64,000 nucleotides of DNA from assembly GCF_001975725.1 (NCBI RefSeq), contig NZ_CP019434.1, positions 2,129,486 to 2,193,485 on the forward strand, in the 5' to 3' direction. The notes under the pieces were generated by a model. It was not told the DNA's origin and did not search any database. It saw only the letters and a program-made list of their open reading frames with translations. Made by a program: the position numbers and the translations under genes. The DNA is from Acidihalobacter ferrooxydans (lineage in GTDB: Bacteria; Pseudomonadota; Gammaproteobacteria; DSM-5130; Acidihalobacteraceae). Of this stretch, positions 1-64,000 are shown in pieces. How positions within the stretch are numbered: position 1 is the first letter of the stretch; every line of letters begins with the position of its first letter.

Positions 1-590
1 CCGGCGGCGCGGGTGACGATGTGTGTCAGATCGGCGGTGCTGTAAAACTCCAGACGCTGCACGATGCCGAAGCGGTCGCGCAGCGGCGAGGTAAGCAGAC
101 CGGCGCGAGTCGTCGCGCCGACCAGCGTGAACGGCGGCAGATCGAGCTTGATCGAGCGCGCCGCCGGCCCTTCGCCGATCATGATATCGAGCTGAAAGTC
201 TTCCAGTGCCGGGTACAGCACCTCCTCGACCACCGGGCTGAGGCGATGAATTTCATCGACGAACAACACATCGCGTGCTTCCAGATTGGTCAGCAGTGCA
301 GCCAGATCACCGGGGCGCTCCAACACCGGCCCGGAGGTGTGGCGCAGGTTGACGCCGAGTTCGTTGGCGATGATGTGCGACAAGGTGGTTTTGCCCAGAC
401 CGGGCGGGCCGAAGATCAGCGTGTGATCCAGCGCCTCGCCGCGCGCCCGGGCGGCCTGGATGAAAATCTCCATCTGCTCGCGCACGGCCGGCTGACCGAC
501 GTAATCGGCAAGCGTGCGCGGGCGAATACCGGCTTCCTGCACGACTTCGTCAGCACTGCCGGTGCCGGTCAGCAGCGAGCGCTCGCTCAT
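1..590 (-). CDS. ruvB: Holliday junction branch-migration ATPase RuvB (3' end outside window)
   Basis: RuvB is the hexameric AAA+ motor that drives branch migration with RuvA and hands the junction to RuvC in recombination repair. The visible ~196 N-terminal residues contain Walker A (GPPGLGKTT), Walker B (DEIHRL) and the 'GATTRAG' sensor-1 region. The reading frame runs off the left edge, so the winged-helix C-terminus is not seen. The ATG overlaps the ruvA stop as ATGA, so the two genes are translationally coupled. It is the last visible gene of yebC-ruvC-ruvA-ruvB. Confidence 0.97.
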
Positions 591-1189
591 CGCACCGCCG
601 CCTTGAGCGCCTGACGGATCAAGTCCTCAGTCGTCATCTCGTCGGACTTGACCGCCGCGATCATGCGGCTGGCTTCCTGCGGCTTGTAGCCAAGCGCGAT
701 CAGCGCGTTGACGGCCTCATCCTCGGCCGATTCCTGCACGACGGATTTCGCCACGGAGGCAATGCTGACCGTGGCGCCACCGTCCAGCGCACCCGGCCGG
801 TCGCGCAGTTCGATGATGAGCCGCTCGGCAGTCTTCTTGCCGATCCCCGGCAGACGGGTCAGCCGCGCGGTGTCGCCGGCCTGGACGCAGGCGGTAAAGC
901 TCGCCGCATCCATGCCGGAGAGAATCGCCAGCGCCACGCGGGCGCCGACACCGTTGACCTTGAGCAGTTCGCGGAACAGCGCGCGCTCGGCTTCGGCGGC
1001 GAAACCGTACAGGTTGTGCGCATCCTCGCGCACCTGCAGATGGGTGTGCAGCACGACCTCAGCACCGGTCTCGGGCAGCGCGTAGAAGGTGGACATCGGC
1101 GCCTCGACCTCATAACCCACGCCACCCACTTCCAGCAACAGATGCGGTGGGCGCTTGTGCAGCAATGTGCCGCGCAGCCGACCGATCAT
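587..1189 (-). CDS. ruvA: Holliday junction DNA-binding subunit RuvA
   Basis: This 200-residue protein matches RuvA length (E. coli 203). It begins MIGRLRGTL, the canonical OB-fold start. A helix-hairpin-helix follows around residues 105-130 ([14 protein letters not shown]), and the C-terminal three-helix domain that contacts RuvB closes it (ALGYKPQEA). RuvA tetramers hold the four-way junction square-planar for RuvB. An open frame runs upstream to 1825 but is only antisense-free read-through of ruvC. The start at 1189 overlaps the ruvC stop by 4 nt (ATGA), as ruvB does with ruvA. Confidence 0.97.
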
Positions 1190-1680
1190 CGCGCGACTCT
1201 TGACACGGCGCTGCGCGTGCTGTGCGTATGCGCATGGCACAAAGCGACGGCAAGCGCGTCGGCCGCATCGGCGGCGGGCGCCCTGGTCAATCCGAGAAGC
1301 ATTCGCATCATATGCTGCACCTGTGCCTTGTCTGCCGCGCCGCTGCCGACCACGGCCAGCTTGACCGCGCGCGGCGCGTATTCGAATACCTCCAGCCCGG
1401 CCTGTACGCAAGCGGTCATCGCCGCACCGCGCGCGTGCCCCAGAACGAGTGCCGAAGCCGCATTTTTGGCCATGAAGACCTTCTCCACGGCCAGCGCCTG
1501 CGGCGCGTACTCCGCCACCAGATCGCCGACTTCGGTAAATATGCGGCCCAGGCGCGGCGGCAGTTCCCCCGCGCCGAGCCGGATGCAGCCGCTGGCGACA
1601 TGCCGACTGCTGCGCCCGTCGCTGTCGATCACGCCGTAGCCGGTGACGCGTGAGCCGGGGTCGATGCCGAGGATGCGCAA
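1186..1680 (-). CDS. ruvC: Crossover junction endodeoxyribonuclease RuvC
   Basis: RuvC resolves Holliday junctions by paired nicking. The 164-residue product starts MRILGIDPGSRVTGYG, placing the first catalytic Asp at residue 7. The second acidic position lies in 'AVEKVFMAKN', and the C-terminal 'DAADALAVALCHAH' supplies the remaining metal ligands of the RNase-H-like fold. It starts 5 nt after the yebC stop and overlaps ruvA by 4 nt, so it should be transcribed with both. Confidence 0.97.
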   Translation of the reverse strand: MRILGIDPGSRVTGYGVIDSDGRSSRHVASGCIRLGAGELPPRLGRIFTEVGDLVAEYAPQALAVEKVFMAKNAASALVLGHARGAAMTACVQAGLEVFEYAPRAVKLAVVGSGAADKAQVQHMMRMLLGLTRAPAADAADALAVALCHAHTHSTRSAVSRVAR

Positions 1681-1685
1681 GGGGT

Positions 1686-2441
1686 TCAGTCGTCCGCCAA
1701 CTCGGCGAGCAGTTCGTCGGGGAACTCGGCGTTGGAGTAGACGTTCTGCACGTCGTCCAGGTCTTCGAGATTGTCGAGCATGCGCAGCAGCTTTTCGGCG
1801 GTTTCCACATCCAGCGGCGTGCCATTGCTGGCGCGCTGCGTGGTCTCCGCGGATTCGGGCTCCAGCCCCGCTTCTTTCATCGCCGCCGTCACCGCCTCGA
1901 AATCCTCCGGCGGCGTCAGCACTTCGATCGAGCCGTCGTCGGCAACCACCACGTCGTCCGCACCCGCCTCCAGCGCCGCTTCCATCACCGCATCCTCATC
2001 GGCCCCGGCCGGATAGCTCAGCACGCCGGTGTGGGCGAACATGAACGCCACCGAACCGTCGGTACCGAGATTGCCGCCGGCCTTGGTGAAAGCGTGGCGC
2101 ACTTCGGCCACGGTGCGGTTGCGGTTGTCGGTCATGCAATCGACCATCACCGCGACGCCGCCAGGGCCGTAGCCCTCGTAGCGCACTTCTTCGTAATTCT
2201 CGCCACCCAGTTCACCGGTACCGCGCTTGATCGCGCGCTCGACGGTGTCTTTGGGCATATTTGCCGTCAACGCCTTGTCGATGGCCAGCCGCAGCCGCGG
2301 ATTCATCGCCGGATCGCCACCTCCGCCCATGCGTGCCGCGACCGTGATTTCGCGGATCAGCTTGGTGAACAGCTTGCCGCGTTTCTTGTCCTGGGCGCCT
2401 TTACGATGTTGAATGTTGGCCCATTTACTATGCCCTGCCAT
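1686..2441 (-). CDS. yebC: YebC/PmpR-family protein (TACO1-like)
   Basis: The 251-residue protein begins [15 protein letters not shown], the diagnostic YebC N-terminus, and keeps the '[17 protein letters not shown]' core. Family members are described as DNA-binding transcriptional regulators and, more recently, as ribosome-associated factors helping translation of proline-rich stretches (like mitochondrial TACO1). The gene lies directly upstream of ruvC in the usual gammaproteobacterial order. The 5' side contains a short tandem repeat (2480-2524) in place of an obvious promoter. Confidence 0.95.
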
Positions 2442-2479
2442 GCCACTACACCTCTGAATCGATCAATAGAATCGGCTAA

Positions 2480-2524
2480 TCAAGACTCAGCTAGTCAATA
2501 CTCAGTCAGTCAAGACTCAGTCAA
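2480..2524. repeat. Three 15-nt tandem repeats between yebC and the hydrolase gene
   Basis: Three consecutive units (TCAAGACTCAGCTAG, TCAATACTCAGTCAG, TCAAGACTCAGTCAA) fill the space between the hydrolase stop and the yebC start. A related array of 14-nt units sits in the equivalent position after fmdB at 18963-19046. Confidence 0.85.
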
Positions 2525-2537
2525 TCACGCGATCTTA

Positions 2538-3176
2538 TCATTCCCGACCGTCGAAGGCGCCGGTGCGCAGGAACCGGCATACGGCCTCGGCGACCGGCGG
2601 CGCGTACAGCAGGCCGAAGTGACCGTACGGCACACTCAAATGCGCCGTAATCCACGCCGCCCGGGTTTCCTGTACGCACACCGTGCCGTCGTGCGGCGGC
2701 GGCAAGGGCGCGCCGAATACACGCCCCATGCCCATGCCGCCGCGTGTGCCGGCCACCATGCCGAGTTCGCGCGCCCCGTGCCAGGCCGGCGCGCCGCCCA
2801 GCAAACCGCGCTGAACGCTGCGCCCGAGCGCGACCGGGCGCAGCAACGGATTATTGACCGCATGCCGCGCCGCCGCGCTGCCCAGCACCGGCGTGCCAAG
2901 CATCACCGCACGCCCCGGCCGTTGCAGCGGCGCCTGCTCGAACAGATGCAGCAGCACCAACCCACCCAGACTGTGTGCCACGAAATGCACCACGTCGGCA
3001 TCAAGTCCGTCGACGAACCGTGCCAACCGGCGCGCATTGTCGGCCGGGCTGCGCAGCAGGCTGCGGTAGGCGAACGGATGGACGATATAACCGCAGGCCC
3101 GCAACCGACGGCGCAGCAACGTCATTTCAAGGCCGGTCATCCACAAACCGTGCAGCGTAACGACGACCTCACGCAT
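2538..3176 (-). CDS. Alpha/beta-hydrolase, putative lipase or esterase
   Basis: The 212-residue protein starts MREVVVTLHGLWMTG, an HG oxyanion-type strand. It has the nucleophile elbow 'AHSLGG' (Ser near residue 68) and a late 'GHFGLL' supplying a likely catalytic His, so it is an alpha/beta hydrolase of the small lipase/esterase type. No signal peptide is seen. The substrate cannot be read from the sequence. It overlaps nudB by 8 nt and appears to belong to the aspS-nudB-hydrolase-yebC transcription unit. Confidence 0.8.
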   Translation of the reverse strand: MREVVVTLHGLWMTGLEMTLLRRRLRACGYIVHPFAYRSLLRSPADNARRLARFVDGLDADVVHFVAHSLGGLVLLHLFEQAPLQRPGRAVMLGTPVLGSAAARHAVNNPLLRPVALGRSVQRGLLGGAPAWHGARELGMVAGTRGGMGMGRVFGAPLPPPHDGTVCVQETRAAWITAHLSVPYGHFGLLYAPPVAEAVCRFLRTGAFDGRE

Positions 3177-3612
3177 CGTTGGCCTCCGGCGCCCAGCGTT
3201 CGATTGCCTCGCGGTTGGTCCAGGAACTCACCCGGCTCACCGCTACTGCGCGCGGCAGCCAAGCGGCGTCCGCGTGCTCGGCGGGATTGATATGAATATC
3301 GACACGCACCGGCAGAATGAGCCGGAACACGTGCTCCACATTGTGCGTGTGCTCAGGCGCGTAGCGCGTGCGCCAGGGCGGCACAATGGGAAAACGCTGC
3401 GTTGCAGCACAATCCTCCGGCACAGCCACCAGTCCGGTCTCTTCCTGCAACTCCCGGGCCGCGGCAGCCGGAGCCGTCTCGCCCCACTCCAGGCTGCCGG
3501 TCACCGACTGCCAGAACCCCCGTGGTTCACGCCGCTCCAGCAACAGCACCTCGCCGGCCAGCGTGGCGATCACCACCAGCACCGATTCCGGTCGCTTCCA
3601 GGTGGCCACCAT
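3169..3612 (-). CDS. nudB: Dihydroneopterin triphosphate pyrophosphatase (Nudix)
   Basis: A perfect Nudix box is visible: G-x5-E-x7-REL-x-EETGL, beginning GSLEWGE. The N-terminus 'KRPESVLVVI' and location directly after aspS match NudB, which removes pyrophosphate from dihydroneopterin triphosphate in folate synthesis. The open frame extends upstream to 3819, but that part lies inside aspS on the same strand. The ATG at 3612 gives a 147-residue protein 14 nt after the aspS stop, close to E. coli NudB (150). Confidence 0.88.
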   Translation of the reverse strand: MVATWKRPESVLVVIATLAGEVLLLERREPRGFWQSVTGSLEWGETAPAAAARELQEETGLVAVPEDCAATQRFPIVPPWRTRYAPEHTHNVEHVFRLILPVRVDIHINPAEHADAAWLPRAVAVSRVSSWTNREAIERWAPEANDA

Positions 3613-3626
3613 GGCGCCAGCGCCGC

Positions 3627-5408
3627 CTATTCCTGCCGGCGAATGCGCAGATTCAGCTCGCGCAACTGACGCTCGCTGACCGCTGCCGGCGCATCGGTCA
3701 GCGGACAGGCGGCAGTCTGCGTCTTGGGGAAGGCCATCACGTCGCGGATCGAGGCGCTGCCGGTCATCAGCATTACCAGGCGGTCGAGGCCGAAAGCGAT
3801 ACCCGCGTGCGGTGGGCAACCGTACTTGAGCGCGTCAAGCAGGAAACCGAATTTCTCCTGCGCTTCTCCGGCACCGATGCCGAGCAGCTCGAACACCGCC
3901 GATTGCATCGCGCTCTGGTGGATACGCACCGAACCGCCGCCGATTTCAGTGCCGTTGAGCACCATATCGTAAGCGCGCGAGAGCAGCTCGCCCGGTTGGT
4001 CTCCCAGTTGCTCCGGGCGGTCCACGCTGGGCGCGGTGAAGGGGTGATGCAGCGAAACCCAGCGCTGCTCCTTCTCGTCGTACTCGAACATCGGGAAGTC
4101 GACCACCCACAACGGACGCCAACCGCGCTCGGCCAACCCGCGATCATGGCCGAGCCTGACGCGCAGCGCGCCGAGCGCGTCGTTGACAATGCGCGCCTTG
4201 TCCGCGCCGAAGAACAGCAGATCGCCGGTCTGCGCACCGCTGCGGTCAAGCAGCTCGACCACCACCGTATCGGGCATAAATTTGAGGATTGGCGACTGCA
4301 AACCTTCACGCCCGGCGTGGATGTCGTTGATCTTGATCCAGGCCAATCCCCTGGCGCCGTAGCGGGCGACAAAGGCGGTGTAGTCGTCGATCTCCTTGCG
4401 CGACAGCTCGCCGCCGGCCGGCAGGCGCAACACCACGACGCGGCCTTCGGGATCGTTGGCCGGGCCGGAGAACACCTTGAATTCGACCTCGCGCATCAGC
4501 TCGGTCACGTCGACGAATTCGAGCGGGATGCGCAGGTCGGGCTTGTCCGAACCGAAGCGGTACATCGCCTCGGCGTAGGTCATGCGCGGGAACGGGTTGG
4601 GCAGCGCGACTTCCAGGGTGCGCGCGAACAGCTCGCGGATCATGCCTTCGGCCAGTTCCATCACGCCGTTTTCGTCGAGGAACGAGGTCTCCATGTCGAG
4701 CTGGGTGAACTCGGGCTGGCGATCGGCGCGCAGATCCTCGTCGCGAAAACACCGAACGATCTGGTAGTAGCGGTCCATGCCGCTCATCATCAGTAATTGC
4801 TTGAACAGCTGCGGCGACTGCGGCAGGGCGAAGAAACTGCCGGGATGCGTGCGGCTGGGCACCAGATAGTCGCGCGCGCCTTCCGGCGTCGCCTTGGTCA
4901 GCATCGGCGTCTCGATGTCGAGAAAGCCATGTTCGTCAAGGTAATGGCGCAGTTCGCGGGTGATCCGCGCGCGCAGCTGCAGGCGGCGCTGCATCTGCGG
5001 TCGGCGCAGGTCGATGTAGCGGTAGCGCAGACGCGTTTCCTCGCCAACGTCATCTTCGTCGAGCTGGAACGGCGGCGTTTCGGCCGCGTTGAGAATTTCA
5101 AGACTCAATCCGAGCACCTCGACCTGACCGGTGGGCAGGTCGGCGTTTTCGGTGCCGGCCGGACGGCGGCGAACGCGACCGCGCACCTGCAACACATACT
5201 CATTGCGTACGCGCTCGGCGGTCATGAAAACCTCCGGCAGATCGGGGTCGAACACGACCTGGGCGACGCCAGCGCGGTCGCGCAGGTCGATGAAGATCAC
5301 CCCGCCGTGATCGCGGCGGCGGTTGACCCAGCCGCACAGCGTGATTTCCTGGTCGATCAGAGCCTCGTCGATGGCCCCGCAATAATGACTACGCATGTCC
5401 AAAATCAA
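3627..5408 (-). CDS. aspS: Aspartyl-tRNA synthetase
   Basis: The 593-residue product has the OB-fold anticodon-binding domain first ('[14 protein letters not shown]'). The class II core follows, with motif 2 '[20 protein letters not shown]' and motif 3 '[12 protein letters not shown]' plus the bacterial GAD insertion between them. Length agrees with E. coli AspRS (590). Initiation could be at 5408 or at MRSHYCG (5396); the second matches the usual N-terminus better. It charges tRNA-Asp with aspartate. In related genomes fmdB and DUF502 precede aspS, but here the pel operon lies between. Confidence 0.96.
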
Positions 5409-5777
5409 CTTCCCTGGTTATTCGATATACTCGGCAACAAGCGGTGCAGTTTACCTGCGCGCACTTGCCGCATGATACGACGCTCGCCTCTTACATTAGC
5501 ACTGTGCGGGATTGGGCGACGCCCTGAAGCTGCACTCTAACGAGCGTCAGCAGAACACCCTCCCGTTCGGCATGACCGACCTGCTCATCGTGGAACGTCG
5601 CCGGTGACATGCGATACACTCTCAGCGAACCGGCTTGTGTTGGCCCGCCTTAAGAATTCACAAAACAGTCGCCAACAACAGCGCCCGGAGCACGCGGCGC
5701 ATGTTACGGGGGGCAGCCTCTGCGCGGCAAGAGACAATTCGCGCATCCAATCCAAACCTGCGTACGAAAACTGTAGC
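5409..5777. other. Divergent intergenic region between aspS and pelA
   Basis: This 369-bp gap must hold the promoters of aspS (minus) and the pel operon (plus). An AT-rich patch near 5420-5435 (TTCGATATACTCGG) may be the aspS -10 region. I see no clear FleQ-like or other operator, and no small ORF with credible coding character. An open frame continues upstream of pelA to 5604 but has no recognisable protein features. Confidence 0.5.
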
Positions 5778-8699
5778 ATGCACTCATTCCGAACAGACCA
5801 CGGCCTAGCATCCGTATCCCATCATCGCGGCGGATTAGACATTATTCTCACTGCCGTTTTATTTTTGTTGTCAGCACCATTGGCATTTGCCGCCCAGCAG
5901 CCACCCTCCGTGGCGTTTTTCTACGGTGGCCAACCACCCATGAACGTGCTCCAGAACTTCGACTGGGTTGTGGTACAGGCACCAGACAAACGCAAGGCCA
6001 CAGCGCTCGAGCGCCCGCACAGCACACTGTTCGCCTACGTCTCCCTCGGGGAAGCCGAAGCCGGAACGCGCACGGCCCAAGCGTTGCCCAGTCATTGCCG
6101 GCTTGGCAAAAACAGTACCTGGAATTCGATCATCGTCGATCAGTCAAACCCCGCCTGCCGCGCGTTCTATCTTGATCGGGTCATCGCGCCGCTGCTCGCG
6201 CGCGGTTACCACAACTTTTTCTTCGACACCCTCGACAGCTATCGCCTGGTTCTCGCAGGAACTGACAACCAAGCCAAACGCCGTGCCTATCGGGCTGGCC
6301 TGATCGACCTGATCAAGGCGATTCATCAGCGGGATCCGACCGGCAAATTCATTCTCAATCGCGGGTTCGAATTGCTTGATGCGCTGCATGGCCAGGGCGT
6401 CGTCGGCGTGGCCGCCGAGTCGCTGTACCGCGGCTGGGACCAAAAAACGAAACGCTATGTCGCGGTGCCCAGGGCAGACACCGATTATCTGCTCCAGCAG
6501 TTCGCCAAGGTGCGCAAACACGGGCTGGTTCCCATCGCCATCGACTACCTGCCGCCGCAACAACGCACGCAAGCCGAAGCGCTGGCGCGCAAAATCGCCG
6601 CTCACGGCATCGCCCCCTATGTGACCGACGGCGCGTTGAACATCGTCGGCGTCAGTTCCGTCACCCCGCAGCCGCGGCGCATTCTGATGCTCTACGAGGG
6701 CCCCCACGCGCCGATGAACAACAACCTCAACTGGTATGCGGCCATGCCGCTCAACCACCTGGGCTACGCTACCCGCCAGATCGACGTCAGCACGCAAAAC
6801 CTGCCCACCGGACCGCTCACCGGCCAGGTCGCCGGCATTGTCACCTGGTTCGACAATGCCAGCTTCCCGCGCTCGGCAGCCACCTGGCGCTGGCTGCACG
6901 AACAGATCGCCGCCGGCGTGCCGGTGGCGGTGCTCGGCAGCTTCGGCGCGGGCGGCGATTCGACAACCCTGCAGGCATTGGCTCTCTCGCAGGGCGCGCA
7001 ACCGCCGGCGGGCCTGCATCCGACGCGTATCACCCAACGGGCCAAGGATTTTTTCGGATTCGAAAACCCGCCGCTGCCCAGCGCGCCCGACTTCATACCC
7101 TGGCAGATCAGCAAGGGCAAACCGCTACTCACCGTCTCGGAGGCCGGCCAGACCGAAGTCGCGGCCGCGATCACGCCCTGGGGCGGCTATGCTCTGAGCC
7201 CGTACGTGCTGCGCAACCTGCCGCAGGGTGATCTCAAGTCCGGCGAAATACAGGCCGCCTGGATTCTCAACCCCTTCCGCTTCTTTCGCGCCGCGCTGCG
7301 CCTGCCCGAGGTACCCGTCTACGACTACACCACCGCCAGTGGGCGGCGCCTGCTGTTCGGCCTGATCGACGGCGACGGCTTCGCCTCCGGCTCCTGGATC
7401 GGTCGTTTCCGCGACCAACCCGCCGCCAAGGTGATCCTCGATCAAGTACTCAAGCGTTTCCCGCTGCCGATCACGGCCTCGGTGATCGCCAGCGAATTCG
7501 CCTACGACGGCCTGTATCCAAAGGCCGAGGTGAACCGCCTGCGGCCCATCGCGCGCGCCATGTTCCGCCTGCCCTGGGTGGAAATGGGCTCGCACACCTA
7601 CTCCCATCCCTTCGACTGGCCGGCGCTGGAGCGCGATCCGAATCTGTCCGCCGGACTGCACATCAAAAAGGGGGCGCATACCCAGGGTGCCTACGTCACC
7701 GGTGACAGTCCATCGCTGCAGTACGGCTACAATCTGCCGGTGCCCGGCTACCGCTTCAGCCCCGAAATGGAGGTGACCGGCTCGGTGAAGATCATCGACC
7801 GCCTGCTCGCCCCGCCGGGCAAGCGGGTGCGCGTGATCCAGTGGTCCGGCGACACCAACCCCGACGCCGAAGTCCTGGGCATCGCCTACCGCGACGGCCT
7901 GGCCAACATCAACGACACCAACAGCACCATCGACCGCGCGCATCCGTCGCTCACCAACGTCGCGCCGCTGGGCGTGTGGAAGGGGCCGTATTTCCAGGTC
8001 TATTCGCCGATTGCCAACGAGGACCAGTACACCCACGGCTGGCAGCCGCCCTACTGTGGCTACAACAAGGCCATCCAGACCATGCAGATGACCGGCGCGC
8101 CGCGCCGGCTCACCGCGATGCAGATTTATTACCACTTCTATTCCGGCGCGCGCGCCTGCGCCCTGAAAGACCTGACTGAGGTCTACCAGTGGGCGCAGAA
8201 ACAATCCTCCACCCCGGTGTTCGCCTCGACCTACAGCCACATCGCCGTGGCCTTCGAGCACGCCGGACTGGCACGCACCGCCGAGGGTTATCTCGCCCGT
8301 GGCTACGGGCTCGATCAGGAACTGCGTATTCCCGCAAGCCTCGGCTACCCCGATCTTGCGCGCTCACGCAACATCGCCGGATTCGATGTGGCCAACGGCC
8401 AGCGCTACATCCATCTCGGCCCTGGCAATCAGGCGCTCCTGGTGCTCAGCCACAAGCGACCGCATGCGCCCTATCTGGTCAGCGCCAACGGTCTGATCGA
8501 AAATCTTCAACGCGGCCCCGGCCGACTGCAACTGAAACTGCGCGGCTTCGTCCCTCTGTCGCTGACCCTGGGCAACGCACAGGGTTGCCGGATTCGCCTG
8601 AATGGCAAACCTCTGTCTGCGCCAAAGGCTGTTGCGGGCCGCGTCAGCCTGCACCTGAAAGCACACAAGGCCGCCATCGCCGTGGCTTGCGGCCAATAG
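5778..8699 (+). CDS. pelA: Pel polysaccharide hydrolase/deacetylase PelA
   Basis: The 973-residue protein has an N-terminal signal sequence (LDIILTAVLFLLSAPLAFA, residues ~25-43). An endo-acting glycoside hydrolase domain follows (GH166 type, ~45-300; 'FFYGGQPP', 'NRGFELLD'), then a central Rossmann-like region (~300-500) and a C-terminal polysaccharide deacetylase domain ('GLIDGDGFASGSW', 'MGSHTYSHPFDW') with metal-binding Asp and His residues. PelA partially de-N-acetylates and trims Pel in the periplasm. The frame is open from 5604, but the ATG at 5778 is chosen because it places the signal peptide near the N-terminus. Length is close to Pseudomonas aeruginosa PelA (948). Confidence 0.95.
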   Translation: MHSFRTDHGLASVSHHRGGLDIILTAVLFLLSAPLAFAAQQPPSVAFFYGGQPPMNVLQNFDWVVVQAPDKRKATALERPHSTLFAYVSLGEAEAGTRTAQALPSHCRLGKNSTWNSIIVDQSNPACRAFYLDRVIAPLLARGYHNFFFDTLDSYRLVLAGTDNQAKRRAYRAGLIDLIKAIHQRDPTGKFILNRGFELLDALHGQGVVGVAAESLYRGWDQKTKRYVAVPRADTDYLLQQFAKVRKHGLVPIAIDYLPPQQRTQAEALARKIAAHGIAPYVTDGALNIVGVSSVTPQPRRILMLYEGPHAPMNNNLNWYAAMPLNHLGYATRQIDVSTQNLPTGPLTGQVAGIVTWFDNASFPRSAATWRWLHEQIAAGVPVAVLGSFGAGGDSTTLQALALSQGAQPPAGLHPTRITQRAKDFFGFENPPLPSAPDFIPWQISKGKPLLTVSEAGQTEVAAAITPWGGYALSPYVLRNLPQGDLKSGEIQAAWILNPFRFFRAALRLPEVPVYDYTTASGRRLLFGLIDGDGFASGSWIGRFRDQPAAKVILDQVLKRFPLPITASVIASEFAYDGLYPKAEVNRLRPIARAMFRLPWVEMGSHTYSHPFDWPALERDPNLSAGLHIKKGAHTQGAYVTGDSPSLQYGYNLPVPGYRFSPEMEVTGSVKIIDRLLAPPGKRVRVIQWSGDTNPDAEVLGIAYRDGLANINDTNSTIDRAHPSLTNVAPLGVWKGPYFQVYSPIANEDQYTHGWQPPYCGYNKAIQTMQMTGAPRRLTAMQIYYHFYSGARACALKDLTEVYQWAQKQSSTPVFASTYSHIAVAFEHAGLARTAEGYLARGYGLDQELRIPASLGYPDLARSRNIAGFDVANGQRYIHLGPGNQALLVLSHKRPHAPYLVSANGLIENLQRGPGRLQLKLRGFVPLSLTLGNAQGCRIRLNGKPLSAPKAVAGRVSLHLKAHKAAIAVACGQ

Positions 8700-8705
8700 C
8701 CGCCA

Positions 8706-9500
8706 ATGAGTACGAGCGCTCCAGTGCGCGGCCCTCTGCGACAGTCGCCACGCGCCGCCGCGCGCCGCGAACGTTTCATGCCCTGGTGGTTGCCTCTGGC
8801 TATCCTCGGCGCCACCGCGTTCGCCTTGTGGCTGCTGTTTCCAAAAACCTATATCGAACAAACCCTGCGCGCACAAACCCGACCCAACGCAGCCACCCTC
8901 GCCTACCTGCAATTGCTGGTAAAAGCCAACCCGGACAATCTCTCCACCCGCCTGATGCTCATCGAAAAAGCCCTGCTCGTGCAGAATTTACCCCTGGCGC
9001 GTCAGGCACTCGCACACTGGCGGAACCGGCCGCTTGAGACCCTGCCGCTCGACATCGCCCGGGCGCGCTTGCATTTGCTCCGACTGGAACTGCTGGCCGG
9101 TCCGCCGCAGGCGCCCGAACGGCAGCAACGGGTGGCCCGCTACACGCGCGATCTACTGCAGCTGGCGCCGCGTCTGACAACCGAACAAGCGCTACAGGAA
9201 ACCCGCTTTACCCTCCAACTCGGCGCCTACGCAACCGTCGCGGCTGTCGACCGGACGCTACTGCGGCGCACGGCACAACCCGCGCTGCGCGAACAAGTCT
9301 ATACGCAGGGCATCACTGCCCTGCTCGCTGGCGGTCAGCCCCGCGCGGCGCTGGCATTCGCCCGCACCGAAATGGGCCATGTACCCCATAACGATGCGCT
9401 CTGGCGTCGTCTGATCCGCCTGGCGTTGGCCGCAGGCCAACCCGAGCTGGCCGCCCGCTGCGCCCGCCGCCTGGTCGGCCTGCCGGAGCCGGCAGGATGA
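8706..9500 (+). CDS. pelB1: PelB N-terminal part: inner-membrane-anchored TPR protein (split gene)
   Basis: A 264-residue protein with a basic N-terminus, one membrane span (MPWWLPLAILGATAFALWLL, ~26-45) and helical tetratricopeptide-like repeats rich in Leu/Ala ('LMLIEKALLVQNLPLARQAL'). It aligns in position with the N-terminal segment of P. aeruginosa PelB (1193 residues), a TM anchor followed by periplasmic TPRs. The ORF ends in TGA overlapping the ATG of the next gene (ATGA), so PelB is made as two polypeptides here. It begins 6 nt after pelA. Confidence 0.85.
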   Translation: MSTSAPVRGPLRQSPRAAARRERFMPWWLPLAILGATAFALWLLFPKTYIEQTLRAQTRPNAATLAYLQLLVKANPDNLSTRLMLIEKALLVQNLPLARQALAHWRNRPLETLPLDIARARLHLLRLELLAGPPQAPERQQRVARYTRDLLQLAPRLTTEQALQETRFTLQLGAYATVAAVDRTLLRRTAQPALREQVYTQGITALLAGGQPRAALAFARTEMGHVPHNDALWRRLIRLALAAGQPELAARCARRLVGLPEPAG

Positions 9501-12331
9501 GTGTCGCACTCACCCTGCGCCGGCTTTCCGTCCTGTTCACCCTCGCCCTCGCGCCCGGCATGCCAGGGGCAGCGGCCACCGAGGCACCGACGCTGCCGAC
9601 ACGCCCGTTTCAGAGCGAGGACTGGAATCTCGCCTGGCAGGCCTTTATCGGCGCGGGGAAGGTTCAGGAAGCCTATGGCCTGGCGCTGAAAGCGGTCGCC
9701 GCCCGCCCCGCCAGCCGGCTGTGGTGGCAACGGCTGGCCCAGGCAGCCCGTTGGAGCAGCCATCCGCAGACCGCGCTCGAAGCGCTCACTCGCCTGGCCG
9801 AATCTTTCGGCGACCGCAAGGCCCTGCGCGAGGCGCTGAATCTTGCCATCGGCCTGGAAGAACACAGCCGTACCCTCGGCCTCTTGCGGCTCGCTATCCA
9901 CGCCGGCATGGCCACGCCCGCCGAACGGCGCATGCTCACCGGGCTGTATCTCGACACTGGACAACCACTGGCGGCGATACGCGCGCTGCAGGACGAATTT
10001 CGCCGTCGTCCCGAGCCTGAACTGCTCTGGGAGCAGGCCGTTATCTATCGACTGATCGGCGATCCGGACAAGGAGCTCACGGTGCTGCGCGCCTACCAGC
10101 GGCGCTACGGTCCGACGCCCCGGGTGATGCTGGCCATCGCCACCCGCGAATACATTCAGGGGCACTTCGAACGCGCGCTGGACGGCCTGATCGCCGCCCA
10201 ATCACGCGCCAAACCGAGCGACACGGCCTACTGGGAAACCCTGAGCGGACTGGCCTGGATGCTCGGGCGCTACGATCTGGCCGCACGCAGTGCCCGCGTG
10301 CTGGTCCACCACGGCAAAGCCAGCGCCACCCTCTACCAGCGCCTGGTCTTCATCGAACAGTACACCCACGCACACAAGGCTTTTGCCGACGCCGAGCGAG
10401 GCTGGCGCGTCACCCACGACCCCGCCCTCTTCATGTCCATGCTGGCCATTGCCTCCTCGCTCACGCCCTCCAGGCCGTGGCTGGAACGCGCCTTTGCCGA
10501 GCTCACCCCGGATGAAGCCAGGCAGTTCGCTGACCGGACGTTCTACTGGACCAGCCTGGCCAACCTGCGCGCGCAACAAGGCGACTTCGAGTCCGCCGCC
10601 ACCGCTTACCGCAAGGCGTTGCGTCTCGCGCCGCAAGACAACAACATCCTCTCCGGCTATCTCTGGCTGTATGCAGACCAGAATAAGGAACGTTCGCTGC
10701 GCCCGCAGCTCGGACAACTTGAGCGTCGGGCGGCCAACGCGCCCGCACTCTGGGGGCCGCTGGCCGCCATCTACGCCGCGCTCGACGAACCGCAGCGGGC
10801 GCTGCCGTGGCTGAAGCGTCAGTGGCCGACACACCACGGCGATCCCCTGTGGCTGCTCAACTACGCCGACACCCTCGCCCAGGCCGATCTCGACCGGCAA
10901 GCCTGGACGATGCGCCGTCGTGCGCTGACGCTGCTGGAGACGACCCCGACGCACGCGAGCACGAAACAACGGGAAAACCGTCGGCGCATCGCCCGCGCGC
11001 GCCTGATCGCCACGCTGCTACCGGGCGATCCCGGACGACGCGCCATGCAGACGCTGGCCGCGACAGACACCTCGCGCGAAGCGCGTGTCGCGGTGCTCGG
11101 CGCGGCGCTGGACGCCCAGGACATGATGCTGGCGCGCTGGTGGCGCGAACACGCCTTCACGCACGCCTCGCCGCCGGCCTGGGCAGCGCTGTCGCTGGCC
11201 CTTGCGGACAACGACGGCCCCGCTATCGCCCGACTGCTCGCGACACAACGCGACCGCCTGCCGCGCCGCGACCGGGTCGATGCCGCGCAGCGCCTGGGTT
11301 GGGACCCGCTCGCGCTGAGTCTGGCCTGGCAGGGCATGCAGGGCGAACCGGCGGACCGACGCCTGCACCGCCAGTTTCGCGAACTGGCGTTACCACGCGC
11401 CGCCAGCATCGGCGTCAGTAGCAGCGTGCAAAGCGGCAGCGGTCTGCTGACAATGCCAGGCACGCTCGACCTGCGCGACTGGCTCAGCCCCCGCGACCGC
11501 CTGCAAGTGTCCGCGTCACTCGCCGCACAACACAGCACCAACTCGACGCAGCTCGGCACCCCCCCCGCAGCACCTGACGATCTGCTGGTGCAATGGCGTC
11601 ATCTCACCCGCCGTGGACACTTCGATCTCAGCCTCAGCGCCGGCCATGATCTGGCCAGTTGGTTCCGCCTCGGCCTGGCCTGGACACGGACATGGACGGA
11701 TGCACTGCACACCACTTTCGAGGCAACGCGTGGCGCGCAGCCCACGGCCACCGTGCCGCTCTCGCTCGGCGGACTCGAAGATCGCCTTGCCGCCTCGGTC
11801 GATCTCAGGCTCACACCGCGCGACAACCTGAGTGCGCAGTTCGGCGCTGCACAACTCTATGCGCAGGGCGGCGGCGCGCTGGGCAATGCGCAGACGGCGA
11901 CGCTGACGCTGCGCCATAAATTCTGGTTCGCACCACCGGATTTCACCCTGGATGCCTCCCTGAGCGGAGCGCGTTACCAAAGAGCGACCCGCCTGCCGCC
12001 TCAACTGGCCGCGTTGGTGCCCGGCGGACAGACGCCGGACGTCGCCTTTTTCGTGCCAGGCAGTTACGTCCAGGCCTGCATCGGCGGCTCCTTCAACACG
12101 CACTACCAGACCGACTATGCGGCCAAGCTGCGCCCCTTTGCCAGCGCCAGCGTCTGCGCCAACAGCGCTTATGGCGCCGGTTATGACCTGCAAGGCGGCT
12201 TTGCACTGCCACTGCTAGGCCCCGATCATCTGGCCGTCAACGCCGGCATCAGCAGCAATTTCGGCACACAAAACAGTCCAACCGCCCAGATCGGCCTCAG
12301 TTACCGGTACTATTTCGTTCCCCTGCCCTAA
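9497..12331 (+). CDS. pelB2: PelB C-terminal part: TPR scaffold plus outer-membrane beta-barrel
   Basis: The 944-residue product starts with its own signal sequence (residues ~1-27, ending PGAAA). It continues with many TPR-type helical pairs (~40-640) and finishes with an amphipathic beta-strand region (~650-944) ending 'QIGLSYRYYFVPLP', typical of a 16-strand porin. PelB guides Pel and PelA in the periplasm and forms the outer-membrane pore with PelC. Together with the upstream 264 residues, total length (1208) equals one-piece PelB (1193). An independent signal sequence argues for a genuine two-gene arrangement over a sequencing frameshift. Confidence 0.92.
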   Translation: MSVALTLRRLSVLFTLALAPGMPGAAATEAPTLPTRPFQSEDWNLAWQAFIGAGKVQEAYGLALKAVAARPASRLWWQRLAQAARWSSHPQTALEALTRLAESFGDRKALREALNLAIGLEEHSRTLGLLRLAIHAGMATPAERRMLTGLYLDTGQPLAAIRALQDEFRRRPEPELLWEQAVIYRLIGDPDKELTVLRAYQRRYGPTPRVMLAIATREYIQGHFERALDGLIAAQSRAKPSDTAYWETLSGLAWMLGRYDLAARSARVLVHHGKASATLYQRLVFIEQYTHAHKAFADAERGWRVTHDPALFMSMLAIASSLTPSRPWLERAFAELTPDEARQFADRTFYWTSLANLRAQQGDFESAATAYRKALRLAPQDNNILSGYLWLYADQNKERSLRPQLGQLERRAANAPALWGPLAAIYAALDEPQRALPWLKRQWPTHHGDPLWLLNYADTLAQADLDRQAWTMRRRALTLLETTPTHASTKQRENRRRIARARLIATLLPGDPGRRAMQTLAATDTSREARVAVLGAALDAQDMMLARWWREHAFTHASPPAWAALSLALADNDGPAIARLLATQRDRLPRRDRVDAAQRLGWDPLALSLAWQGMQGEPADRRLHRQFRELALPRAASIGVSSSVQSGSGLLTMPGTLDLRDWLSPRDRLQVSASLAAQHSTNSTQLGTPPAAPDDLLVQWRHLTRRGHFDLSLSAGHDLASWFRLGLAWTRTWTDALHTTFEATRGAQPTATVPLSLGGLEDRLAASVDLRLTPRDNLSAQFGAAQLYAQGGGALGNAQTATLTLRHKFWFAPPDFTLDASLSGARYQRATRLPPQLAALVPGGQTPDVAFFVPGSYVQACIGGSFNTHYQTDYAAKLRPFASASVCANSAYGAGYDLQGGFALPLLGPDHLAVNAGISSNFGTQNSPTAQIGLSYRYYFVPLP

Positions 12332-12352
12332 GCCCATGAAGAGGACATTTCC

Positions 12353-12892
12353 ATGAAAAAGCCCCATACGCTATGGCCTGTCTTGCTGTCGGCCCTTTTG
12401 TTGCTGGGCCTCAGCGGCTGCGCCGGCATGCGGCTCGATGCAGCGCCCGCACCGCATCTGGACACAACCGCCACACTGGCGGTGCTGACACCGCGTAACA
12501 ACACCTCGACCCCCTACGCCGGACAACGGGTGCAGCAGCAACTGGCGGCTCTGCTGGTCGCACATGGGCTTCGGAAAGTCATCCTCCAGCCGTCGTCCGT
12601 CAACGCGGCATTGCCGGTCGGCGCAGCGCCCGGCAATGCCGCGGATGCGCTGGCCTGGGCGCGCAAGCAGGGCGCGCCTTATGCCTTGACCGGCAGCGTC
12701 GATGAATGGCGCTATAAAATCGGCCTGGACGGACAGCCGGCGGTCGGTTTCACCTTGCGGCTGATCGACGTGAACACCGGCCAGACCCTCTGGAGCGGCG
12801 CCGCCGCGGCCAGCGGTAACAGCCGCGAAGGACTTGCAGTGCTTTCCCAACAGGTGCTCGATCGCCTGGTCAATCGACTGCTGGGCCGCTGA
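12353..12892 (+). CDS. pelC: Outer-membrane lipoprotein PelC
   Basis: The 179-residue protein has a lipoprotein signal with lipobox LSGC, the acylated Cys being residue 23. PelC forms a dodecameric ring under the PelB barrel and funnels the cationic polymer electronegatively. Here the mature part carries the conserved 'YALTGSVDEWRYK' and a C-terminal amphipathic helix (LSQQVLDRLVNRLLGR). A purine-rich ribosome site (GAAGAGGACA) precedes the ATG. It lies 21 nt after pelB2 and 6 nt before pelD. Confidence 0.92.
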   Translation: MKKPHTLWPVLLSALLLLGLSGCAGMRLDAAPAPHLDTTATLAVLTPRNNTSTPYAGQRVQQQLAALLVAHGLRKVILQPSSVNAALPVGAAPGNAADALAWARKQGAPYALTGSVDEWRYKIGLDGQPAVGFTLRLIDVNTGQTLWSGAAAASGNSREGLAVLSQQVLDRLVNRLLGR

Positions 12893-12898
12893 GACAGC

Positions 12899-14248
12899 AT
12901 GGCCGATAGCCATCTCGATCACGCAAGTACGCGCCTCAGCCTGCTGGCCTGGGCCGAAATTGCCCTGCTCGCTCCGGCCGGGCTGGGTCTGGCGATTTTT
13001 CTGGACCATCAGGCGCCGTTCACCGCCGGCGGTTTCCCCTGGCTCTGGCTCATCCCCTTGCTGCTGGGTCTGCGTCACGGGCTGGCCGCCGCCGCCTTGA
13101 GCAGCTTGCTGCTGATTGCTGGCGGCGTGGCCGCGCACACGTTAGCCATCAGCGCCGCAGCGCCGCCGTTGCTACAGATCGTCGGCGGACTGATCGCCGT
13201 ACTCAGCGCGGGGCAGTACGGCACGAACTGGCGCGCCCGACTTGAAGCCAACCAGCGCCGCACCGAATACGCCGAAGAACGCCTCGAAGCGCTGAGCCGG
13301 GCCTATTTCATTACCCGCATCTCGCATGACCGTCTGGAAGAAGCGCTCATCACTCAACCCATGACCTTACGCGGCGCGCTGGAGCAACTGCGCCCCGTGG
13401 CCGAACGCGCCGCACAGGGGCTGGACGAGTCCACAGCCACAGATCTTCTGCAACTCCTTGCGCAGTATTGTCGTTTCGAAACGGCTGGCGTACATCTGGC
13501 GCGCAACGACCGGTTCGATCCGCAACCTCTCGCCGCGCTCGGGCCCCAGGCGCCGCTGGTCTCGGACGATCCGTTAGTCGGCCTTGCGCGCGAAGGCCGT
13601 CAAGTCGCTTTTTACAGCGTCGATCAGCTGATCGAATTCAATCGTGAAATCACCTATCGCGCGGTATTCCCCCTGCTTGACTGCACCCTTCGGCCCTGGG
13701 GTCTGATCGTGGTGCGCGATCTGCCCTTGCTGGCTGTCAACGAGGAAAACTTCGCCACCGCCAACGCCATTGTTCAGTACGTCGCCGAAGAGACGCGGGT
13801 CGTGACCGAAAGCGCCGATCTGCTGCAGCAATTCCCCTGCTGCCCACCCCACTTCGCGCATGAACTGATCCGCCTGCAAACCTTGCAAACACGGGCGAAG
13901 GTGCGTTCCACGCTGATCGCCGTGCATCTGCCCCCGACCAGCAACGATGAAAACGGACTTTCAGCCGAAGCGATTTACCATGGCATGCGCCGCAGCCTGG
14001 ATGTCTACTGGCTGGCGCCCTTTGCTGCGGATGATCCCGGCTTGCTGGTGCTCCTGCCGCTGGCGGGACCGGCCAGCGCCCGCGGGTACCTCGACCGCCT
14101 CGATGCCTGGCTGAAGGAACACGGCCAAACGCAAGGCCTGGCGCTACCCAATTTGTGGATCGAGCAGATCCTCCTGGATGGACGTCCGGCCGGGAAGCTG
14201 CTCGAGATGACCCACATCCCCTGCGCGCCCATAACATCGCACCCATGA
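12899..14248 (+). CDS. pelD: c-di-GMP receptor PelD
   Basis: The 449-residue protein has four hydrophobic spans (~15-105), a helical linker (~110-145), a GAF domain (~155-310) and a degenerate GGDEF domain (~325-440). The GGDEF motif itself is lost. An RxxD inhibitory-site motif is kept at R365-S-L-D368 in 'RRSLDVYW', nearly the same positions as R367/D370 of P. aeruginosa PelD, which bind c-di-GMP and switch on Pel synthesis. It ends with ATGA overlap into pelE. Confidence 0.94.
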   Translation: MADSHLDHASTRLSLLAWAEIALLAPAGLGLAIFLDHQAPFTAGGFPWLWLIPLLLGLRHGLAAAALSSLLLIAGGVAAHTLAISAAAPPLLQIVGGLIAVLSAGQYGTNWRARLEANQRRTEYAEERLEALSRAYFITRISHDRLEEALITQPMTLRGALEQLRPVAERAAQGLDESTATDLLQLLAQYCRFETAGVHLARNDRFDPQPLAALGPQAPLVSDDPLVGLAREGRQVAFYSVDQLIEFNREITYRAVFPLLDCTLRPWGLIVVRDLPLLAVNEENFATANAIVQYVAEETRVVTESADLLQQFPCCPPHFAHELIRLQTLQTRAKVRSTLIAVHLPPTSNDENGLSAEAIYHGMRRSLDVYWLAPFAADDPGLLVLLPLAGPASARGYLDRLDAWLKEHGQTQGLALPNLWIEQILLDGRPAGKLLEMTHIPCAPITSHP

Positions 14249-15375
14249 TATTGAGCGACTTTTTCACGCCACTCGTTGTGGCCACGCACTGGATACCCGA
14301 GTCCATCATATCCCTTGGCGCCTGGCTGAACCCCACTGCGCCCGCCACACGGCTGGTACCGGGACTGCTCCTTGTGAGCAGTCTGTTCAGTCTGTTGATT
14401 TCCGTCCTCGTCGTCGCCCTGCTGCCAGGGCGGCTGCACCGCCGTCCGGTGCGCAATGCACTGGCCATCGCCGCGCTGGGTTCCCTGCTGCCTGTTCTGG
14501 GTCCGCTGTCCCTGCTCGGCATGGGGCTGATCTTTCCGCTGCTGGAAAAAAACCGGTCGCGCCTGCAACCCGAGCATTTGACCACACCGGACTTCGCCAG
14601 CGAGATTCGCCCGCACAGCGCCGGATTCAGCGCCGGTGGCGCTCTGGCCCGCTTGCGCGGCAACAATGGCGTTCAGGGCATGCGCGCCCTGCTTGCCATC
14701 GAGCACCGGCGCAGCGCCATCAGCACCCGCCTGCTCAGTCAAAGTCTGGGGCATCCAGACGAGATCGTGCGTCTGCTGGCCTATAATTTGCTGGAGCGCC
14801 GCGAGCAGGCGATCGTGGCCCGACTCAGCGAACTCGAACCCCATCTGGATACCGGAAGTCCGTCGGACCTGGAGGAGCGCAGCGAAGCGCATGGCAAACG
14901 GCCCCGTTCTCCCATCGCCGCAGCCGATTCTGCCCAAGTCCGACAGACTCTTGACAACGCCGACACGGCCTGGCTGGCTCTGCAGGCTGCGTCACTGCAT
15001 CTTGAATTCATCTACCTCGAACTGGCCCAGGGCAGCCTGCGCCAGACACACATCCAGGCGGCGGCTCGCCTGCTCGCCGATAGCGCAGAGTTTGCGCCGC
15101 AGAGTCCGTGGTATCCGGCCTGGTTATCCTTGCAGGCGCGCGTCCTTCAATTGCAGGGTGACAAGACTGACGATCCACGTATCGAGAGTCTGTTGAAAGA
15201 CGCACTGGCCGCCGGCTGCGCCCCGGCGCGCGCCCTGCCCTGGCTGCTTGAGCGTGCCTGGCAGCGCCGCGATTACGCCACCCTGAAACACCTCGTGGAA
15301 CACCATCACGTCTATCCCATGATTCCTCATCTTGGCCCTGTGGTCTCCCGCTGGCGCACAAGGACAAACCCATGA
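14245..15375 (+). CDS. pelE: Inner-membrane TPR protein PelE, with repeat-derived insert
   Basis: A 376-residue protein with two membrane spans (~35-60 and ~70-95) followed by a cytosolic helical TPR-like domain; PelE bridges PelD, PelF and PelG in the synthase complex. The start at 14245 overlaps pelD as ATGA; the frame extends further upstream but only inside pelD. The protein is longer than P. aeruginosa PelE (329). Residues ~206-236 are encoded by a 90-bp segment (14861-14950) that matches the dispersed family A repeat found between genes elsewhere in this window. The stop overlaps pelF (ATGA). Confidence 0.9.
   Translation: MILSDFFTPLVVATHWIPESIISLGAWLNPTAPATRLVPGLLLVSSLFSLLISVLVVALLPGRLHRRPVRNALAIAALGSLLPVLGPLSLLGMGLIFPLLEKNRSRLQPEHLTTPDFASEIRPHSAGFSAGGALARLRGNNGVQGMRALLAIEHRRSAISTRLLSQSLGHPDEIVRLLAYNLLERREQAIVARLSELEPHLDTGSPSDLEERSEAHGKRPRSPIAAADSAQVRQTLDNADTAWLALQAASLHLEFIYLELAQGSLRQTHIQAAARLLADSAEFAPQSPWYPAWLSLQARVLQLQGDKTDDPRIESLLKDALAAGCAPARALPWLLERAWQRRDYATLKHLVEHHHVYPMIPHLGPVVSRWRTRTNP
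14861..14950 (+). repeat. Family A repeat copy A1, in frame inside pelE
   Basis: The segment starts CGTCGGACCTGGAGGAGCGC and ends GTCCGACAGACTC. It shares the 19-nt block CATCGCCGCAGCCGATTCT with copy A4 (43877-44037) and the left block CGTCGRACYTGGAGGA. It lacks roughly 70 bp of the middle found in full copies. It is 90 bp (30 codons) long and leaves the pelE frame open. Confidence 0.85.
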
Positions 15376-16889
15376 ATAACGAGACTGACTGTGACATCCT
15401 GCTGCTGCTCGAAGGCACATACCCGTACATCAAAGGCGGCGTCTCCTCCTGGGTGCATCAAATCGTCAGTGGGCTGCCGCATTGGCGCTTCGGCGGCGTA
15501 TTTATCGGCTCGAGGCGGCAGGATTACGCCGAAATCCAGTACCAGTTACCGGCAAATTTCGTGACCTTGAGCGAACACTATCTGTTCGATGAAACACCTG
15601 GCTCGACGCCGCTGCGCCCACCGCGCCTGCCTGCGGACGCACAAGCCAGCTATGTCCGGCTCCACGAATCACTGCGCCGCGGCGAGAGCGGCGCGTTCGA
15701 TCCAGAGGCTTTGCTGGAACCCGGTTCGGCGCTGCGGGAAGCGGCCTTTCTGCATGGCGACGCCGCCTGGCGCTATATCACGCAGTGCTATGAAACCGGC
15801 GCTTCGGAGCCCTCGTTTCTGGATTATTTCTGGACTGTGCGAAACCTCCACAAGCCACTGTGGACCCTGGCCGAGGCCGCGCGCACACTGCCCCGGACAC
15901 GCTTGCTGTTCAGCCCCTCGACCGGCTACGCCGGCCTGCTGGGCGTGTTCGGTGCGCAGCGCCAGGAATGTCCTTTGGTGCTGATGGAACACGGCATTTA
16001 CACCAAGGAACGGCGCATCGATCTGATGAACGCCGACTGGATCGCCGACACCCGCAACCCCTTGCTGCGCGACCCGACCGAGGTCAGCCATCTGCGCGAG
16101 ATGTGGGTACGCTTTTTCGAGGCACTCGGCCGTCAGGCCTATGCACGGGCCGATCCGATCGTTTCCCTGTTCGGGAAGGCCCGCCAACAACAGATTCACG
16201 ACGGGGCCGACCCGCAACGCACACGCATCATCCCCAATGGCGTGGATGTGGCGGGCCTGAGGGCGTTGCGCCGGCCCACGCAAGACGCGCCGCCCGCAGT
16301 GATTGGCCTGCTCGGTCGGGTAGTACCGATCAAGGACATCAAAACCTTCATCCGCGCCGCGCACCGACTGCGCGAACGTCTGCCGGAGGCCCAGGCCTGG
16401 ATCATCGGCCCGGAAGACGAAGACCCCGAGTACAGCCGCGAATGCCACGATCTGGCCCGCGCGCTCGATCTGGGCGATGCGCTGCAGTTCCTGGGCTTTC
16501 AGCGCATTCACGATATTCTGCCGAAGATCGGCGTACTGGTGCTGAGTTCGATCAGCGAAGGGCTGCCGTTGTCGGTGCTGGAGGGTTTCTCGGCGGGCCT
16601 GCCCAGCGTGACCACCGACGTCGGCGCTTGCAGTGAGCTGATCTACGGCCGCGAGGGTGACGCAGCCGACCGCGCGCTGGGTGCGGCCGGCGCCGTAGTG
16701 GGTCTGGCCGATCATGAGGCCTTGGCCGAGCGCTGCGCCGAGCTGCTTGAGGATCAGGCCCACTACGCCGCCGCTGTGCGCGCCGCGACCGCCCGCGTGG
16801 AGCGTTACTACGACCGCCCCACCATGCTCGACACCTTCGATGCGTTGTTCGCACAGAAGCTGACCACCCCGACCGAGGAAACCCGCTGA
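15372..16889 (+). CDS. pelF: Pel glycosyltransferase PelF (GT4)
   Basis: The 505-residue cytosolic enzyme (P. aeruginosa 507) polymerises Pel from UDP-activated amino sugars. It has the N-terminal 'LLEGTYPYIKGGVSSW' glycine loop of GT-B enzymes, 'LMEHGIYTKER', and the C-terminal EX7E motif in 'SEGLPLSVLEGF'. It overlaps pelE by 4 nt and pelG by 1 nt, so pelD-G form one translationally coupled chain. Confidence 0.96.
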   Translation: MNNETDCDILLLLEGTYPYIKGGVSSWVHQIVSGLPHWRFGGVFIGSRRQDYAEIQYQLPANFVTLSEHYLFDETPGSTPLRPPRLPADAQASYVRLHESLRRGESGAFDPEALLEPGSALREAAFLHGDAAWRYITQCYETGASEPSFLDYFWTVRNLHKPLWTLAEAARTLPRTRLLFSPSTGYAGLLGVFGAQRQECPLVLMEHGIYTKERRIDLMNADWIADTRNPLLRDPTEVSHLREMWVRFFEALGRQAYARADPIVSLFGKARQQQIHDGADPQRTRIIPNGVDVAGLRALRRPTQDAPPAVIGLLGRVVPIKDIKTFIRAAHRLRERLPEAQAWIIGPEDEDPEYSRECHDLARALDLGDALQFLGFQRIHDILPKIGVLVLSSISEGLPLSVLEGFSAGLPSVTTDVGACSELIYGREGDAADRALGAAGAVVGLADHEALAERCAELLEDQAHYAAAVRAATARVERYYDRPTMLDTFDALFAQKLTTPTEETR

Positions 16890-18265
16890 TGGCCGGCATC
16901 GGCTTTGAACTGCGCCGTCTCTCGCGCAGCGATTCCTATCTGGGCCAGTTGCGCGCGTATTTCTATGCCGGCATCGTCGGCTCCGGCCCGTGGGTGCTAT
17001 CGATCCTCGCGATCCTCGTGCTCGGCGTGATGAGCCTGGGCGTAGTGGTACCGGCGCAGCTGATCAGCCAGTTTCAGACCAGCGTGACCTGGCTGATCGC
17101 ACTCAGCCTGATTTATTCCGGCGGCGTACAACTGCTCTATACCCGCTATGTTGCCGACCGCCTGTTCGAGCACCGCAGCGAGGAAGTACTGCCCAATCTG
17201 TTTGGTATTGTGCTCCTCACCACCCTGCCACTGTTTTTGCTGTCGATCCCGCTTGCGCTCTGGCTGTTGCCTGGCACCACCCCGGCCTACCGGTTGCTGA
17301 TGGTCGTTGCGCTGAGCCAGCTCAACATGGTCTGGATCCTGACCGTGCTGCTGTCCGGTCTGAAGCAGTACAAATGGCTGCTGGTGCTGTACTTTCTGGG
17401 CTATGGCGGCGCCGTGGCGCTGGGTCTCGCGCTGGGCCGCGCCGGGCTGGGCATGGAAGGGCTGCTGTTGGCCTTCGTACTTGGCCAGGCCGTGATCGCC
17501 GTGGGTTCGCTGGCGTTGGTATGGCGCGAATACCCGCCACAGCGTCTGATTGGCTTCGATTTCCTGCGCCGTGGCCGGTTGAAACTCTGGCTGCTGCCGA
17601 CCGGCCTTCTGTTCAATGCCGGGGTCTGGGTCGACAAATTCCTGTTCTGGCTATGGCCAAGCACGGGACATGCCGTCATTGGCACTTTGCACGCCTCCGT
17701 CATCTACGACACGCCGGTATTCCTCGCCTACTTCACCATCATCCCCGGCATGGCCGTTTTCCTGCTGCGCATGGAAGTCGATTTCGTGCTCGGCTACGAT
17801 CGCTATTACGATGCCGTGCGCGAAGGCGGCGCACTTTCCAGCATTCGCCATTATCGCGAGCAGATGGTCGTCACCGCTCGCGCGGGTATCTACGACATTC
17901 TCAAGACCCAGGGCTTCACTCTGCTCGGATTAATGGCATTAGGGCCTTCGTTACTGGGATTTTTTGGCATTCCGACGCTGTATTTCCCGCTGCTGGTGAT
18001 CGACGCGGTCGGCGTCAGCCTGCAATTGCTGGTCATGGCCGGGCTGAACATCCTGTTCTATCTGGACCGCCTGCGCACCGCCGCCGCCATGACCGCCCTG
18101 ATGTTCGTGGGCAATCTCGCGTTAACCCTGGTGACGCTTAATCTGGGCCCGTTCTACTTCGGCTACGGCTTCGTGGTCGCCATGCTCATCTCGGCAGTGG
18201 CCATTCTGCTGACCTGCAACCGGATTCTGGATCGGCTCAACTACACCACTTTCATGCTTCGTTGA
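16889..18265 (+). CDS. pelG: Pel exopolysaccharide membrane transporter PelG
   Basis: The 458-residue polytopic protein (about 12 hydrophobic spans; P. aeruginosa 456) starts MAGIGFELRRLSRSDSYLG, the hallmark PelG start. PelG is the MOP/flippase-like inner-membrane component that works with PelD, PelE and PelF. The ATG overlaps the pelF stop by one base (TGATG). The gene ends 14 nt inside the convergent DUF502 gene, leaving no room for a private terminator. Confidence 0.96.
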   Translation: MAGIGFELRRLSRSDSYLGQLRAYFYAGIVGSGPWVLSILAILVLGVMSLGVVVPAQLISQFQTSVTWLIALSLIYSGGVQLLYTRYVADRLFEHRSEEVLPNLFGIVLLTTLPLFLLSIPLALWLLPGTTPAYRLLMVVALSQLNMVWILTVLLSGLKQYKWLLVLYFLGYGGAVALGLALGRAGLGMEGLLLAFVLGQAVIAVGSLALVWREYPPQRLIGFDFLRRGRLKLWLLPTGLLFNAGVWVDKFLFWLWPSTGHAVIGTLHASVIYDTPVFLAYFTIIPGMAVFLLRMEVDFVLGYDRYYDAVREGGALSSIRHYREQMVVTARAGIYDILKTQGFTLLGLMALGPSLLGFFGIPTLYFPLLVIDAVGVSLQLLVMAGLNILFYLDRLRTAAAMTALMFVGNLALTLVTLNLGPFYFGYGFVVAMLISAVAILLTCNRILDRLNYTTFMLR

Positions 18266-18887
18266 GACGCGCGGCATCCGATTCACGCGGCGCCACCACA
18301 CCGAGCGACACGATCAGCTTCAGAGCATCCTCGACCGACATCTCAAGTTCCTGGACTGCATTTCTCGGAACCATCATGATAAAGCCCGAAGTCGGATTCG
18401 GCGTGGTCGGCACGAATACCGTGATGACTTCTTCCGCCGTACGCCGCTGCACCTCGGCGCTGCCGTTGCCGGTCTGGAACGCCAGCGTCCAGATGCCCTT
18501 ACGCGGATACTCGATCAACAGCACCTTGCGAAACGCATCGCCGCTGCTTGAAAAGACCGTCTCCGCAACCTGCTTGACCGCGCCGTAAATGTGCCTGACC
18601 AAAGGAATTCGCGACAATAGCGACTCCCATACGGCAACGACGCGCCGACCGAACATATTTGCCGCAAACAGGCCCGTCACCAATACGATGGTCACGGTCA
18701 GCAACAGACCGAGACCGGGAATCGCATACCCCAGCCAGGCTTCCGGACGCCAGCCCGACGGCAGCAGCAACAGACTGCGATCCATGAAATCCACCAGCGC
18801 ACGAATCACCACGACCGTAATCACCAACGGCACCCAGACCAGCAACCCGGCAATGAGATAACGACGCAGCAGCGCACCCATGTTCAA
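18252..18887 (-). CDS. DUF502 family membrane protein
   Basis: The 211-residue protein has two membrane spans (~8-30 and ~55-80) and the signature region 'RIPLVRHIYGAVKQV' and 'PTTPNPTSGF' of DUF502. Biochemical function is unknown in bacteria; plant homologues (LCV/COV) are Golgi membrane proteins. Family members usually sit between fmdB and aspS. Here the downstream neighbour in that order, aspS, is 13 kb away because the pel operon intervenes. Confidence 0.9.
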   Translation of the reverse strand: MNMGALLRRYLIAGLLVWVPLVITVVVIRALVDFMDRSLLLLPSGWRPEAWLGYAIPGLGLLLTVTIVLVTGLFAANMFGRRVVAVWESLLSRIPLVRHIYGAVKQVAETVFSSSGDAFRKVLLIEYPRKGIWTLAFQTGNGSAEVQRRTAEEVITVFVPTTPNPTSGFIMMVPRNAVQELEMSVEDALKLIVSLGVVAPRESDAARLNEA

Positions 18888-18962
18888 ACCCTCCCTTTAC
18901 AGCGCAAAACAGCACCGGGGCGCCAAGGCGCCCCGGAACACGACTGCGCATTCATCACCGCT

Positions 18963-19046
18963 TCAAATCCAGCGATTTAAATTTACTGAGTTAAATTCAC
19001 TGATTTAAATCCAGCGAGTTAAATTCACTGACTCCCATCGACTGAT
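18963..19046. repeat. Six tandem 14-nt repeats directly after the fmdB stop
   Basis: Six consecutive 14-nt units with consensus TTAAATYCACTGAT run from 18963 to 19046 and abut the fmdB stop codon. The four central units are nearly identical; the two end ones are diverged. They separate fmdB from DUF502 on the minus strand. Confidence 0.88.
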
Positions 19047-19316
19047 TCAAGCACTGTTACCCGTCGCGCTCGCCGCGCTCGCGCCCGCTTTGGTTTCTCC
19101 ACCGCTATCCTTCACGGCAAGATTGCGCTTATCGCCTTTCTTGAAATCGGTTTCGTACCAGCCCCCGCCGGCCAGCCGGAAACCGGCTGCCGATATTTGC
19201 TTCTTCAGCGTCGGCTTGCCGCACGCCGGACACTCCGTTAAGGGTGCATCGCTCATGCGCTGCATCGCCTCCATTTCATGACCGCAGGACTCGCATCGAT
19301 ATTCATAAATAGGCAT
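19047..19316 (-). CDS. FmdB-family zinc-ribbon protein
   Basis: The 89-residue protein opens MPIYEYRCESCGHEME and has two CxxC pairs (C8/C11 and the pair in 'CPACGK', ~33-36), forming a zinc ribbon. The C-terminus is a low-complexity Ala/Gly/Ser tail. FmdB-type proteins are putative regulators of unknown target. The gene is normally first in fmdB-DUF502-aspS. Confidence 0.92.
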   Translation of the reverse strand: MPIYEYRCESCGHEMEAMQRMSDAPLTECPACGKPTLKKQISAAGFRLAGGGWYETDFKKGDKRNLAVKDSGGETKAGASAASATGNSA

Positions 19317-19381
19317 GGAACTGATTCTCCGCTAGCTGGTAGTCCCACAGCACGACTGGGGACCGTCAATGACATACTCGC

Positions 19382-19549
19382 ATTATCCCAGATAATCCAT
19401 CAGGCGAGGCGATGATTGCACAGAGATCCGTATTCACAGCGGATTTTCTTCCGCGAGCGGCCTTCTTGCGCGATGCTCTGGCGAAGAAATGTTCTGCGAA
19501 TTCAAATATCAAGCAAGGCAACCTTTCCCGATGGATCATCTGGGATAAT
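19382..19549. repeat. Family B palindromic repeat, copy B1
   Basis: A 168-bp element with long terminal inverted repeats: ATTATCCCAGATAATCCATC on the left and its near-complement at 19531-19549. The interior block GGCGATGATTGCACAGAGATC is shared (inverted) with copy B2 at 25485-25589. It lies in the divergent gap between fmdB and the dsrE-like gene. Confidence 0.8.
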
Positions 19550-19634
19550 ATGGGGCTGATTTCGGCCAAAACCAGTCTGGCCGCCCAGAAACCTCCTGCG
19601 TATGATCACCCATCATCAATCACGGACATTCGCC

Positions 19635-20012
19635 ATGGCAGACAAAATCGTCATCATGCTGCTCAACCTCGACCTGAACGTGCCCGGCACGCTCGGCGCA
19701 CCGTTCTTCCAGGCCACGGTTGCCGCGGCTATGGACATCGAGGTGGAAATCTACTTTGCCGCGCGTACCACGCGCCTGCTGATCCGGGGCGAGGCCGAGA
19801 AAATCTACCCCGGCAACGCCCAGCAGAAATCGGTCTACTCGTTCATGCAGGACGCGCATGAATCCGGCGCCAGATTCTATGCCTGCGCCGGTGCCATGGA
19901 CGAAAACGGGCTCACCCTCGACAACGCCATCGCCGAACTCGACGGCGTGCGCGGCGGCGGCGCGTTTATCGGCGAAGTGGTCGAGGACAACGTCGCCACG
20001 CTCACCTACTGA
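19635..20012 (+). CDS. DsrE-family sulfur-relay-like protein (paralog 1)
   Basis: The 125-residue protein begins MADKIVIMLLNLD and has the DsrE/TusD fold pattern with 'LGAPFFQATVAAAMD'. A single Cys (C84, 'FYACAG') sits at the position of the sulfur-carrying Cys of TusD/DsrE. Such proteins relay sulfane sulfur or act in peroxide/sulfur metabolism. It aligns without gaps over its first ~84 residues with the second copy at 53100-53468, including C84. The start was set at MADK although the frame opens 11 codons earlier. No operon partner is evident; an SDR gene follows 13 nt later. Confidence 0.8.
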   Translation: MADKIVIMLLNLDLNVPGTLGAPFFQATVAAAMDIEVEIYFAARTTRLLIRGEAEKIYPGNAQQKSVYSFMQDAHESGARFYACAGAMDENGLTLDNAIAELDGVRGGGAFIGEVVEDNVATLTY

Positions 20013-20025
20013 TCACCGGCCGAGC

Positions 20026-20868
20026 ATGCGCAGCATTCTCATCACCGGCTGCTCCAGCGGCATTGGCCACGCGGTCGCGCACGGACTCAACGATCGCGGC
20101 TGGCGCGTATTCGCCACCGCGCGCAAGCCTGAAGACGTCGCCCGACTGCGCGCCGAGGGCCTCGACGCCCGGCGGCTGGACCTGACCGATCCGGCGTCGA
20201 TCGCCAGCGCGCTGGACGCCGTGCTCGCCACCACTGGCGGCACGCTGGATGCGCTGTTCAACAACGGCGCCTACGGCCAACCCGGTGCGGTGGAAGACCT
20301 CACTCGCGAGGTCATGCGTATCCAGCTCGAAACCAACCTGCTCGGCTGGCTGGATCTGACCAATCGGGTGATTCCCGTCATGCGGCACCAGGGGCACGGC
20401 CGGATTGTCAACAACAGCTCGGTGCTCGGACTCATCGCCCTGCCATTCCGCGGTGCCTACAACACCAGCAAGTTCGCGCTGGAAGGTCTGACCGACACCT
20501 TGCGCCTGGAGCTGCACGGCAGCGGCATCCACGTCAGCCTGATCGAACCCGGCCCGATCACCAGCCGCTTTCGCGCCAATGCACATGCCGCCTTCATCGC
20601 CAACATCGATCGCGAGAACAGCGCGTTCCACGCCCAGTACGCCGGCGCCGAAAAACGCCTGTCCCGACCCGACCAGGGCGACGATCCGTTCACGCTGGGG
20701 CCGGATGCCGTGCTCGAGCGCGTGATTCACGCGCTCGAAGCGCCGCGGCCGCGCGCCCGCTATTACGTCACCTTTCCAACGCACCTGTTCGCCGCCCTGC
20801 GCCGCCTGCTGCCGACCCGCGCGCTGGACTGGGTGTTGCTGCGCGTCTCGCGCAGCGAAAACCGCTAA
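20026..20868 (+). CDS. Short-chain dehydrogenase/reductase (SDR)
   Basis: The 280-residue classical SDR has the Rossmann cofactor motif TGCSSGIG (residues ~7-14), 'NNGAYG' and the catalytic Ser ('NNSSVLG') with YxxxK in 'YNTSKFALEG'. Arg residues after the second strand ('FATARKPED') suggest NADP(H). Substrate is unknown; the type resembles SDRs annotated as oxidoreductases acting on lipids or retinol. The start at 20026 lies 13 nt past the dsrE stop, so the two are probably co-transcribed. Confidence 0.85.
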   Translation: MRSILITGCSSGIGHAVAHGLNDRGWRVFATARKPEDVARLRAEGLDARRLDLTDPASIASALDAVLATTGGTLDALFNNGAYGQPGAVEDLTREVMRIQLETNLLGWLDLTNRVIPVMRHQGHGRIVNNSSVLGLIALPFRGAYNTSKFALEGLTDTLRLELHGSGIHVSLIEPGPITSRFRANAHAAFIANIDRENSAFHAQYAGAEKRLSRPDQGDDPFTLGPDAVLERVIHALEAPRPRARYYVTFPTHLFAALRRLLPTRALDWVLLRVSRSENR

Positions 20869-20951
20869 TGGGCCTGGATGACAGTGCGTGCCCGCCAGCG
20901 ATCAACGCTGGGTAGCGAACGGGTGAACGATGCGGGCTGTATACCGCCGCG

Positions 20952-21185
20952 TTACTGCTTCTTGTACCCCGAAAAATCGAATTTGCCGGACGTCATGTCG
21001 TCCCACAGATCCGATTGCACCACCGCCAGCAATTTAAACAGCCGCGCAAGATCGGCATCCTCCATGAACCCCTGATCGCTCGCCGAGCGCAACGCCTGCG
21101 CCAGCAGCGCGACCTGATCGCGGGAGATATCCGTGACGTTCAAACCGTCCTCACCCATTTCCACATGCATTTCGTAACTCTCCAA
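20952..21185 (-). CDS. Small acidic protein of unknown function
   Basis: A 77-residue acidic protein (MESYEMHVEMGEDG...) with a mostly helical middle (LLAQALRSASDQGF) and a basic tail (FDFSGYKKQ). I do not recognise the family. Initiation may be at the internal Met of 'MHVEMGED' (residue 6). It lies alone between the SDR gene and clpB. Coding character is plausible from its regular composition, but homolog evidence is lacking. Confidence 0.55.
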   Translation of the reverse strand: MESYEMHVEMGEDGLNVTDISRDQVALLAQALRSASDQGFMEDADLARLFKLLAVVQSDLWDDMTSGKFDFSGYKKQ

Positions 21186-21240
21186 GCAATCTGTCTGAAT
21201 CCGAATCTTTCACACTTACCACCGATCTCGCGGGTCTCTT

Positions 21241-21268
21241 GATTCAAACCGGATGATTCAAGCCGGAT
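21241..21268. repeat. Two tandem 14-nt repeats
   Basis: GATTCAAACCGGAT is followed directly by GATTCAAGCCGGAT, a two-unit 14-nt tandem, then CATCCATC resembling a family B end. It lies in the 240-bp gap between the small acidic ORF and clpB, which otherwise contains only the clpB terminator. Confidence 0.7.
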
Positions 21269-21377
21269 CATCCATCCGTCGACCGTCATCACCGATCCGC
21301 CGCCCTTGTGTAGTTCCCTGTAAAATCAATACCCGGCACGATACCCGCACGAGCCATGAAACATTCGAATGATTATG

Positions 21378-21405
21378 AAAAAACCCTCCGGCCAAAACCG
21401 GAGGG
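21378..21405 (-). terminator. Rho-independent terminator of clpB
   Basis: On the minus strand an 8-9-bp GC-rich stem (CCCTCCGG / CCGGAGGG, loop TTTT-type) is followed by six T residues. It begins 20 nt after the clpB stop. Confidence 0.9.
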
Positions 21406-21425
21406 TACGCGTTGCAACGTCGCTA

Positions 21426-24017
21426 TCAGGCCGCGTCGGTAGCGATCGTCGAGAAATTCAGGCCCGTCTCGCCTGCATCGACATAGATCACATCGCCCGG
21501 CAGAAACTCGCCGCCGAGAATCGCCTGCGCCAGCGGATTTTCCACGTCCTGCTGAATCGCGCGCTTGAGTGGCCGCGCGCCATAGACCGGGTCGAAGCCC
21601 GCCTCGCCCAGGCGATCCAGCGCCGCATCGCTGATCTCCAACCCCATGTCGCGGTCGGCCAGACGCCGCCGCAGGTAATCGAGTTGAATGCGGGTAATCG
21701 CGCGAATCTGCTCGCGCCCCAGTGGATGAAACACCACCACCTCGTCGATGCGGTTGATGAACTCCGGCCGGAAATGACCACCAACGACCTCCATCACCGC
21801 CGCCTTCATCGCCTCGTAGTTCTCCTCGCCGGCCAGCTCCTGAATCGTCTGCGAACCGAGGTTTGAGGTCATCACGATCACCGTGTTGCGAAAATCCACG
21901 GTCCGCCCCTGACCATCGGTCAGACGGCCATCGTCCAGCACCTGCAACAGCACGTTGAACACATCCGGATGCGCCTTCTCGACCTCGTCGAGCAGGATCA
22001 CCGAATACGGTTTGCGGCGCACGGCCTCGGTCAGATACCCGCCCTCTTCATAGCCGACATAGCCGGGCGGCGCGCCGATCAGCCGCGCCACGGAGTGCTT
22101 TTCCATGAACTCGCTCATATCGATCCGCACCATGGCTTCCTCGGTGTCGAACAGGAACGAGGCTAGCGACTTGGTCAGCTCGGTCTTGCCCACGCCGGTC
22201 GGCCCGAGGAACAGAAACGAGCCATTGGGCCGGTTCGGGTCCGACAAACCCGCGCGCGAGCGGCGGATGGCGTTGGCCACGGCCTTGACCGCTTCGTTCT
22301 GGCCCACAACGCGCTGCCCGAGCACGTCCTCCATGCGCAGCAGTTTTTCCTTCTCGCCTTCGAGCATCTTGGACACCGGAATGCCGGTCCAGCGCGACAC
22401 GACTTCGGCGATTTCCTCGTCGGACACCTTATTGCGCAGCAGCGTCATTTCCTGCATCTCAGCCTGCGAGGCCATCGCGAGCTGACGTTCCAGCTCGGGA
22501 ATGCGTCCGTACTGCAACTCGGACATACGCCCCAGATCGCCTGCACGGCGCGCCGTTTCCAACTCGGTGCGCACACGCTCCAGCTCTTCCTTGATATGTG
22601 TGGCGCCCTGCACCGCCGCTTTTTCCGACTTCCAGATCTCGTCCAGATCGGAGAACTCGCGTTCCAGCTTGGCGATCTGCTCCTCCAGATCCGCAAGCCG
22701 CTTCTTGCTTGCCTCATCGGACTCTTTCTTCAAGGCCTCACGCTCGATCTTGAGCTGAATCAGGCGACGCTCCAACCGGTCCATTTCCTCCGGCTTGGAG
22801 TCGATTTCCATGCGGATGCGACTGGCCGCCTCGTCGATCAGATCAATCGCCTTATCCGGCAGCTGACGGTCGGTGATGTAGCGGTGCGAGAGCATGGCCG
22901 CGGCAACGATGGCCGGATCGGTGATCTCGACGCCGTGATGCACCTCGTAACGCTCCTTCAACCCGCGCAGAATCGCGATGGTGTCCTCCACCGACGGCTC
23001 GTCCACCAGCACCTTCTGGAAGCGGCGCTCCAGCGCGGCGTCCATCTCGATGTACTTGCGGTATTCGTCCAGCGTGGTGGCGCCGATGCAGTGCAATTCG
23101 CCGCGCGCCAGTGCCGGCTTGAGCATATTGCCCGCATCCATCGCGCCCTCGGCCTTGCCTGCGCCGACCATGGTGTGGATTTCGTCGATAAACAGAATGA
23201 TGCGCCCTTCCTGCTTGGACAGATCGTTGAGCACGGCCTTCAGGCGCTCCTCGAAATCGCCGCGGAACTTGGCCCCGGCCAGCAGCGCGCCGAGATCCAG
23301 CGACAGTACGCGCTTGGACTTAAGCCCCTCGGGCACCGCCCCGTCCACGATGCGCTGCGCCAAACCCTCGACGATGGCGGTCTTGCCCACGCCAGGCTCG
23401 CCGATCAGCACCGGATTGTTCTTGGTGCGCCGCTGCAGCACCTGAATCGCACGACGGATTTCCTCGTCGCGCCCGATAACCGGATCGAGCTTGCCCTGCT
23501 CGGCACGCTCGGTCAGGTCGATGGTGTATTTTTCCAGCGCCTTGCGGCTGTCCTCGGCATTCGGATCGTCCACCGTGGCGCCGCCGCGCATCTCGTCGAT
23601 CGCCTTCTCGATAGCCCCGCGCACACCGCCGGCCTGAGTCAGCAAGTCGTGCAGATGGCCCTTGCCGTCGAGCACGGCAAGCAGGAACAGTTCGGACGAG
23701 ATGTAGGCGTCCTGCCGTTTCTGCGCGAGCTTGTCGGTCAGATTGAGCAAGTTGCCGAGTTCGTTCGACACGTGCACATCGCCGCCCGTGCCCTCGACGC
23801 TCGGCAGACTGTCCAACGCCTCGTCCAGGCGTGCGCGCAACTGGTTGACGTTCACGCCCGCCTTGGTCAGCAGCGGGCGCACCGTGCCGCCTTCCTGATC
23901 GAGCAGCGCACGCATCAGATGCAGCGGTTCGATGAACTGATGATCGCGGCCCACGGCGAGCGACTGCGCGTCCGCCAGAGCCATCTGAAATTTGCTGGTA
24001 AGCTTGTCCATTCGCAT
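21426..24017 (-). CDS. clpB: ClpB protein disaggregase
   Basis: The 863-residue Hsp100 chaperone (E. coli 857) has the N-terminal double Clp repeat (~1-145), AAA-1 with Walker A GEPGVGKT, the coiled-coil middle domain (~410-530), AAA-2 with Walker A GPTGVGKT, and the D2-small domain ending with '[13 protein letters not shown]'. It extracts polypeptides from aggregates with DnaK. The start ATG at 24017 has GGAG 11 nt upstream; a second ATG (24011, MDKLTSK) is possible. A sigma-32-like promoter lies ~40 nt upstream and a strong terminator follows, so it is probably a single-gene heat-shock unit. Confidence 0.97.
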
Positions 24018-24057
24018 GAGTAATCAACTCCAATAGGTCGGTCTTGCAATGACCACA

Positions 24058-24086
24058 ACATGCGGACGGTTGAGGCGGTTTTCAAC
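24058..24086 (-). promoter_or_regulatory. Sigma-32-type heat-shock promoter for clpB
   Basis: The minus strand reads GTTGAAA, 14 nt, then CCGCATGT, one mismatch each from the sigma-32 consensus CTTGAAA-N13-15-CCCCATNT. The -10 lies about 40 nt before the clpB start. Confidence 0.7.
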
Positions 24087-24158
24087 GTATCGTCCAACGG
24101 ATTGCGCGGCTTGCACAGAGCGTCGACAATCGGCACCGGACTTATCGCAGGAAACTCC

Positions 24159-24899
24159 ATGACCACCATCAACCGCCTGACCGCCGCCGCCGGTTTCGAC
24201 TGGTACAGACAAGGCTGGAAGCTGTTCGCCAGGAAGCCGGGCATGCTCGTGCTGCTGGGGCTGGCATTGGCCGTGATCTACTTGCTGCTCAATCTGGTGC
24301 CGCTGGGCGGGCTGCTCCTGGCCTTCATCGCGCCAAGCCTGAACGGCGGCTACTACCTGGCCATCCGTCGTACCGAGGCCGGCGAGGAGCCAGGTTTCGC
24401 TGACCTGTTCGCCGCGTTCAACGAACCGCAGCGGCGCAACCCCATGCTGATGCTGGGCCTGGTGTCGCTCGGCGCACAGATCGCCATAACGCTGACCATG
24501 ATTGGCGCATTCGGCGGAACGTTCGCCGCCCTCGCCGGCTTTTCAGGCATGCTCACTGGTCTGCCGATCATCGGTGGCGGACTCGGGTTTTCACTGTTCG
24601 CCATACTCTCCGGCCTGGTGATCGCCGTGCTGCTCTGGCTGGCGCTGTTCTTCGCCATCCCGCTGGTGATGCTCGACGGCGTGGCCCCGAGCGAAGCGCT
24701 CAAAATCAGCTTGCGCGCGAACCTTAGCAATGTCGCTGCCTGGCTGATTTTTTCTGTGCTGCTGGTGCCTTTGACCGTGCTCGCACTCATCCCCTTCGGT
24801 CTCGGCCTGCTGATTCTCTACCCGCTCATGACCGCAGCGATGTACATCGCCTACCGCCAGACCTTCACGCACGACGAAGAACTGCCGCAACTGCGTTAG
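24159..24899 (+). CDS. Polytopic membrane protein of the BPSS1780 type
   Basis: The 246-residue protein has about five to six hydrophobic spans and the N-terminal pattern 'GFDWYRQGWKLFARKPGM' characteristic of BPSS1780-like membrane proteins in beta/gammaproteobacteria. Function is unknown. The open frame extends back to 24060, but the ATG at 24159 has AGGA at -9 and a matching family start. The asparaginase-like gene follows 24 nt later, suggesting co-transcription. Confidence 0.75.
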   Translation: MTTINRLTAAAGFDWYRQGWKLFARKPGMLVLLGLALAVIYLLLNLVPLGGLLLAFIAPSLNGGYYLAIRRTEAGEEPGFADLFAAFNEPQRRNPMLMLGLVSLGAQIAITLTMIGAFGGTFAALAGFSGMLTGLPIIGGGLGFSLFAILSGLVIAVLLWLALFFAIPLVMLDGVAPSEALKISLRANLSNVAAWLIFSVLLVPLTVLALIPFGLGLLILYPLMTAAMYIAYRQTFTHDEELPQLR

Positions 24900-24923
24900 C
24901 AATCACCTCAAAGACAGGACACC

Positions 24924-25418
24924 ATGCATATTCACATACTCACCACCGGTGGCACACTCGATAAGGTTTATCACGACGCGCTCTCCGATTACCGCATCGG
25001 CGAGCCGGCGGTTCGCCACATACTCGACGAAGCCGGCGTTACGTTTGCGTACACGGTCGAAGAAGTGCTGCGCAAGGATAGCCTGGAAATCGACGCCGCC
25101 GACCGCGCACTGATTCGCGAACGGGCGGCGGCCTGCCCCCACCGCCACATCCTGATCACGCACGGCACCGACACCATGACGCAAACTGCCGAACAATTGC
25201 GCGACCTGCCAGACAAGGTGATCGTGCTCACCGGCGCGATGCAGCCGGCGCGCTTCCGGATCAGCGATGCCGCCTTCAACGTCGGCTTGGCGCTCGGTGC
25301 GCTGCAAACGCTGGGCGAAGGCGTCTACATCGCCATGAGTGGCCGCGTCTTCCCGGCCGGGAGCGTCAGGAAAAATCGCGCCGCCGGTCGCTTCGAGCAA
25401 CAACCGGACGCCAGGTGA
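24924..25418 (+). CDS. Single-domain asparaginase-like protein
   Basis: The 164-residue protein has both threonine signature motifs of L-asparaginases: 'TTGGTLDK' (Thr ~8) and 'HGTDTMTQTA' (residues ~75-84). It lacks the whole C-terminal domain of the ~330-residue enzymes. Small N-domain-only forms are widespread and annotated as asparaginase-domain proteins; whether they hydrolyse asparagine is unproven. The last ~12 residues (KNRAAGRFEQQPDAR) look family-specific. Confidence 0.8.
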   Translation: MHIHILTTGGTLDKVYHDALSDYRIGEPAVRHILDEAGVTFAYTVEEVLRKDSLEIDAADRALIRERAAACPHRHILITHGTDTMTQTAEQLRDLPDKVIVLTGAMQPARFRISDAAFNVGLALGALQTLGEGVYIAMSGRVFPAGSVRKNRAAGRFEQQPDAR

Positions 25419-25484
25419 CGCCCACGTCCTTTATCGGCATCATAGACCTGTAACGTTGTCATGTGAGTTCTGCCACCTGGCTTG

Positions 25485-25589
25485 AACCCGGATAATCCAT
25501 CAGGAGAGAAGCGACTGCCTGATCTTTGGATCCCCTGTGAATCCCGATCTGTGCGCAATCATCGCCTTGCCTGATGGGTTATCCGGGTT
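25485..25589. repeat. Family B palindromic repeat, copy B2
   Basis: A 105-bp element bounded by AACCCGGATAATCCATCAGG and its near-perfect complement ending ATCCGGGTT. Its interior GATCTGTGCGCAATCATCGCC is the inverted counterpart of the interior of copy B1. It lies in the 487-bp gap before the large GGDEF-EAL gene. Confidence 0.82.
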
Positions 25590-25661
25590 GATCAAACAAC
25601 AACACGATTCGAAAATCCAATCAACTGGGCCCTATAACATGTCTATTTTTCGCACGATGAT

Positions 25662-25767
25662 GCCGGAATGTCTCATCGGACGAAGGGTTTCCACCCTGCT
25701 TCACACGGCCTCCCGACATCGGCCAGACAAGGGGAACCGCTGCGCAGGAATGGATTATCTGGAATAA
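25662..25767. repeat. Possible degenerate family B copy B3
   Basis: The right end AATGGATTATCTGGAATAA matches the family B terminal sequence (ATTATCCCAGATAATCCATC reversed). The left side (GCCGGAATGTCTCATCGG) is only loosely similar. The rest of the gap up to 25905 holds no gene I can support; TATAAC at 25633-25638 may be a -10 element. Confidence 0.45.
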
Positions 25768-25905
25768 ACCGACCGCGGCGATGGGATTGTGATCTACAAC
25801 CCATCAGACTGCTTGTGACGGTTCGCCGAATGACACATCGTACGAAAGCGCGCACGGCCCGGGCGCCCCCCTTAGCAGAACCCTTAACGACAGCGAAGAT
25901 GCCTG

Positions 25906-28900
25906 ATGGAGCAAATGGATCAGACTGACCTGAAAATCCTGCTGCAACGGATGATGGAACTGCAGGACCTGCTCGCCCAGGTGAACCAGGCCGCCGTGCA
26001 GACGCACGACGAAACGCAGTTTCTGCAAACGGCCTGTGATCTGGCGGTCGAGCGCGGCAAGCTGATTCTGGCTGTCGTGGCGAAACCGCAAGCTGACGGA
26101 TGGTTCGCCTTCCCAGCCGCAGCGGGCAGAACCGACCATCTCGAACGCCTGCGCATCTCGACCGAGGCCGAGTTGCCCGAAGGTCAGGGTACGGTCGGGC
26201 GCGCCTGGCGCGAGGGCACGCGTTTTTACAACATCGATTGCAACTCGGCGGAGTTGGCTCCCTGGCGCGAATACGCTCAAGCCCAGGGACTTCGCGCCAG
26301 CGCGGCACTGCCGCTCATGCGCCAGGGCGAACGTTATGCAGTGCTGCTGCTCTGGCGCGGCGACGACGTGGTCTTCAACCCTGAGATGCAGGCGCTGCTC
26401 GGCGAACTGGCGATGGACATCTCCCGCGGTCTGGACGCCATCGGCGAACGCCAACTGCGCGAAGCCTTGCTGGCGAACACCGCGGCCGCCATCCTGGTCG
26501 TGCGCGAACGGCACATTTATCGATTCAATGCGCAACTGGGCCTGCTGATCGGGCGCAGCGACGCGGAACTCAGCGGCCAAAGCACCCGTATCCTGTTCTC
26601 CAGCGACGCGGAATATCAACGTGTCGGCGCCGCGTATGAGACGTTGCACGCACAAGGGCATGTCACGGTGCACTCGGTCAGCTACCGGAATCGCAACGGT
26701 GACGATCTGCTGCTCGACCTGCATGGTCAACGGCTCGATGACACCACAACGGTCTGGACCTTGATCGACGTCACGCAACGCGCGCGTCTGCAGGCGCTTT
26801 ACCGATCCCTCATGCATGAGGGATCCATCCTGCTGCAGGCGCAAAGTGAAGTCGAAATGCTCGAAAAGACCTGCCACGCGCTGACCCAGGGTACGGCGTT
26901 CCATACCGTCTGGATCGCCAAGCCCGATGCGCAGAATCAACTCCGCGCACTCGCCGTGGCGGGAGCAGGCCAGACCGCGCTCGAACGCACAACCCTGAAC
27001 CTGAACGACTTGACCCATGCGCCACTGACCGTTCGTGCCTGGCGATCGCAGGAAGTGGTATTCGACAACGCACGCGACAACGACCCGCGACTCGGTGAAC
27101 TGCAGGAGTTATTCCGCGCGCATTGCTGGCATTCCGTTCTATCTGCGCCGGTCGCAAGAGGCGGCGAACCCTGGGCGCTACTGACCTTCGCCTCACCCGA
27201 GCGCGGCGTATTCGACGAAGACACCGTAGCAGCCTGCAAACGCATCGCCGAGTTGCTCGGCCACGGCCTCGACGAACTCGATCTGCGCCAGCGCCTCGTT
27301 GAACAGGAGCGCGGCGAGGCCCATCGCGCCCGCCATGACGCCCTGACCGGCCTGCCCAACCGCATCGCCCTGAACGAATACCTCCCGCAAGCCATCGCCC
27401 GCGCCCGCCGTCTCGAAACCGTCTTCGCCGTCGGTCTGATCGACCTCGACGGCTTCAAGGCCGTCAATGATCGCTGGGGACATGCCACAGGCGACGAACT
27501 GCTTGGACAGCTGGCTGAGCGGCTGCGTCAGGTTCTGCGCCAGAGCGATTATCTGGCGCGGCTGGGTGGTGACGAGTTCGTCGTCGTGTTCGAACACCTC
27601 GACGAATTGCAGATAACCTCCCAACTACGCGGTGCACTGGAGCATCTGCATACAGCCGTGGAAACACCGTTCGAACTCTCCAGCGGAGACTCCGCCCAGA
27701 TAGACATGAGCATGGGGCTGGCGCAGTTTCCGCTGCACGCCGAAGAACCGGACACCCTCCTGCGCGAAGCCGATGCGGCCATGTACCAGGTCAAACGAGG
27801 CGATCACGCGCACCGTCACTGGTGGCGTCTGGGGGTCCATCGGACGCCACCAACCGACCTGGCAGACGACGAAACCGCCTTCGACGCCTATGGGACGCGT
27901 GCCGCCGCCCTGCTCGAACGCGCCCGGATACGACTCGAAGCGGTAACGACAGAGTTCGTCGACACCTGGTACGCCGAAATGGAGGCGGATTCATCCGCCG
28001 CCGCCATTCTTCAGACCCTCGACGCGGGCGAACTGCCGACGCTCAAAACAAGGCAGACGGCACATCTGCACTTTTTGCTTGCACCGGAGACTTCCGCTCA
28101 GGCCATCACGGAAGTGGGTATCCGGCTTGGCCGCGTGCATGCTCAGGCCGGCGTGACGACGGATCTGCTGATCGAGTTCATGGAACGCTATGAAGCATTG
28201 CTCAGACAGGCATGGATCGAAGCGGTCGCCCGCAAGGGAGAACGCAGCCTGCTCAATGAAATACTCGCGGCCCGTCTGAATACTAATCTGCGCGCACAAC
28301 TGCGCGGGTGCGACGCCGTGCTCTCGGCATTGCATACCTGTATCGCCAGACCTGTACCGACCCCATCGGCACAACGTCAATGGATCGACACGGCACGCGA
28401 CGAACTCAGTGCGCTGGCCGGACTGCCTGGCATCAAGGTGACCGCGCTTCTGCAGCCTGACGATCAGGGCGTATTCCGGTTCATCCTGATCGAGGGTCAA
28501 CACGCAGACACATACGTGCGATGGGTGCACACCCGGAATATGTCCCCCCGGCTAGATCCAAGCTCGCCATACGGCCAGGGCAATCTCGTCCGTGCCTGGC
28601 AATCCGGGCGCATTGAAATCGTCCCTGCGTTGCGACTGGATCCATGCCAACAACCCTGGCTTGAGCTGTTCGAGCAGTTGCGACTGCGCAGCGAAGCCGC
28701 CGTGCCGCTACAGGACAGCGCCGGCAATACCGAAGCCATCGTCTTGCTGGTCGGAGCGTCCCCCAACCAGTTCGCCGCACCCTGGTTCCGTCAGATTCTG
28801 CAAACCGTTCAGTATCGTTGGAGCGCACTCTGGCAATCGCGACTCAGGCAACACACACCCGTCATCGCGCATGAGCTGGCCGATACCCGGCGCGCAGCCC

Positions 28901-29892
28901 TGTTCGGTGGCGGTTTATCGATGTGGGTGCAGCCGATCATATCGCTTCGCACTGGCCGGATCGCCAAAGTCGAAGCCCTGGCGCGGCTACGCATGCCCGA
29001 TGGCGCATGGGTAAGTCCGGACGGATTTCTGCCACTGCTGGGGGAGCGGGATCTACGCTGGCTATTCAGCGAAGGTCTGCAACAGTCGCTGCAGATCGTA
29101 CGACAATGGGAATCAGCAGGATTGCGCCTCGATCTCTCGCTCAACCTGCCACCCGCCATACTGCACGACCCGAAAGTGCCCGAAATGATAGACGCTCATT
29201 TGCAGGCGGCCGGCATGCCCGCGCAGCGGTTGATGCTGGAACTGCTGGAAAGCCAGGACCTGGAATCCACGACCCCGGCGATCCTGATCCAGCTCGCCGC
29301 ATCCGGCATCAAGCTCGCCATCGACGACCTGGGCGCCGGCTACAGCAGTCTGGTTCGCCTGCGTTCGCTGCCGGTCAGCACGTTCAAGATTGATCAGGGG
29401 CTGGTGCGTGACGCGGCGGCCGACCCGCTGCGCGCCGTATCCCTGATCCAGGCGCTCATCGGACTGGGCGGCGACCTCGATCAGGACATCATCGTGGAAG
29501 GTCTGGAAAACGACGCCTTGATTGAAATGGCCGCGATACTCGGCGCCGATTACGGTCAGGGATATGGCCTGGCCAGCCCCATGCCCGCCGCAGAACTGCC
29601 CGCCTGGACGCGCTCGTTCCGGCACGCGACAACGCCGCAAACGTTAAACACGCCACTGGGCGCACTCGCGCATCATCTGCATTACGAGAAGAACCGCCAC
29701 ACCGAGTACCTGGTGCCGCTGGCATCCTGTCCTCTCGGCGCCTTTATCGAGCGTCGCGGCCTGCGCTCCAATGCGCTGGGACAGGCTCACGACGCCCTGC
29801 ATGCGGGTGAAGACATCGAACGCAGCAGCCATCGGATCATCGCGGAACTGGTCGAACTGATCCGGCAAGACGACAGCCAAGCCAACACCTAG
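25906..29892 (+). CDS. Multidomain c-di-GMP enzyme: GAF-PAS-GAF-GGDEF-globin-GAF-EAL-CZB-like
   Basis: A 1328-residue cytosolic protein. Order: GAF (~15-175), PAS (~185-290), GAF (~300-465), GGDEF (~480-640) with intact GGDEF at 554-558 and inhibitory RxxD at 545-548, a globin-coupled-sensor-like helical domain (~660-800; 'LGRVHAQAG' gives a candidate proximal His745), GAF (~850-1000), EAL (~1005-1250) with E1023-A-L and D1140/D1141 in 'DDLGAGYSS', and a ~70-residue C-terminus with 'CPLGAFI' (C1275) and H1295-x3-H1299, like the CZB zinc site. Both cyclase and phosphodiesterase motifs look active. It has no transmembrane span. It could set c-di-GMP for PelD in this window (inference). Confidence 0.88.
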   Translation: MEQMDQTDLKILLQRMMELQDLLAQVNQAAVQTHDETQFLQTACDLAVERGKLILAVVAKPQADGWFAFPAAAGRTDHLERLRISTEAELPEGQGTVGRAWREGTRFYNIDCNSAELAPWREYAQAQGLRASAALPLMRQGERYAVLLLWRGDDVVFNPEMQALLGELAMDISRGLDAIGERQLREALLANTAAAILVVRERHIYRFNAQLGLLIGRSDAELSGQSTRILFSSDAEYQRVGAAYETLHAQGHVTVHSVSYRNRNGDDLLLDLHGQRLDDTTTVWTLIDVTQRARLQALYRSLMHEGSILLQAQSEVEMLEKTCHALTQGTAFHTVWIAKPDAQNQLRALAVAGAGQTALERTTLNLNDLTHAPLTVRAWRSQEVVFDNARDNDPRLGELQELFRAHCWHSVLSAPVARGGEPWALLTFASPERGVFDEDTVAACKRIAELLGHGLDELDLRQRLVEQERGEAHRARHDALTGLPNRIALNEYLPQAIARARRLETVFAVGLIDLDGFKAVNDRWGHATGDELLGQLAERLRQVLRQSDYLARLGGDEFVVVFEHLDELQITSQLRGALEHLHTAVETPFELSSGDSAQIDMSMGLAQFPLHAEEPDTLLREADAAMYQVKRGDHAHRHWWRLGVHRTPPTDLADDETAFDAYGTRAAALLERARIRLEAVTTEFVDTWYAEMEADSSAAAILQTLDAGELPTLKTRQTAHLHFLLAPETSAQAITEVGIRLGRVHAQAGVTTDLLIEFMERYEALLRQAWIEAVARKGERSLLNEILAARLNTNLRAQLRGCDAVLSALHTCIARPVPTPSAQRQWIDTARDELSALAGLPGIKVTALLQPDDQGVFRFILIEGQHADTYVRWVHTRNMSPRLDPSSPYGQGNLVRAWQSGRIEIVPALRLDPCQQPWLELFEQLRLRSEAAVPLQDSAGNTEAIVLLVGASPNQFAAPWFRQILQTVQYRWSALWQSRLRQHTPVIAHELADTRRAALFGGGLSMWVQPIISLRTGRIAKVEALARLRMPDGAWVSPDGFLPLLGERDLRWLFSEGLQQSLQIVRQWESAGLRLDLSLNLPPAILHDPKVPEMIDAHLQAAGMPAQRLMLELLESQDLESTTPAILIQLAASGIKLAIDDLGAGYSSLVRLRSLPVSTFKIDQGLVRDAAADPLRAVSLIQALIGLGGDLDQDIIVEGLENDALIEMAAILGADYGQGYGLASPMPAAELPAWTRSFRHATTPQTLNTPLGALAHHLHYEKNRHTEYLVPLASCPLGAFIERRGLRSNALGQAHDALHAGEDIERSSHRIIAELVELIRQDDSQANT

Positions 29893-29902
29893 CCCGGACG
29901 CC

Positions 29903-30100
29903 TCAGTCCTTGGGCCGACCGTAGCTTCCGGCCAGCCAGACCATCGCCGGCAACAACACCGCGACCAGTCCCCAACCGGCCAATGCGTTCTGCCCCGCCC
30001 CGGCGAGCACAAAGGCCACGCCAGCGGCCACCAATACCGCCAGCGTGTTGGCCGCATCGCCGAATATCGACTTGATCAACGCCTTGAAGAACGTATTCAT
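29903..30100 (-). CDS. Small two-span membrane protein
   Basis: A 65-residue protein with two hydrophobic segments (~13-30 and ~35-52) and a short charged tail (SYGRPKD). The open frame begins earlier, but the ATG at 30100 overlaps the stop of the upstream permease gene as ATGA, so coupling fixes the start. No family is recognised; its position suggests an accessory subunit of the FTR1-like permease. Confidence 0.7.
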   Translation of the reverse strand: MNTFFKALIKSIFGDAANTLAVLVAAGVAFVLAGAGQNALAGWGLVAVLLPAMVWLAGSYGRPKD

Positions 30101-30855
30101 GCTGCACCTCCCATGCGCAGCGCCGCAGCGCGGCGGCGATACCATTGTGACGCCAGAAGACCGCTACCCGCGTACAGGGCAAACAGCACCAGCAGAGTCC
30201 AATCCGACCATGCCCAGGCCGACGGCCCCGCGATCCCTTCGATGGTCCAGAAGGTGCCAAACGACAGCAGCGCCGAACCGACCACGAACTTGATCCCGTT
30301 TTCCGGCACCCGGGTCAGCGGTTTGCGCAACGCAAACCCGAGCAGCAGCACGGCGACCAGGCCGATCAACGCTCCCGTCCCCACCGGGCCGAACGCCCCC
30401 GGGCGCGCGCCGAGCGCGACCACGATCAACCACACCTCCAGCCCTTCCAGCAGCACGCCCTTGAAGGCGATCAGCCAGGCCGCCTGATGGTCCGCACGGC
30501 TTAATTCCTCGCGGGTTTCAGCGAATTCAGCCGCCTCGTCGTGCAGCGCGATCAGGCCGGCGGCACGCGCCACCGCCTTGGCCAGCCAGCGCAGGCCGAA
30601 CAGCAGCAGAAGCACACCGATCGCCAGCCGCAGCCAGTGCATGTCCAGCCCCAGGCTGAGCGCGCCGCCGGTGACCGCGATCAACGCCGCCACCGTGATC
30701 AGCGCCGCCAGCGCCGCAGTGCCGGCACGGCGCCAGCCGACCGTAACGGCCACCGCAAGCACGATGGTATAGGCCTCGACCCACTCCACCGCCGAGGTCA
30801 GAAAGGCCGCGGTCAACAGGCCCCAGTCATGCGCGTTCATCATCAACATCGTCAA
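30097..30855 (-). CDS. FTR1/OFeT-like membrane protein (COG4280 type)
   Basis: The 252-residue protein has six to seven spans arranged as two related halves. Each half carries an ExxE motif inside a membrane helix, 'SAVEWVEAYTIVLA' (~22-35) and 'VLLEGLEVWLIVVA' (~133-146), resembling the REGLE iron-binding helices of the FTR1/EfeU permeases. The usual Arg of REGLE is replaced. I infer a divalent or ferric ion permease; COG4280 members are uncharacterised. It is followed by the small membrane gene (4-nt overlap) and preceded by an iron-type ABC operon on the same strand. Confidence 0.65.
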   Translation of the reverse strand: MTMLMMNAHDWGLLTAAFLTSAVEWVEAYTIVLAVAVTVGWRRAGTAALAALITVAALIAVTGGALSLGLDMHWLRLAIGVLLLLFGLRWLAKAVARAAGLIALHDEAAEFAETREELSRADHQAAWLIAFKGVLLEGLEVWLIVVALGARPGAFGPVGTGALIGLVAVLLLGFALRKPLTRVPENGIKFVVGSALLSFGTFWTIEGIAGPSAWAWSDWTLLVLFALYAGSGLLASQWYRRRAAALRMGGAA

Positions 30856-31034
30856 TACTCCAGTGACATAAAACCAACTTCAAACAAGCCGGGAAACGGT
30901 CTGTACAGCCGCCCCGGACCTGTAACCCAAGGATTTTTTTTCGTTCGCAAATGCATCAGACAGGCCGCCCTTCGTGCAACGGCCCACGCACACTGATCCC
31001 GTGCTTGCCTTGTGTTCTGATGCGTCATTCGGCT

Positions 31035-32083
<1,049 letters not shown>

Positions 32084-32087
<4 letters not shown>

Positions 32088-33826
32088 GCGGAGCGCCTCG
32101 CGTCTTCCCGGCGCCAGGCCAGTGGCACCCAGCGCGCGAACATCCAGCGGATCAACAGCACTGCGGCGCCCACCACGAGCACGGCCGAGATCTGCAGCGC
32201 GGCCTCCGTCGCATAATCGAAACCGTGCAGATAGGCAATCAGCGCTACCGCGAGCGGCGGCGAACCGGGCGGATAGAGCAGCTCGGAGGCCGGCAATTCG
32301 AACACGATGTGGCTGGCGGTCAGCAGCCAGGCGAACAGCAAGGGCGTGGCCAGCAGCGGCAGGCGCACGCGCAGCCATTGCGCGGCGCGACCCAGACCGT
32401 GCACCCGCGCCGCTTCGTGCAGGCTGCGATGCTGCTGGCCCACGGGTCCGAGCAGCATGCGCGAGGCTGCCGGCAAAGCGCCGGTGAGATAGGCCATGCC
32501 GAGCAGCAGCGAGCCGCCATAGAGCGGCAGCCACGGCTGGTTGTAGGCGAAGATGTAACCGGCGGCGAGAATCAGCCCCGGCAGCGCCATCACGGTCAAC
32601 AGCGCCCCGTCGAGCAGCCGCGCCAGGCGGCCCGGGCGCAGCAGTAGCACGGTAAGCACCAGACCCACAGCCACAGCCGCAAGCGCTGCGAGCACGGCCA
32701 TCCGCATCGAGTAGAACAACGCCTCGATGGCCCCGCCCGACTGAAACACGCCCGCGTAATGCGACAGCGTGAGATTGCCCGGCCCGAAGAGCTCACCCGG
32801 ATTGCGAATCAAGGACACGCCGGCTGCGGCAAACAGCGGCACGCCCAATGCCAGCAGCACAAACGCGCCTACGCCGGCCCAGTGCAGGGCAGTCTGCATG
32901 CCGCCCAAAGGCCGCCGCCGCGGCGGACGGGCGCGGCCATTAAGCACGCTGTAACGACTGGCGTGGCGATTGATCCGCGCTTGCAGCCATACGGCAGGTA
33001 GGACCAGCGCGAGCAACATCCAGCTGGCTGCGGCAGCGCCGGAAAAATCCAGCGGCTGACTGCTGATCGCCGAGTAGATGGCATAGGTGCCGAGCGGAAA
33101 ATTCACCCCGGCGGCCAGCGTGGCGGCGACGCCGAAATCGCTCAGCGACTCGGCATAGACGATGGCAAAGGCCGCCGCCAGCCCCGGCGCCAGCAGGCGC
33201 AACGCCAAACGCATGCGCGTGGCCGCGCCGAGGCCATGCACCCGCCCCGCCTCGTCGATCTCTTCCGGCAGTCCGCGCCACGCGCTGACCAGCGCCAGAT
33301 AAGCGAAAGGAACGCCCTTGAGACCCAACACCACCATCACGCCGAACGGGCCGAGCACGACATGCGCCAACCAGCCAATATCCAGCATGCCGCCCGGTGC
33401 GAGCAGGATCTGCCAGCCGACGGCCATGAAATAGGACGGCAGCAACAGCACCAGCCACACGCCCAGCTCAACGATACGCCGCGCCGGAATCCGCGTGCGC
33501 GTGGTCAACCAGCTCAGCCAGGCGCCGAGCCCCGTGCCCAGCACCCCAGCGCCCAGCCCGATCCACATGGAGTTGAACAGCGCCTCGAAGGTGTACCCGT
33601 TGAACACTTCGACGAAGGGTCGCAGGCTGAAACCGGGCGCCCCCTGGCCGAACAGCCCCGGCCACACCGCCAGCGCGAGAAAGCTGCCCAGTGGATAGGC
33701 GATCAGCAGCAGCACCCCCGCTACCGGCAATGACCACAACGCGCCCGTGCGGACCCATGCCAGCCCCCGGGACAAAGCCCCGGAAGCGGGCACGGGCAGA
33801 GGCACGGCGTACGGTACGGCGCCCAT
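32084..33826 (-). CDS. fbpB: Fused ABC permease, iron(III)-type
   Basis: The 580-residue protein has ~12 spans and two permease halves, each with an EAA loop ('EIDEAGRVHGLG' and 'SLHEAARVHGLGRAA'), the FbpB/SfuB architecture. The solute-binding gene ends at 33832, so I start it at the ATG at 33826. The longer frame to 33889 would overlap fbpA by 58 nt. Confidence 0.9.
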
Positions 33827-33831
33827 GCCGA

Positions 33832-34848
33832 TCAGTGCACGATATGGTTGGTGAACCAGCGGTCGATGCTGCCTTCGCGCGGTCCCCACACAGCCGGGTT
33901 AGCGGTCTGCACGGTCACGCCGCTTAGCGGCGGGATGCCCGGCAGCGCGGCTACGCCGGCAACGACCGGATAGAACAGCGAGTCACCGGTGGGGTCGCCC
34001 TTCTGCGCCACCGCCTGACCTTCCTTGGACAGCAAGAAATCGATGAATTTCTCTGCCTCGGCACGCACTTGAGGCGAAGTGTGCGCACTGATGCCGATGG
34101 TACGCGGCAGCAATGTCACCGGGTTTGGATAAATCACTTCATAGGGCAAGCCCTTGAGCATACGACCGATGCCGGCACTGTTCTGCACTATCGCCACTTT
34201 GATCACGCCGTTATCCAGTGCGCGCAGGGTCACGCCATTGGTGGCGAAGGTCTTGAGGCCGTTCGCTTTCAGACCCAGAAACCAGGCTTTGCCGGCTTTC
34301 TCGCTCCCGAGCGCCACCATCCGCCCCGCCACACAGGGATAGGTCGGTCCGGATACGGCAGGATTGTTCATACCGATCATGCCGCGATACTTTGGATTGG
34401 TCAGATCGCCCCAGTTATGCGGCCAGTCGGCCTTCGGCACGCGCTGCTTGTTGACCACGATGACGCACGCCAACGATGCCGCGCTGCCAACATAAGCATG
34501 ATCAGCAGGTTGAATGTCACGCCCGAGTGCATTCCAGTCGACCTTGGGCGCATAGGGAGCAAGCATGCCCTGTGCAGCCATGTTGCGCATGCCAGCAGCG
34601 CCATCGATCCAGGCGATATCCCACTGCGGATTCTGCTTCTCGGCCTGCACCCGCGCCAGCAGCGGCCCGGTGCTCATATCAACCATCTTGACCGGAATGC
34701 CGGTGGCCTTCTCGAACGCCTTGCCCATCGCTATGTCATAACCGATTGCGGAATAGACAACCAAAGGCTCGGCGGCCTGCGCGGCTGAACCGAGAGCCAG
34801 CCCGAGTACCGAGGCCGCAAACACGGATTTAGTGAACTTCTTGAGCAT
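33832..34848 (-). CDS. fbpA: Periplasmic solute-binding protein, FbpA/FutA-like
   Basis: The 338-residue protein has a signal peptide cut near residue 26 (ALGSAAQA/AEP) and the type II binding-protein fold ('LVVYSAIGYDIAMGKAFEKATG'). Closest classes bind ferric iron or 2-aminoethylphosphonate. The twin Tyr pair of classic FbpA is not obvious, so the ligand is uncertain. Co-oriented ABC genes and a nearby FTR1-like permease favour iron. Confidence 0.82.
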   Translation of the reverse strand: MLKKFTKSVFAASVLGLALGSAAQAAEPLVVYSAIGYDIAMGKAFEKATGIPVKMVDMSTGPLLARVQAEKQNPQWDIAWIDGAAGMRNMAAQGMLAPYAPKVDWNALGRDIQPADHAYVGSAASLACVIVVNKQRVPKADWPHNWGDLTNPKYRGMIGMNNPAVSGPTYPCVAGRMVALGSEKAGKAWFLGLKANGLKTFATNGVTLRALDNGVIKVAIVQNSAGIGRMLKGLPYEVIYPNPVTLLPRTIGISAHTSPQVRAEAEKFIDFLLSKEGQAVAQKGDPTGDSLFYPVVAGVAALPGIPPLSGVTVQTANPAVWGPREGSIDRWFTNHIVH

Positions 34849-34962
34849 GATGCAACTCCTCCATCAACGAACGAATAACGAGCGGAACGATGTCACCGGG
34901 CCGTCACAATCAGACACCAGAATATGAACGGAGCCGATGCTATTGGAGCCACCTCAGCCAAG

Positions 34963-34981
34963 CCTGACGCGAACCTGACGC
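34963..34981. promoter_or_regulatory. 11-nt-period direct repeat in divergent promoter region
   Basis: CCTGACGC occurs at 34963-34970 and 34974-34981, an 11-nt spacing typical of tandem half-sites bound by OmpR/PhoB-type regulators. It lies between fbpA (minus) and two OmpR-type regulator genes (plus). An AT-rich stretch follows at 34985-35015 and could hold promoter or Fur-like sequence. Confidence 0.45.
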
Positions 34982-35042
34982 AGTATTGAAAAATCGTATT
35001 TATTTCATTTTTAACAGTCGGTTGGGAAAAGTTGAATCTTCC

Positions 35043-35720
35043 ATGACAGCACACACCGTACTTTTTCTGCGCGCCGCGCCGGGCACAGGTACGCTGGGCG
35101 CGGCGCTGGCCGCGGAGGGTTTTCTGGTGCATTACCTGCGCCGTTTCGATGCGCTTGCCGCACTGTGGAGCGCGCTACCCTGCCAAGCACTGATCGCCGA
35201 GCCCGACGCAACCGACGCGCTCGCCGGGCTAGCCCAGGCGCGGCGACCGCAGGTCTGCCTGGCGCTGGGCGGTGATGGACGCGCCACGTTGGACGGTGCG
35301 CTGGCGCTGGGCGGTGATGGACGCGCCACGTTGGACGGTGCGCTGGCGCTGCCTGCCGACATCGATCCGGTCGAAGCCATCGCACGGCTGCGTGCGCTCC
35401 TGCGCCGCGCCAACGGCTATCCACCGCAGTGCCGCGTTGGGCCGCTCGGTATCGACCCGCTACGCGGGCGCGCCAGTCTCGCCGGTCGGCCACTACGCCT
35501 GCCACCGCGTGAACTGCGTCTGCTGTGCCTGCTCGCCGAGCACCCCGGGCAGGCCGTGCCGATCACCCGACTTGTCGCCGCGCTGCGCCCGACCGGCGCA
35601 GTCAGCCCCTCGCTGGTACCGACCTATATTGGACGCCTGCGCCGTCAACTCGGCCCGCGCTGGATCCAAACCCTGCCCGGTATCGGCTACCGCATGACCC
35701 CACCCGGTACCGTCACATGA
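35043..35720 (+). CDS. OmpR/PhoB-type regulator with degenerate receiver (1)
   Basis: A 225-residue protein. The C-terminal ~90 residues form a winged-helix DNA-binding domain ('LPPRELRLLCLLAEHPGQ', 'IQTLPGIGYRMTP'). The N-terminal half resembles a receiver domain but lacks a clear phospho-acceptor pattern and contains a 14-residue tandem duplication (GGDGRATLDGALAL twice) caused by a perfect 42-nt repeat. The frame extends upstream to 34986; the ATG at 35043 is preferred. The gene is divergent from fbpA and overlaps the next regulator by ATGA. No histidine kinase is near. Confidence 0.75.
   Translation: MTAHTVLFLRAAPGTGTLGAALAAEGFLVHYLRRFDALAALWSALPCQALIAEPDATDALAGLAQARRPQVCLALGGDGRATLDGALALGGDGRATLDGALALPADIDPVEAIARLRALLRRANGYPPQCRVGPLGIDPLRGRASLAGRPLRLPPRELRLLCLLAEHPGQAVPITRLVAALRPTGAVSPSLVPTYIGRLRRQLGPRWIQTLPGIGYRMTPPGTVT
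35261..35344 (+). repeat. Perfect 42-nt tandem duplication inside regulator 1
   Basis: Two identical 42-nt copies (35261-35302 and 35303-35344, each beginning GGCGCTGGGCGGTGATGG) lie head to tail, followed by a 6-nt partial copy. The duplication is in frame and adds 14 residues to the receiver-like domain. Confidence 0.95.
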
Positions 35721-36370
35721 TGAAAATCCGTGTCCTGGGCGACGACGCTGCCGCATGCGCCGCGCTGAGTCGATCCCTGGAACGCTGCGGTGCGCGCCTC
35801 ATTCACGCCGACGGCGCCGCCCCAGCGACGGCTATCGTCGTGTGTGTCGACGATCCCACCGCAGCCCCGGGCGTGTTGCGTGAACTGCGCGCCCGCTGCG
35901 CGATGGCCGCGCTGCTGGTGCTGACCAGCGCCGACCTCAACCTGCGGGTGCGTATGTTGGAAGCCGGCGCGGATGACCTGCTGCCGCCGACCACGCCGCC
36001 GGAGGAAATCATCGCCCGGCTCAGCGCGCTGGCCGACCTCGCCCCCGAAGCCGGTCCGTGGCTCGATGTCGGCAAACTGCGGCTCGGCCCGAGCCGGGTT
36101 GCCGTCTATCTCGAAGAACGTCATCTCGATTTGGGCGAAGAGGCGTACCGGGTGCTACGATGCCTGGCCGAGGCGACGCCGAACGCGGTCACGCGCGACG
36201 CGCTGATGAACGCCGGCTGGGGCGAGCCGGTCATGGACAACCGGCTGGAAGCGCTGATCCGTCGTCTGCGCAAAGCGCTCGCACGTGCCCCATCGCCCCG
36301 CATCGAAACCTTCAGAGGTCTGGGCTACCGGCTACGGGACACCTCGGAAAAATCCCGGCTTGACTGTTAA
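35717..36370 (+). CDS. OmpR/PhoB-type regulator with degenerate receiver (2)
   Basis: The 217-residue protein has a receiver-like N-terminus (MMKIRVLGDDAAACAALS, 'MLEAGADDLLPPT') and a winged-helix C-terminus ('LDLGEEAYRVLRCLAE', 'ETFRGLGYRL'). The conserved Lys-Pro after the fifth strand reads 'LPPT', so phosphorylation is doubtful. The start at 35717 overlaps the previous stop (ATGA); the frame is open upstream to 35525 only inside regulator 1. The tandem pair is likely to act as partners at the fbpA promoter (inference). Confidence 0.72.
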   Translation: MMKIRVLGDDAAACAALSRSLERCGARLIHADGAAPATAIVVCVDDPTAAPGVLRELRARCAMAALLVLTSADLNLRVRMLEAGADDLLPPTTPPEEIIARLSALADLAPEAGPWLDVGKLRLGPSRVAVYLEERHLDLGEEAYRVLRCLAEATPNAVTRDALMNAGWGEPVMDNRLEALIRRLRKALARAPSPRIETFRGLGYRLRDTSEKSRLDC

Positions 36371-36458
36371 TGTCTGAACCCGATACGGGCTTCAACAGAG
36401 ATTTTCCAAGGGGCGGTGTATCGGTGATGACAATCGACTGAGAAAATACCCTTTCTGG

Positions 36459-36620
36459 CAGTCCGTCGGACCCGGAAAAAATCGACTGCGGCGGTAGGAA
36501 ATTGGCCCCACAATCCGCTCTTTTTCGTCGAATAGAACGACTATTTTCCTGAAAAACCGCAAAACCGGCCTCCATTACACACTCACCACACCACAAACCT
36601 CCAGGTCCGACAGGCTCGCA
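36459..36620. repeat. Family A dispersed repeat, copy A2
   Basis: A ~162-bp element starting near CAGTCCGTCGGACCCGGA and ending CCAGGTCCGACAGGCTCG, with the family A core CTCTTTTTCGTCGAATAGAA in its middle. It lies between the regulator pair and pfkA. The remainder of this 340-bp gap (36371-36458 and 36621-36710) shows no gene. Confidence 0.85.
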
Positions 36621-36710
36621 GGATCAGGAGACAAACCGGATCGCTGGAAATTGATGAAACATCCGGTCTAAGCTCATGCCTCGCAGCCATTCCACCCGAG
36701 AGCCACGTCT

Positions 36711-37784
36711 ATGCCTATGAGCACCGCGCCCGCCCGCCGCGAACGAACCCGTCGCATCGGTCTGCTTACCGCCGGGGGCGATTGCCAGGCCCTCAATCCG
36801 GCGCTGCGCGCGCTTACCCTGGGCGCCACCATCACCCACGGCTGGGAAGTCTATGGCTTCAAGGATGGCTATCTCGGCTTACAGGAAGGCCGCTTCATGC
36901 GCCTCATGCCCAGCCACGTGACCAATATCCAGGGGCTTGGCGGTACGATCATCGGCACCGGACGCGGCCAGTCCGGCGCCGTCGGCAGCATCGAAGAAGC
37001 CACCGCGCGCTGCCGCGAGGTCTACGACGACCTCGGCCTGTCCACGCTGATCTGCCTGGGCGGTGACGGCACCCAGCGCTTCGCCCGCCATCTGCACGAA
37101 AACGCCGGGCTGAACATCATCACGCTGCCCAAGACCATCGACAACGACATCCGCGGCACCGATGTCACGTTCGGCTTCGACAGCGCCACGCAGATCGGCG
37201 CCGAGGCCATCGACCGCCTGCATACCACGGCGAGCAGTCACCATCGCGTGATGCTGGTTGAAGTCATGGGCCGCGACGCCGGCTGGCTCGCTGCCGCCAG
37301 TGCGCTGGCCGGCGGCGCCGACGTAGCCCTCGTGCCGGAAATTCCGTATCAACTTGACAAGGTCGTTGCCGCCGTCAACGAAGACGTGGAACGCGGACGC
37401 GCGTACTCCATCGTCGTCGTCGCCGAAGGTGCGATGTCGGCCGAGCGCGCGGCCAGTGGCGAGAAAGTTCGCGCCCATACCGCCGTCATGGAACTGATCG
37501 ACCAGCTCCCCGAACTGACCGGCGCCGAAGTCCGCCTCACCACGCTGGGGCACGTCATGCGCGGCGGCAGCCCGACCTCCGCGGACCGCATCCTCGCCAC
37601 CCAGCTCGGCGCGCGCGCCATCGAACTGGCCGTTGCCGAAATCTACGGCGTGATGGTTGCCGTGCACGGCGCCGAACTCACTCCCGTCCCCCTGACCGAA
37701 GTCGGCGGCGCGCCGCGCTGCGTACCACTCGATCACCCTCTTCTCACCAGTCTGCGCGCGGTCGGCACTGCACTCGGCGACTGA
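36711..37784 (+). CDS. pfkA: 6-phosphofructokinase (Gly/Lys type)
   Basis: A 357-residue PFK with 'TAGGDCQALN', 'GGDGTQ' (G117-T121), 'PKTIDND' (K141, catalytic D144) and 'MGRDAGWLA'. The Gly of GGDG marks ATP-PFKs and the Lys of PKTIDND marks PPi-PFKs, so this enzyme has the mixed Gly/Lys pair seen in some actinobacterial ATP-PFKs. Phosphoryl donor therefore cannot be assigned. It phosphorylates fructose-6-phosphate in glycolysis. An orphan ATP-synthase epsilon gene follows 108 nt later, and family A repeats lie on both sides of the pair. A second ATG at 36717 is possible. Confidence 0.92.
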   Translation: MPMSTAPARRERTRRIGLLTAGGDCQALNPALRALTLGATITHGWEVYGFKDGYLGLQEGRFMRLMPSHVTNIQGLGGTIIGTGRGQSGAVGSIEEATARCREVYDDLGLSTLICLGGDGTQRFARHLHENAGLNIITLPKTIDNDIRGTDVTFGFDSATQIGAEAIDRLHTTASSHHRVMLVEVMGRDAGWLAAASALAGGADVALVPEIPYQLDKVVAAVNEDVERGRAYSIVVVAEGAMSAERAASGEKVRAHTAVMELIDQLPELTGAEVRLTTLGHVMRGGSPTSADRILATQLGARAIELAVAEIYGVMVAVHGAELTPVPLTEVGGAPRCVPLDHPLLTSLRAVGTALGD

Positions 37785-37891
37785 TGCAGCACGTCGTATG
37801 CGCCTTTGTCAGCCGCGAAAAACCTTGTCGCCAGCCTGAACATGCGACGCAAAAAGAGAAAAATTACAAAAAAGGCGTTCGGCTCCTGAGC

Positions 37892-38329
37892 ATGGACTCC
37901 ACCGACCCGCGCCGTAGCGTGCGGCTCAGCATCGTAACCGCACAAAGCGAGCTGTTTCGCGGCGAAGTCGACACCGTGATCCTACCCGCCCAAGCGGGCG
38001 AAATCTGCGTCCTTCCCGGCCACACGCCGCTATTGGCCCGCATTAATCCAGGCGAAGGCCGTTACCGCATCGGCAACGAATGGACCTACCTCTTCCTCGA
38101 GGGTGGATTCCTTGAAATCCAGCCCCACGAAGTCACCGTGCTCGCCGACACCGCAGTGCGTGCCGAAGCGATCGATGCACAGGCCGCGGCGGAAGCCGTC
38201 AAACAGGCGCAAAAGCGCGAAAGCAAAGCCCAGCTGCCTTACGACCAGCAACTCGCGCAACTCGAACTCATGCGTGCGCTGGCAATGCTGAAGGTGGCCG
38301 AGGATATGCTGCGCAAGCACCGCCGCTGA
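37892..38329 (+). CDS. atpC: F1 ATP synthase epsilon subunit homolog (orphan atpC)
   Basis: The 145-residue protein starts MDSTDPRRSVRLSIVTAQSE and shows the beta-sandwich signature 'VDTVILPAQAGEICVLPGHTPLLARI' and 'FLEGGFLEIQPHEVTVLADTA', then a C-terminal helical hairpin. These are the hallmarks of ATP synthase epsilon, the rotary stalk subunit that also inhibits ATP hydrolysis. No other atp gene is in the window. The frame opens at 37784 (overlapping the pfkA stop), but the family N-terminus fits only from 37892. Its partner F-ATPase and role here are unknown. Confidence 0.85.
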   Translation: MDSTDPRRSVRLSIVTAQSELFRGEVDTVILPAQAGEICVLPGHTPLLARINPGEGRYRIGNEWTYLFLEGGFLEIQPHEVTVLADTAVRAEAIDAQAAAEAVKQAQKRESKAQLPYDQQLAQLELMRALAMLKVAEDMLRKHRR

Positions 38330-38354
38330 GACGCGCGCACGAGCAGTGATGCCG

Positions 38355-38523
38355 CTAGTAGCCTGTCGGACTTGGAAAGAATCGGCTGCGACGATGGGAT
38401 AATGGGCCCATTCCCACGCTCTTTCTCGTCGAATAGAACTACTATTGTCCTCAAAAGACCGTGAAACTGGCCTCCATTCCCCACTCGCCTCGCTACGATT
38501 CTCCAAGTCCGATAGGCTCCTAG
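38355..38523. repeat. Family A dispersed repeat, copy A3
   Basis: Element of ~165 bp bounded by GCTAGTAGCCTGTCGGACTT and its near-complement ending AGTCCGATAGGCTCCTAG. The interior includes CGCTCTTTCTCGTCGAATAG and CATTCCCCACTCGCCTCG, which match copies A2 and A4. It lies 25 nt after the atpC stop. Confidence 0.9.
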
Positions 38524-38879
38524 CCGTCGGAACAGCGGTCGTGCGGATAACATGTGCCGCACATGAGGCACTCTTACCGAACGTCGCCTGTGCGAATGTC
38601 CTGTTAACTTTTGCTCCGGCCGCTAAAAGCTGCCCCTTCTGTCCGCCCATGCCGGTTCGAGACCAGACAGAGAAGCACCGCCGTAGCGGCCCTACGGCCC
38701 GCTTCGATCACGCCACATCGGGCCGGCCTATCGAAACACGCTCTGTTCGGGTTTTGAGCAAGGCCTCGGTTCGGCATTGCGTCCCTTGCCATGAGCAGGC
38801 CAATGCCTGCGGGCCGCGCCTCGATTCGCGACCTTGCTCAAGCCATCAAGGGGAGCAACCCTGAGTGACCGGAGCAAAA
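38524..38879. other. Intergenic stretch without a supported gene
   Basis: About 350 bp between the A3 repeat and the EamA gene stop. It has short open frames on both strands but none with recognisable protein features. Small palindromes such as CGTAGCGGCCCTACG (38681-38695) are present. I cannot assign a function. Confidence 0.4.
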
Positions 38880-39740
38880 TTAATCCGGCGGTCGCGCGAC
38901 CGCGATCCGCCGCCCCCAGAACGCCGCACCGACGATCATCAGGCAAGCCACGGCCAAGCTCGGGCTCAGGGACTGATGCCGGCTCAGCATCAACAATCCG
39001 GTGGAAAGCAAAGGCGTCAGAAATGCCAGCAGGCCGATACGACGCGGGTCGCCGATTTTCAGCGCCGCATCCCAGAGGAAAAAGGCGCCGCCCAGCGGCC
39101 CCAGCCCCAGCAGGACGATCAACAGCCAATCCTTCGCAGACAGTGTCGTGGGTGGTTCGAACACAGCATGACAGAGCAGCGAAAGCGCGCCGGCCAGCGC
39201 CGCGAAGGAGCCGACCGCGGCAGTCGGGAAATACGGCAAGCGCTTGGTGAGCAGAGAATAGCTGGCCCAGATGAAGGCCGAACCCAGGGCGAACGCGTAA
39301 CCAACCTGGAAACCGCCCGCGAACGGCTGGCCGGTTCCAGCGCCCAGAATCGCTAGCGCCGCTCCCGCGAAGCCGAGCGCCGCTGCCGGCACATACGCCC
39401 AGCGGAAAGGAACGGCGGGCAGATATAGCGGCGCCAGCACGACAATGCCCAGGGGCCAGAGGTAATTGACCAGATTGGCCTCGACTGGCGGCGCGTAACG
39501 CAATGCCATGAACAGCAGAAAGTGGAAGCCGAACAGGCCGCCGACGCCGATCGCCAGCGTGCGCGGCGGCACCCGCCACGCGCGCAGCCGAAACCGCGAC
39601 AGCGGCAAGGCGATCAGACTGCCTAGCAGCAGCCCGAGACCGGTCAGCAGAAACGGCGGCACCTGCGCGAGAACGACGCCGAGCGTGGCGAGCGAACCCC
39701 AAAGAGCGATGGCGGCGAGTGCGAGAAGTTCTGCTTTCAT
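38880..39740 (-). CDS. EamA/DMT-superfamily exporter
   Basis: The 286-residue protein has about ten spans in two EamA halves ('ALAAIALWGSLATLGVVLAQ', 'YAFALGSAFIWASYSLLTKR'), the drug/metabolite transporter fold; sequence layout resembles the YddG aromatic amino-acid exporter group. The substrate is not assignable. The open frame reaches 39785, but the ATG at 39740 gives the canonical N-terminus. An AraC-type regulator is just upstream on the same strand. Confidence 0.82.
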   Translation of the reverse strand: MKAELLALAAIALWGSLATLGVVLAQVPPFLLTGLGLLLGSLIALPLSRFRLRAWRVPPRTLAIGVGGLFGFHFLLFMALRYAPPVEANLVNYLWPLGIVVLAPLYLPAVPFRWAYVPAAALGFAGAALAILGAGTGQPFAGGFQVGYAFALGSAFIWASYSLLTKRLPYFPTAAVGSFAALAGALSLLCHAVFEPPTTLSAKDWLLIVLLGLGPLGGAFFLWDAALKIGDPRRIGLLAFLTPLLSTGLLMLSRHQSLSPSLAVACLMIVGAAFWGRRIAVARPPD

Positions 39741-39816
39741 GGGCGTCAGATTAGCTCGAAACGCCCGTGCGCAGCGCCGGTCCATCGTCGCCTAACGCCG
39801 GTTTGCAAACGCCTCG

Positions 39817-40530
39817 CTAACGGATCTCGGCGCGTTTCAAGGCCGCCTGCAGTGCGGACGGCGACCGGTACCCGCAACGACGTGCGGTTTCGGCGATGCT
39901 CAGGGTGGTGCGCAGCATCCGCGCATGCTCCAGGCGCAAGGCGCGCACCCACTGCATGGGCGCACAACCAAGTTCTTCAATGCAGCGCTGACGGAACTGG
40001 CTTTCGCTGAGCAGCGCGCGAGCAGCCAGATCGGCTGCGGTCAGCGGTCGGTGCAGATTGCCCAACACCCAGTCGCTTAGCGCTCCCCATTCCAGATGCC
40101 GCCGGGGGCGACGCGCGGCAGCGGGCAGTCCCCAGTCGCGCGCCAGCAGCAAGGCGCCGAGCACCGGCGAACTGCCGGGCGCGGCGAGCGTATGCGCAAG
40201 ATAGACGGCGAGATGATGCGCGGCGAGAGCATCGCGTGGGCGGGCCGGGCGCCGCTCCCAGAACGCGTCGTGCGTGTCCAGCACCAGGCAGCGGCACCCC
40301 TCCGGCGATTCGAAATCGTGCCGTTCGCCGGGCAACAGGCGCAGCGCGCCGCCCGGCGCGAGCGTCATGCCGCGCCCCTCCACTTCCATATCCAGCGTAC
40401 CGTGCAGCGCCCACAGCACCTGCACGTGATCATGCACGTGCGTCCCCGTTACGGCATCGTAACGGCGCACGGTCAACCGGCTCTGATCTGCGGCATTCGT
40501 GGGGAACGATTCCACGGCTCCGGTCTCCAA
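39817..40530 (-). CDS. AraC-family transcriptional regulator
   Basis: The 237-residue protein has an N-terminal cupin-like sensing domain ('HVHDHVQVLWALHGTLDMEVEG', 'LLPGERHDF') and a C-terminal double helix-turn-helix ('LTAADLAARALLSESQFRQR', 'SIAETARRCGYRSPSALQAA'). It lies 76 nt upstream of the EamA exporter gene and in the same orientation, so local control of that exporter is plausible. The start at 40530 abuts the yceI stop (40532). Confidence 0.85.
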   Translation of the reverse strand: METGAVESFPTNAADQSRLTVRRYDAVTGTHVHDHVQVLWALHGTLDMEVEGRGMTLAPGGALRLLPGERHDFESPEGCRCLVLDTHDAFWERRPARPRDALAAHHLAVYLAHTLAAPGSSPVLGALLLARDWGLPAAARRPRRHLEWGALSDWVLGNLHRPLTAADLAARALLSESQFRQRCIEELGCAPMQWVRALRLEHARMLRTTLSIAETARRCGYRSPSALQAALKRAEIR

Positions 40531-40531
40531 C

Positions 40532-41077
40532 TCAATGCATCAGCAAAAGGTGCGCCTTGATCGTCACCGTTTTGCTGATAATCGACGCACTTGCCCACTG
40601 GCCCTGCCCGACGCCGAAATCCAGACGATTCACCGTCGCCTGCGCGTCAAGCGTGGCCGTTTTGCCGTCATTGTGCAGTTCGGCATGCAGGGGCACGGCC
40701 TTGCTCACGCCGCGCAGCGTGAGCGTACCCAGGACTTCGATCGGCCCCTTGCCGTTCCAGCGGCACTGCGTCGCCCGGTAGATCGCCTGGGGATAATGGG
40801 CGATGTCGAAAAATGGTGTGCTCCTGATCTGCGTGTCGCCGGTCGGATTCCCGGTCTTCGCGCTGCCTGGATTGATCGTCACATCGAAGCTGCAGGCGTT
40901 CGGATGTTTTGGATCGAGTGTGATGCGCCCGGAAAAGTGTTCGAATTTTCCATGCAGCGGCGCTTGCTCAAACGAAGTATCGAAATCGAGCGTACTGCCC
41001 GGCGCAATAGTCCAGGTCGCGGCAGACGCCGCAGCGCTCAGGCCGCACAATGCACACAATACAAACAGACGTTTCAT
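40532..41077 (-). CDS. yceI: YceI-family periplasmic lipid-binding protein
   Basis: The 181-residue protein has a signal peptide (MKRLFVLCALCGLSAAASA) and the YceI lipocalin-like barrel ('FDTSFEQAPLHGKFEHFSGRITLD', 'FGVGQGQWAS'). YceI proteins bind long isoprenoid lipids in the periplasm. It overlaps the cytochrome b561 gene by ATGA, the classical yceI-cybB pairing. Confidence 0.92.
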   Translation of the reverse strand: MKRLFVLCALCGLSAAASAATWTIAPGSTLDFDTSFEQAPLHGKFEHFSGRITLDPKHPNACSFDVTINPGSAKTGNPTGDTQIRSTPFFDIAHYPQAIYRATQCRWNGKGPIEVLGTLTLRGVSKAVPLHAELHNDGKTATLDAQATVNRLDFGVGQGQWASASIISKTVTIKAHLLLMH

Positions 41078-41646
41078 TTCGCACCTCGCTTCGAAAATGG
41101 CAGCATTCGACGCAGAACATCGTCATCCAGACGCCAGTGGTGATCGAGCGCCGCCCAGATGTGCACCATCAGCACGGTGAACAACGCGATGAAGGCCGCC
41201 CGATGCGCCAGCAGCGCGACCGCGGCCAAAGAGGCAGAGACTGGCGCGATGGCAGGCAGTTGCAGCATGCCGAACCACGGCAGCGGAAACCCGGATGCCG
41301 AATTGTAGACCCAGCCGGACAGCGGCAAGGCGAGCAGAAGGAAATACAGCGTCACATGCACCAGCCGCGCACCGCGCCACTGCCAGAGGCTCATCCCGCC
41401 GGGGCGCTGCGGATGCGGGTCGTAAGCCCGCCATGCAAGGCGCAGGAGCACCAGCGCCAGAATCGTCATGCCGATGGATTTATGCAGCAGATAAATCTTG
41501 AGCTTGGCGACCGACAGCGGCAGACCCACCATGTACAGCCCGATCAATGCCTGGATAGCGATCAGCAGTGCCACTATCCAGTGGAAGAACCGGGCCAGGC
41601 CGCCCCAACGGGTCGGCGTGCTGCGCAATGCAGGCAAGACTTTCAT
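41074..41646 (-). CDS. cybB: Cytochrome b561
   Basis: The 190-residue protein has four spans with heme-ligand His positions ('LARFFHWIVALLIA', 'YLLHKSIGMTILAL', 'HVTLYFLLLALPLSGWVYNS', 'VLMVHIWAALDHH'), fitting a di-heme b561 that oxidises ubiquinol in the inner membrane. The ATG at 41646 is chosen over 41670. Co-transcribed with yceI (4-nt overlap). Confidence 0.9.
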   Translation of the reverse strand: MKVLPALRSTPTRWGGLARFFHWIVALLIAIQALIGLYMVGLPLSVAKLKIYLLHKSIGMTILALVLLRLAWRAYDPHPQRPGGMSLWQWRGARLVHVTLYFLLLALPLSGWVYNSASGFPLPWFGMLQLPAIAPVSASLAAVALLAHRAAFIALFTVLMVHIWAALDHHWRLDDDVLRRMLPFSKRGAK

Positions 41647-41792
41647 GCGGCCATGACGCATCGACCGCACAGACGGCCCATTCGCCGATCCACGCGATTC
41701 GGGGAAGCCGGCCTGTACAAAAGCAAAAAATCGCGCAAGACTGCTGCCTCGGTATAGTGTATTGATCGCTGTCCTTCGGTTCGGAACATACG

Positions 41793-42092
41793 ATGTCGAA
41801 AGCCCTCTCGCAAGTCGCCTTCACGCAGCAAGTCGAGCGATTGTTCGACGAGCATGGCGCTGCCACTTTTGCCGCACCACGCGGACACTTGCCGCAAGTC
41901 ACGCTATTCGTCGAGGACGACACCGTGATTGCAGAATCGGCGCAAAGCCCCAGACATCGCTACGGCGTCTTCTGCGAACTCGACGCCCCGTTGACAGATG
42001 CAGCACTGGATGCGCATGTCAGGCAGTGGCTGCACTCCGGCACCGCATACGAATTATTTATAAGCATGAACGTCTGTCGCTACAACTGCTAA
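41793..42092 (+). CDS. Small protein of unknown function
   Basis: A 99-residue protein (MSKALSQVAFTQQVERLFDE...) with an acidic middle and a Cys-containing tail ('NVCRYNC'). I do not recognise the family. TATAGT at 41753-41758 may be its -10 element. It is alone, divergent from cybB and convergent with the diguanylate cyclase. Confidence 0.6.
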   Translation: MSKALSQVAFTQQVERLFDEHGAATFAAPRGHLPQVTLFVEDDTVIAESAQSPRHRYGVFCELDAPLTDAALDAHVRQWLHSGTAYELFISMNVCRYNC

Positions 42093-42279
42093 CCGGCACC
42101 GGCGCACACCCGCATGCAGTCCGGATAGTTCACAATTTTCCACTGACCTCGCAGGACTGTTGATCGCACAAGGGATGGTTCTCCAGTCGACCGGCATCAT
42201 CGATATGCCGCTGCATGGAGGCTCCCTTGTAAAACCCATAGCCGGCGCGGCATCGGGACAGGCGCATGAAACATCCGGG

Positions 42280-43784
42280 CTAATGCTCCCGTTCATTCCT
42301 GGATATATTTTCAGCCCCAGACGCCATGCCGGGCGTATAGACGCGCACAGCAGCCTCATCATCCAGTTTGGCATAGTACATCGCCACATCCGCGAACTGC
42401 ATCAGGTCGCCGGAATTATGCGCGTGCTGCGGGTACAGGGCCACGCCGATACTGGCCGCAATATGCAGTTCGCGACCATCGACTACGAATGGCCGCTGCA
42501 ATGCCTCAACGATCTTTTCAGCCGTCACGGTGGCGTCGGCGATTGACTGCAACGCGTGCAACAGCACCACGAATTCATCGCCACCGACCCGCGCGATAAA
42601 ATCCGACTTGCGCACACAGTCGAGCAAGCGCTGGCTCACCTGCTGCAGCAAGGCGTCACCCGCCGCATGGCCAAAAGCATCGTTCACCGGCTTGAATTTA
42701 TCCAGATCGATGAACAGCACCGCCAGCGATGTACCTTCGCGTTCCGCAGCAAGCAAGGCCCGATCCAGGCTCTCGTTGAGCAGGATACGATTGGGCAGAT
42801 CCGTGAGCGTATCGTGGTACGCGAGATGCTGCACAGCCTCTTCGCTGCGCTTGCGATCCGTGATGTCGTAAAACCACATCAGGTTGGCTGGCTTATCGTG
42901 GTACTGCGTGCGCAAAAATGTTGCGAGCACCCATTGCTGCACGCCAGATGCGGCTATTTCAAGCAAGTGATCGGAAATTTCCTCGCCCGACGCGAGCCGA
43001 CTGCGCAGGGCAGCATAGGCGTCAGGATCCGCGAACAGCCGCGCTGGTTCGGCATGGAGCAGGCTGTCGAGCGGGAGGCGCATCAAACGCGCATAGCTCT
43101 GGTTGGCAAACAACACCTTGCCGGTTTCCACATCCGTCATACAGGTTGCCACCGGGCTGTGTTCGAGCATGCTTCGGAAGCGCGCCTCGTCTTCGACGGC
43201 TTTCGTGCGCAGGCGATAATTCTCATGCAGCGTGCGTTCGATCCGCGTGCTGGTCAGTACCACGAAGACCAGAAACAGCAGCATCATCGCGCTCATGCCC
43301 AGGTAAAGTTCTCCGCCCTGCAGCGCGATAAACACGAGCAACGGAGTCACCGCCGGAACGACGAACCCCACGGAACTGGCACGATCGATCGCCAGGGAGA
43401 TCATCGCGGCAGCAGACAAACCGCCGGTGACAAAGACCAGGTAGGTGATATCCGCGACCTGCGCGGCCTGAGACAGCACCACCCCACCAATGCCCCATGC
43501 GACGCCGGTCGCAATCGCGCCCGCGCGAAACAGCGTGAGGGCCCCTGCATTCGCGTCACCCGCGCACGCTTCCAGGCCACGAGCGTGCCGAAGCGAAAAA
43601 CCAGCGCCGCGCAGAATATAGCCGCCCAGCTGAACAAGACAACCGGGGAAACAATCGCGCTCTGCACGATCAGGACAATTGCCGAAAAAAACAGATAACT
43701 GAATAGCGTGGTCGGCAGATGACCGTAAAGAAATCTGACCTGTTCGCCCTGGTAGGCCACCCTACTGTAATGGTTATCGATCAT
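42280..43784 (-). pseudogene. Membrane PAS-GGDEF diguanylate cyclase with a frameshift
   Basis: Two minus-strand frames together encode one protein. The N-terminal part (from ATG 43784) starts 'MIDNHYSRVAYQGEQVRFLY' with spans. A second frame continues (through 'LTLFRAGAIATGVAWGIGG') into further spans, a PAS domain (~130-240) and GGDEF ('VGGDEFVVLL') ending at 42280. The frames switch near 43552-43565; inserting one base there would join 'WKRARV' to 'DANAGALTLF'. The portion from 43482 down is intact and could still be made from a GTG. Either a real inactivating -1 frameshift or a sequencing error. Confidence 0.75.
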
Positions 43785-43876
43785 GCCGGGCGTCACGTCT
43801 GGCTGATTAGCGTTTCTTGGAGTATCGCATAGAATCCGCAGCGCTGCCGCATTTGATCCGAAGAATGCCGACTCCA

Positions 43877-44037
43877 GGAGCCCGTCGAACTTGGAGGATC
43901 GTAGCGAGGCGAGTGGGGAATGGAGGCCAGTTTCTCGCTCTTTTGAGGACGAGTGGTTCTATTCGACGAAAAAGAGCGGGGAAATGGGCCCATTATTCCA
44001 TCGCCGCAGCCGATTCTTTCCAGGTCCGACAGGCTCC
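43877..44037. repeat. Family A dispersed repeat, copy A4 (inverted)
   Basis: A 161-bp element with terminal inverted repeats GGAGCCCGTCGAAC and GTCCGACAGGCTCC. It is in the opposite orientation to A2/A3 and contains CATCGCCGCAGCCGATTCT, also found inside pelE. It lies five bases past the rarA stop. Confidence 0.9.
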
Positions 44038-44042
44038 CAGGC

Positions 44043-45398
44043 TCAGGTCGAGGGTTTATCGCGCGCGCCGCTGGCCGATCGGTCGCGGGCGCGCAGTTCG
44101 TCCAGCCGGGCGCGTATTCTAGCCTCCAGGCCGCGCTGGGTCGGTCGATAGAAATGCTGCTCTTCCATGCCTGCGGGAAAGTAGTGCTCGCCCGCGGCGT
44201 AGGCATCTGCCTCGTCGTGTGCGTAGCGATAGTCCTTGCCGTAATCGAGTTCCTTCATCAGGCGTGTCGGCGCGTTGCGCAAATGCAGCGGCACCTCCAG
44301 CGAACCATGCTCGCGCGCCGCGCGCATCGCTGCCCCGAATGCTTTGTACACGGCGTTGCTCTTGGGCACTGCAGCCATGTACACGACGGCATGCGCCAGC
44401 GCCAGTTCGCCTTCCGGCGAGCCCAAGCGTTCGTAGGTGTCCCATGCGTTGAGCGCCAGATCAAGCGCGCGGGGGTCGGCATTGCCGATGTCCTCGCTGG
44501 CGAAGCGCACCAGACGCCGGGCAATATAGAGCGGATCGCAACCGCCATCGAGCATGCGGCACATCCAGTACAGCGCGGCATCGGGGCTGGAGCCACGCAT
44601 AGATTTGTGCAGGGCGGAGATCTGATCGTAGAAATATTCGCCACCCTTGTCGAAACGTCGCAAGGTCTGGCTGGCCACTTCGCGGACCACGGCCTCATCA
44701 AGCACGCGGCGGCCATCGGCCTGCGCGTGCGCGAGGTCGGCGGCCAGTTCCAGCAGGTTGAGCGCGCGCCGCGCATCACCGTCAGCGGCGGCGACCAGCA
44801 GTTCGGCGGCTTCGTCTGGCAGTTCAATGCCCTGCGCGCCGAGTCCGCACTCGGCATCGCTCAGCGCCTGACGCAGCACGGCCTGCACGTCCGCAGGTTC
44901 CAGCGACTTGAGCACATAGGTGCGTACGCGCGACAGCAAGGCGTTGTTCAGCTCAAAGGACGGGTTTTCGGTGGTTGCGCCGACGAAGAACAGCGTGCCG
45001 TCCTCGACATGCGGCAGAAAAGCGTCCTGCTGCGCCTTGTTGAAGCGATGCACTTCGTCGACGAATAACACCGTCGGGCGTTGCTCGCGCTCGCGCGCGG
45101 CGCGTGCCTGCCCCACTGCTTCGCGGATGTCTTTGACGCCGGCCAGCACAGCGGACAAAGTCAGAAATTGCGCTCCACCCTGATTCGCCATGAGGCGCGC
45201 CAACGTCGTTTTGCCGGTGCCCGGCGGCCCCCACAGAACCATCGAATGCAGATGCCCTTCGGCAATGGCCCGCCACAGCGGTTTGCCTGCGGCCAGCAGA
45301 TGACGCTGCCCGATCACCTGCTCCAGGCGGCGCGGCCGCATCCGGTCAGCCAGTGGGCGAAAGGCGTCCTCGGCCTGCTGGGCGAACAAGTCGTCCAT
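44043..45398 (-). CDS. rarA: Replication-associated recombination ATPase RarA
   Basis: The 451-residue AAA+ protein (MgsA/WRNIP1 family; E. coli 447) has Walker [10 protein letters not shown] (~57-65), Walker B '[10 protein letters not shown]', sensor 'GATTENPSF' and the C-terminal MgsA tetramerisation region ('[14 protein letters not shown]'). It acts at stalled replication forks. The stop of lolA overlaps its ATG (TGATG). Order ftsK-lolA-rarA is the usual gammaproteobacterial one. Confidence 0.96.
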
Positions 45399-46015
45399 CA
45401 GAGCATGTTGACAACGTCCACGCCTTTGGGCGGAACGAACCGGAAGTCGCTGGCCGGCAACGTCTGATTGCGCTTCACGGCGCTGAAATCTATGACGGTG
45501 CGATGTCCAAACTGGTCGAACATGACCATCCGCACGACCTTGCCGGCGTGCAGACCGAGCAGGATGCTCTGAAACTGACTGTTGCGCGTATCCTTGGGCA
45601 CGAGTTTCACCCAGGCCAGAGCGTTGCGAGTACCGTCATCGCTGAGGGTGTATGCATCGCTGAGCGGCGCGCCACCGCCGAGCAGCATAATCGGCGCCCG
45701 CCCGAGGGTCTTGCCCACCGCCCGCACGGTCACCTGCGCCAGTCCCTTGTCGTAAATCCACAATTTGTGGCCATTGGATACCAGCACCTGTCGATGCGGC
45801 GTGACGTAGCTCCAGCGAAACCGGCCAGGTCGAGCCAGTTCGAATGTGCCGCTGGAATGGCTGATTTCCGGGCCATTGGTTTCATAAACCTTTTGCGTAA
45901 AACGGCCGCTGAGCGTGGTCGTGCTCTGAAAAAAATGTTCCAGCGTGGCGACCGCGTCGGCATGCGCACCGGCACTGAATACGAATAGACATAAAGCGAT
46001 TAGCAAGCGGGGCAT
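45398..46015 (-). CDS. lolA: Periplasmic lipoprotein carrier LolA
   Basis: The 205-residue product has a signal peptide (MPRLLIALCLFVFSAGAHA) and the LolA barrel ('LSGRFTQKVYE', 'ELARPGRFRWSY'). LolA ferries lipoproteins from LolCDE to LolB. The frame extends upstream, but the ATG at 46015 has GGAG about 10 nt before it and gives the correct signal peptide. Confidence 0.93.
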   Translation of the reverse strand: MPRLLIALCLFVFSAGAHADAVATLEHFFQSTTTLSGRFTQKVYETNGPEISHSSGTFELARPGRFRWSYVTPHRQVLVSNGHKLWIYDKGLAQVTVRAVGKTLGRAPIMLLGGGAPLSDAYTLSDDGTRNALAWVKLVPKDTRNSQFQSILLGLHAGKVVRMVMFDQFGHRTVIDFSAVKRNQTLPASDFRFVPPKGVDVVNML

Positions 46016-46036
46016 CGGGAACTCCATTGACGTTGA

Positions 46037-46106
46037 TCCCTGATAGTCCATTATGAGGAGGTGATGATCGAGCAAGGGTGCCTCTTCTAATGGATTCTCC
46101 GGGTTC
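46037..46106. repeat. Family B palindromic repeat, copy B4 (short)
   Basis: A ~70-bp element: the left side CCCTGATAGTCCATTATGAG matches B1, and the right side GAATCCATTAGAAGAGG (complement strand) matches the left end of B2. It fills the gap between ftsK and lolA. Confidence 0.7.
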
Positions 46107-46107
46107 A

Positions 46108-48417
46108 TTACATTTCCGGCGGCGGCGGGGCAATCACCTCGCGGTTGCCGTTACCCTGCATCGAACTGACGATGCCGGCCGCCTCCATATCTTCGATCAT
46201 ACGCGCTGCGCGGTTGTAGCCGATTTTCAAGCGGCGCTGCACATAGGAAATAGAAGCCTTGCGCGATTCGGTCACTACCGCGACCGCATCGTCATATAGC
46301 GGATCGGTTTCGCGTCCATCGTCACCGCCATCGAGGCCGGGGATGCCCTCGCCCGGCAGCGGTTCGTTGACGATTTCATCGAGATAGTCCGGCGCACCAA
46401 GCTTCTTGAGCGCCTCGACCACGCGGTGCACCTCCTGATCGCCAACGAACGCGCCATGCACGCGATCCGGCAGCGCCCTGCCCGGTGGCAGATAGAGCAT
46501 GTCGCCGGCCCCCAGCAGTTGTTCGGCACCCTGCTGATCGAGGATGGTGCGCGAATCGATGCGCGAGGACACCTGAAAGGCGATACGTGTCGGGATATTC
46601 GCCTTGATCAGACCGGTAATCACATCCACCGAGGGTCGCTGCGTGGCCAGAATCAGATGGATACCCGCGGCGCGGGCCTTCTGCGCAAGGCGTGCGATCA
46701 ACTCCTCGACCTTCTTCCCGACCACCATCATCATGTCGGCAAATTCGTCCACCACCACGACGATGAACGGCAGCGTCTCGAGCGCTGGCGGGCCTTCCTC
46801 CGCCACATGCTCCTCTGTCTTGTACAACGGATCGGCAATCGGCTCGCCGCGTTCGGCATGTTCGCGAACCTTGCGGTTGAAACCGGCCAGATTGCGCACG
46901 CCGAGCTTGGACATCAGCTTGTAGCGACGCTCCATCTCCGCAACGCACCAGCGCAGCGCGTTGGCCGCGTCCTTCATGTCTGTGACCACCGGTGTCAGCA
47001 GATGCGGAATCCCTTCGTAGACGCTCAGTTCCAGCATCTTCGGATCGATCAGAATCAGGCGCGCATCCTGGGGCAGCGCCTTGTACAGCAGACTGAGCAG
47101 CATCGCGTTGACCGCTACCGACTTGCCGGAACCGGTCGTACCCGCGACCAGCAGATGCGGCATGCGGGCCAGATCGGCCACGACCGGCGCACCGCTGATG
47201 TCCTTGCCGAGCGCCAGGGTCAGCGCGGACTTCGATTCGTCATAGGCCTTTGAGCGCAGGATTTCGCTGAGCGCCACGACTTCGCGATTTTCGTTCGGAA
47301 TTTCCAGCCCGATGACGGACTTGCCTGGAATCACCTCGACAATGCGCACACTGATCACCGACAGCGCGCGCGCCAGATCCTTGGCCAGATTGCTGATGCG
47401 GCTGACCTTGATGCCTGGCGCCGGCTGCAGCTCGAATCGCGTAATCACCGGTCCGGGATGAACCGCCACGACTTCGACCTCGATGCCGAAATCCGCGAGC
47501 TTGAGCTCGACCAGTTTCGACATTGCCGACAGCGCCTCGGCCGAATACGACCCCACGTGCTCTTTGGGCGCATCGAGCAACGCCAGCGGCGGCACTCCCG
47601 CCACATGCGGCGCATCGAACAACTGTATCTGCCGCTCTCGCTCGACCCGCTCACTGGTGTTGGGCATCACGATTTTCGGCTCGATCTTCGGCTGCGGCTT
47701 GGCGGCCCGTTTAGCGGTTTTTTGCTTCACCGAGACTTCACGCGCCGTGCGCGCCCTGGCCGCAGCCCGCCGTTCGCGCAGCGTGTTCAGCACACGATGA
47801 ATCCCTCGCGCCAGCGCGATCACCAGACGACCCGTCGCATCCATCAGCGCCAGCCAGGAAAGCCCGGTCGACAAGGTCGTGCCGGCCAGAAAAAGGCCCA
47901 GCAGGATCAGCGTCGAACCCAGCATGCCGGTAGCCTTCACCAGTTCTGCGCTGACCAGTGCGCCGAGGATGCCGCCCGCGTTCGACGGCAGGTAGCCTGA
48001 CGTGAAGTGCAGCGTCGCAAGACCGCAACCCGCAGCCACCACGATGCCGAAACCCAGCCAGCGCACCGCGAATTCCGCCGGGTCGAACGCCCCGTCCGTG
48101 CGCCGGCCACGAAACACCAGATAACCGCTGTAGCCGACCATCAGCGGCGCGAGATACGCCAGATACCCGAACAGCATCAGAAAGAGATCGGAAAACCAGG
48201 CACCCGCAAGCCCGCCTAGATTGGCGACCGGCCGGCCGAGCCCGGTCTGCGACCAGCCCGGGTCGCTCGGGTGATAACTGACCAGCGCGATGAACAGATA
48301 CAGCCCGGCGGCCAGAAACAGTAGCAAAGCGCCCTCGCGCAAGCCGCGCCTGCGACCGACGTTGAGCGATTTAAGCCATCCGAGTTTGCCGGGTGTTTTA
48401 GCCAAGTGTCGCGTCAC
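46108..48417 (-). CDS. ftsK: DNA translocase FtsK
   Basis: The 769-residue protein has four N-terminal spans (~28-180), a short linker, and the FtsK/SpoIIIE motor with Walker A GTTGSGKS (~420-427), Walker B '[15 protein letters not shown]', and a C-terminal gamma winged helix (KOPS-reading; '[20 protein letters not shown]'). The linker is much shorter than in E. coli FtsK (1329). It pumps chromosome ends to dif at the septum. A GTG start at 48417 with AAGG 8 nt upstream is used. Confidence 0.96.
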
Positions 48418-48529
48418 TAAATACCTTAAATGCGCATGTTAACATACTGATTCAATGGAATATTGAATTTACATTTCACCTGACACGGGGCGAACCTGTC
48501 GTTTTGCCGTAACGGGCGCCATGCCGTAA

Positions 48530-49585
<1,056 letters not shown>

Positions 49586-49603
49586 ACGCCGCGACAACGC
49601 GCC

Positions 49604-50758
49604 ATGGCTCTGGAACTGCGCCTGCATCGAGGTCTGGGTGACATCGCGCCCGCCGACTGGGATCGCCTCGGCGGTGACCGCGATCCGTTTCTGAGTCATG
49701 CGTTTCTGCGCGCATTGGAAACCACGGCCTGCCTCGAACCCTACGGCTGGCACCCGCACCATCTCGTCGTTCACGGCGCGGACGATCGCCCGCTCGCCGC
49801 CATGCCGCTGTACCTCAAGACCAATTCCTACGGCGAGTTCGTATTCGACTGGTCCTGGGCCGGAGCCTACGAGCGCCAGGGCATCGAGTACTACCCGAAA
49901 CTGGTGTCGAGCATCCCCTACACGCCCGCGACCGGCCAGCGTCTGCTGTTCGTGCCGGACGCATCCGAGCGCGACGCACTGGCCGGGCTGCTGGTGCAGC
50001 AAGCCATCGACATCGCGCAGCGCAACGCCCTCTCCGGCGCGCACTGGCTGTTCACGCCGCCCGACCAGACCGAATTGCTGCACCACCAGCACGGCTTGAT
50101 GCGCCGCATGGGATGCCAGTACCACTGGCACAACCACGATTACGCCGATTTCGATGCATTTCTCGCCGATTTTACGGCGCAAAAACGCAAAAAACTGCGC
50201 CGCGAACGCCGTCGCGCAATCGAAGAAGGTGTCACGCTGCATGTATTGCATGGCGACGAAGCCGACGCCCCCACCCTCGACGCCTTTCACCGCTTCTACC
50301 TCGACACCTTCGAGAAACACATGGGCATACCTACCCTGAGCCGGGAATTCTTCCATGAAGTCGCCGCCGGGCTGGGCCGGCGCTTCGTACTGGTCATGGC
50401 CCGTCATGGCGGGGAATGGGTCGCGGGCGCGGTCAACTTCCGCAGCGACACCACGCTGTATGGACGCTACTGGGGCTGCCGCGAGGCCTACCACAGCCTG
50501 CATTTCGAAACGTGCTACTACCAGGGCATCGACTACTGCATCGCCGCGGGCCTGCAACGTTTCGAGCCCGGCGCACAGGGCGAGCACAAGATCAGCCGGG
50601 GTTTTCTCCCGACCCCGACCTGGTCGGCCCATTGGATCGCGAACGAACACATGCGCCCTCACCTGGAGATATTTTGCTCGCGTGAAGAACGCATGATGCA
50701 AGCGCAGTGCGCAGAACTGCGCCAGCACAGCCCGTTCCGTCAGGCTCTGGAGCGTTAA
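49604..50758 (+). CDS. FemAB/GNAT-like acyltransferase (COG3146 type)
   Basis: The 384-residue protein matches the PF04339 FemAB-like family: N-terminal '[15 protein letters not shown]', central '[13 protein letters not shown]', and '[27 protein letters not shown]'. Members are predicted N-acyl or aminoacyl transferases acting on small molecules or peptides; no substrate is established. It sits between trxB and aat, 18 nt and 8 nt away, and is probably co-transcribed with both. Aat also transfers amino acids, which may be relevant. Confidence 0.85.
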
Positions 50759-50766
50759 CCCGCACC

Positions 50767-51513
50767 ATGCCCACCCTGCCCTGGCTCGACCCGCGCACAC
50801 CCGATCAGGCATTCCCGCCCGTCGAACACGCCTTACGCGAACCGAACGGACTGCTTGCCGTCGCCGGCGACCTTCACCCGCAACGACTTCTCGCCGCCTA
50901 TCGGCACGGCATTTTCCCCTGGTATGAGGACGGTCAACCCATACTCTGGTGGTCGCCCGATCCGCGCGCGGTGCTGTTCGCCGATGAATTTCGCCTGCAC
51001 CGCAGCCTGCGCAAGCGCCTGCGCAACAGCGGCATGCGCGTGACGCTCGACACGCAATTCCGCGCCGTCATGCAAGCCTGCGGCGCACCCCGCGACGGTC
51101 AGAACGGCACCTGGATCACCCCTGACATGCTCACCGCATATGACACGCTGCACCGGCTCGGCTACGCGCATTGCGCGGAAACATGGGATCGGGACGGACA
51201 CCTGGTCGGCGGACTCTACGGCCTTGCAATCGGTCGGGTCTTTTTCGGCGAATCGATGTTCAGCCGCGTTGCAGACGCATCCAAGATCGCCCTGGCAACA
51301 CTCGTCTGCCAGTTACAGAACTGGGGGTTCGAGATGATCGATTGCCAGCAGGCGACAGGGCATCTGATGCGTTTCGGCGCGCGCGAAATTCCTCGCGCCG
51401 AATTCGTCCAGCGCCTGCAGCGCGACTGCGCGCGCGAGCACCTGCCCGGTCCCTGGCAGTTGCAGGAACATCTGCATGTCGATCAGTGGAATCCGCTTGC
51501 TGCGCGCCGTTGA
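50767..51513 (+). CDS. aat: Leucyl/phenylalanyl-tRNA-protein transferase
   Basis: The 248-residue protein starts [20 protein letters not shown], with '[25 protein letters not shown]' and '[15 protein letters not shown]', signatures of Aat. It adds Leu/Phe to N-terminal Arg/Lys residues for ClpAPS degradation. The frame extends upstream, but the ATG at 50767 is canonical. Confidence 0.95.
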
Positions 51514-51549
51514 CGCAAGCATTTTTCGTGCATCGCGAACCCGCATCCC

Positions 51550-52296
51550 TCAGCGCGAAGTCACCAGAGCTTCCAGCAGACGCTTGACCTTTTCCATGCC
51601 GGACACGAGGTTTGCGCTGATCTCGTCCATGGTAATGACCGTGCCGTCGCCCCGGCCGGGCGCCCAGTTGGCCACCACCGCGCAACTCGCGTAGCAAAGC
51701 CCGAGTTCACGCGCCAAAGCCGCCTCCGGCATGCCGGTCATACCCACGACGTCGCAGCCGTCGCGTTCGAGCCGGTCGATTTCGGCCGCACTTTCCAGAC
51801 GTGGCCCCTGCGTTGCTCCATAGGTCGCCTTGTCGATCACATCAAGCCCGGCAGAGGCACCGGCCTGAATCAGACGGGCGCGCAACTCGGCGCAATAGGG
51901 CTCGGTGAAATCGATATGCGTAACGTGTTCGAGATCCTCCTCGAAAAACGTATGCGCACGGGCCCAGGTGTAATCAATGACCTGGTCGGGTATCGCAACA
52001 CGGCACGGTTCCATGGCCGGCGTAACCCCACCGACCGCGGCGACCGCGACGACATGCGTCAAACCGATATGCCGCAACGCCCACAGATTGGCGCGATAGT
52101 TCACGCGGTGCGGCGGGATATTGTGCGTCGAGCCATGACGCGGGATGAACGCGACAGCATGCCCCAAAAGCCGGCCATGCGTGACGGGGCCGGAGGGCTC
52201 GCCATACGGTGTATGGACGACTTCCCTGCGGGTGATTTCGAGTCCGGAAAGCCGTGTCAGCCCCGTACCGCCGATAATCGCCAGATCAGACATCAA
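51550..52296 (-). CDS. mtnP: S-methyl-5'-thioinosine/thioadenosine phosphorylase
   Basis: A 248-residue PNP-family enzyme ('AIIGGTGLT', 'RHGSTHNIPPHRVNYRAN', 'GMTGMPEAALAREL', 'NWAPGRG') matching the MTIP type known from Pseudomonas aeruginosa PA3004, which cleaves methylthioinosine in methionine/purine salvage. Substrate (MTI versus MTA) cannot be fixed by eye. Next upstream gene on the same strand is hpt, another purine-salvage enzyme. Confidence 0.88.
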   Translation of the reverse strand: MMSDLAIIGGTGLTRLSGLEITRREVVHTPYGEPSGPVTHGRLLGHAVAFIPRHGSTHNIPPHRVNYRANLWALRHIGLTHVVAVAAVGGVTPAMEPCRVAIPDQVIDYTWARAHTFFEEDLEHVTHIDFTEPYCAELRARLIQAGASAGLDVIDKATYGATQGPRLESAAEIDRLERDGCDVVGMTGMPEAALARELGLCYASCAVVANWAPGRGDGTVITMDEISANLVSGMEKVKRLLEALVTSR

Positions 52297-52485
52297 CCGG
52301 TTACCTTAGAATTCATGCCAGATCATCCATTAGACGAGCTTTTCATGCCAACGCATTGAATAAATAAGAGTTTCATGGGATATTGCGCAAGGCAATGCCG
52401 TTCTCTCAGAAAAACCCTATACAGCCAATCTGCAGCATGATCGTGACGACGCAGCAGATCGATCATCCGGGGGTCATGAGCAGGC

Positions 52486-53094
52486 TCAGGCCGGATCGCA
52501 CACGGCATAGATGCCGGACACGTTGCGCAGGTATTCGTGATAATCCAGGCCGTGCCCGAAAACGAATTTGTCTGCAACGCCGAGCCCGACAAAATCGGCT
52601 TTCAAACCGGCATATTTGCGGTCGTGGTGCTTCTCGACCAGCACCGCACAGCCGACCGAGGCCGCACCGGCTTGGCGGCAGTCTTCCAGAACCGCAGCCA
52701 GCGTGTGCCCTTCGTCAAGAATGTCGTCCAGCACCAGAACGTGGCGCCCGTCCAGTGACAACTTGGGCCGTGCGCGCCACTGCACCTCATGCCCGGTGGT
52801 GCCGCTGCGGTAACGCGTTGCATGCAGATAGTCGACCTGCAGCGGAAATTCAAGGCGCGTGAGCAGTTGACCGGCGAACACAAAACCGCCCGTCATAATC
52901 ACCAGCAGCAGAGGATCTTTATCGCCGAATGACTCGGTAATGGAGGCGGCCAGCGCATCAAGCGCTTGCTCGACGTCGCCAGCCGTGTGCAGACACTCGG
53001 CGTTCTCCAGGACACGCCGTGCATCCGCAGCTGTCGTAATCACGGGCGCCTTCTGCTCTTTACTGATTGCATTGCCGCCCATGACGACCCCCAT
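52486..53094 (-). CDS. hpt: Hypoxanthine-guanine phosphoribosyltransferase
   Basis: The ~202-residue type I PRTase has the PRPP motif 'VLVLDDILDEGHTL' and 'LLVIMTGGFVFAGQLL' and 'KADFVGLGVADKFVFGHG'. It recycles hypoxanthine/guanine. Start is MGVVMGGN (53094) or the internal MGGN (53082). It shares strand with mtnP downstream and dsrE2 upstream; a 189-bp gap separates it from mtnP. Confidence 0.9.
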   Translation of the reverse strand: MGVVMGGNAISKEQKAPVITTAADARRVLENAECLHTAGDVEQALDALAASITESFGDKDPLLLVIMTGGFVFAGQLLTRLEFPLQVDYLHATRYRSGTTGHEVQWRARPKLSLDGRHVLVLDDILDEGHTLAAVLEDCRQAGAASVGCAVLVEKHHDRKYAGLKADFVGLGVADKFVFGHGLDYHEYLRNVSGIYAVCDPA

Positions 53095-53099
53095 AAGTC

Positions 53100-53468
53100 T
53101 TAATAGGTGAAGGTGACGGTATCGTCGTCCATCGCCTCGCTGATCACGTAGGCGCCGCCGACCGTTTCCTCGATTTCGGGAATCAGATCGTCGCCCCACA
53201 GATCCAGCGTCGGGGTGCAGACCTTGAACACCGCACCAGCTTCGACGGCGTCCTTGATGAATTCGTAGACGGATTTTCCGCTACCTTCCTGCACATACAG
53301 ATTTTCCGCCACGCCCTTCTTGGCCAACTCGCCGGCGCGCGCGGTCAGGATAACCTCGACTTCATATTCCATCGCCGCCGCCACGGTCGCCTGGAAGAAG
53401 GGCGCGCCCAGCTCGGAGGGGTTGGCGGGATCAGTGTTCACCATCACGATCAAGAGCTTGTCAGCCAT
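53100..53468 (-). CDS. DsrE-family sulfur-relay-like protein (paralog 2)
   Basis: The 122-residue protein begins MADKLLIVMVNTD, has 'LGAPFFQATVAAAMEYEVEV' and a single Cys84 ('FKVCTP'). It is collinear with the first copy (19635) and keeps the same Cys and the ending (VTFTY versus ATLTY). Placement next to hpt and mtnP may reflect sulfur and methylthio-nucleoside salvage. Sulfur relay is inferred from family only. Confidence 0.8.
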   Translation of the reverse strand: MADKLLIVMVNTDPANPSELGAPFFQATVAAAMEYEVEVILTARAGELAKKGVAENLYVQEGSGKSVYEFIKDAVEAGAVFKVCTPTLDLWGDDLIPEIEETVGGAYVISEAMDDDTVTFTY

Positions 53469-53571
53469 TGGTAGTACTCTCCATACTATTGAATTGCATC
53501 GTTGCGGGAGGCGGCATTATAGGCACGCGCCCTCCGCTTTGCCAGTCGTGGTGTCGGCGTTCGCCAACCCC

Positions 53572-54471
53572 TCAGCGTCGACAGACTTCCCGCAGCGCCG
53601 CAGCCGATTCGCGGGCCGTTTTTTCGCCATCGGCAATCGCTTCGACCCCACGGTGAAAATCCATCAAGCCGATCCGCGCGAGACGCGGCGCAAGCAGCAA
53701 CTCCGGCGGGTCGCCGGCCATGCGGCTGCGGGTAATTCTCGCCGACATGATATTGATGCTGCGCCCAAGCACTTCGAGGATCGAGGGCGAGGCGACCGCA
53801 TCGTCATCACGCAGGAACGGCCCGAACCACTGCGATACCCGGTCGAGCACACCCTCCTCGAACTCAGTGGCCTGCTGCGCGGCGGGAGGATGGGCGATCC
53901 TGTGCCGTTCGAGAAGATCTGCGTTCAGATCCACCGCGATCACGATATCCGCCCCAAAGGCCCGGCACAGGGACACTGGCACGGGATTGACCAGACCGCC
54001 GTCGACCAGCCAGCGTCCGTCGTAAACATGAGGTGCGAACAGCCCCGGCAAGGCCATCGATGCGCGCGTGGCTGACAATAACGACCCTTCGCGCAACCAC
54101 ACCTCGTTGCCGATGATCAGGTCGGTCGCCACGGCGCCATACGACGAATCCAGACTTGCGATGTCCTGATCCGGAATGAGTTGCTCAAGCGCATCGAGCA
54201 GGCGTTGACCTGAAATCAGACCACCGGCGAGGCGCAGATCGAGCAGCGAGAACACCTGCCGCCGGGTGAGCTTCCCGACCCACGCCGAAAATTCATCAAA
54301 TGCGCCACTGACCCAGGCCGCGCCAACCAGAGCTCCGACCGAGGTGCCACACACGATGTCCGGCGCGATGCCCAATTCGCGCAGCACGCGCAAGACGCCG
54401 ATATGCGCCCAGCCGCGCGCCGCGCCACTGCCCAGCGCCAGGCCAATGCGCGGCGTCCGTGCGGCGCTCAT
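53572..54471 (-). CDS. rssA: Patatin-like phospholipase (RssA-like)
   Basis: The 299-residue protein has the glycine-rich oxyanion loop 'GSGAARGWAHIG', the nucleophile motif GTSVG (Ser ~46) and the catalytic Asp in 'DGGLVNPVPV', the patatin Ser-Asp dyad. RssA-like enzymes are lipolytic acyl hydrolases with unclear substrates. The start overlaps the upstream mscS-type gene stop (ATGA). No signal peptide is seen. Confidence 0.88.
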   Translation of the reverse strand: MSAARTPRIGLALGSGAARGWAHIGVLRVLRELGIAPDIVCGTSVGALVGAAWVSGAFDEFSAWVGKLTRRQVFSLLDLRLAGGLISGQRLLDALEQLIPDQDIASLDSSYGAVATDLIIGNEVWLREGSLLSATRASMALPGLFAPHVYDGRWLVDGGLVNPVPVSLCRAFGADIVIAVDLNADLLERHRIAHPPAAQQATEFEEGVLDRVSQWFGPFLRDDDAVASPSILEVLGRSINIMSARITRSRMAGDPPELLLAPRLARIGLMDFHRGVEAIADGEKTARESAAALREVCRR

Positions 54472-55589
54472 CGCGCCAACTCCGCGGCCCTGGCATCGGC
54501 GTCGGTTCCTGCCAGATGCACAGTGCGGGTGGGAAAGGCGATTTCGGCGCCATGCGCGGCGATGATCTGCGCCACGCGCAGCAGCACGGCCTCCTTCACG
54601 GCATGGTAATGCGCCCAATCGGTCGTGCGCGTGAAGCAGTAGATAAAGAAATCCAGCGACGAACTGCCGAAGGCATTGAAATTCACCATCAGCGTTTGCG
54701 TAACATCAATTTCCGGATCAGCGCGCAACATGCTCTCGACATCGCGCACGATAGGCCCCATCGCGGCAATGTCGTCGTAACGCACGCCGATGGTTTCGTT
54801 GATGCGCCGATGGCTCATGCGCGAAGGATTCACCACCGCCATGCTGGCGAACAGGGAGTTGGGCACGTAGATCGGCCGCTTGTCGAAACCGCGAATGCGC
54901 GTCAGCCGCCAGCCGATATCCTCGACGGTACCCTCGATGTCGCGATCCGGCGACCTGATCCAGTCGCCCACCGCGAACGGGCGGTCCAGATAGATCATCA
55001 GCCCGCCGAAGAAATTTGCCAGAATATCCTTTGCGGCGAAACCGATGGCCAGGCCGCCAATCCCGCCGAAAGCGAGCACGCCGGAGATACTGAAACCGAG
55101 GCTTTGCAGCGTCACGAGCACGCCGGTAATCAGCACGGACGCGCGCAGCAAGCGCCCCAGCGCCTTGACCGTGGTGCGATCCACATCCTGCCCCAATCGC
55201 TGGCGGTGCTCGATAACCGCCTCTTCGAGCCCGACCACCAGCCGCACCAGAAACCAGACCAGAGCCACGATAACGCCGATCGTGCGCAGCGGCCCGACGG
55301 CGGCAAACAACGCCGCACCGGTATCCTGCCGGATGATCTCGCCGGCCATGCCCAGACCGATCACCCAGACCAGCAGCCGCAGGGGCCGGGTGGCGGCATC
55401 GAAAACGATATCGTCCCACTTGTTTGCGCTGCGCTCGACCCGGGCTCGCAATCTGCGCAGCACACGCGCCAGCACGAAATTGGTGATCAGAACCGCCAGC
55501 ACGACAAAAAAGACCTGCACGACCCACCCGAGCATGTCATACCGGCGAACGAACGCCAGTACCGCGCTCTCATACCCAGAAATATCCAC
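54468..55589 (-). CDS. MscS-family mechanosensitive channel
   Basis: The 373-residue protein has N-terminal spans, a Gly/Ala-rich pore helix ('GVLAFGGIGGLAIGFAAKD') and the MscS beta domain ('DRPFAVGDWIRSPDRDIEGTVEDIGWRLTRIR'). It likely relieves osmotic downshock. Length is larger than E. coli MscS (286) and nearer the YnaI group (343). It is coupled to the patatin gene. Confidence 0.9.
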   Translation of the reverse strand: MDISGYESAVLAFVRRYDMLGWVVQVFFVVLAVLITNFVLARVLRRLRARVERSANKWDDIVFDAATRPLRLLVWVIGLGMAGEIIRQDTGAALFAAVGPLRTIGVIVALVWFLVRLVVGLEEAVIEHRQRLGQDVDRTTVKALGRLLRASVLITGVLVTLQSLGFSISGVLAFGGIGGLAIGFAAKDILANFFGGLMIYLDRPFAVGDWIRSPDRDIEGTVEDIGWRLTRIRGFDKRPIYVPNSLFASMAVVNPSRMSHRRINETIGVRYDDIAAMGPIVRDVESMLRADPEIDVTQTLMVNFNAFGSSSLDFFIYCFTRTTDWAHYHAVKEAVLLRVAQIIAAHGAEIAFPTRTVHLAGTDADARAAELAR

Positions 55590-55641
55590 ACCCCCTCCTT
55601 CCCGGACTCCATCGGCGATGCCCGCGCGGCACCGCCGCTGT

Positions 55642-56700
55642 TCAAACGTTCAATTCCGGCTCGGCTTCACCCAATACGGTCAATGCGCGATGCGCCTCGC
55701 GCCAGCGTGCCTGCTGGCGGAGCCTGCCCAGGCCCGCCACCGATCCGTGCCCATGAAAGCGGGTCAGACGCACGCGCGCCACCGGATCGTCGTGCGCAGC
55801 GAATGTGTCGAGCACCGCAGCCGCCCCCTCCGGGTGGTTACAGACCAGCACCATATCGCAACCGGCTTCGAGCGCAGCGCCTGCCCGCGCCGGATAATCG
55901 CCGATGAACTCCGCCCCCGCCATGCTCAGATCGTCGCTGAAAATAGCGCCCTGAAAACCCAGCCGCCCGCGCAATATTTCACCCAGCCAATAACGGGAAA
56001 ATCCGGCCGGCATCTCGTCGACCTGCGTGTAGCGCACGTGCGCCGGCATCACGCCGGCCAGCACCCCGTCAGACAACAGCTCGAAGGGCAGGATATCGGT
56101 GTCGAGAATACGCTCCAGCGTGCGATCATCTCTCGGCAAGGTCAGATGCGAATCCTCACGCACCCCGCCATGACCGGGGAAATGCTTACCGACCGCCGCC
56201 ATGCCCGCATCGCGCATCCCGCGGATATACGCCTGCGCCAACGCGCCCACCGCATGCGGCTCGTGGTGGAACGCGCGATCACCGATCACGCCACTCAACC
56301 CATGATTGAGATCGAGCACCGGCGCGAAACTGAAATCCACCCCCACCGCGCGCAACTCCGCCGCCATCAGCCACCCGGCCTGTTCGGCAAGCGTGCGACC
56401 CTGCGCCGCGTCCTGATCGTAGACGGCGCCGAGCGCCGCTGCCGGCGGCAAGCGTGTAAACCCGTCGCGAAACCGTTGCACCCGCCCGCCCTCGTGATCG
56501 ACGGCAACCAGCAGATGCGGGTCGCGCGCGGCGTGAATCGCCGCAACCAACGCGCTCAGTTGCTCAGGTGATTCATAGTTGCGACTGAACAGAATGACGC
56601 CACCGGTCTGCGGATGGCACAGCATTTCGCGCTCCATCTCGGACAGTTCGATGCCGACCAAATCGAGCATGACTTGACCAGGGCCCATGACGCCTCCCAA
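55642..56700 (-). CDS. nagZ: Beta-N-acetylhexosaminidase NagZ
   Basis: The 352-residue GH3 enzyme has 'KHFPGHG' with the catalytic-histidine loop, 'FSDDLSM' (nucleophile Asp) and 'RNYESPEQL'. NagZ removes GlcNAc from muropeptides in cell-wall recycling. Start may be 56700 or the internal MLDLVG. A 52-nt gap separates it from the mscS gene downstream. Confidence 0.93.
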
Positions 56701-56829
56701 AACCGAAAATCAGGAGCGGATTGTAGCGGTTTTCACGACAATCCAGATATTCCGCTGCCTGGGAGCCGACCAAACCTGGAGGTTCATGGCGACACGAGTG
56801 AGCATGAGCAATAGGGGTTCTGTTTGACA

Positions 56830-56935
56830 GCGGTTCTGTTCGACGACGGCTCTATTTGACGAATAGAACGGATTGTGAACCCATCGGCCCAACGCCGCCG
56901 CCGGGTTTTCCGGGTCCGACGGGTTCCAAAGGCCC
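56830..56935. repeat. Partial family A repeat, copy A5
   Basis: About 105 bp sharing TTTGACGAATAGAACGG and CCCATCGGCCCAACGCCG with the family core, and ending GGGTCCGACGGGTTCC like the right terminal repeat. The left terminal repeat is not evident. Confidence 0.65.
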
Positions 56936-56955
56936 TTTACGCATGAATTGCAGGC

Positions 56956-56984
56956 AAAAAAAGAGGGGCGCATCAAGCGCCCCT
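56956..56984 (-). terminator. Rho-independent terminator
   Basis: On the minus strand an 8-bp stem (AGGGGCGC with loop TTGAT) is followed by TCTTTTTTT. It lies about 250 nt downstream of the small membrane gene at 57237 and could end the ybjQ unit. Confidence 0.75.
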
Positions 56985-57236
56985 TAAGCAGGAGGAGTCG
57001 ACCAGGATCACAGAGAGACACAATGAGATCCTGACCGTACATAATGCATGAGCTGTGCCAACTCACGAAAACCCCGTCACACAAGCATTTCTGGCTATCG
57101 CGCCATTCCCGGCTCGCACCAGGAGTGCACATCCGTGGCGTGTACGCCCACTTTGTGTGCCTATGCCGACGTGAGTGTGGGCACGCAGCTGCGCACGCTC
57201 GCTCTGACGCATGCCGAGGGTTACATAGACCGAGGG

Positions 57237-57554
57237 TCAGCGGCGCGGCACGTCCGGCACGACGACATAGTGCCGCTGCGCTGTCGCCGGGTCGAAGTAA
57301 ACCGCCATCAGCCGGCCGGTTTGCGTATCCCGGAAGCGTTCGCCGGTATCTTCCCAGCCCGGTTCCGGCCGCAGGTCGCTCACGCGCTTGTAGCGCCAGC
57401 GTTCGATCAGCAGACTGACCAGCACCACCGCGCTCAATACAAACAGCTGCGTCGCAAGCGCCTTGCCGCTGCCACTGGCGGCGAAAAACAATGACAGCGC
57501 GACACCCAGCGCACTCAGCCACAGCAGCGCGGTGCGCAGCCTCGATTTGTACAT
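57237..57554 (-). CDS. Small membrane protein
   Basis: A 105-residue protein with two N-terminal spans (~8-26 and ~32-52) and a soluble tail ('RPEPGWEDTGERFRDTQTG'). No family recognised. It is coupled to the ybjQ gene by a 1-nt TGATG overlap, so they are probably one unit. Confidence 0.7.
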   Translation of the reverse strand: MYKSRLRTALLWLSALGVALSLFFAASGSGKALATQLFVLSAVVLVSLLIERWRYKRVSDLRPEPGWEDTGERFRDTQTGRLMAVYFDPATAQRHYVVVPDVPRR

Positions 57555-57877
57555 CAAGACGCCTTTTGCAGCACGACAGCGGTGCCATAGGCGACGATTT
57601 CGCTCATGTTCTGACCTATTTCGGCCGAATCGAAGCGCATCATCACCACGGCATTGGCGCCCATCGCGGCGGCGTTCTGCGTCAGCCGATCGAGCGCGTG
57701 GCGGCGCGCCTCCTCCAGCATCTGCGTATATTCATGAATTTCGCCGCCGACCACCGAACGCAGCCCGGCCATGAGATTGCCGCCCAGCCCCCGGCTGCGC
57801 ACGACCACGCCGAACACCTGCCCCTTGACCTCGACCACCGTGTGGCCGGGTACGTTTTCCGTCGTGACGATCAACAT
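57554..57877 (-). CDS. ybjQ: YbjQ/UPF0145 heavy-metal-binding-domain protein
   Basis: The 107-residue protein has the UPF0145 pattern 'NVPGHTVVEVKGQVFGVVVRS' and 'ANAVVMMRFDSAEIG'. Function is unproven; the fold is a pentameric alpha/beta unit. Overlaps the small membrane gene. Confidence 0.88.
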   Translation of the reverse strand: MLIVTTENVPGHTVVEVKGQVFGVVVRSRGLGGNLMAGLRSVVGGEIHEYTQMLEEARRHALDRLTQNAAAMGANAVVMMRFDSAEIGQNMSEIVAYGTAVVLQKAS

Positions 57878-58014
57878 CGTGTCACCGCCTGTGCCTGCTT
57901 TGCCCTCATCCGGACGGAAAGTTTAACCCGGATTGAATGCTCCATGAATGCTCGATTAACAAGGCTGGTGCGACGGGATCGAACACCGTCGACACCCTGT
58001 GCCAACGCTGAGGC

Positions 58015-58512
58015 TCAGACCCCGCGGGCCGGGGCATGGGCCACGCGCCGACGCTCCGCACGCCACCCGAGCCAGCGCGTCACCGCAGCGTCCACCGACA
58101 GCGCGCCCCCACCGTGGAACATCGGCGCCAGCAACAACGCCCCCCACAGAAAATGCTGATACAACGCCGCGCCATGCAGATCGGGATAGGAAATCACCGC
58201 AACGATGTTGTAGACGAACAGCACCAGCGCAGTGAAGCGCGTTGCGATGCCGCTGGCCAGCAACACCGAGAAGATCACCTCCACCAGCATGCCCAACCAC
58301 GCCGCCAGCACCGGCGACAGCAGCGGCACATGGTAGACATATTCAAACAGCGCCACCGTCTGACTCATGCTCGCCAGCTTGGTCAGCCCGGCAAACCAGA
58401 ACACCTGTGCCAGCACGAGACGGATGGCGAGATCGCCCAGCGGCGCAAACACATTCAGGCCCTTGACGCCATATCCGTAATAATTGTTCAGCTTTTGCAG
58501 ATACGCATTCAT
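58015..58512 (-). CDS. DoxX-family membrane protein
   Basis: The 165-residue protein has four spans and the DoxX motif region 'LVLAQVFWFAGLTKLASM' and 'LVEVIFSVLLASGIATRFTALVLFVYN'. It lies 18 nt downstream of bufC, the usual place of the DoxX-type gene in bufferin operons, whose role in copper handling is suggested but unproved. Confidence 0.85.
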   Translation of the reverse strand: MNAYLQKLNNYYGYGVKGLNVFAPLGDLAIRLVLAQVFWFAGLTKLASMSQTVALFEYVYHVPLLSPVLAAWLGMLVEVIFSVLLASGIATRFTALVLFVYNIVAVISYPDLHGAALYQHFLWGALLLAPMFHGGGALSVDAAVTRWLGWRAERRRVAHAPARGV

Positions 58513-58530
58513 GATGTATTCCCCCTTTCA

Positions 58531-59304
58531 TCAGTACCACGCGCCGATCACGCCTGAAACGACGAAGCGTTGCAGGCAATCGCCGACATCGAGTTCACTG
58601 TCCACCGCCCAGGCACGTTCGCAGGCCACGGCAAACGGCAAGGCATCTCCCAGCCCGGTGAGCAAAGCGTACGCGCCCGGCGTCAGCCGCTCGGTGCGCG
58701 GCTGTTGCCGGCCGTCGCGGTACACAATCACGCATTCGCCACCGCCGTGGATATCCGGCAGCGGTTCGCCTGTTTCCTCGCCCTGCGCGCTGGCTCTGGC
58801 CATGCGCCAGATGCCGAATACGGGCCACGGCGACGCGAACGCGCGACTGGCAGGCGCCAAACGGAAGCGCAACGCGTCGAAACGCGCCTCGTCCACCTCG
58901 CCCAACCCGGAAAAATCGAACGCCGCGGCATCGGCGGCGACCAGCGCCGCGCGTTGCAACCATTCCAGCCGGGCCACGTCGCTCAGGTATGCGAGTTCGG
59001 CGAACTCCGGCACGGTCGCCAGATAGGCCGGCACTGCGGCGCCGAGCTCGTGCAGATCGCCGGCGCGCGACGGATGCGCGGCCAGATAACGCAGCATGCT
59101 GCCCTCGAAACAGTCCTCGCCGAGCAGCGCCTTGACGGCTGGAAAGGCACCGGCGAGCGCATTGAGCGCCCCGACCCGCACGTTGTTGCGATAGATCGCC
59201 GTGGCCACCTCGGCGGACAGCCGCGTTTCGTCCAGGCCGTGGATCAGACCCGTGCCGAGCACCGCGTCGGCAAGCGCATCCTGGGTGTCACGCAGCGTGC
59301 GCAT
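58531..59304 (-). CDS. bufC: BufC-like partner protein (DUF2063)
   Basis: The 257-residue protein carries the DUF2063 N-terminal helical domain ('IYRNNVRVGALNALAGAFPAVKALLGEDCF'). DUF2063 proteins are the partner/recognition subunit of MNIO enzymes that modify cysteines of bufferin peptides. It overlaps bufB by 17 nt. Confidence 0.9.
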   Translation of the reverse strand: MRTLRDTQDALADAVLGTGLIHGLDETRLSAEVATAIYRNNVRVGALNALAGAFPAVKALLGEDCFEGSMLRYLAAHPSRAGDLHELGAAVPAYLATVPEFAELAYLSDVARLEWLQRAALVAADAAAFDFSGLGEVDEARFDALRFRLAPASRAFASPWPVFGIWRMARASAQGEETGEPLPDIHGGGECVIVYRDGRQQPRTERLTPGAYALLTGLGDALPFAVACERAWAVDSELDVGDCLQRFVVSGVIGAWY

Positions 59305-60229
59305 GAACGGCCTCCAGGCGTGTACGCGCCTTTTCCGCCTCCGCCAGCAAGGTCGCCAGCGGTGGCAAATCGTTGTCCCACTCGATCAGCGTATAACGAC
59401 CGCCAAGACGCGCCAAAGCCGCATCGTAAAGCGCCCAGACCGCATCGCTCACCGCCCGGCTGTGGGTGTCGATCAACACCTCGCGCCCGGCAACCTGCTG
59501 CACGCTGAAACCCGCGAGATGAATCTCGCCGACCGCTGCCGGCGGCATCGCCGCCAGATACACGTGCGCATCGAACCCGTGGTTGATCGCGTTGACGTAA
59601 AGATTGTTGATGTCGAGCAGAATGCCGCAGCCACTGCGTCTGGCGACTTCGGCGAGAAACGCCCACTCGGTGTAATCGGCTTCGGCATATTGCAGATAGG
59701 CCGACAGGTTCTCGATCAGAATCGAGCACCCCAGCCGCTCCTGCACTTCGTCGACGCGAGCGCACACATGCCGCAACGCCTCTTCGGTGTACGGGAGCGG
59801 CAGCAGATCGTTGACGTAGCGCCCGTCGCCGGCCTGGCCCCAGCACAGATGCTCCGAAACCCGCAATGGCTCGACATGCCGGATCAGGCGCTGGAGCCTG
59901 TCCAGATGCATTGTCGACAACGGCGCTGCCGATCCCAGACCCAGGCCCACGCCATGCAGACTGACCGGATAATCGGCCCGCACACGGTCGAGGGTGTGCA
60001 GCACAGGGCCGCCGTCGACAAAGAAATTCTCACTGTGCACCTCGACCCAGCCCACGGCGGGTCGCGTGGACAAAAAATCATCGTGATGCGGAGCGCGCAG
60101 ACCGATGCCCGCCAGGACATCCGCCGACAAAGCGCGATCCTGCTGATACGCGTCGCCCGGACACGCCTGTTGCTGCGCCGAGGCGAAGCCTCGCGCGGTA
60201 TCGCATGTACCCATGGCCCATGTATCCAT
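59288..60229 (-). CDS. bufB: BufB-like multinuclear iron oxidase (DUF692)
   Basis: A ~313-residue DUF692/MNIO protein with 'GIGLRAPHHDDFLS', 'GWVEVHSENFF', 'PVSLHGVGLGLG', 'SEHLCW', 'ILLDINNLYVNAINHG' and 'GEIHLAGFS', giving the iron-binding His/Asp/Glu set of a TIM-barrel. MNIOs convert peptide Cys residues into thiooxazole or related groups. The start at 60229 has GGGGGG 8 nt upstream; the longer frame overlaps bufA. Confidence 0.93.
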   Translation of the reverse strand: MDTWAMGTCDTARGFASAQQQACPGDAYQQDRALSADVLAGIGLRAPHHDDFLSTRPAVGWVEVHSENFFVDGGPVLHTLDRVRADYPVSLHGVGLGLGSAAPLSTMHLDRLQRLIRHVEPLRVSEHLCWGQAGDGRYVNDLLPLPYTEEALRHVCARVDEVQERLGCSILIENLSAYLQYAEADYTEWAFLAEVARRSGCGILLDINNLYVNAINHGFDAHVYLAAMPPAAVGEIHLAGFSVQQVAGREVLIDTHSRAVSDAVWALYDAALARLGGRYTLIEWDNDLPPLATLLAEAEKARTRLEAVHAHAA

Positions 60230-60290
60230 GGTCGAATCCCCCCGGATCGTTGCCCCGCCCGGCACAGGCCGGGCGGGGACAGGCATGGCC

Positions 60291-60551
60291 TTACATGCCA
60301 GACGTGGTGCTGCCACCCGAGAGCTTGCCGCAGACGCCGTTCGGCACGAGGACGAAGGATTGCGGATCGTTGGCCTTGCTGGCCTGCCCGGCACAGGCGT
60401 GGTCCGAAGAACCGCAGTCATTCTTGTGCACGGCATTGACGCCGTAACACTTTTCCATACCCGCGGCATGCGCGAACGTTGCCGCGCCGCTGGCGCCCAG
60501 GGCCAACAGGCCCGCCAGTGCATAGTTGATAGCCCGATGTTGCTTATTCAT
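60291..60551 (-). CDS. bufA: Bufferin precursor BufA1 (DUF2282)
   Basis: An 86-residue exported peptide with a signal sequence cut near residue 29 (FAHA/AG) and four Cys residues (C35, C46, C53, C74) in the pattern 'MEKCYGV', 'KNDCGSS', 'HACAGQ', 'NGVCGK'. This is the bufferin family, copper-chelating RiPPs whose central Cys residues are modified by BufB/BufC. The ATG at 60551 has an AAGGGGG ribosome site. First gene of bufA-bufB-bufC-doxX. Confidence 0.9.
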   Translation of the reverse strand: MNKQHRAINYALAGLLALGASGAATFAHAAGMEKCYGVNAVHKNDCGSSDHACAGQASKANDPQSFVLVPNGVCGKLSGGSTTSGM

Positions 60552-60784
60552 GGCGAAATCCCCCTTGGATCGATCGCTATAGATTGCTTGCAAAGAAGGT
60601 GGCGATTGCCTCCCTTCACCGGCTCAGTCGAACCCCGGCGGGGATTACTTACACGCCAATCGGAATTTTCCATGAGGGCGACGGTTTGGAGTGCGGCGAC
60701 CCGGCAGCATTTCGTGATCAGCAGCGTACAAAAAACCTATTGATCACCCGTCCGCGAGCAACGGTTTGCAGCGACCGGGCCGAA

Positions 60785-61212
60785 CTATCCGGGCTGGCGG
60801 ATGGCGCCGTGCGTAGCGCCGGCTTGCCATAGCGCGGAAAGCGCCTCGGCCTGCTGTAAAACCGTCTGCACCGCCGCATCCTGCAGATCGGGCGGATACC
60901 CGTATTTGCGCAGGATGCGTTTGACCAGCACCCGCAGCCGCGCCCGGGCAGACTCCCGGTGCGCCCAGTCCACCGAGACGTTTTTACGCACACTCACCAG
61001 CAATTAATGAGCGATCACGCGCAGTTTGTCATCGGATTAAGGCGGGTTACGGCTTCAGTCAATCGTGTTTTGAGCACGACTTCGTCGTAGGCCTCCAGTT
61101 CCGGCTGCCTGCCGTCGGGGCCGATGACCTCGTCCGAAGCGCAGGCATAGCCGAGCGCGGCAAACTGCTCCAGCAGCGCGGTTTCCAGTTGGGCTTCGGA
61201 GAGAAAGGCCAT
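60785..61212 (-). pseudogene. hsdR: Type I restriction subunit HsdR, internally deleted remnant
   Basis: The 5' part (MAFLSEAQLETALLEQFAAL) is an HsdR N-terminus and stops after ~65 residues at 61015. Twelve bases later a second frame ([20 protein letters not shown]) is the HsdR C-terminal DUF3387 end. All motor and nuclease domains are missing. The whole remnant is ~430 bp versus ~3 kb. Its start overlaps the stop of the RAYT fragment. Confidence 0.85.
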
Positions 61213-61487
61213 CAGACATCCCGCCATGCTTCAGCAGCAATCCCCTGCGGCTGCGCTGGACTTGAGCCGGGGCCTGCTCCCGCATTCGCGGGGTTCTCCC
61301 GATCCAGCGCCCACTGCATGGGATTGTTTGCAATGTACTCCCGAATCGCGTGCAACGAGGCCTCGTCACGGATGATGTATTCGTAATAATTGCGTTGCCA
61401 GACCCGCCCACGGAAAGCTTTCCATCCGCCGGTTTTTACCCCATCGGTATAGCGCTTGGTAGTCAGAGTCTTGAAACGATGCACGAC
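61212..61487 (-). pseudogene. RAYT (REP-associated tyrosine transposase) C-terminal fragment
   Basis: The sequence 'FRGRVWQRNYYEYIIRDEAS' and 'IREYIANNPMQWALDRENP' is the C-terminal part of TnpA-REP/Y1_Tnp transposases. The N-terminal half with the HUH motif is absent, cut by the IS element whose left end is at 61487. Such genes often sit between hsdS and hsdR. Catalytically dead. Confidence 0.85.
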
Positions 61488-61526
61488 TGAACCGCCCCGG
61501 GTATTCCGGAGACTGTTTTGTTTGAG

Positions 61527-62746
<1,220 letters not shown>

Positions 62747-62807
62747 GACTCTATCCTCTCAAGAAATAGAGTCTCCGGGAAACCCGGGGCGGTTCAGTTT
62801 GGGGTGT

Positions 62808-64000
62808 TCATATCTGCCTCTCTATGAACCGTTCGGCGTCGGCGATACGCAACTCGCCAGAAATCAGTTTGGGTAACAGGGTATCGCGGAGTCGGGCAAG
62901 ATGTCTGGATTCGAGTTCATTGTGAATCGATTGATCGACAAGGGCCGCCATGACGACGCCGAGTTTCTCCAACACGTCGTCTGGTGGGCAAAGCGTAATA
63001 GCCGTCTTGAGATGACCTCGCAGAATATGTCCCATGGTTGTCGCCTTAGAGGCTGCGATGGCTTGGAAATTCTCAAGATGGTGATGCACCCAATGACTGA
63101 CAAACCACATTGGGTAGCTCTCGGAAGTGACTTTAAACAGGTGCTGGTTGAGTGCTCCTTCATCCCCGGTCCAGAACTTTGCCAACAGGCTGCCCGACCA
63201 CGAGAACAGGAAATCACCATCCTTGATGACGTACTTGGCTGGCACCTCACGCGATGCGCGAGCGCTTTTGGCGCTGACGCCGTTGCGAAGCTCCGCGATC
63301 TTGATCACCGGGAGGCAATCGTCAGGATCGGTCGCCGGAAATTTTTGCAACGCAAGGCCATTGAGAAAGTCGGCAATCTCATCGAGCGGACGTTCACTCC
63401 ACCCCTCCGGCTTGCCCTCGTCGTCGAGGCGGTCGGGGAAGAGTTGCCAGAGGTCGGCGGGGAGGCAAGGGCCGTAGGGGCAGGCCCCTGTGCCTGCCCA
63501 TCCCCAACCGCAACCCCCGCAGGGGCAGACCCTGTGCCTGCCCGGACTGGGGCGAACACGGGGGTTCGCCCCTACATTTGGCACGGACGGGGCCGAAATC
63601 GACGAATCAGTCCTTGAACAGGGCGCGGGCCACGGCCTCCAGGGTCTGGTTACGGCGGCGGTTGAGTTCAATCTTGTCGTCCAGCGAGCCGAGGATGTGA
63701 GCGATGGCGCGTTGTGCCGAGAAAGGAGGTAGCAATACCGGTGCCGTGTGGAGATCGTTTCGGTTGAGGCCGGGCACTGCCGCTTTGTCCGAGTACGCAC
63801 CAAAATCAAGCGAGCGTAAGAAATAGCTGACGAACTGCGGATCGTTGCCCTTAAAGTATCGGACGTAGAGCGCTGTATTCAACGGCCAATAGTCTTCGGT
63901 TATGTAGTGGACATCTCCCAAGGTTCCGTATCGACCGATCACCACTCCGGGTGCCTTCGCTTTAGCTTCAATGTGACGGCCACTAATGCCTGATGACGAC
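62808..64000 (-). pseudogene. hsdS: Type I specificity subunit HsdS, disrupted and cut by window end
   Basis: The upstream half ('[20 protein letters not shown]', '[21 protein letters not shown]', ending 'ALFKD') is an HsdS target domain with its conserved spacer helix. It ends at TGA (63607-63609), where the family has a Trp ('DWFVDFGPVRAK'). A ~102-bp palindrome (63474-63575) follows and shifts the frame. The second target domain continues ('LPADLWQLFPDRLDDEG') to the stop at 62808. The IS begins ten bases later. The 5' end is outside the window. Confidence 0.85.
63474..63575. repeat. Palindromic element inserted in hsdS
   Basis: A ~102-bp GC-rich segment bounded by GTAGGGGC and GCCCCTAC, with internal inverted copies of CAGGCACAGGG-type sequence. 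It interrupts the region linking the two HsdS target domains. Confidence 0.8.

Follow-up and report, generated by a model that had tools for sequence, protein, structure and literature searches.

In the pelE gene of Acidihalobacter ferrooxydans, the 95 bp at 14856-14950 (+) are a complete copy of a repeat that is palindromic, MITE-like, and bounded by the inverted ends GAGCCTGTCGGACYTGGA. We read this segment, with a probability of about 0.93, as a non-autonomous element that inserted into pelE in frame and is tolerated there. Its membership in the repeat family, its open frame, its absence from homologues, and a second filled/empty pair in tmcA are established. The first-pass annotation of this DNA had reported a repeat inside pelE; that observation is confirmed and is stronger than first stated. 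Positions given without a locus label are those of the window, the whole 64,000-nucleotide stretch that was analyzed.

The repeat copy in pelE and the empty site in its homologues

The host frame (14245..15375, +) encodes 376 aa from ATG and is open throughout, element included. No Pfam or NCBIfam model matched the protein, which we name PelE from its homologues and from the position of its gene beside pelF (15372..16889, +; NCBIfam NF038011, 626.5 bits against a cut-off of 100), the gene that identifies the pel cluster. PelE is described as part of a PelD-PelE-PelF-PelG inner-membrane complex (PMC10269871). The element touches residues 204-236, covering 205-235 fully and the two outermost residues in part. 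Its terminal inverted repeats read AAGTCCGTCGGACCTGGA and, from the other end, GAGTCTGTCGGACTTGGG; the 95 bp form an imperfect palindrome, and an example of the peptide encoded by the insert is SPIAAADSAQVR. Codon scores of 0.40 and 0.27 in the flanking sequence give a coding signal on both sides. The 4-bp flanks are CCGG on the left (14852..14855, +) and TTGA on the right (14951..14954, +), the latter diverged from the family consensus CYRG (mostly CTAG), and at present they show no duplication.

The repeat was originally bordered at 14861-14950 and linked to intergenic copies by the ends GTCGGAC/GTCCGAC and a 19-nt core. The repeat and the likeness stand, and the 5′ edge moves to 14856, in the register of the other short copies. 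The ends lie at 14862-14868 and 14938-14944, and the 7-mer alone is at chance level (11 in the window vs 10.3 expected). The core occurs exactly at 14913-14931 and 43999-44017, with one mismatch at 38378-38396(-) and with two at 53593-53611, where shuffles expect 0.07 matches. In a blastn search of the genome, the best other copy among the candidates scored is 85% identical to the pelE segment over 89 bp (E 3.3e-23). The description of the segment as a dispersed intergenic repeat carried in frame holds for membership, frame, and insert, with the correction that the family is mostly, not wholly, intergenic.

The insert is absent from all 33 PelE homologues compared, 29 of them from a related-locus search and four from a genome search. 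The related-locus search confirmed 135 loci and kept 80, from which 33 homologues were extracted and 29 aligned; the four left out comprised one with masked letters, one with a short start, and two that were not needed. These loci include Chromatiales, Marinobacter, Pseudomonas, Acidovorax, and others. In two sister-genus genomes (G002 and G004), the PelE matches end at residue 198-199 and restart at 234-242, and these two closest homologues are exactly 32 residues shorter at the element site; no PelE match was found in the third sister genome (G003) or in the same-genus genome G001. Between two conserved anchors there are 66 residues here, 34 in both closest homologues, and 34-46 across all 33. 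The gap looked for at residues 206-236 is seen in every homologue compared, and none of them has the inserted segment. The addition, put earlier at about 30 residues, is an in-frame insert of ∼32 residues; the sister proteins differ by 32, where 95 bp plus 4 bp would give 33, and the exact borders of the insert cannot be fixed because homologues differ in the length of the PelE linker, by as many as 12 residues.

That variation, seen in some taxa, is what could be said for a chance similarity, or for an ancestral stretch of PelE coding sequence that gave rise to the repeat family. We regard this as hardly credible: all 33 homologues are without the segment, a profile from which the pelE copy was left out still recovers it from the window at E 2.8e-19, and related repeats are found in further families of the class. 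The pelE copy is also the most diverged of 17 aligned short copies (81% identity to a consensus made from the others) and hence is not the source.

A family of palindromic repeats with MITE features

A profile search on stretches fetched around matches, followed by merging, gave at least 126 copies in the genome at nhmmer 30 bits or more; the count is a lower bound, and at least one more copy was met at L238. With blastn, the pelE segment gave at least 49 matches to its own genome (3,448,835 bases, one contig) at E <=1 among the best 40 of 156 candidates scored, and a covariance model built from 17 short copies gave at least 107 at E <=1 among the best 150 of 2226 candidates scored. Both 18-nt ends lie within five mismatches of consensus in 105/126 copies, which fall into 60 long (155-165 bp), 38 short (85-100 bp), and 7 other copies, with modal lengths of 161 bp (22 copies) and 95 bp (21 copies). 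The 18-nt end has 204 sites at two or fewer mismatches, and a reversed control has none. In the window, long-form copies lie at 36459..36617 (-; 159 bp, diverged), 38359..38519 (-; 161 bp), and 43878..44036 (+; 159 bp, flanks CCAG/CCAG), the last probably the copy called A4 in the first-pass annotation; a degraded long-form copy lies at 56763..56925 (+; nhmmer 47.5 bits). Four loci hold mini copies of 57-58 bp, a third size class that shares the inverted ends (L137:1125-1181, L144:1197-1253, L145:1193-1250, and L148:2189-2245).

Several features of a MITE are present: a short element in many dispersed copies (126), terminal inverted repeats (105/126), and filled/empty sites, with tmcA filled here and empty in G001 and pelE filled here and empty in 33 homologues. 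The copies are too short to encode a transposase. Most of them are flanked by CTAG, CCAG, or CTGG. Left and right tetranucleotide flanks are identical in 26/105 copies vs 16.4 expected (P 0.003). CTAG reads the same on both strands, which weakens this test; reverse-complement pairs occur in 23/105 vs 16.5 expected (P 0.035). The excess of identical flanks is, on these sequences, consistent with a 4-bp target duplication, and the element would have moved by a transposase acting in trans with such a duplication. As IS5-group elements duplicate YTAR sites, one may guess at an IS5-like mobilizing transposase. At nine DDE_Tnp_1 loci and at 13 further sites of the end sequence, no insertion sequence bounded by such ends (GAGCCTGTCGGACTTGG) was found. 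Those 13 sites, outside the copies then known, proved to be five long copies, four mini copies (57-58 bp), and four sites that have a single end. A parental transposon considered at L238 and L242, two of the nine loci, was rejected, as the exact ends there belong to neighboring repeat copies of about 158 bp.

The short consensus has 4/6 frames without stops, so that an insertion at a tolerant site could leave a gene open; the short form with its 4-bp target duplication would add 99 bp, or 33 codons. We considered whether the element is built for coding, and this is unsupported, the consensus being just mildly more open than shuffles (358/2000 shuffles equally or more open for the short form, 107/2000 for the long). 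The frame used in PelE is open in 27/38 short and 46/60 long copies, the next frame in 29/38 and 47/60, and one frame on the other strand in 35/38 short copies; the PelE frame is therefore not special. In 57/105 copies, the length with 4 bp added is a multiple of three.

Other repeats are also present in the window. Searched with Rfam at gathering threshold, the window gave an ALIL pseudoknot as its sole match and nothing at the element; the pseudoknot (62352-62468) lies within 61486-62798, a segment with inverted 41-nt arms that we take to be probably an IS3-family insertion sequence with a frameshift signal. A separate repeat family around AGATAATCCATCAGGCGAG occurs at 19377-19444, 25477-25592, and 52307-52338 and includes a 63-nt inverted pair, 84% complementary. 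At 35259-35342, a perfect 2 x 42-bp tandem duplication lies in an open frame, with 14 codons per unit.

A second in-frame copy in tmcA and the fate of the inserts

The insertion is not unique to pelE. A second in-frame copy (G000 C1:3043152-3043246(-), locus L132) lies inside a 744-aa open frame for the tRNA(Met) cytidine acetyltransferase TmcA, which matches Pfam PF05127 and PF13718 and scores 412.8 bits against NCBIfam NF041296, below the cut-off of 700 of that model. The TmcA of the same-genus genome G001 is shorter by exactly 33 residues at the insert, which equals 95 + 4 bp. TmcA was matched in eight other genomes, of which seven were aligned and the eighth (G013) was left out; the insert is absent from all seven, with 35-40 residues between anchors vs 73 here. 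The PelE and TmcA inserts have the same orientation and the same peptide frame, and their peptides are SPSDLEERSEAHGKRPRSPIAAADSAQVRQT and RLSDSEERSGASGQWPAYPVAAADSFQTRQA, respectively, with the consensus SLSDLEDRSEASGEWAHYPIAAADSFQVRQA.

In total, 87 frames cross 60 of the 126 elements with at least 25 aa on both sides. Besides PelE and TmcA, 50 of these were put to Pfam, and none gave a third in-frame case with homology on both sides. Ten of the 50 have a Pfam family, in each case downstream of the element, and it follows that many copies sit just before genes. Six elements have positive codon scores on their two sides; besides those in pelE and tmcA, these are four that each have 15-31 aa on one side. 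Two of these four were tested with Pfam; one is an outer-membrane-efflux gene with the element upstream, and the other gave no match. Elsewhere, a copy in G001 (L134:1501-1595) overlaps the 3′ end of an open frame, presumably TruD-like (named by eye), and gives its stop codon. In G085, a 192-bp copy (L253:287-478) encodes the C-terminal ∼64 residues of a long open frame and directly follows a tail in it; by eye, we take the frame to be subtilase-like and the tail GlyGly-CTERM-like, and the repeat may supply a new C-terminus there.

We modeled PelE with AlphaFold using 30 sequences (mean pLDDT 79.2). The model predicts helices at 173-203 and 226-257 and renders the insert as a short helix (207-216) plus coil. 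Block-mean pLDDT values over residues 201-240 are 70, 56, 57, and 79, vs 93-94 over 171-200 and 92-93 over 241-260; low values are expected for an insert found in no homologue. A homologue without the insert (L157) is modeled with helices 176-204 and 209-228 and a 4-residue join at pLDDT 97-98. The element is thus predicted to lengthen the turn of a helical hairpin, with low confidence in the placement of the insert itself. A Foldseek search of the model against the PDB gave no match at E <=0.001. At such a turn, extra residues are likely tolerated. We picture a repeat that entered this turn and lengthened it by about 32 residues, with the fold probably kept and PelE presumably still working.

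Might the insert instead have acquired a function? It had been called domesticated, and its peptide could act in PelE under selection, for example as a contact in the PelDEFG inner-membrane complex. The pelE copy has kept the modal length of 95 bp, and its frame is open though 52% of neutral simulations with the same changes gain a stop. Against this, the 18 sites that differ from the consensus fall 7, 5, and 6 at codon positions 1, 2, and 3, with no third-position concentration, and they cause 10 amino-acid changes vs 11.0 expected if neutral (P 0.37), in a low-power test; the segment is also modeled at low confidence. The TmcA insert behaves in the same way, with 15 sites and 9 amino-acid changes vs 9.66 expected (P 0.45). 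The test is weak for both inserts, since it counts changes from the family consensus and not from the true source copies, the numbers are small, and every homologue compared is without the insert. As about half of the neutral simulations gain a stop (0.52 for pelE, 0.45 for tmcA), the persistence of both open frames suggests, mildly, that the two genes are retained. With changes neutral in number and without codon-position bias, "domesticated" is not upheld, and we judge a selected function of the peptide quite improbable.

An action at the RNA level is also unlikely, to a slightly lesser degree. Here, a hairpin in the pel transcript would serve as a processing or stability signal, and the peptide would be incidental. 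The segment folds as RNA at -41.8 kcal/mol, and RNase III is described as cutting transcripts with Correia elements (PMC10969869). The fold is, however, only modestly better than that of shuffles (z -1.68, 13/200 as good), and no terminator-like or promoter-like pattern is seen in 14700-15400. We keep to a tolerated in-frame insertion as the reading of the pelE segment.

Occurrence beyond the genome and comparison with known repeats

Copies are found in the same-genus genome G001 (at L134 and L135, with a third of 161 bp), and none was found at E 0.01 in three genomes of the same taxonomic family (G002-G004) among the best 150 candidates scored in each. The 18-nt end occurs at one or no mismatch in 16/369 genomes of the class, own genome included; most of the other genomes have 1-3 sites, and a reversed control gave a single site, in G111. 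Full-length relatives of a 161-bp element from G085 reach 94% identity in G336 and 93% in G311; with the G001 copy, the G085 element shares 71% identity. G085, G336, and G311 belong to three different families, none of them that of A. ferrooxydans, and gave 44 (G085), 44 (G336), and 20 (G311) blastn matches, figures that are not copy numbers, several being two strands or halves of one palindrome. Such cross-family relatives point, as far as sequence can tell, to horizontal spread or recent activity. We also observed 161-bp elements of the same design at L266 and L267 (G085), L261-L263 (G336), and L270-L298; CTAG flanks border most of the copies checked. The 29 loci L270-L298, read with the codon table of the window and some of them ending at contig ends, showed no convincing case of an in-frame insertion with coding sequence on both sides, and a blastn search of a plasmid collection with a 161-bp copy gave no match.

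Both modal sizes, 95 and 161 bp, become multiples of three when 4 bp of target is added to each, and whichever way the element lies, its inverted ends give the same peptide ends (SLSDL...QVRQA). That this MITE family, spread horizontally, acts as a portable, frame-preserving protein insert, and so supplies free-living bacteria with new protein segments in the manner of Rickettsia palindromic elements, is a speculative reading that we consider improbable.

The likenesses to known repeats drawn here are likenesses of described features. Correia elements of Neisseria come in full and internally shortened size classes and target TA; the repeat described here is flanked by CYRG, mostly CTAG. Like this family, they are reported at >120 copies per genome with inverted ends, mostly upstream of genes (PMC10969869). 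REPs and GTAG- and CGTC-tagged palindromes are likewise described as dispersed in bacterial genomes (PMC3733652), but REPs are palindromes of 20-40 bp, whereas the main forms of this repeat, with their 18-nt inverted ends, measure ∼95 and ∼160 bp. The enterobacterial RU-1 (ERIC), RU-2, and RU-3 are described as small MITE-like repeats that lie mostly between genes, carry open frames, and in some copies fall inside annotated genes; their sizes are 127, 168, and 103 bp, against about 95 and 160 bp here (PMC2759123). In the literature seen on Acidihalobacter repeats, PelE with MITEs, and CTAG MITEs, nothing was recognizable as this family; the string GCCTGTCGGACTTGG turned up in writing on Geobacter cytochrome filaments, presumably by chance.

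In-frame palindromic repeats in proteins appear to be best known from Rickettsia and from some enterobacterial repeats (PMC10969869, PMC2759123). Rickettsia palindromic elements (RPEs) are described as about 150 bp long, many of them in frame in unrelated protein genes with a conserved peptide each (PMC10969869). The family described here likewise places a palindromic repeat in frame in unrelated genes with a shared peptide, in two cases only, PelE and TmcA. Nearly half of RPEs are reported inside genes (PMC10969869), whereas two in-frame insertions were found among 126 copies here, and Rickettsia is obligately intracellular, whereas the host here appears to be a free-living acidophile. Read by this analogy, the pelE and tmcA inserts are of a known kind, in which a host gene reads through mobile palindromic DNA. 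New here are the repeat family itself, its presence in genomes of different families, and, in proteins, the two filled/empty pairs. With two independent in-frame cases, one in a membrane biofilm protein and one in an RNA-modifying enzyme, the family is a tractable case in which to study when mobile DNA turns into protein.

Follow-up and report, generated by a model that had tools for sequence, protein, structure and literature searches.

A 64,000-nucleotide stretch of the Acidihalobacter ferrooxydans genome (NZ_CP019434.1, positions 2,129,486 to 2,193,485; the whole stretch is referred to here as the window) carries an intact open reading frame for a c-di-GMP turnover protein, P0001, together with a Pel exopolysaccharide operon (Table 1). 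The source genome is a single contig of 3,448,835 bases, and Acidihalobacter is a salt-tolerant iron- and sulfur-oxidising acidophile. The domain order of P0001 is GAF-PAS-GAF-GGDEF-globin-GAF-EAL-(CZB-like). A Pfam search of the protein returned three GAF stretches, a weak PAS, GGDEF, Protoglobin, and EAL; the PAS match, marginal in P0001, was above the cut-off (25.0 bits versus 22.6) in a same-genome paralogue, L005, which shares 54% identity across nearly its entire length. The count of eight domains in the initial annotation, with three GAF domains and one PAS, agrees with these results when the C-terminal bundle is included.

Both catalytic domains appeared intact by Pfam match and by reading of their motifs, as the same annotation had held. 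The I-site lies five residues upstream of the GGDEF motif (G554), and the EAL domain retains E1023, the N of SLNLPP (1078-1083), the E of LELLES (1111-1116), D1140-D1141, K1161, VEGLE (from 1197), and the Q of YGQGYG (1216-1221). By its domains and motifs, P0001 qualifies as a bifunctional GGDEF-EAL enzyme with predicted activity. A search for a promoter or terminator of its gene gave no convincing pattern, the counts being near the shuffled expectation.

The Pel operon, including PelD as initially annotated, ends 7.6 kb upstream of the P0001 gene and is a separate operon; other genes lie between the two, among them clpB (named by reading its sequence) on the opposite strand. Because PelD is a c-di-GMP receptor, an effect of P0001 on Pel is reasonable, with proximity as the sole link. 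Just upstream of P0001 is a gene for a 164-aa protein with only the N-terminal domain of an asparaginase (24924-25418, + strand), and just downstream are a ferrous-iron-permease-like gene (OFeT_1; 30097-30855, - strand) and then an ABC transporter ATPase gene.

Table 1. P0001, its domains and candidate ligand residues, and the Pel operon, with positions in the window
Feature	Position	Strand	Basis or remark
Pel operon: PelA-like GH114, PelB barrel, PelD_GGDEF, PelF, PelG	5604..18265	+	Possible effector
PelD_GGDEF	12899-14248	+	Within Pel operon
c-di-GMP turnover protein P0001	25906..29892	+	Eight domains, 1328 aa
GAF1, residues 33-176	26002..26433	+	Pfam GAF_2
PAS (weak), residues 195-291	26488..26778	+	PAS_9, E 0.009
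GAF2, residues 317-452	26854..27261	+	Pfam GAF
GGDEF, residues 475-632	27328..27801	+	Pfam E 2e-42; I-site R545xxD548 read from sequence
Globin (globin-coupled-sensor type) and long exit helix, residues 664-814	27895..28347	+	PF11563, HemAT profile match, AF2
Tyr689	27970..27972	+	Aligned with HemAT distal Tyr70; invariant in 7 closest members
His745 (F-helix)	28138..28140	+	Aligned with proximal heme His of HemAT/DosC
GAF3, about residues 821-974	28366..28827	+	Third Pfam GAF stretch; family HMM
EAL phosphodiesterase domain, residues 996-1225	28891..29580	+	Pfam E 3e-43; catalytic motifs by reading
Shortened CZB-like helical bundle, residues 1250-1326	29653..29883	+	AF2 pLDDT 89; hhalign to 26 CZB domains, prob 72-85
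His1257, candidate first ligand	29674..29676	+	hhalign pairing with CZB His; conserved in L005, L054, L058, L059
Cys1275, candidate ligand in CPLGAFI	29728..29730	+	hhalign pairing with CZB
His1295/His1299 (HxxxH), candidate ligands	29788..29802	+	hhalign pairing with CZB

The internal globin and its family

The proposal that a globin-like domain lies between GGDEF and EAL is strongly supported by Pfam, profile, and structural comparisons. Protoglobin (PF11563) matched residues 665-776 with 33.6 bits against a cut-off of 25 (E 5e-8). A PDB search with the single sequence of residues 633-855 returned nothing useful, and globins were reached only with a family profile of seven members, which matched HemAT (E 1e-5), Tlr1989, and AfGcHK. 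The AF2 model of residues 645-815 (pLDDT 92) had as its best PDB matches only globin-coupled-sensor (GCS) globins: Tlr1989 (Z 17.1), DosC (16.5), AfGcHK (16.5), GsGCS (16.3), and HemAT (15.7), with rmsd values of 2.0-2.6 for the top matches. The structure prediction and HMM search suggested earlier for residues 660-800 identified a GCS globin. In the classical layout the globin is N-terminal, before the output domain, whereas this one follows GGDEF and precedes GAF-EAL; the domain is a genuine GCS globin, but the protein lacks the classical GCS layout. The globin fold and the domain order are the most certain parts of this analysis. The last globin helix (about 777-814) extends towards GAF3.

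Both heme-pocket residues, Tyr689 and His745, are unchanged across the seven closest members, although the globin domain has otherwise largely diverged (20-45% identity); this pattern suggests selection for heme binding. The domain might instead be a linker that separates GGDEF from EAL and carries no heme, like other non-heme globin folds. The loss of the F-helix His in three relatives (Leu in L054; Leu and Asn in the two L057 proteins) would fit such a linker, but the invariance of both residues in an otherwise divergent domain argues against it, and we regard it as improbable for P0001.

Within the class, 369 genomes were sampled, and 47 of them contained a globin matching the family profile. 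Architectures read for the best matches, with a Pfam check, gave at least 16 GGDEF-globin-GAF-EAL proteins in several gammaproteobacterial families. A thin phylum-wide sample (398 genomes) held no strong match beyond the source genome. The family alignment of globin plus GAF3 was nowhere conserved enough to scan the collection with, and scanning with four of the closer proteins in the family matched only a same-genus MAG. In the EAL tree, the internal-globin group, which there includes L059, L062, and L063, stood apart from the classical proteins with an N-terminal globin followed by GGDEF-EAL (support 100/100); the two groups also separated in the globin tree (88/82). Globin-GAF-EAL also occurs with no GGDEF domain, in L057 (two in tandem), L058, and Caballeronia WP_244817502 (L073), and L057 and L073 were placed among GGDEF-bearing proteins in the EAL tree. 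The stand-alone proteins and their placement make globin-GAF-EAL look like a module of its own. At L057 (G210:C103:3500-9500), where the F-helix His is replaced in both tandem genes, the globins are probably heme free and have been kept in place.

These stand-alone proteins also bear on which enzyme the globin serves. The inputs of a GGDEF domain usually lie on its N-terminal side, which in P0001 means GAF2, and where globin-GAF-EAL occurs without GGDEF, the globin's partner is EAL; both points count against the globin of P0001 mainly controlling the preceding GGDEF, or gating both enzymes in opposite directions depending on the ligand, as DcpG does. Such control is nevertheless conceivable, given that both active sites of P0001 look intact and that DcpG, which also joins a globin to GGDEF and EAL, is PDE active with O2 and DGC active with NO (PMC10882959). 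On balance, we consider it rather unlikely, and we favor EAL as the globin's target.

The C-terminal CZB-like bundle

The C-terminus had been likened to CZB on the strength of CPLG and HxxxH, both of which are present. The resemblance stood in profile-profile comparison, in which the ligand columns were paired, and did not extend to the Pfam model: CZB (PF13682) gave no match in the P0001 tail at E values up to 10, while the same library detected CZB in another protein of the genome, L060. A PDB search with the single tail sequence also gave nothing useful. The suggested profile and structure analysis of residues 1255-1328 supplied a fourth candidate ligand, His1257, so that in hhalign a 3His/1Cys set (H1257, C1275, H1295, H1299) paired in order with the CZB ligand columns. 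Against a reference alignment of 26 CZB domains from fetched loci, a set of eight tails, picked after the motif had been seen, scored 30.6 (prob 72), and its members with all four ligands scored 34.3 (prob 85). Controls remained lower, at no more than 17.4 in 200 column shuffles (0/200 as high), no more than 15.3 for other stretches of the family proteins, and 8.6 for the reversed alignment. An unselected set of 18 tails scored 21.5 (prob 10; best of 297 shuffles, 16.8), and the P0001 tail alone scored 23.7, against 20.0 for the best of 300 shuffles, in an alignment whose register was different and left the histidines unpaired.

The tail differs from canonical CZB in its motif and its length. 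Relative to CX(L/F)GXW(Y/L), CPLGAFI has the C, L, and G, but Phe1280 replaces Trp and the last position is Ile; the distance from Cys to HxxxH is about 20 residues versus 26-27 in L060. Its location directly after EAL is the canonical one in GGDEF-EAL-CZB proteins. The AF2 model is a helical bundle that places H1257 on the first helix, C1275 where a helix begins, and HxxxH on a later helix. Foldseek of the model gave no significant match, and VIA-align returned generic helical bundles (HPt, catenin, and the DosC middle domain; Z of at most 6.2), CZB structures being absent among the rows of 86 chains compared, an absence that carries no weight for or against a CZB fold. In a GGDEF-EAL-CZB protein elsewhere in the collection (L104, G072:C17:126500-132500), a 1398-aa open reading frame joins these domains to apparent PAS-like sensors and a histidine-kinase-like C-terminus.

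These comparisons support the view that the tail is a shortened, diverged CZB homologue, with four putative ligand positions. Whether it binds metal in P0001 is evenly balanced in our judgment, and the zinc site is less certain than the globin fold and the domain order. A bundle that is merely structural or serves dimerisation, with the Cys and His residues as leftovers that hold no metal, is a possibility that we take seriously while doubting it. It would account for the missing Pfam CZB and PDB matches, for the short spacings, and for the absence of the ligands in L003, L004, L006, L007, and others, in which the tail persists without metal. It fits less well with the joint recurrence of the four positions in L001, L005, L054, L058, and L059, with their placement on the modeled helices, and with the finding that ligand-less tails do not resemble CZB (hhalign score of only 9.7, against 34.3 for ligand-bearing tails).

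The two sites do not always occur together. L054 keeps the zinc-type ligands, yet Leu replaces its F-helix His; in the close members L003, L004, L006, and L007, Tyr and His are retained and the zinc-type ligands are absent. P0001, L005, L058, and L059 have both sets. As read from these sequences, loss of the predicted heme site and loss of the predicted zinc site have been independent events within the internal-globin family, which provides natural controls for each input.

Proposed mechanism and relation to known systems

We consider it fairly probable that P0001 is a soluble, bifunctional enzyme of c-di-GMP turnover built from two cassettes, with a gas-gated EAL side. This reading comes mainly from globin-GAF-EAL looking like a separate module, and it starts from observed features: the domain order, the globin fold, the conserved heme-pocket residues, the intact catalytic motifs, the CZB homology with its four ligand positions, and the existence of the second cassette as a separate protein. 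The first cassette, GAF1-PAS-GAF2-GGDEF, would be a diguanylate cyclase that responds to small-molecule or redox signals and is subject to product inhibition through its I-site. The second, globin-GAF3-EAL-(CZB-like tail), would be a phosphodiesterase whose globin binds heme via His745. Binding of O2, or possibly NO or CO, would shift the 38-residue exit helix leading into GAF3 and so gate EAL, and the CZB-like bundle might act as a second, zinc- or oxidant-sensitive input on the EAL side. We infer that heme and zinc would occupy their sites; the direction of regulation, which of the two activities prevails, and an effect on Pel are predictions of the same kind. Counted against the two-cassette reading were the Pfam CZB and PDB searches that missed the tail, the short ligand spacings, and the relatives without the F-helix His (L054 and L057).

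More tentatively, P0001 might serve as a one-chain c-di-GMP rheostat, with separate sensors on opposing enzymes: GAF and PAS on the cyclase, and heme-based gas sensing plus a shortened zinc or redox site on the phosphodiesterase via an internal globin-GAF relay, in a lineage that falls outside the usual account of heme gas sensors, in which the sensor lies on the N-terminal side of its output (PMC8846402, PMC10882959). Proteins with a globin between a cyclase and a phosphodiesterase are a natural setting in which to ask whether the globin acts on the preceding or the following enzyme. In iron- and sulfur-oxidising acidophiles, a protein of this type may couple mineral attachment to the levels of oxygen and of metal or oxidant.

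The initial annotation held that it would be novel for a single c-di-GMP hub to sense both a gas ligand and zinc, a claim that is not supported. Protoglobin-GGDEF-EAL-CZB has been described for Acidithiobacillus as AFE_1712, conserved through the class, in a survey that counted 80 protoglobin and 62 CZB partner domains among 387 GGDEF-EAL proteins (PMC6416229); a survey of CZB proteins lists globin among the domains observed in them and EAL-CZB as a catalogued subgroup (PMC8262984). The same genome also encodes such a protein, L060 (905 aa; G000:C1:3207500-3213500, - strand, ORF 1349-4063), so the pairing of globin and CZB is not new. The less usual part is the internal order of the globin. 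A search of an open-access library returned no paper that places a globin between GGDEF and EAL; the Acidithiobacillus survey may contain internal-globin proteins under a generic label.

P0001 resembles AFE_1712 and L060 in bringing globin, GGDEF, EAL, and CZB together in one c-di-GMP protein of acidophiles. L060, however, has an N-terminal globin and a canonical CZB, whereas P0001 has its globin between GGDEF and GAF-EAL, a shortened CZB, and three GAF domains and a PAS in addition. With DosC/DgcO and BpeGReg, P0001 shares the globin fold, the B-helix Tyr, and the F-helix His; those proteins differ in having an N-terminal globin, a middle domain, and GGDEF only, with no EAL. The globin of DcpG stands before both enzymes, unlike that of P0001. 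DcpG, from Paenibacillus dendritiformis, is nevertheless alike in combining a globin with GGDEF and EAL, and its choice of activity is gas dependent; the accessible part of its description does not mention a CZB-like tail (PMC10882959). The candidate site of P0001 can be compared with the CZB-type 3His/1Cys control of c-di-GMP enzymes in DgcZ and EAL-CZB proteins (PMC8262984), but the CZB of DgcZ is N-terminal on GGDEF, of canonical length, and carries CX(L/F)GXW. The stand-alone globin-GAF-EAL proteins (L057, L058, and Caballeronia WP_244817502), annotated only as EAL domain proteins, have the same cassette as P0001 with no GGDEF cassette in front.
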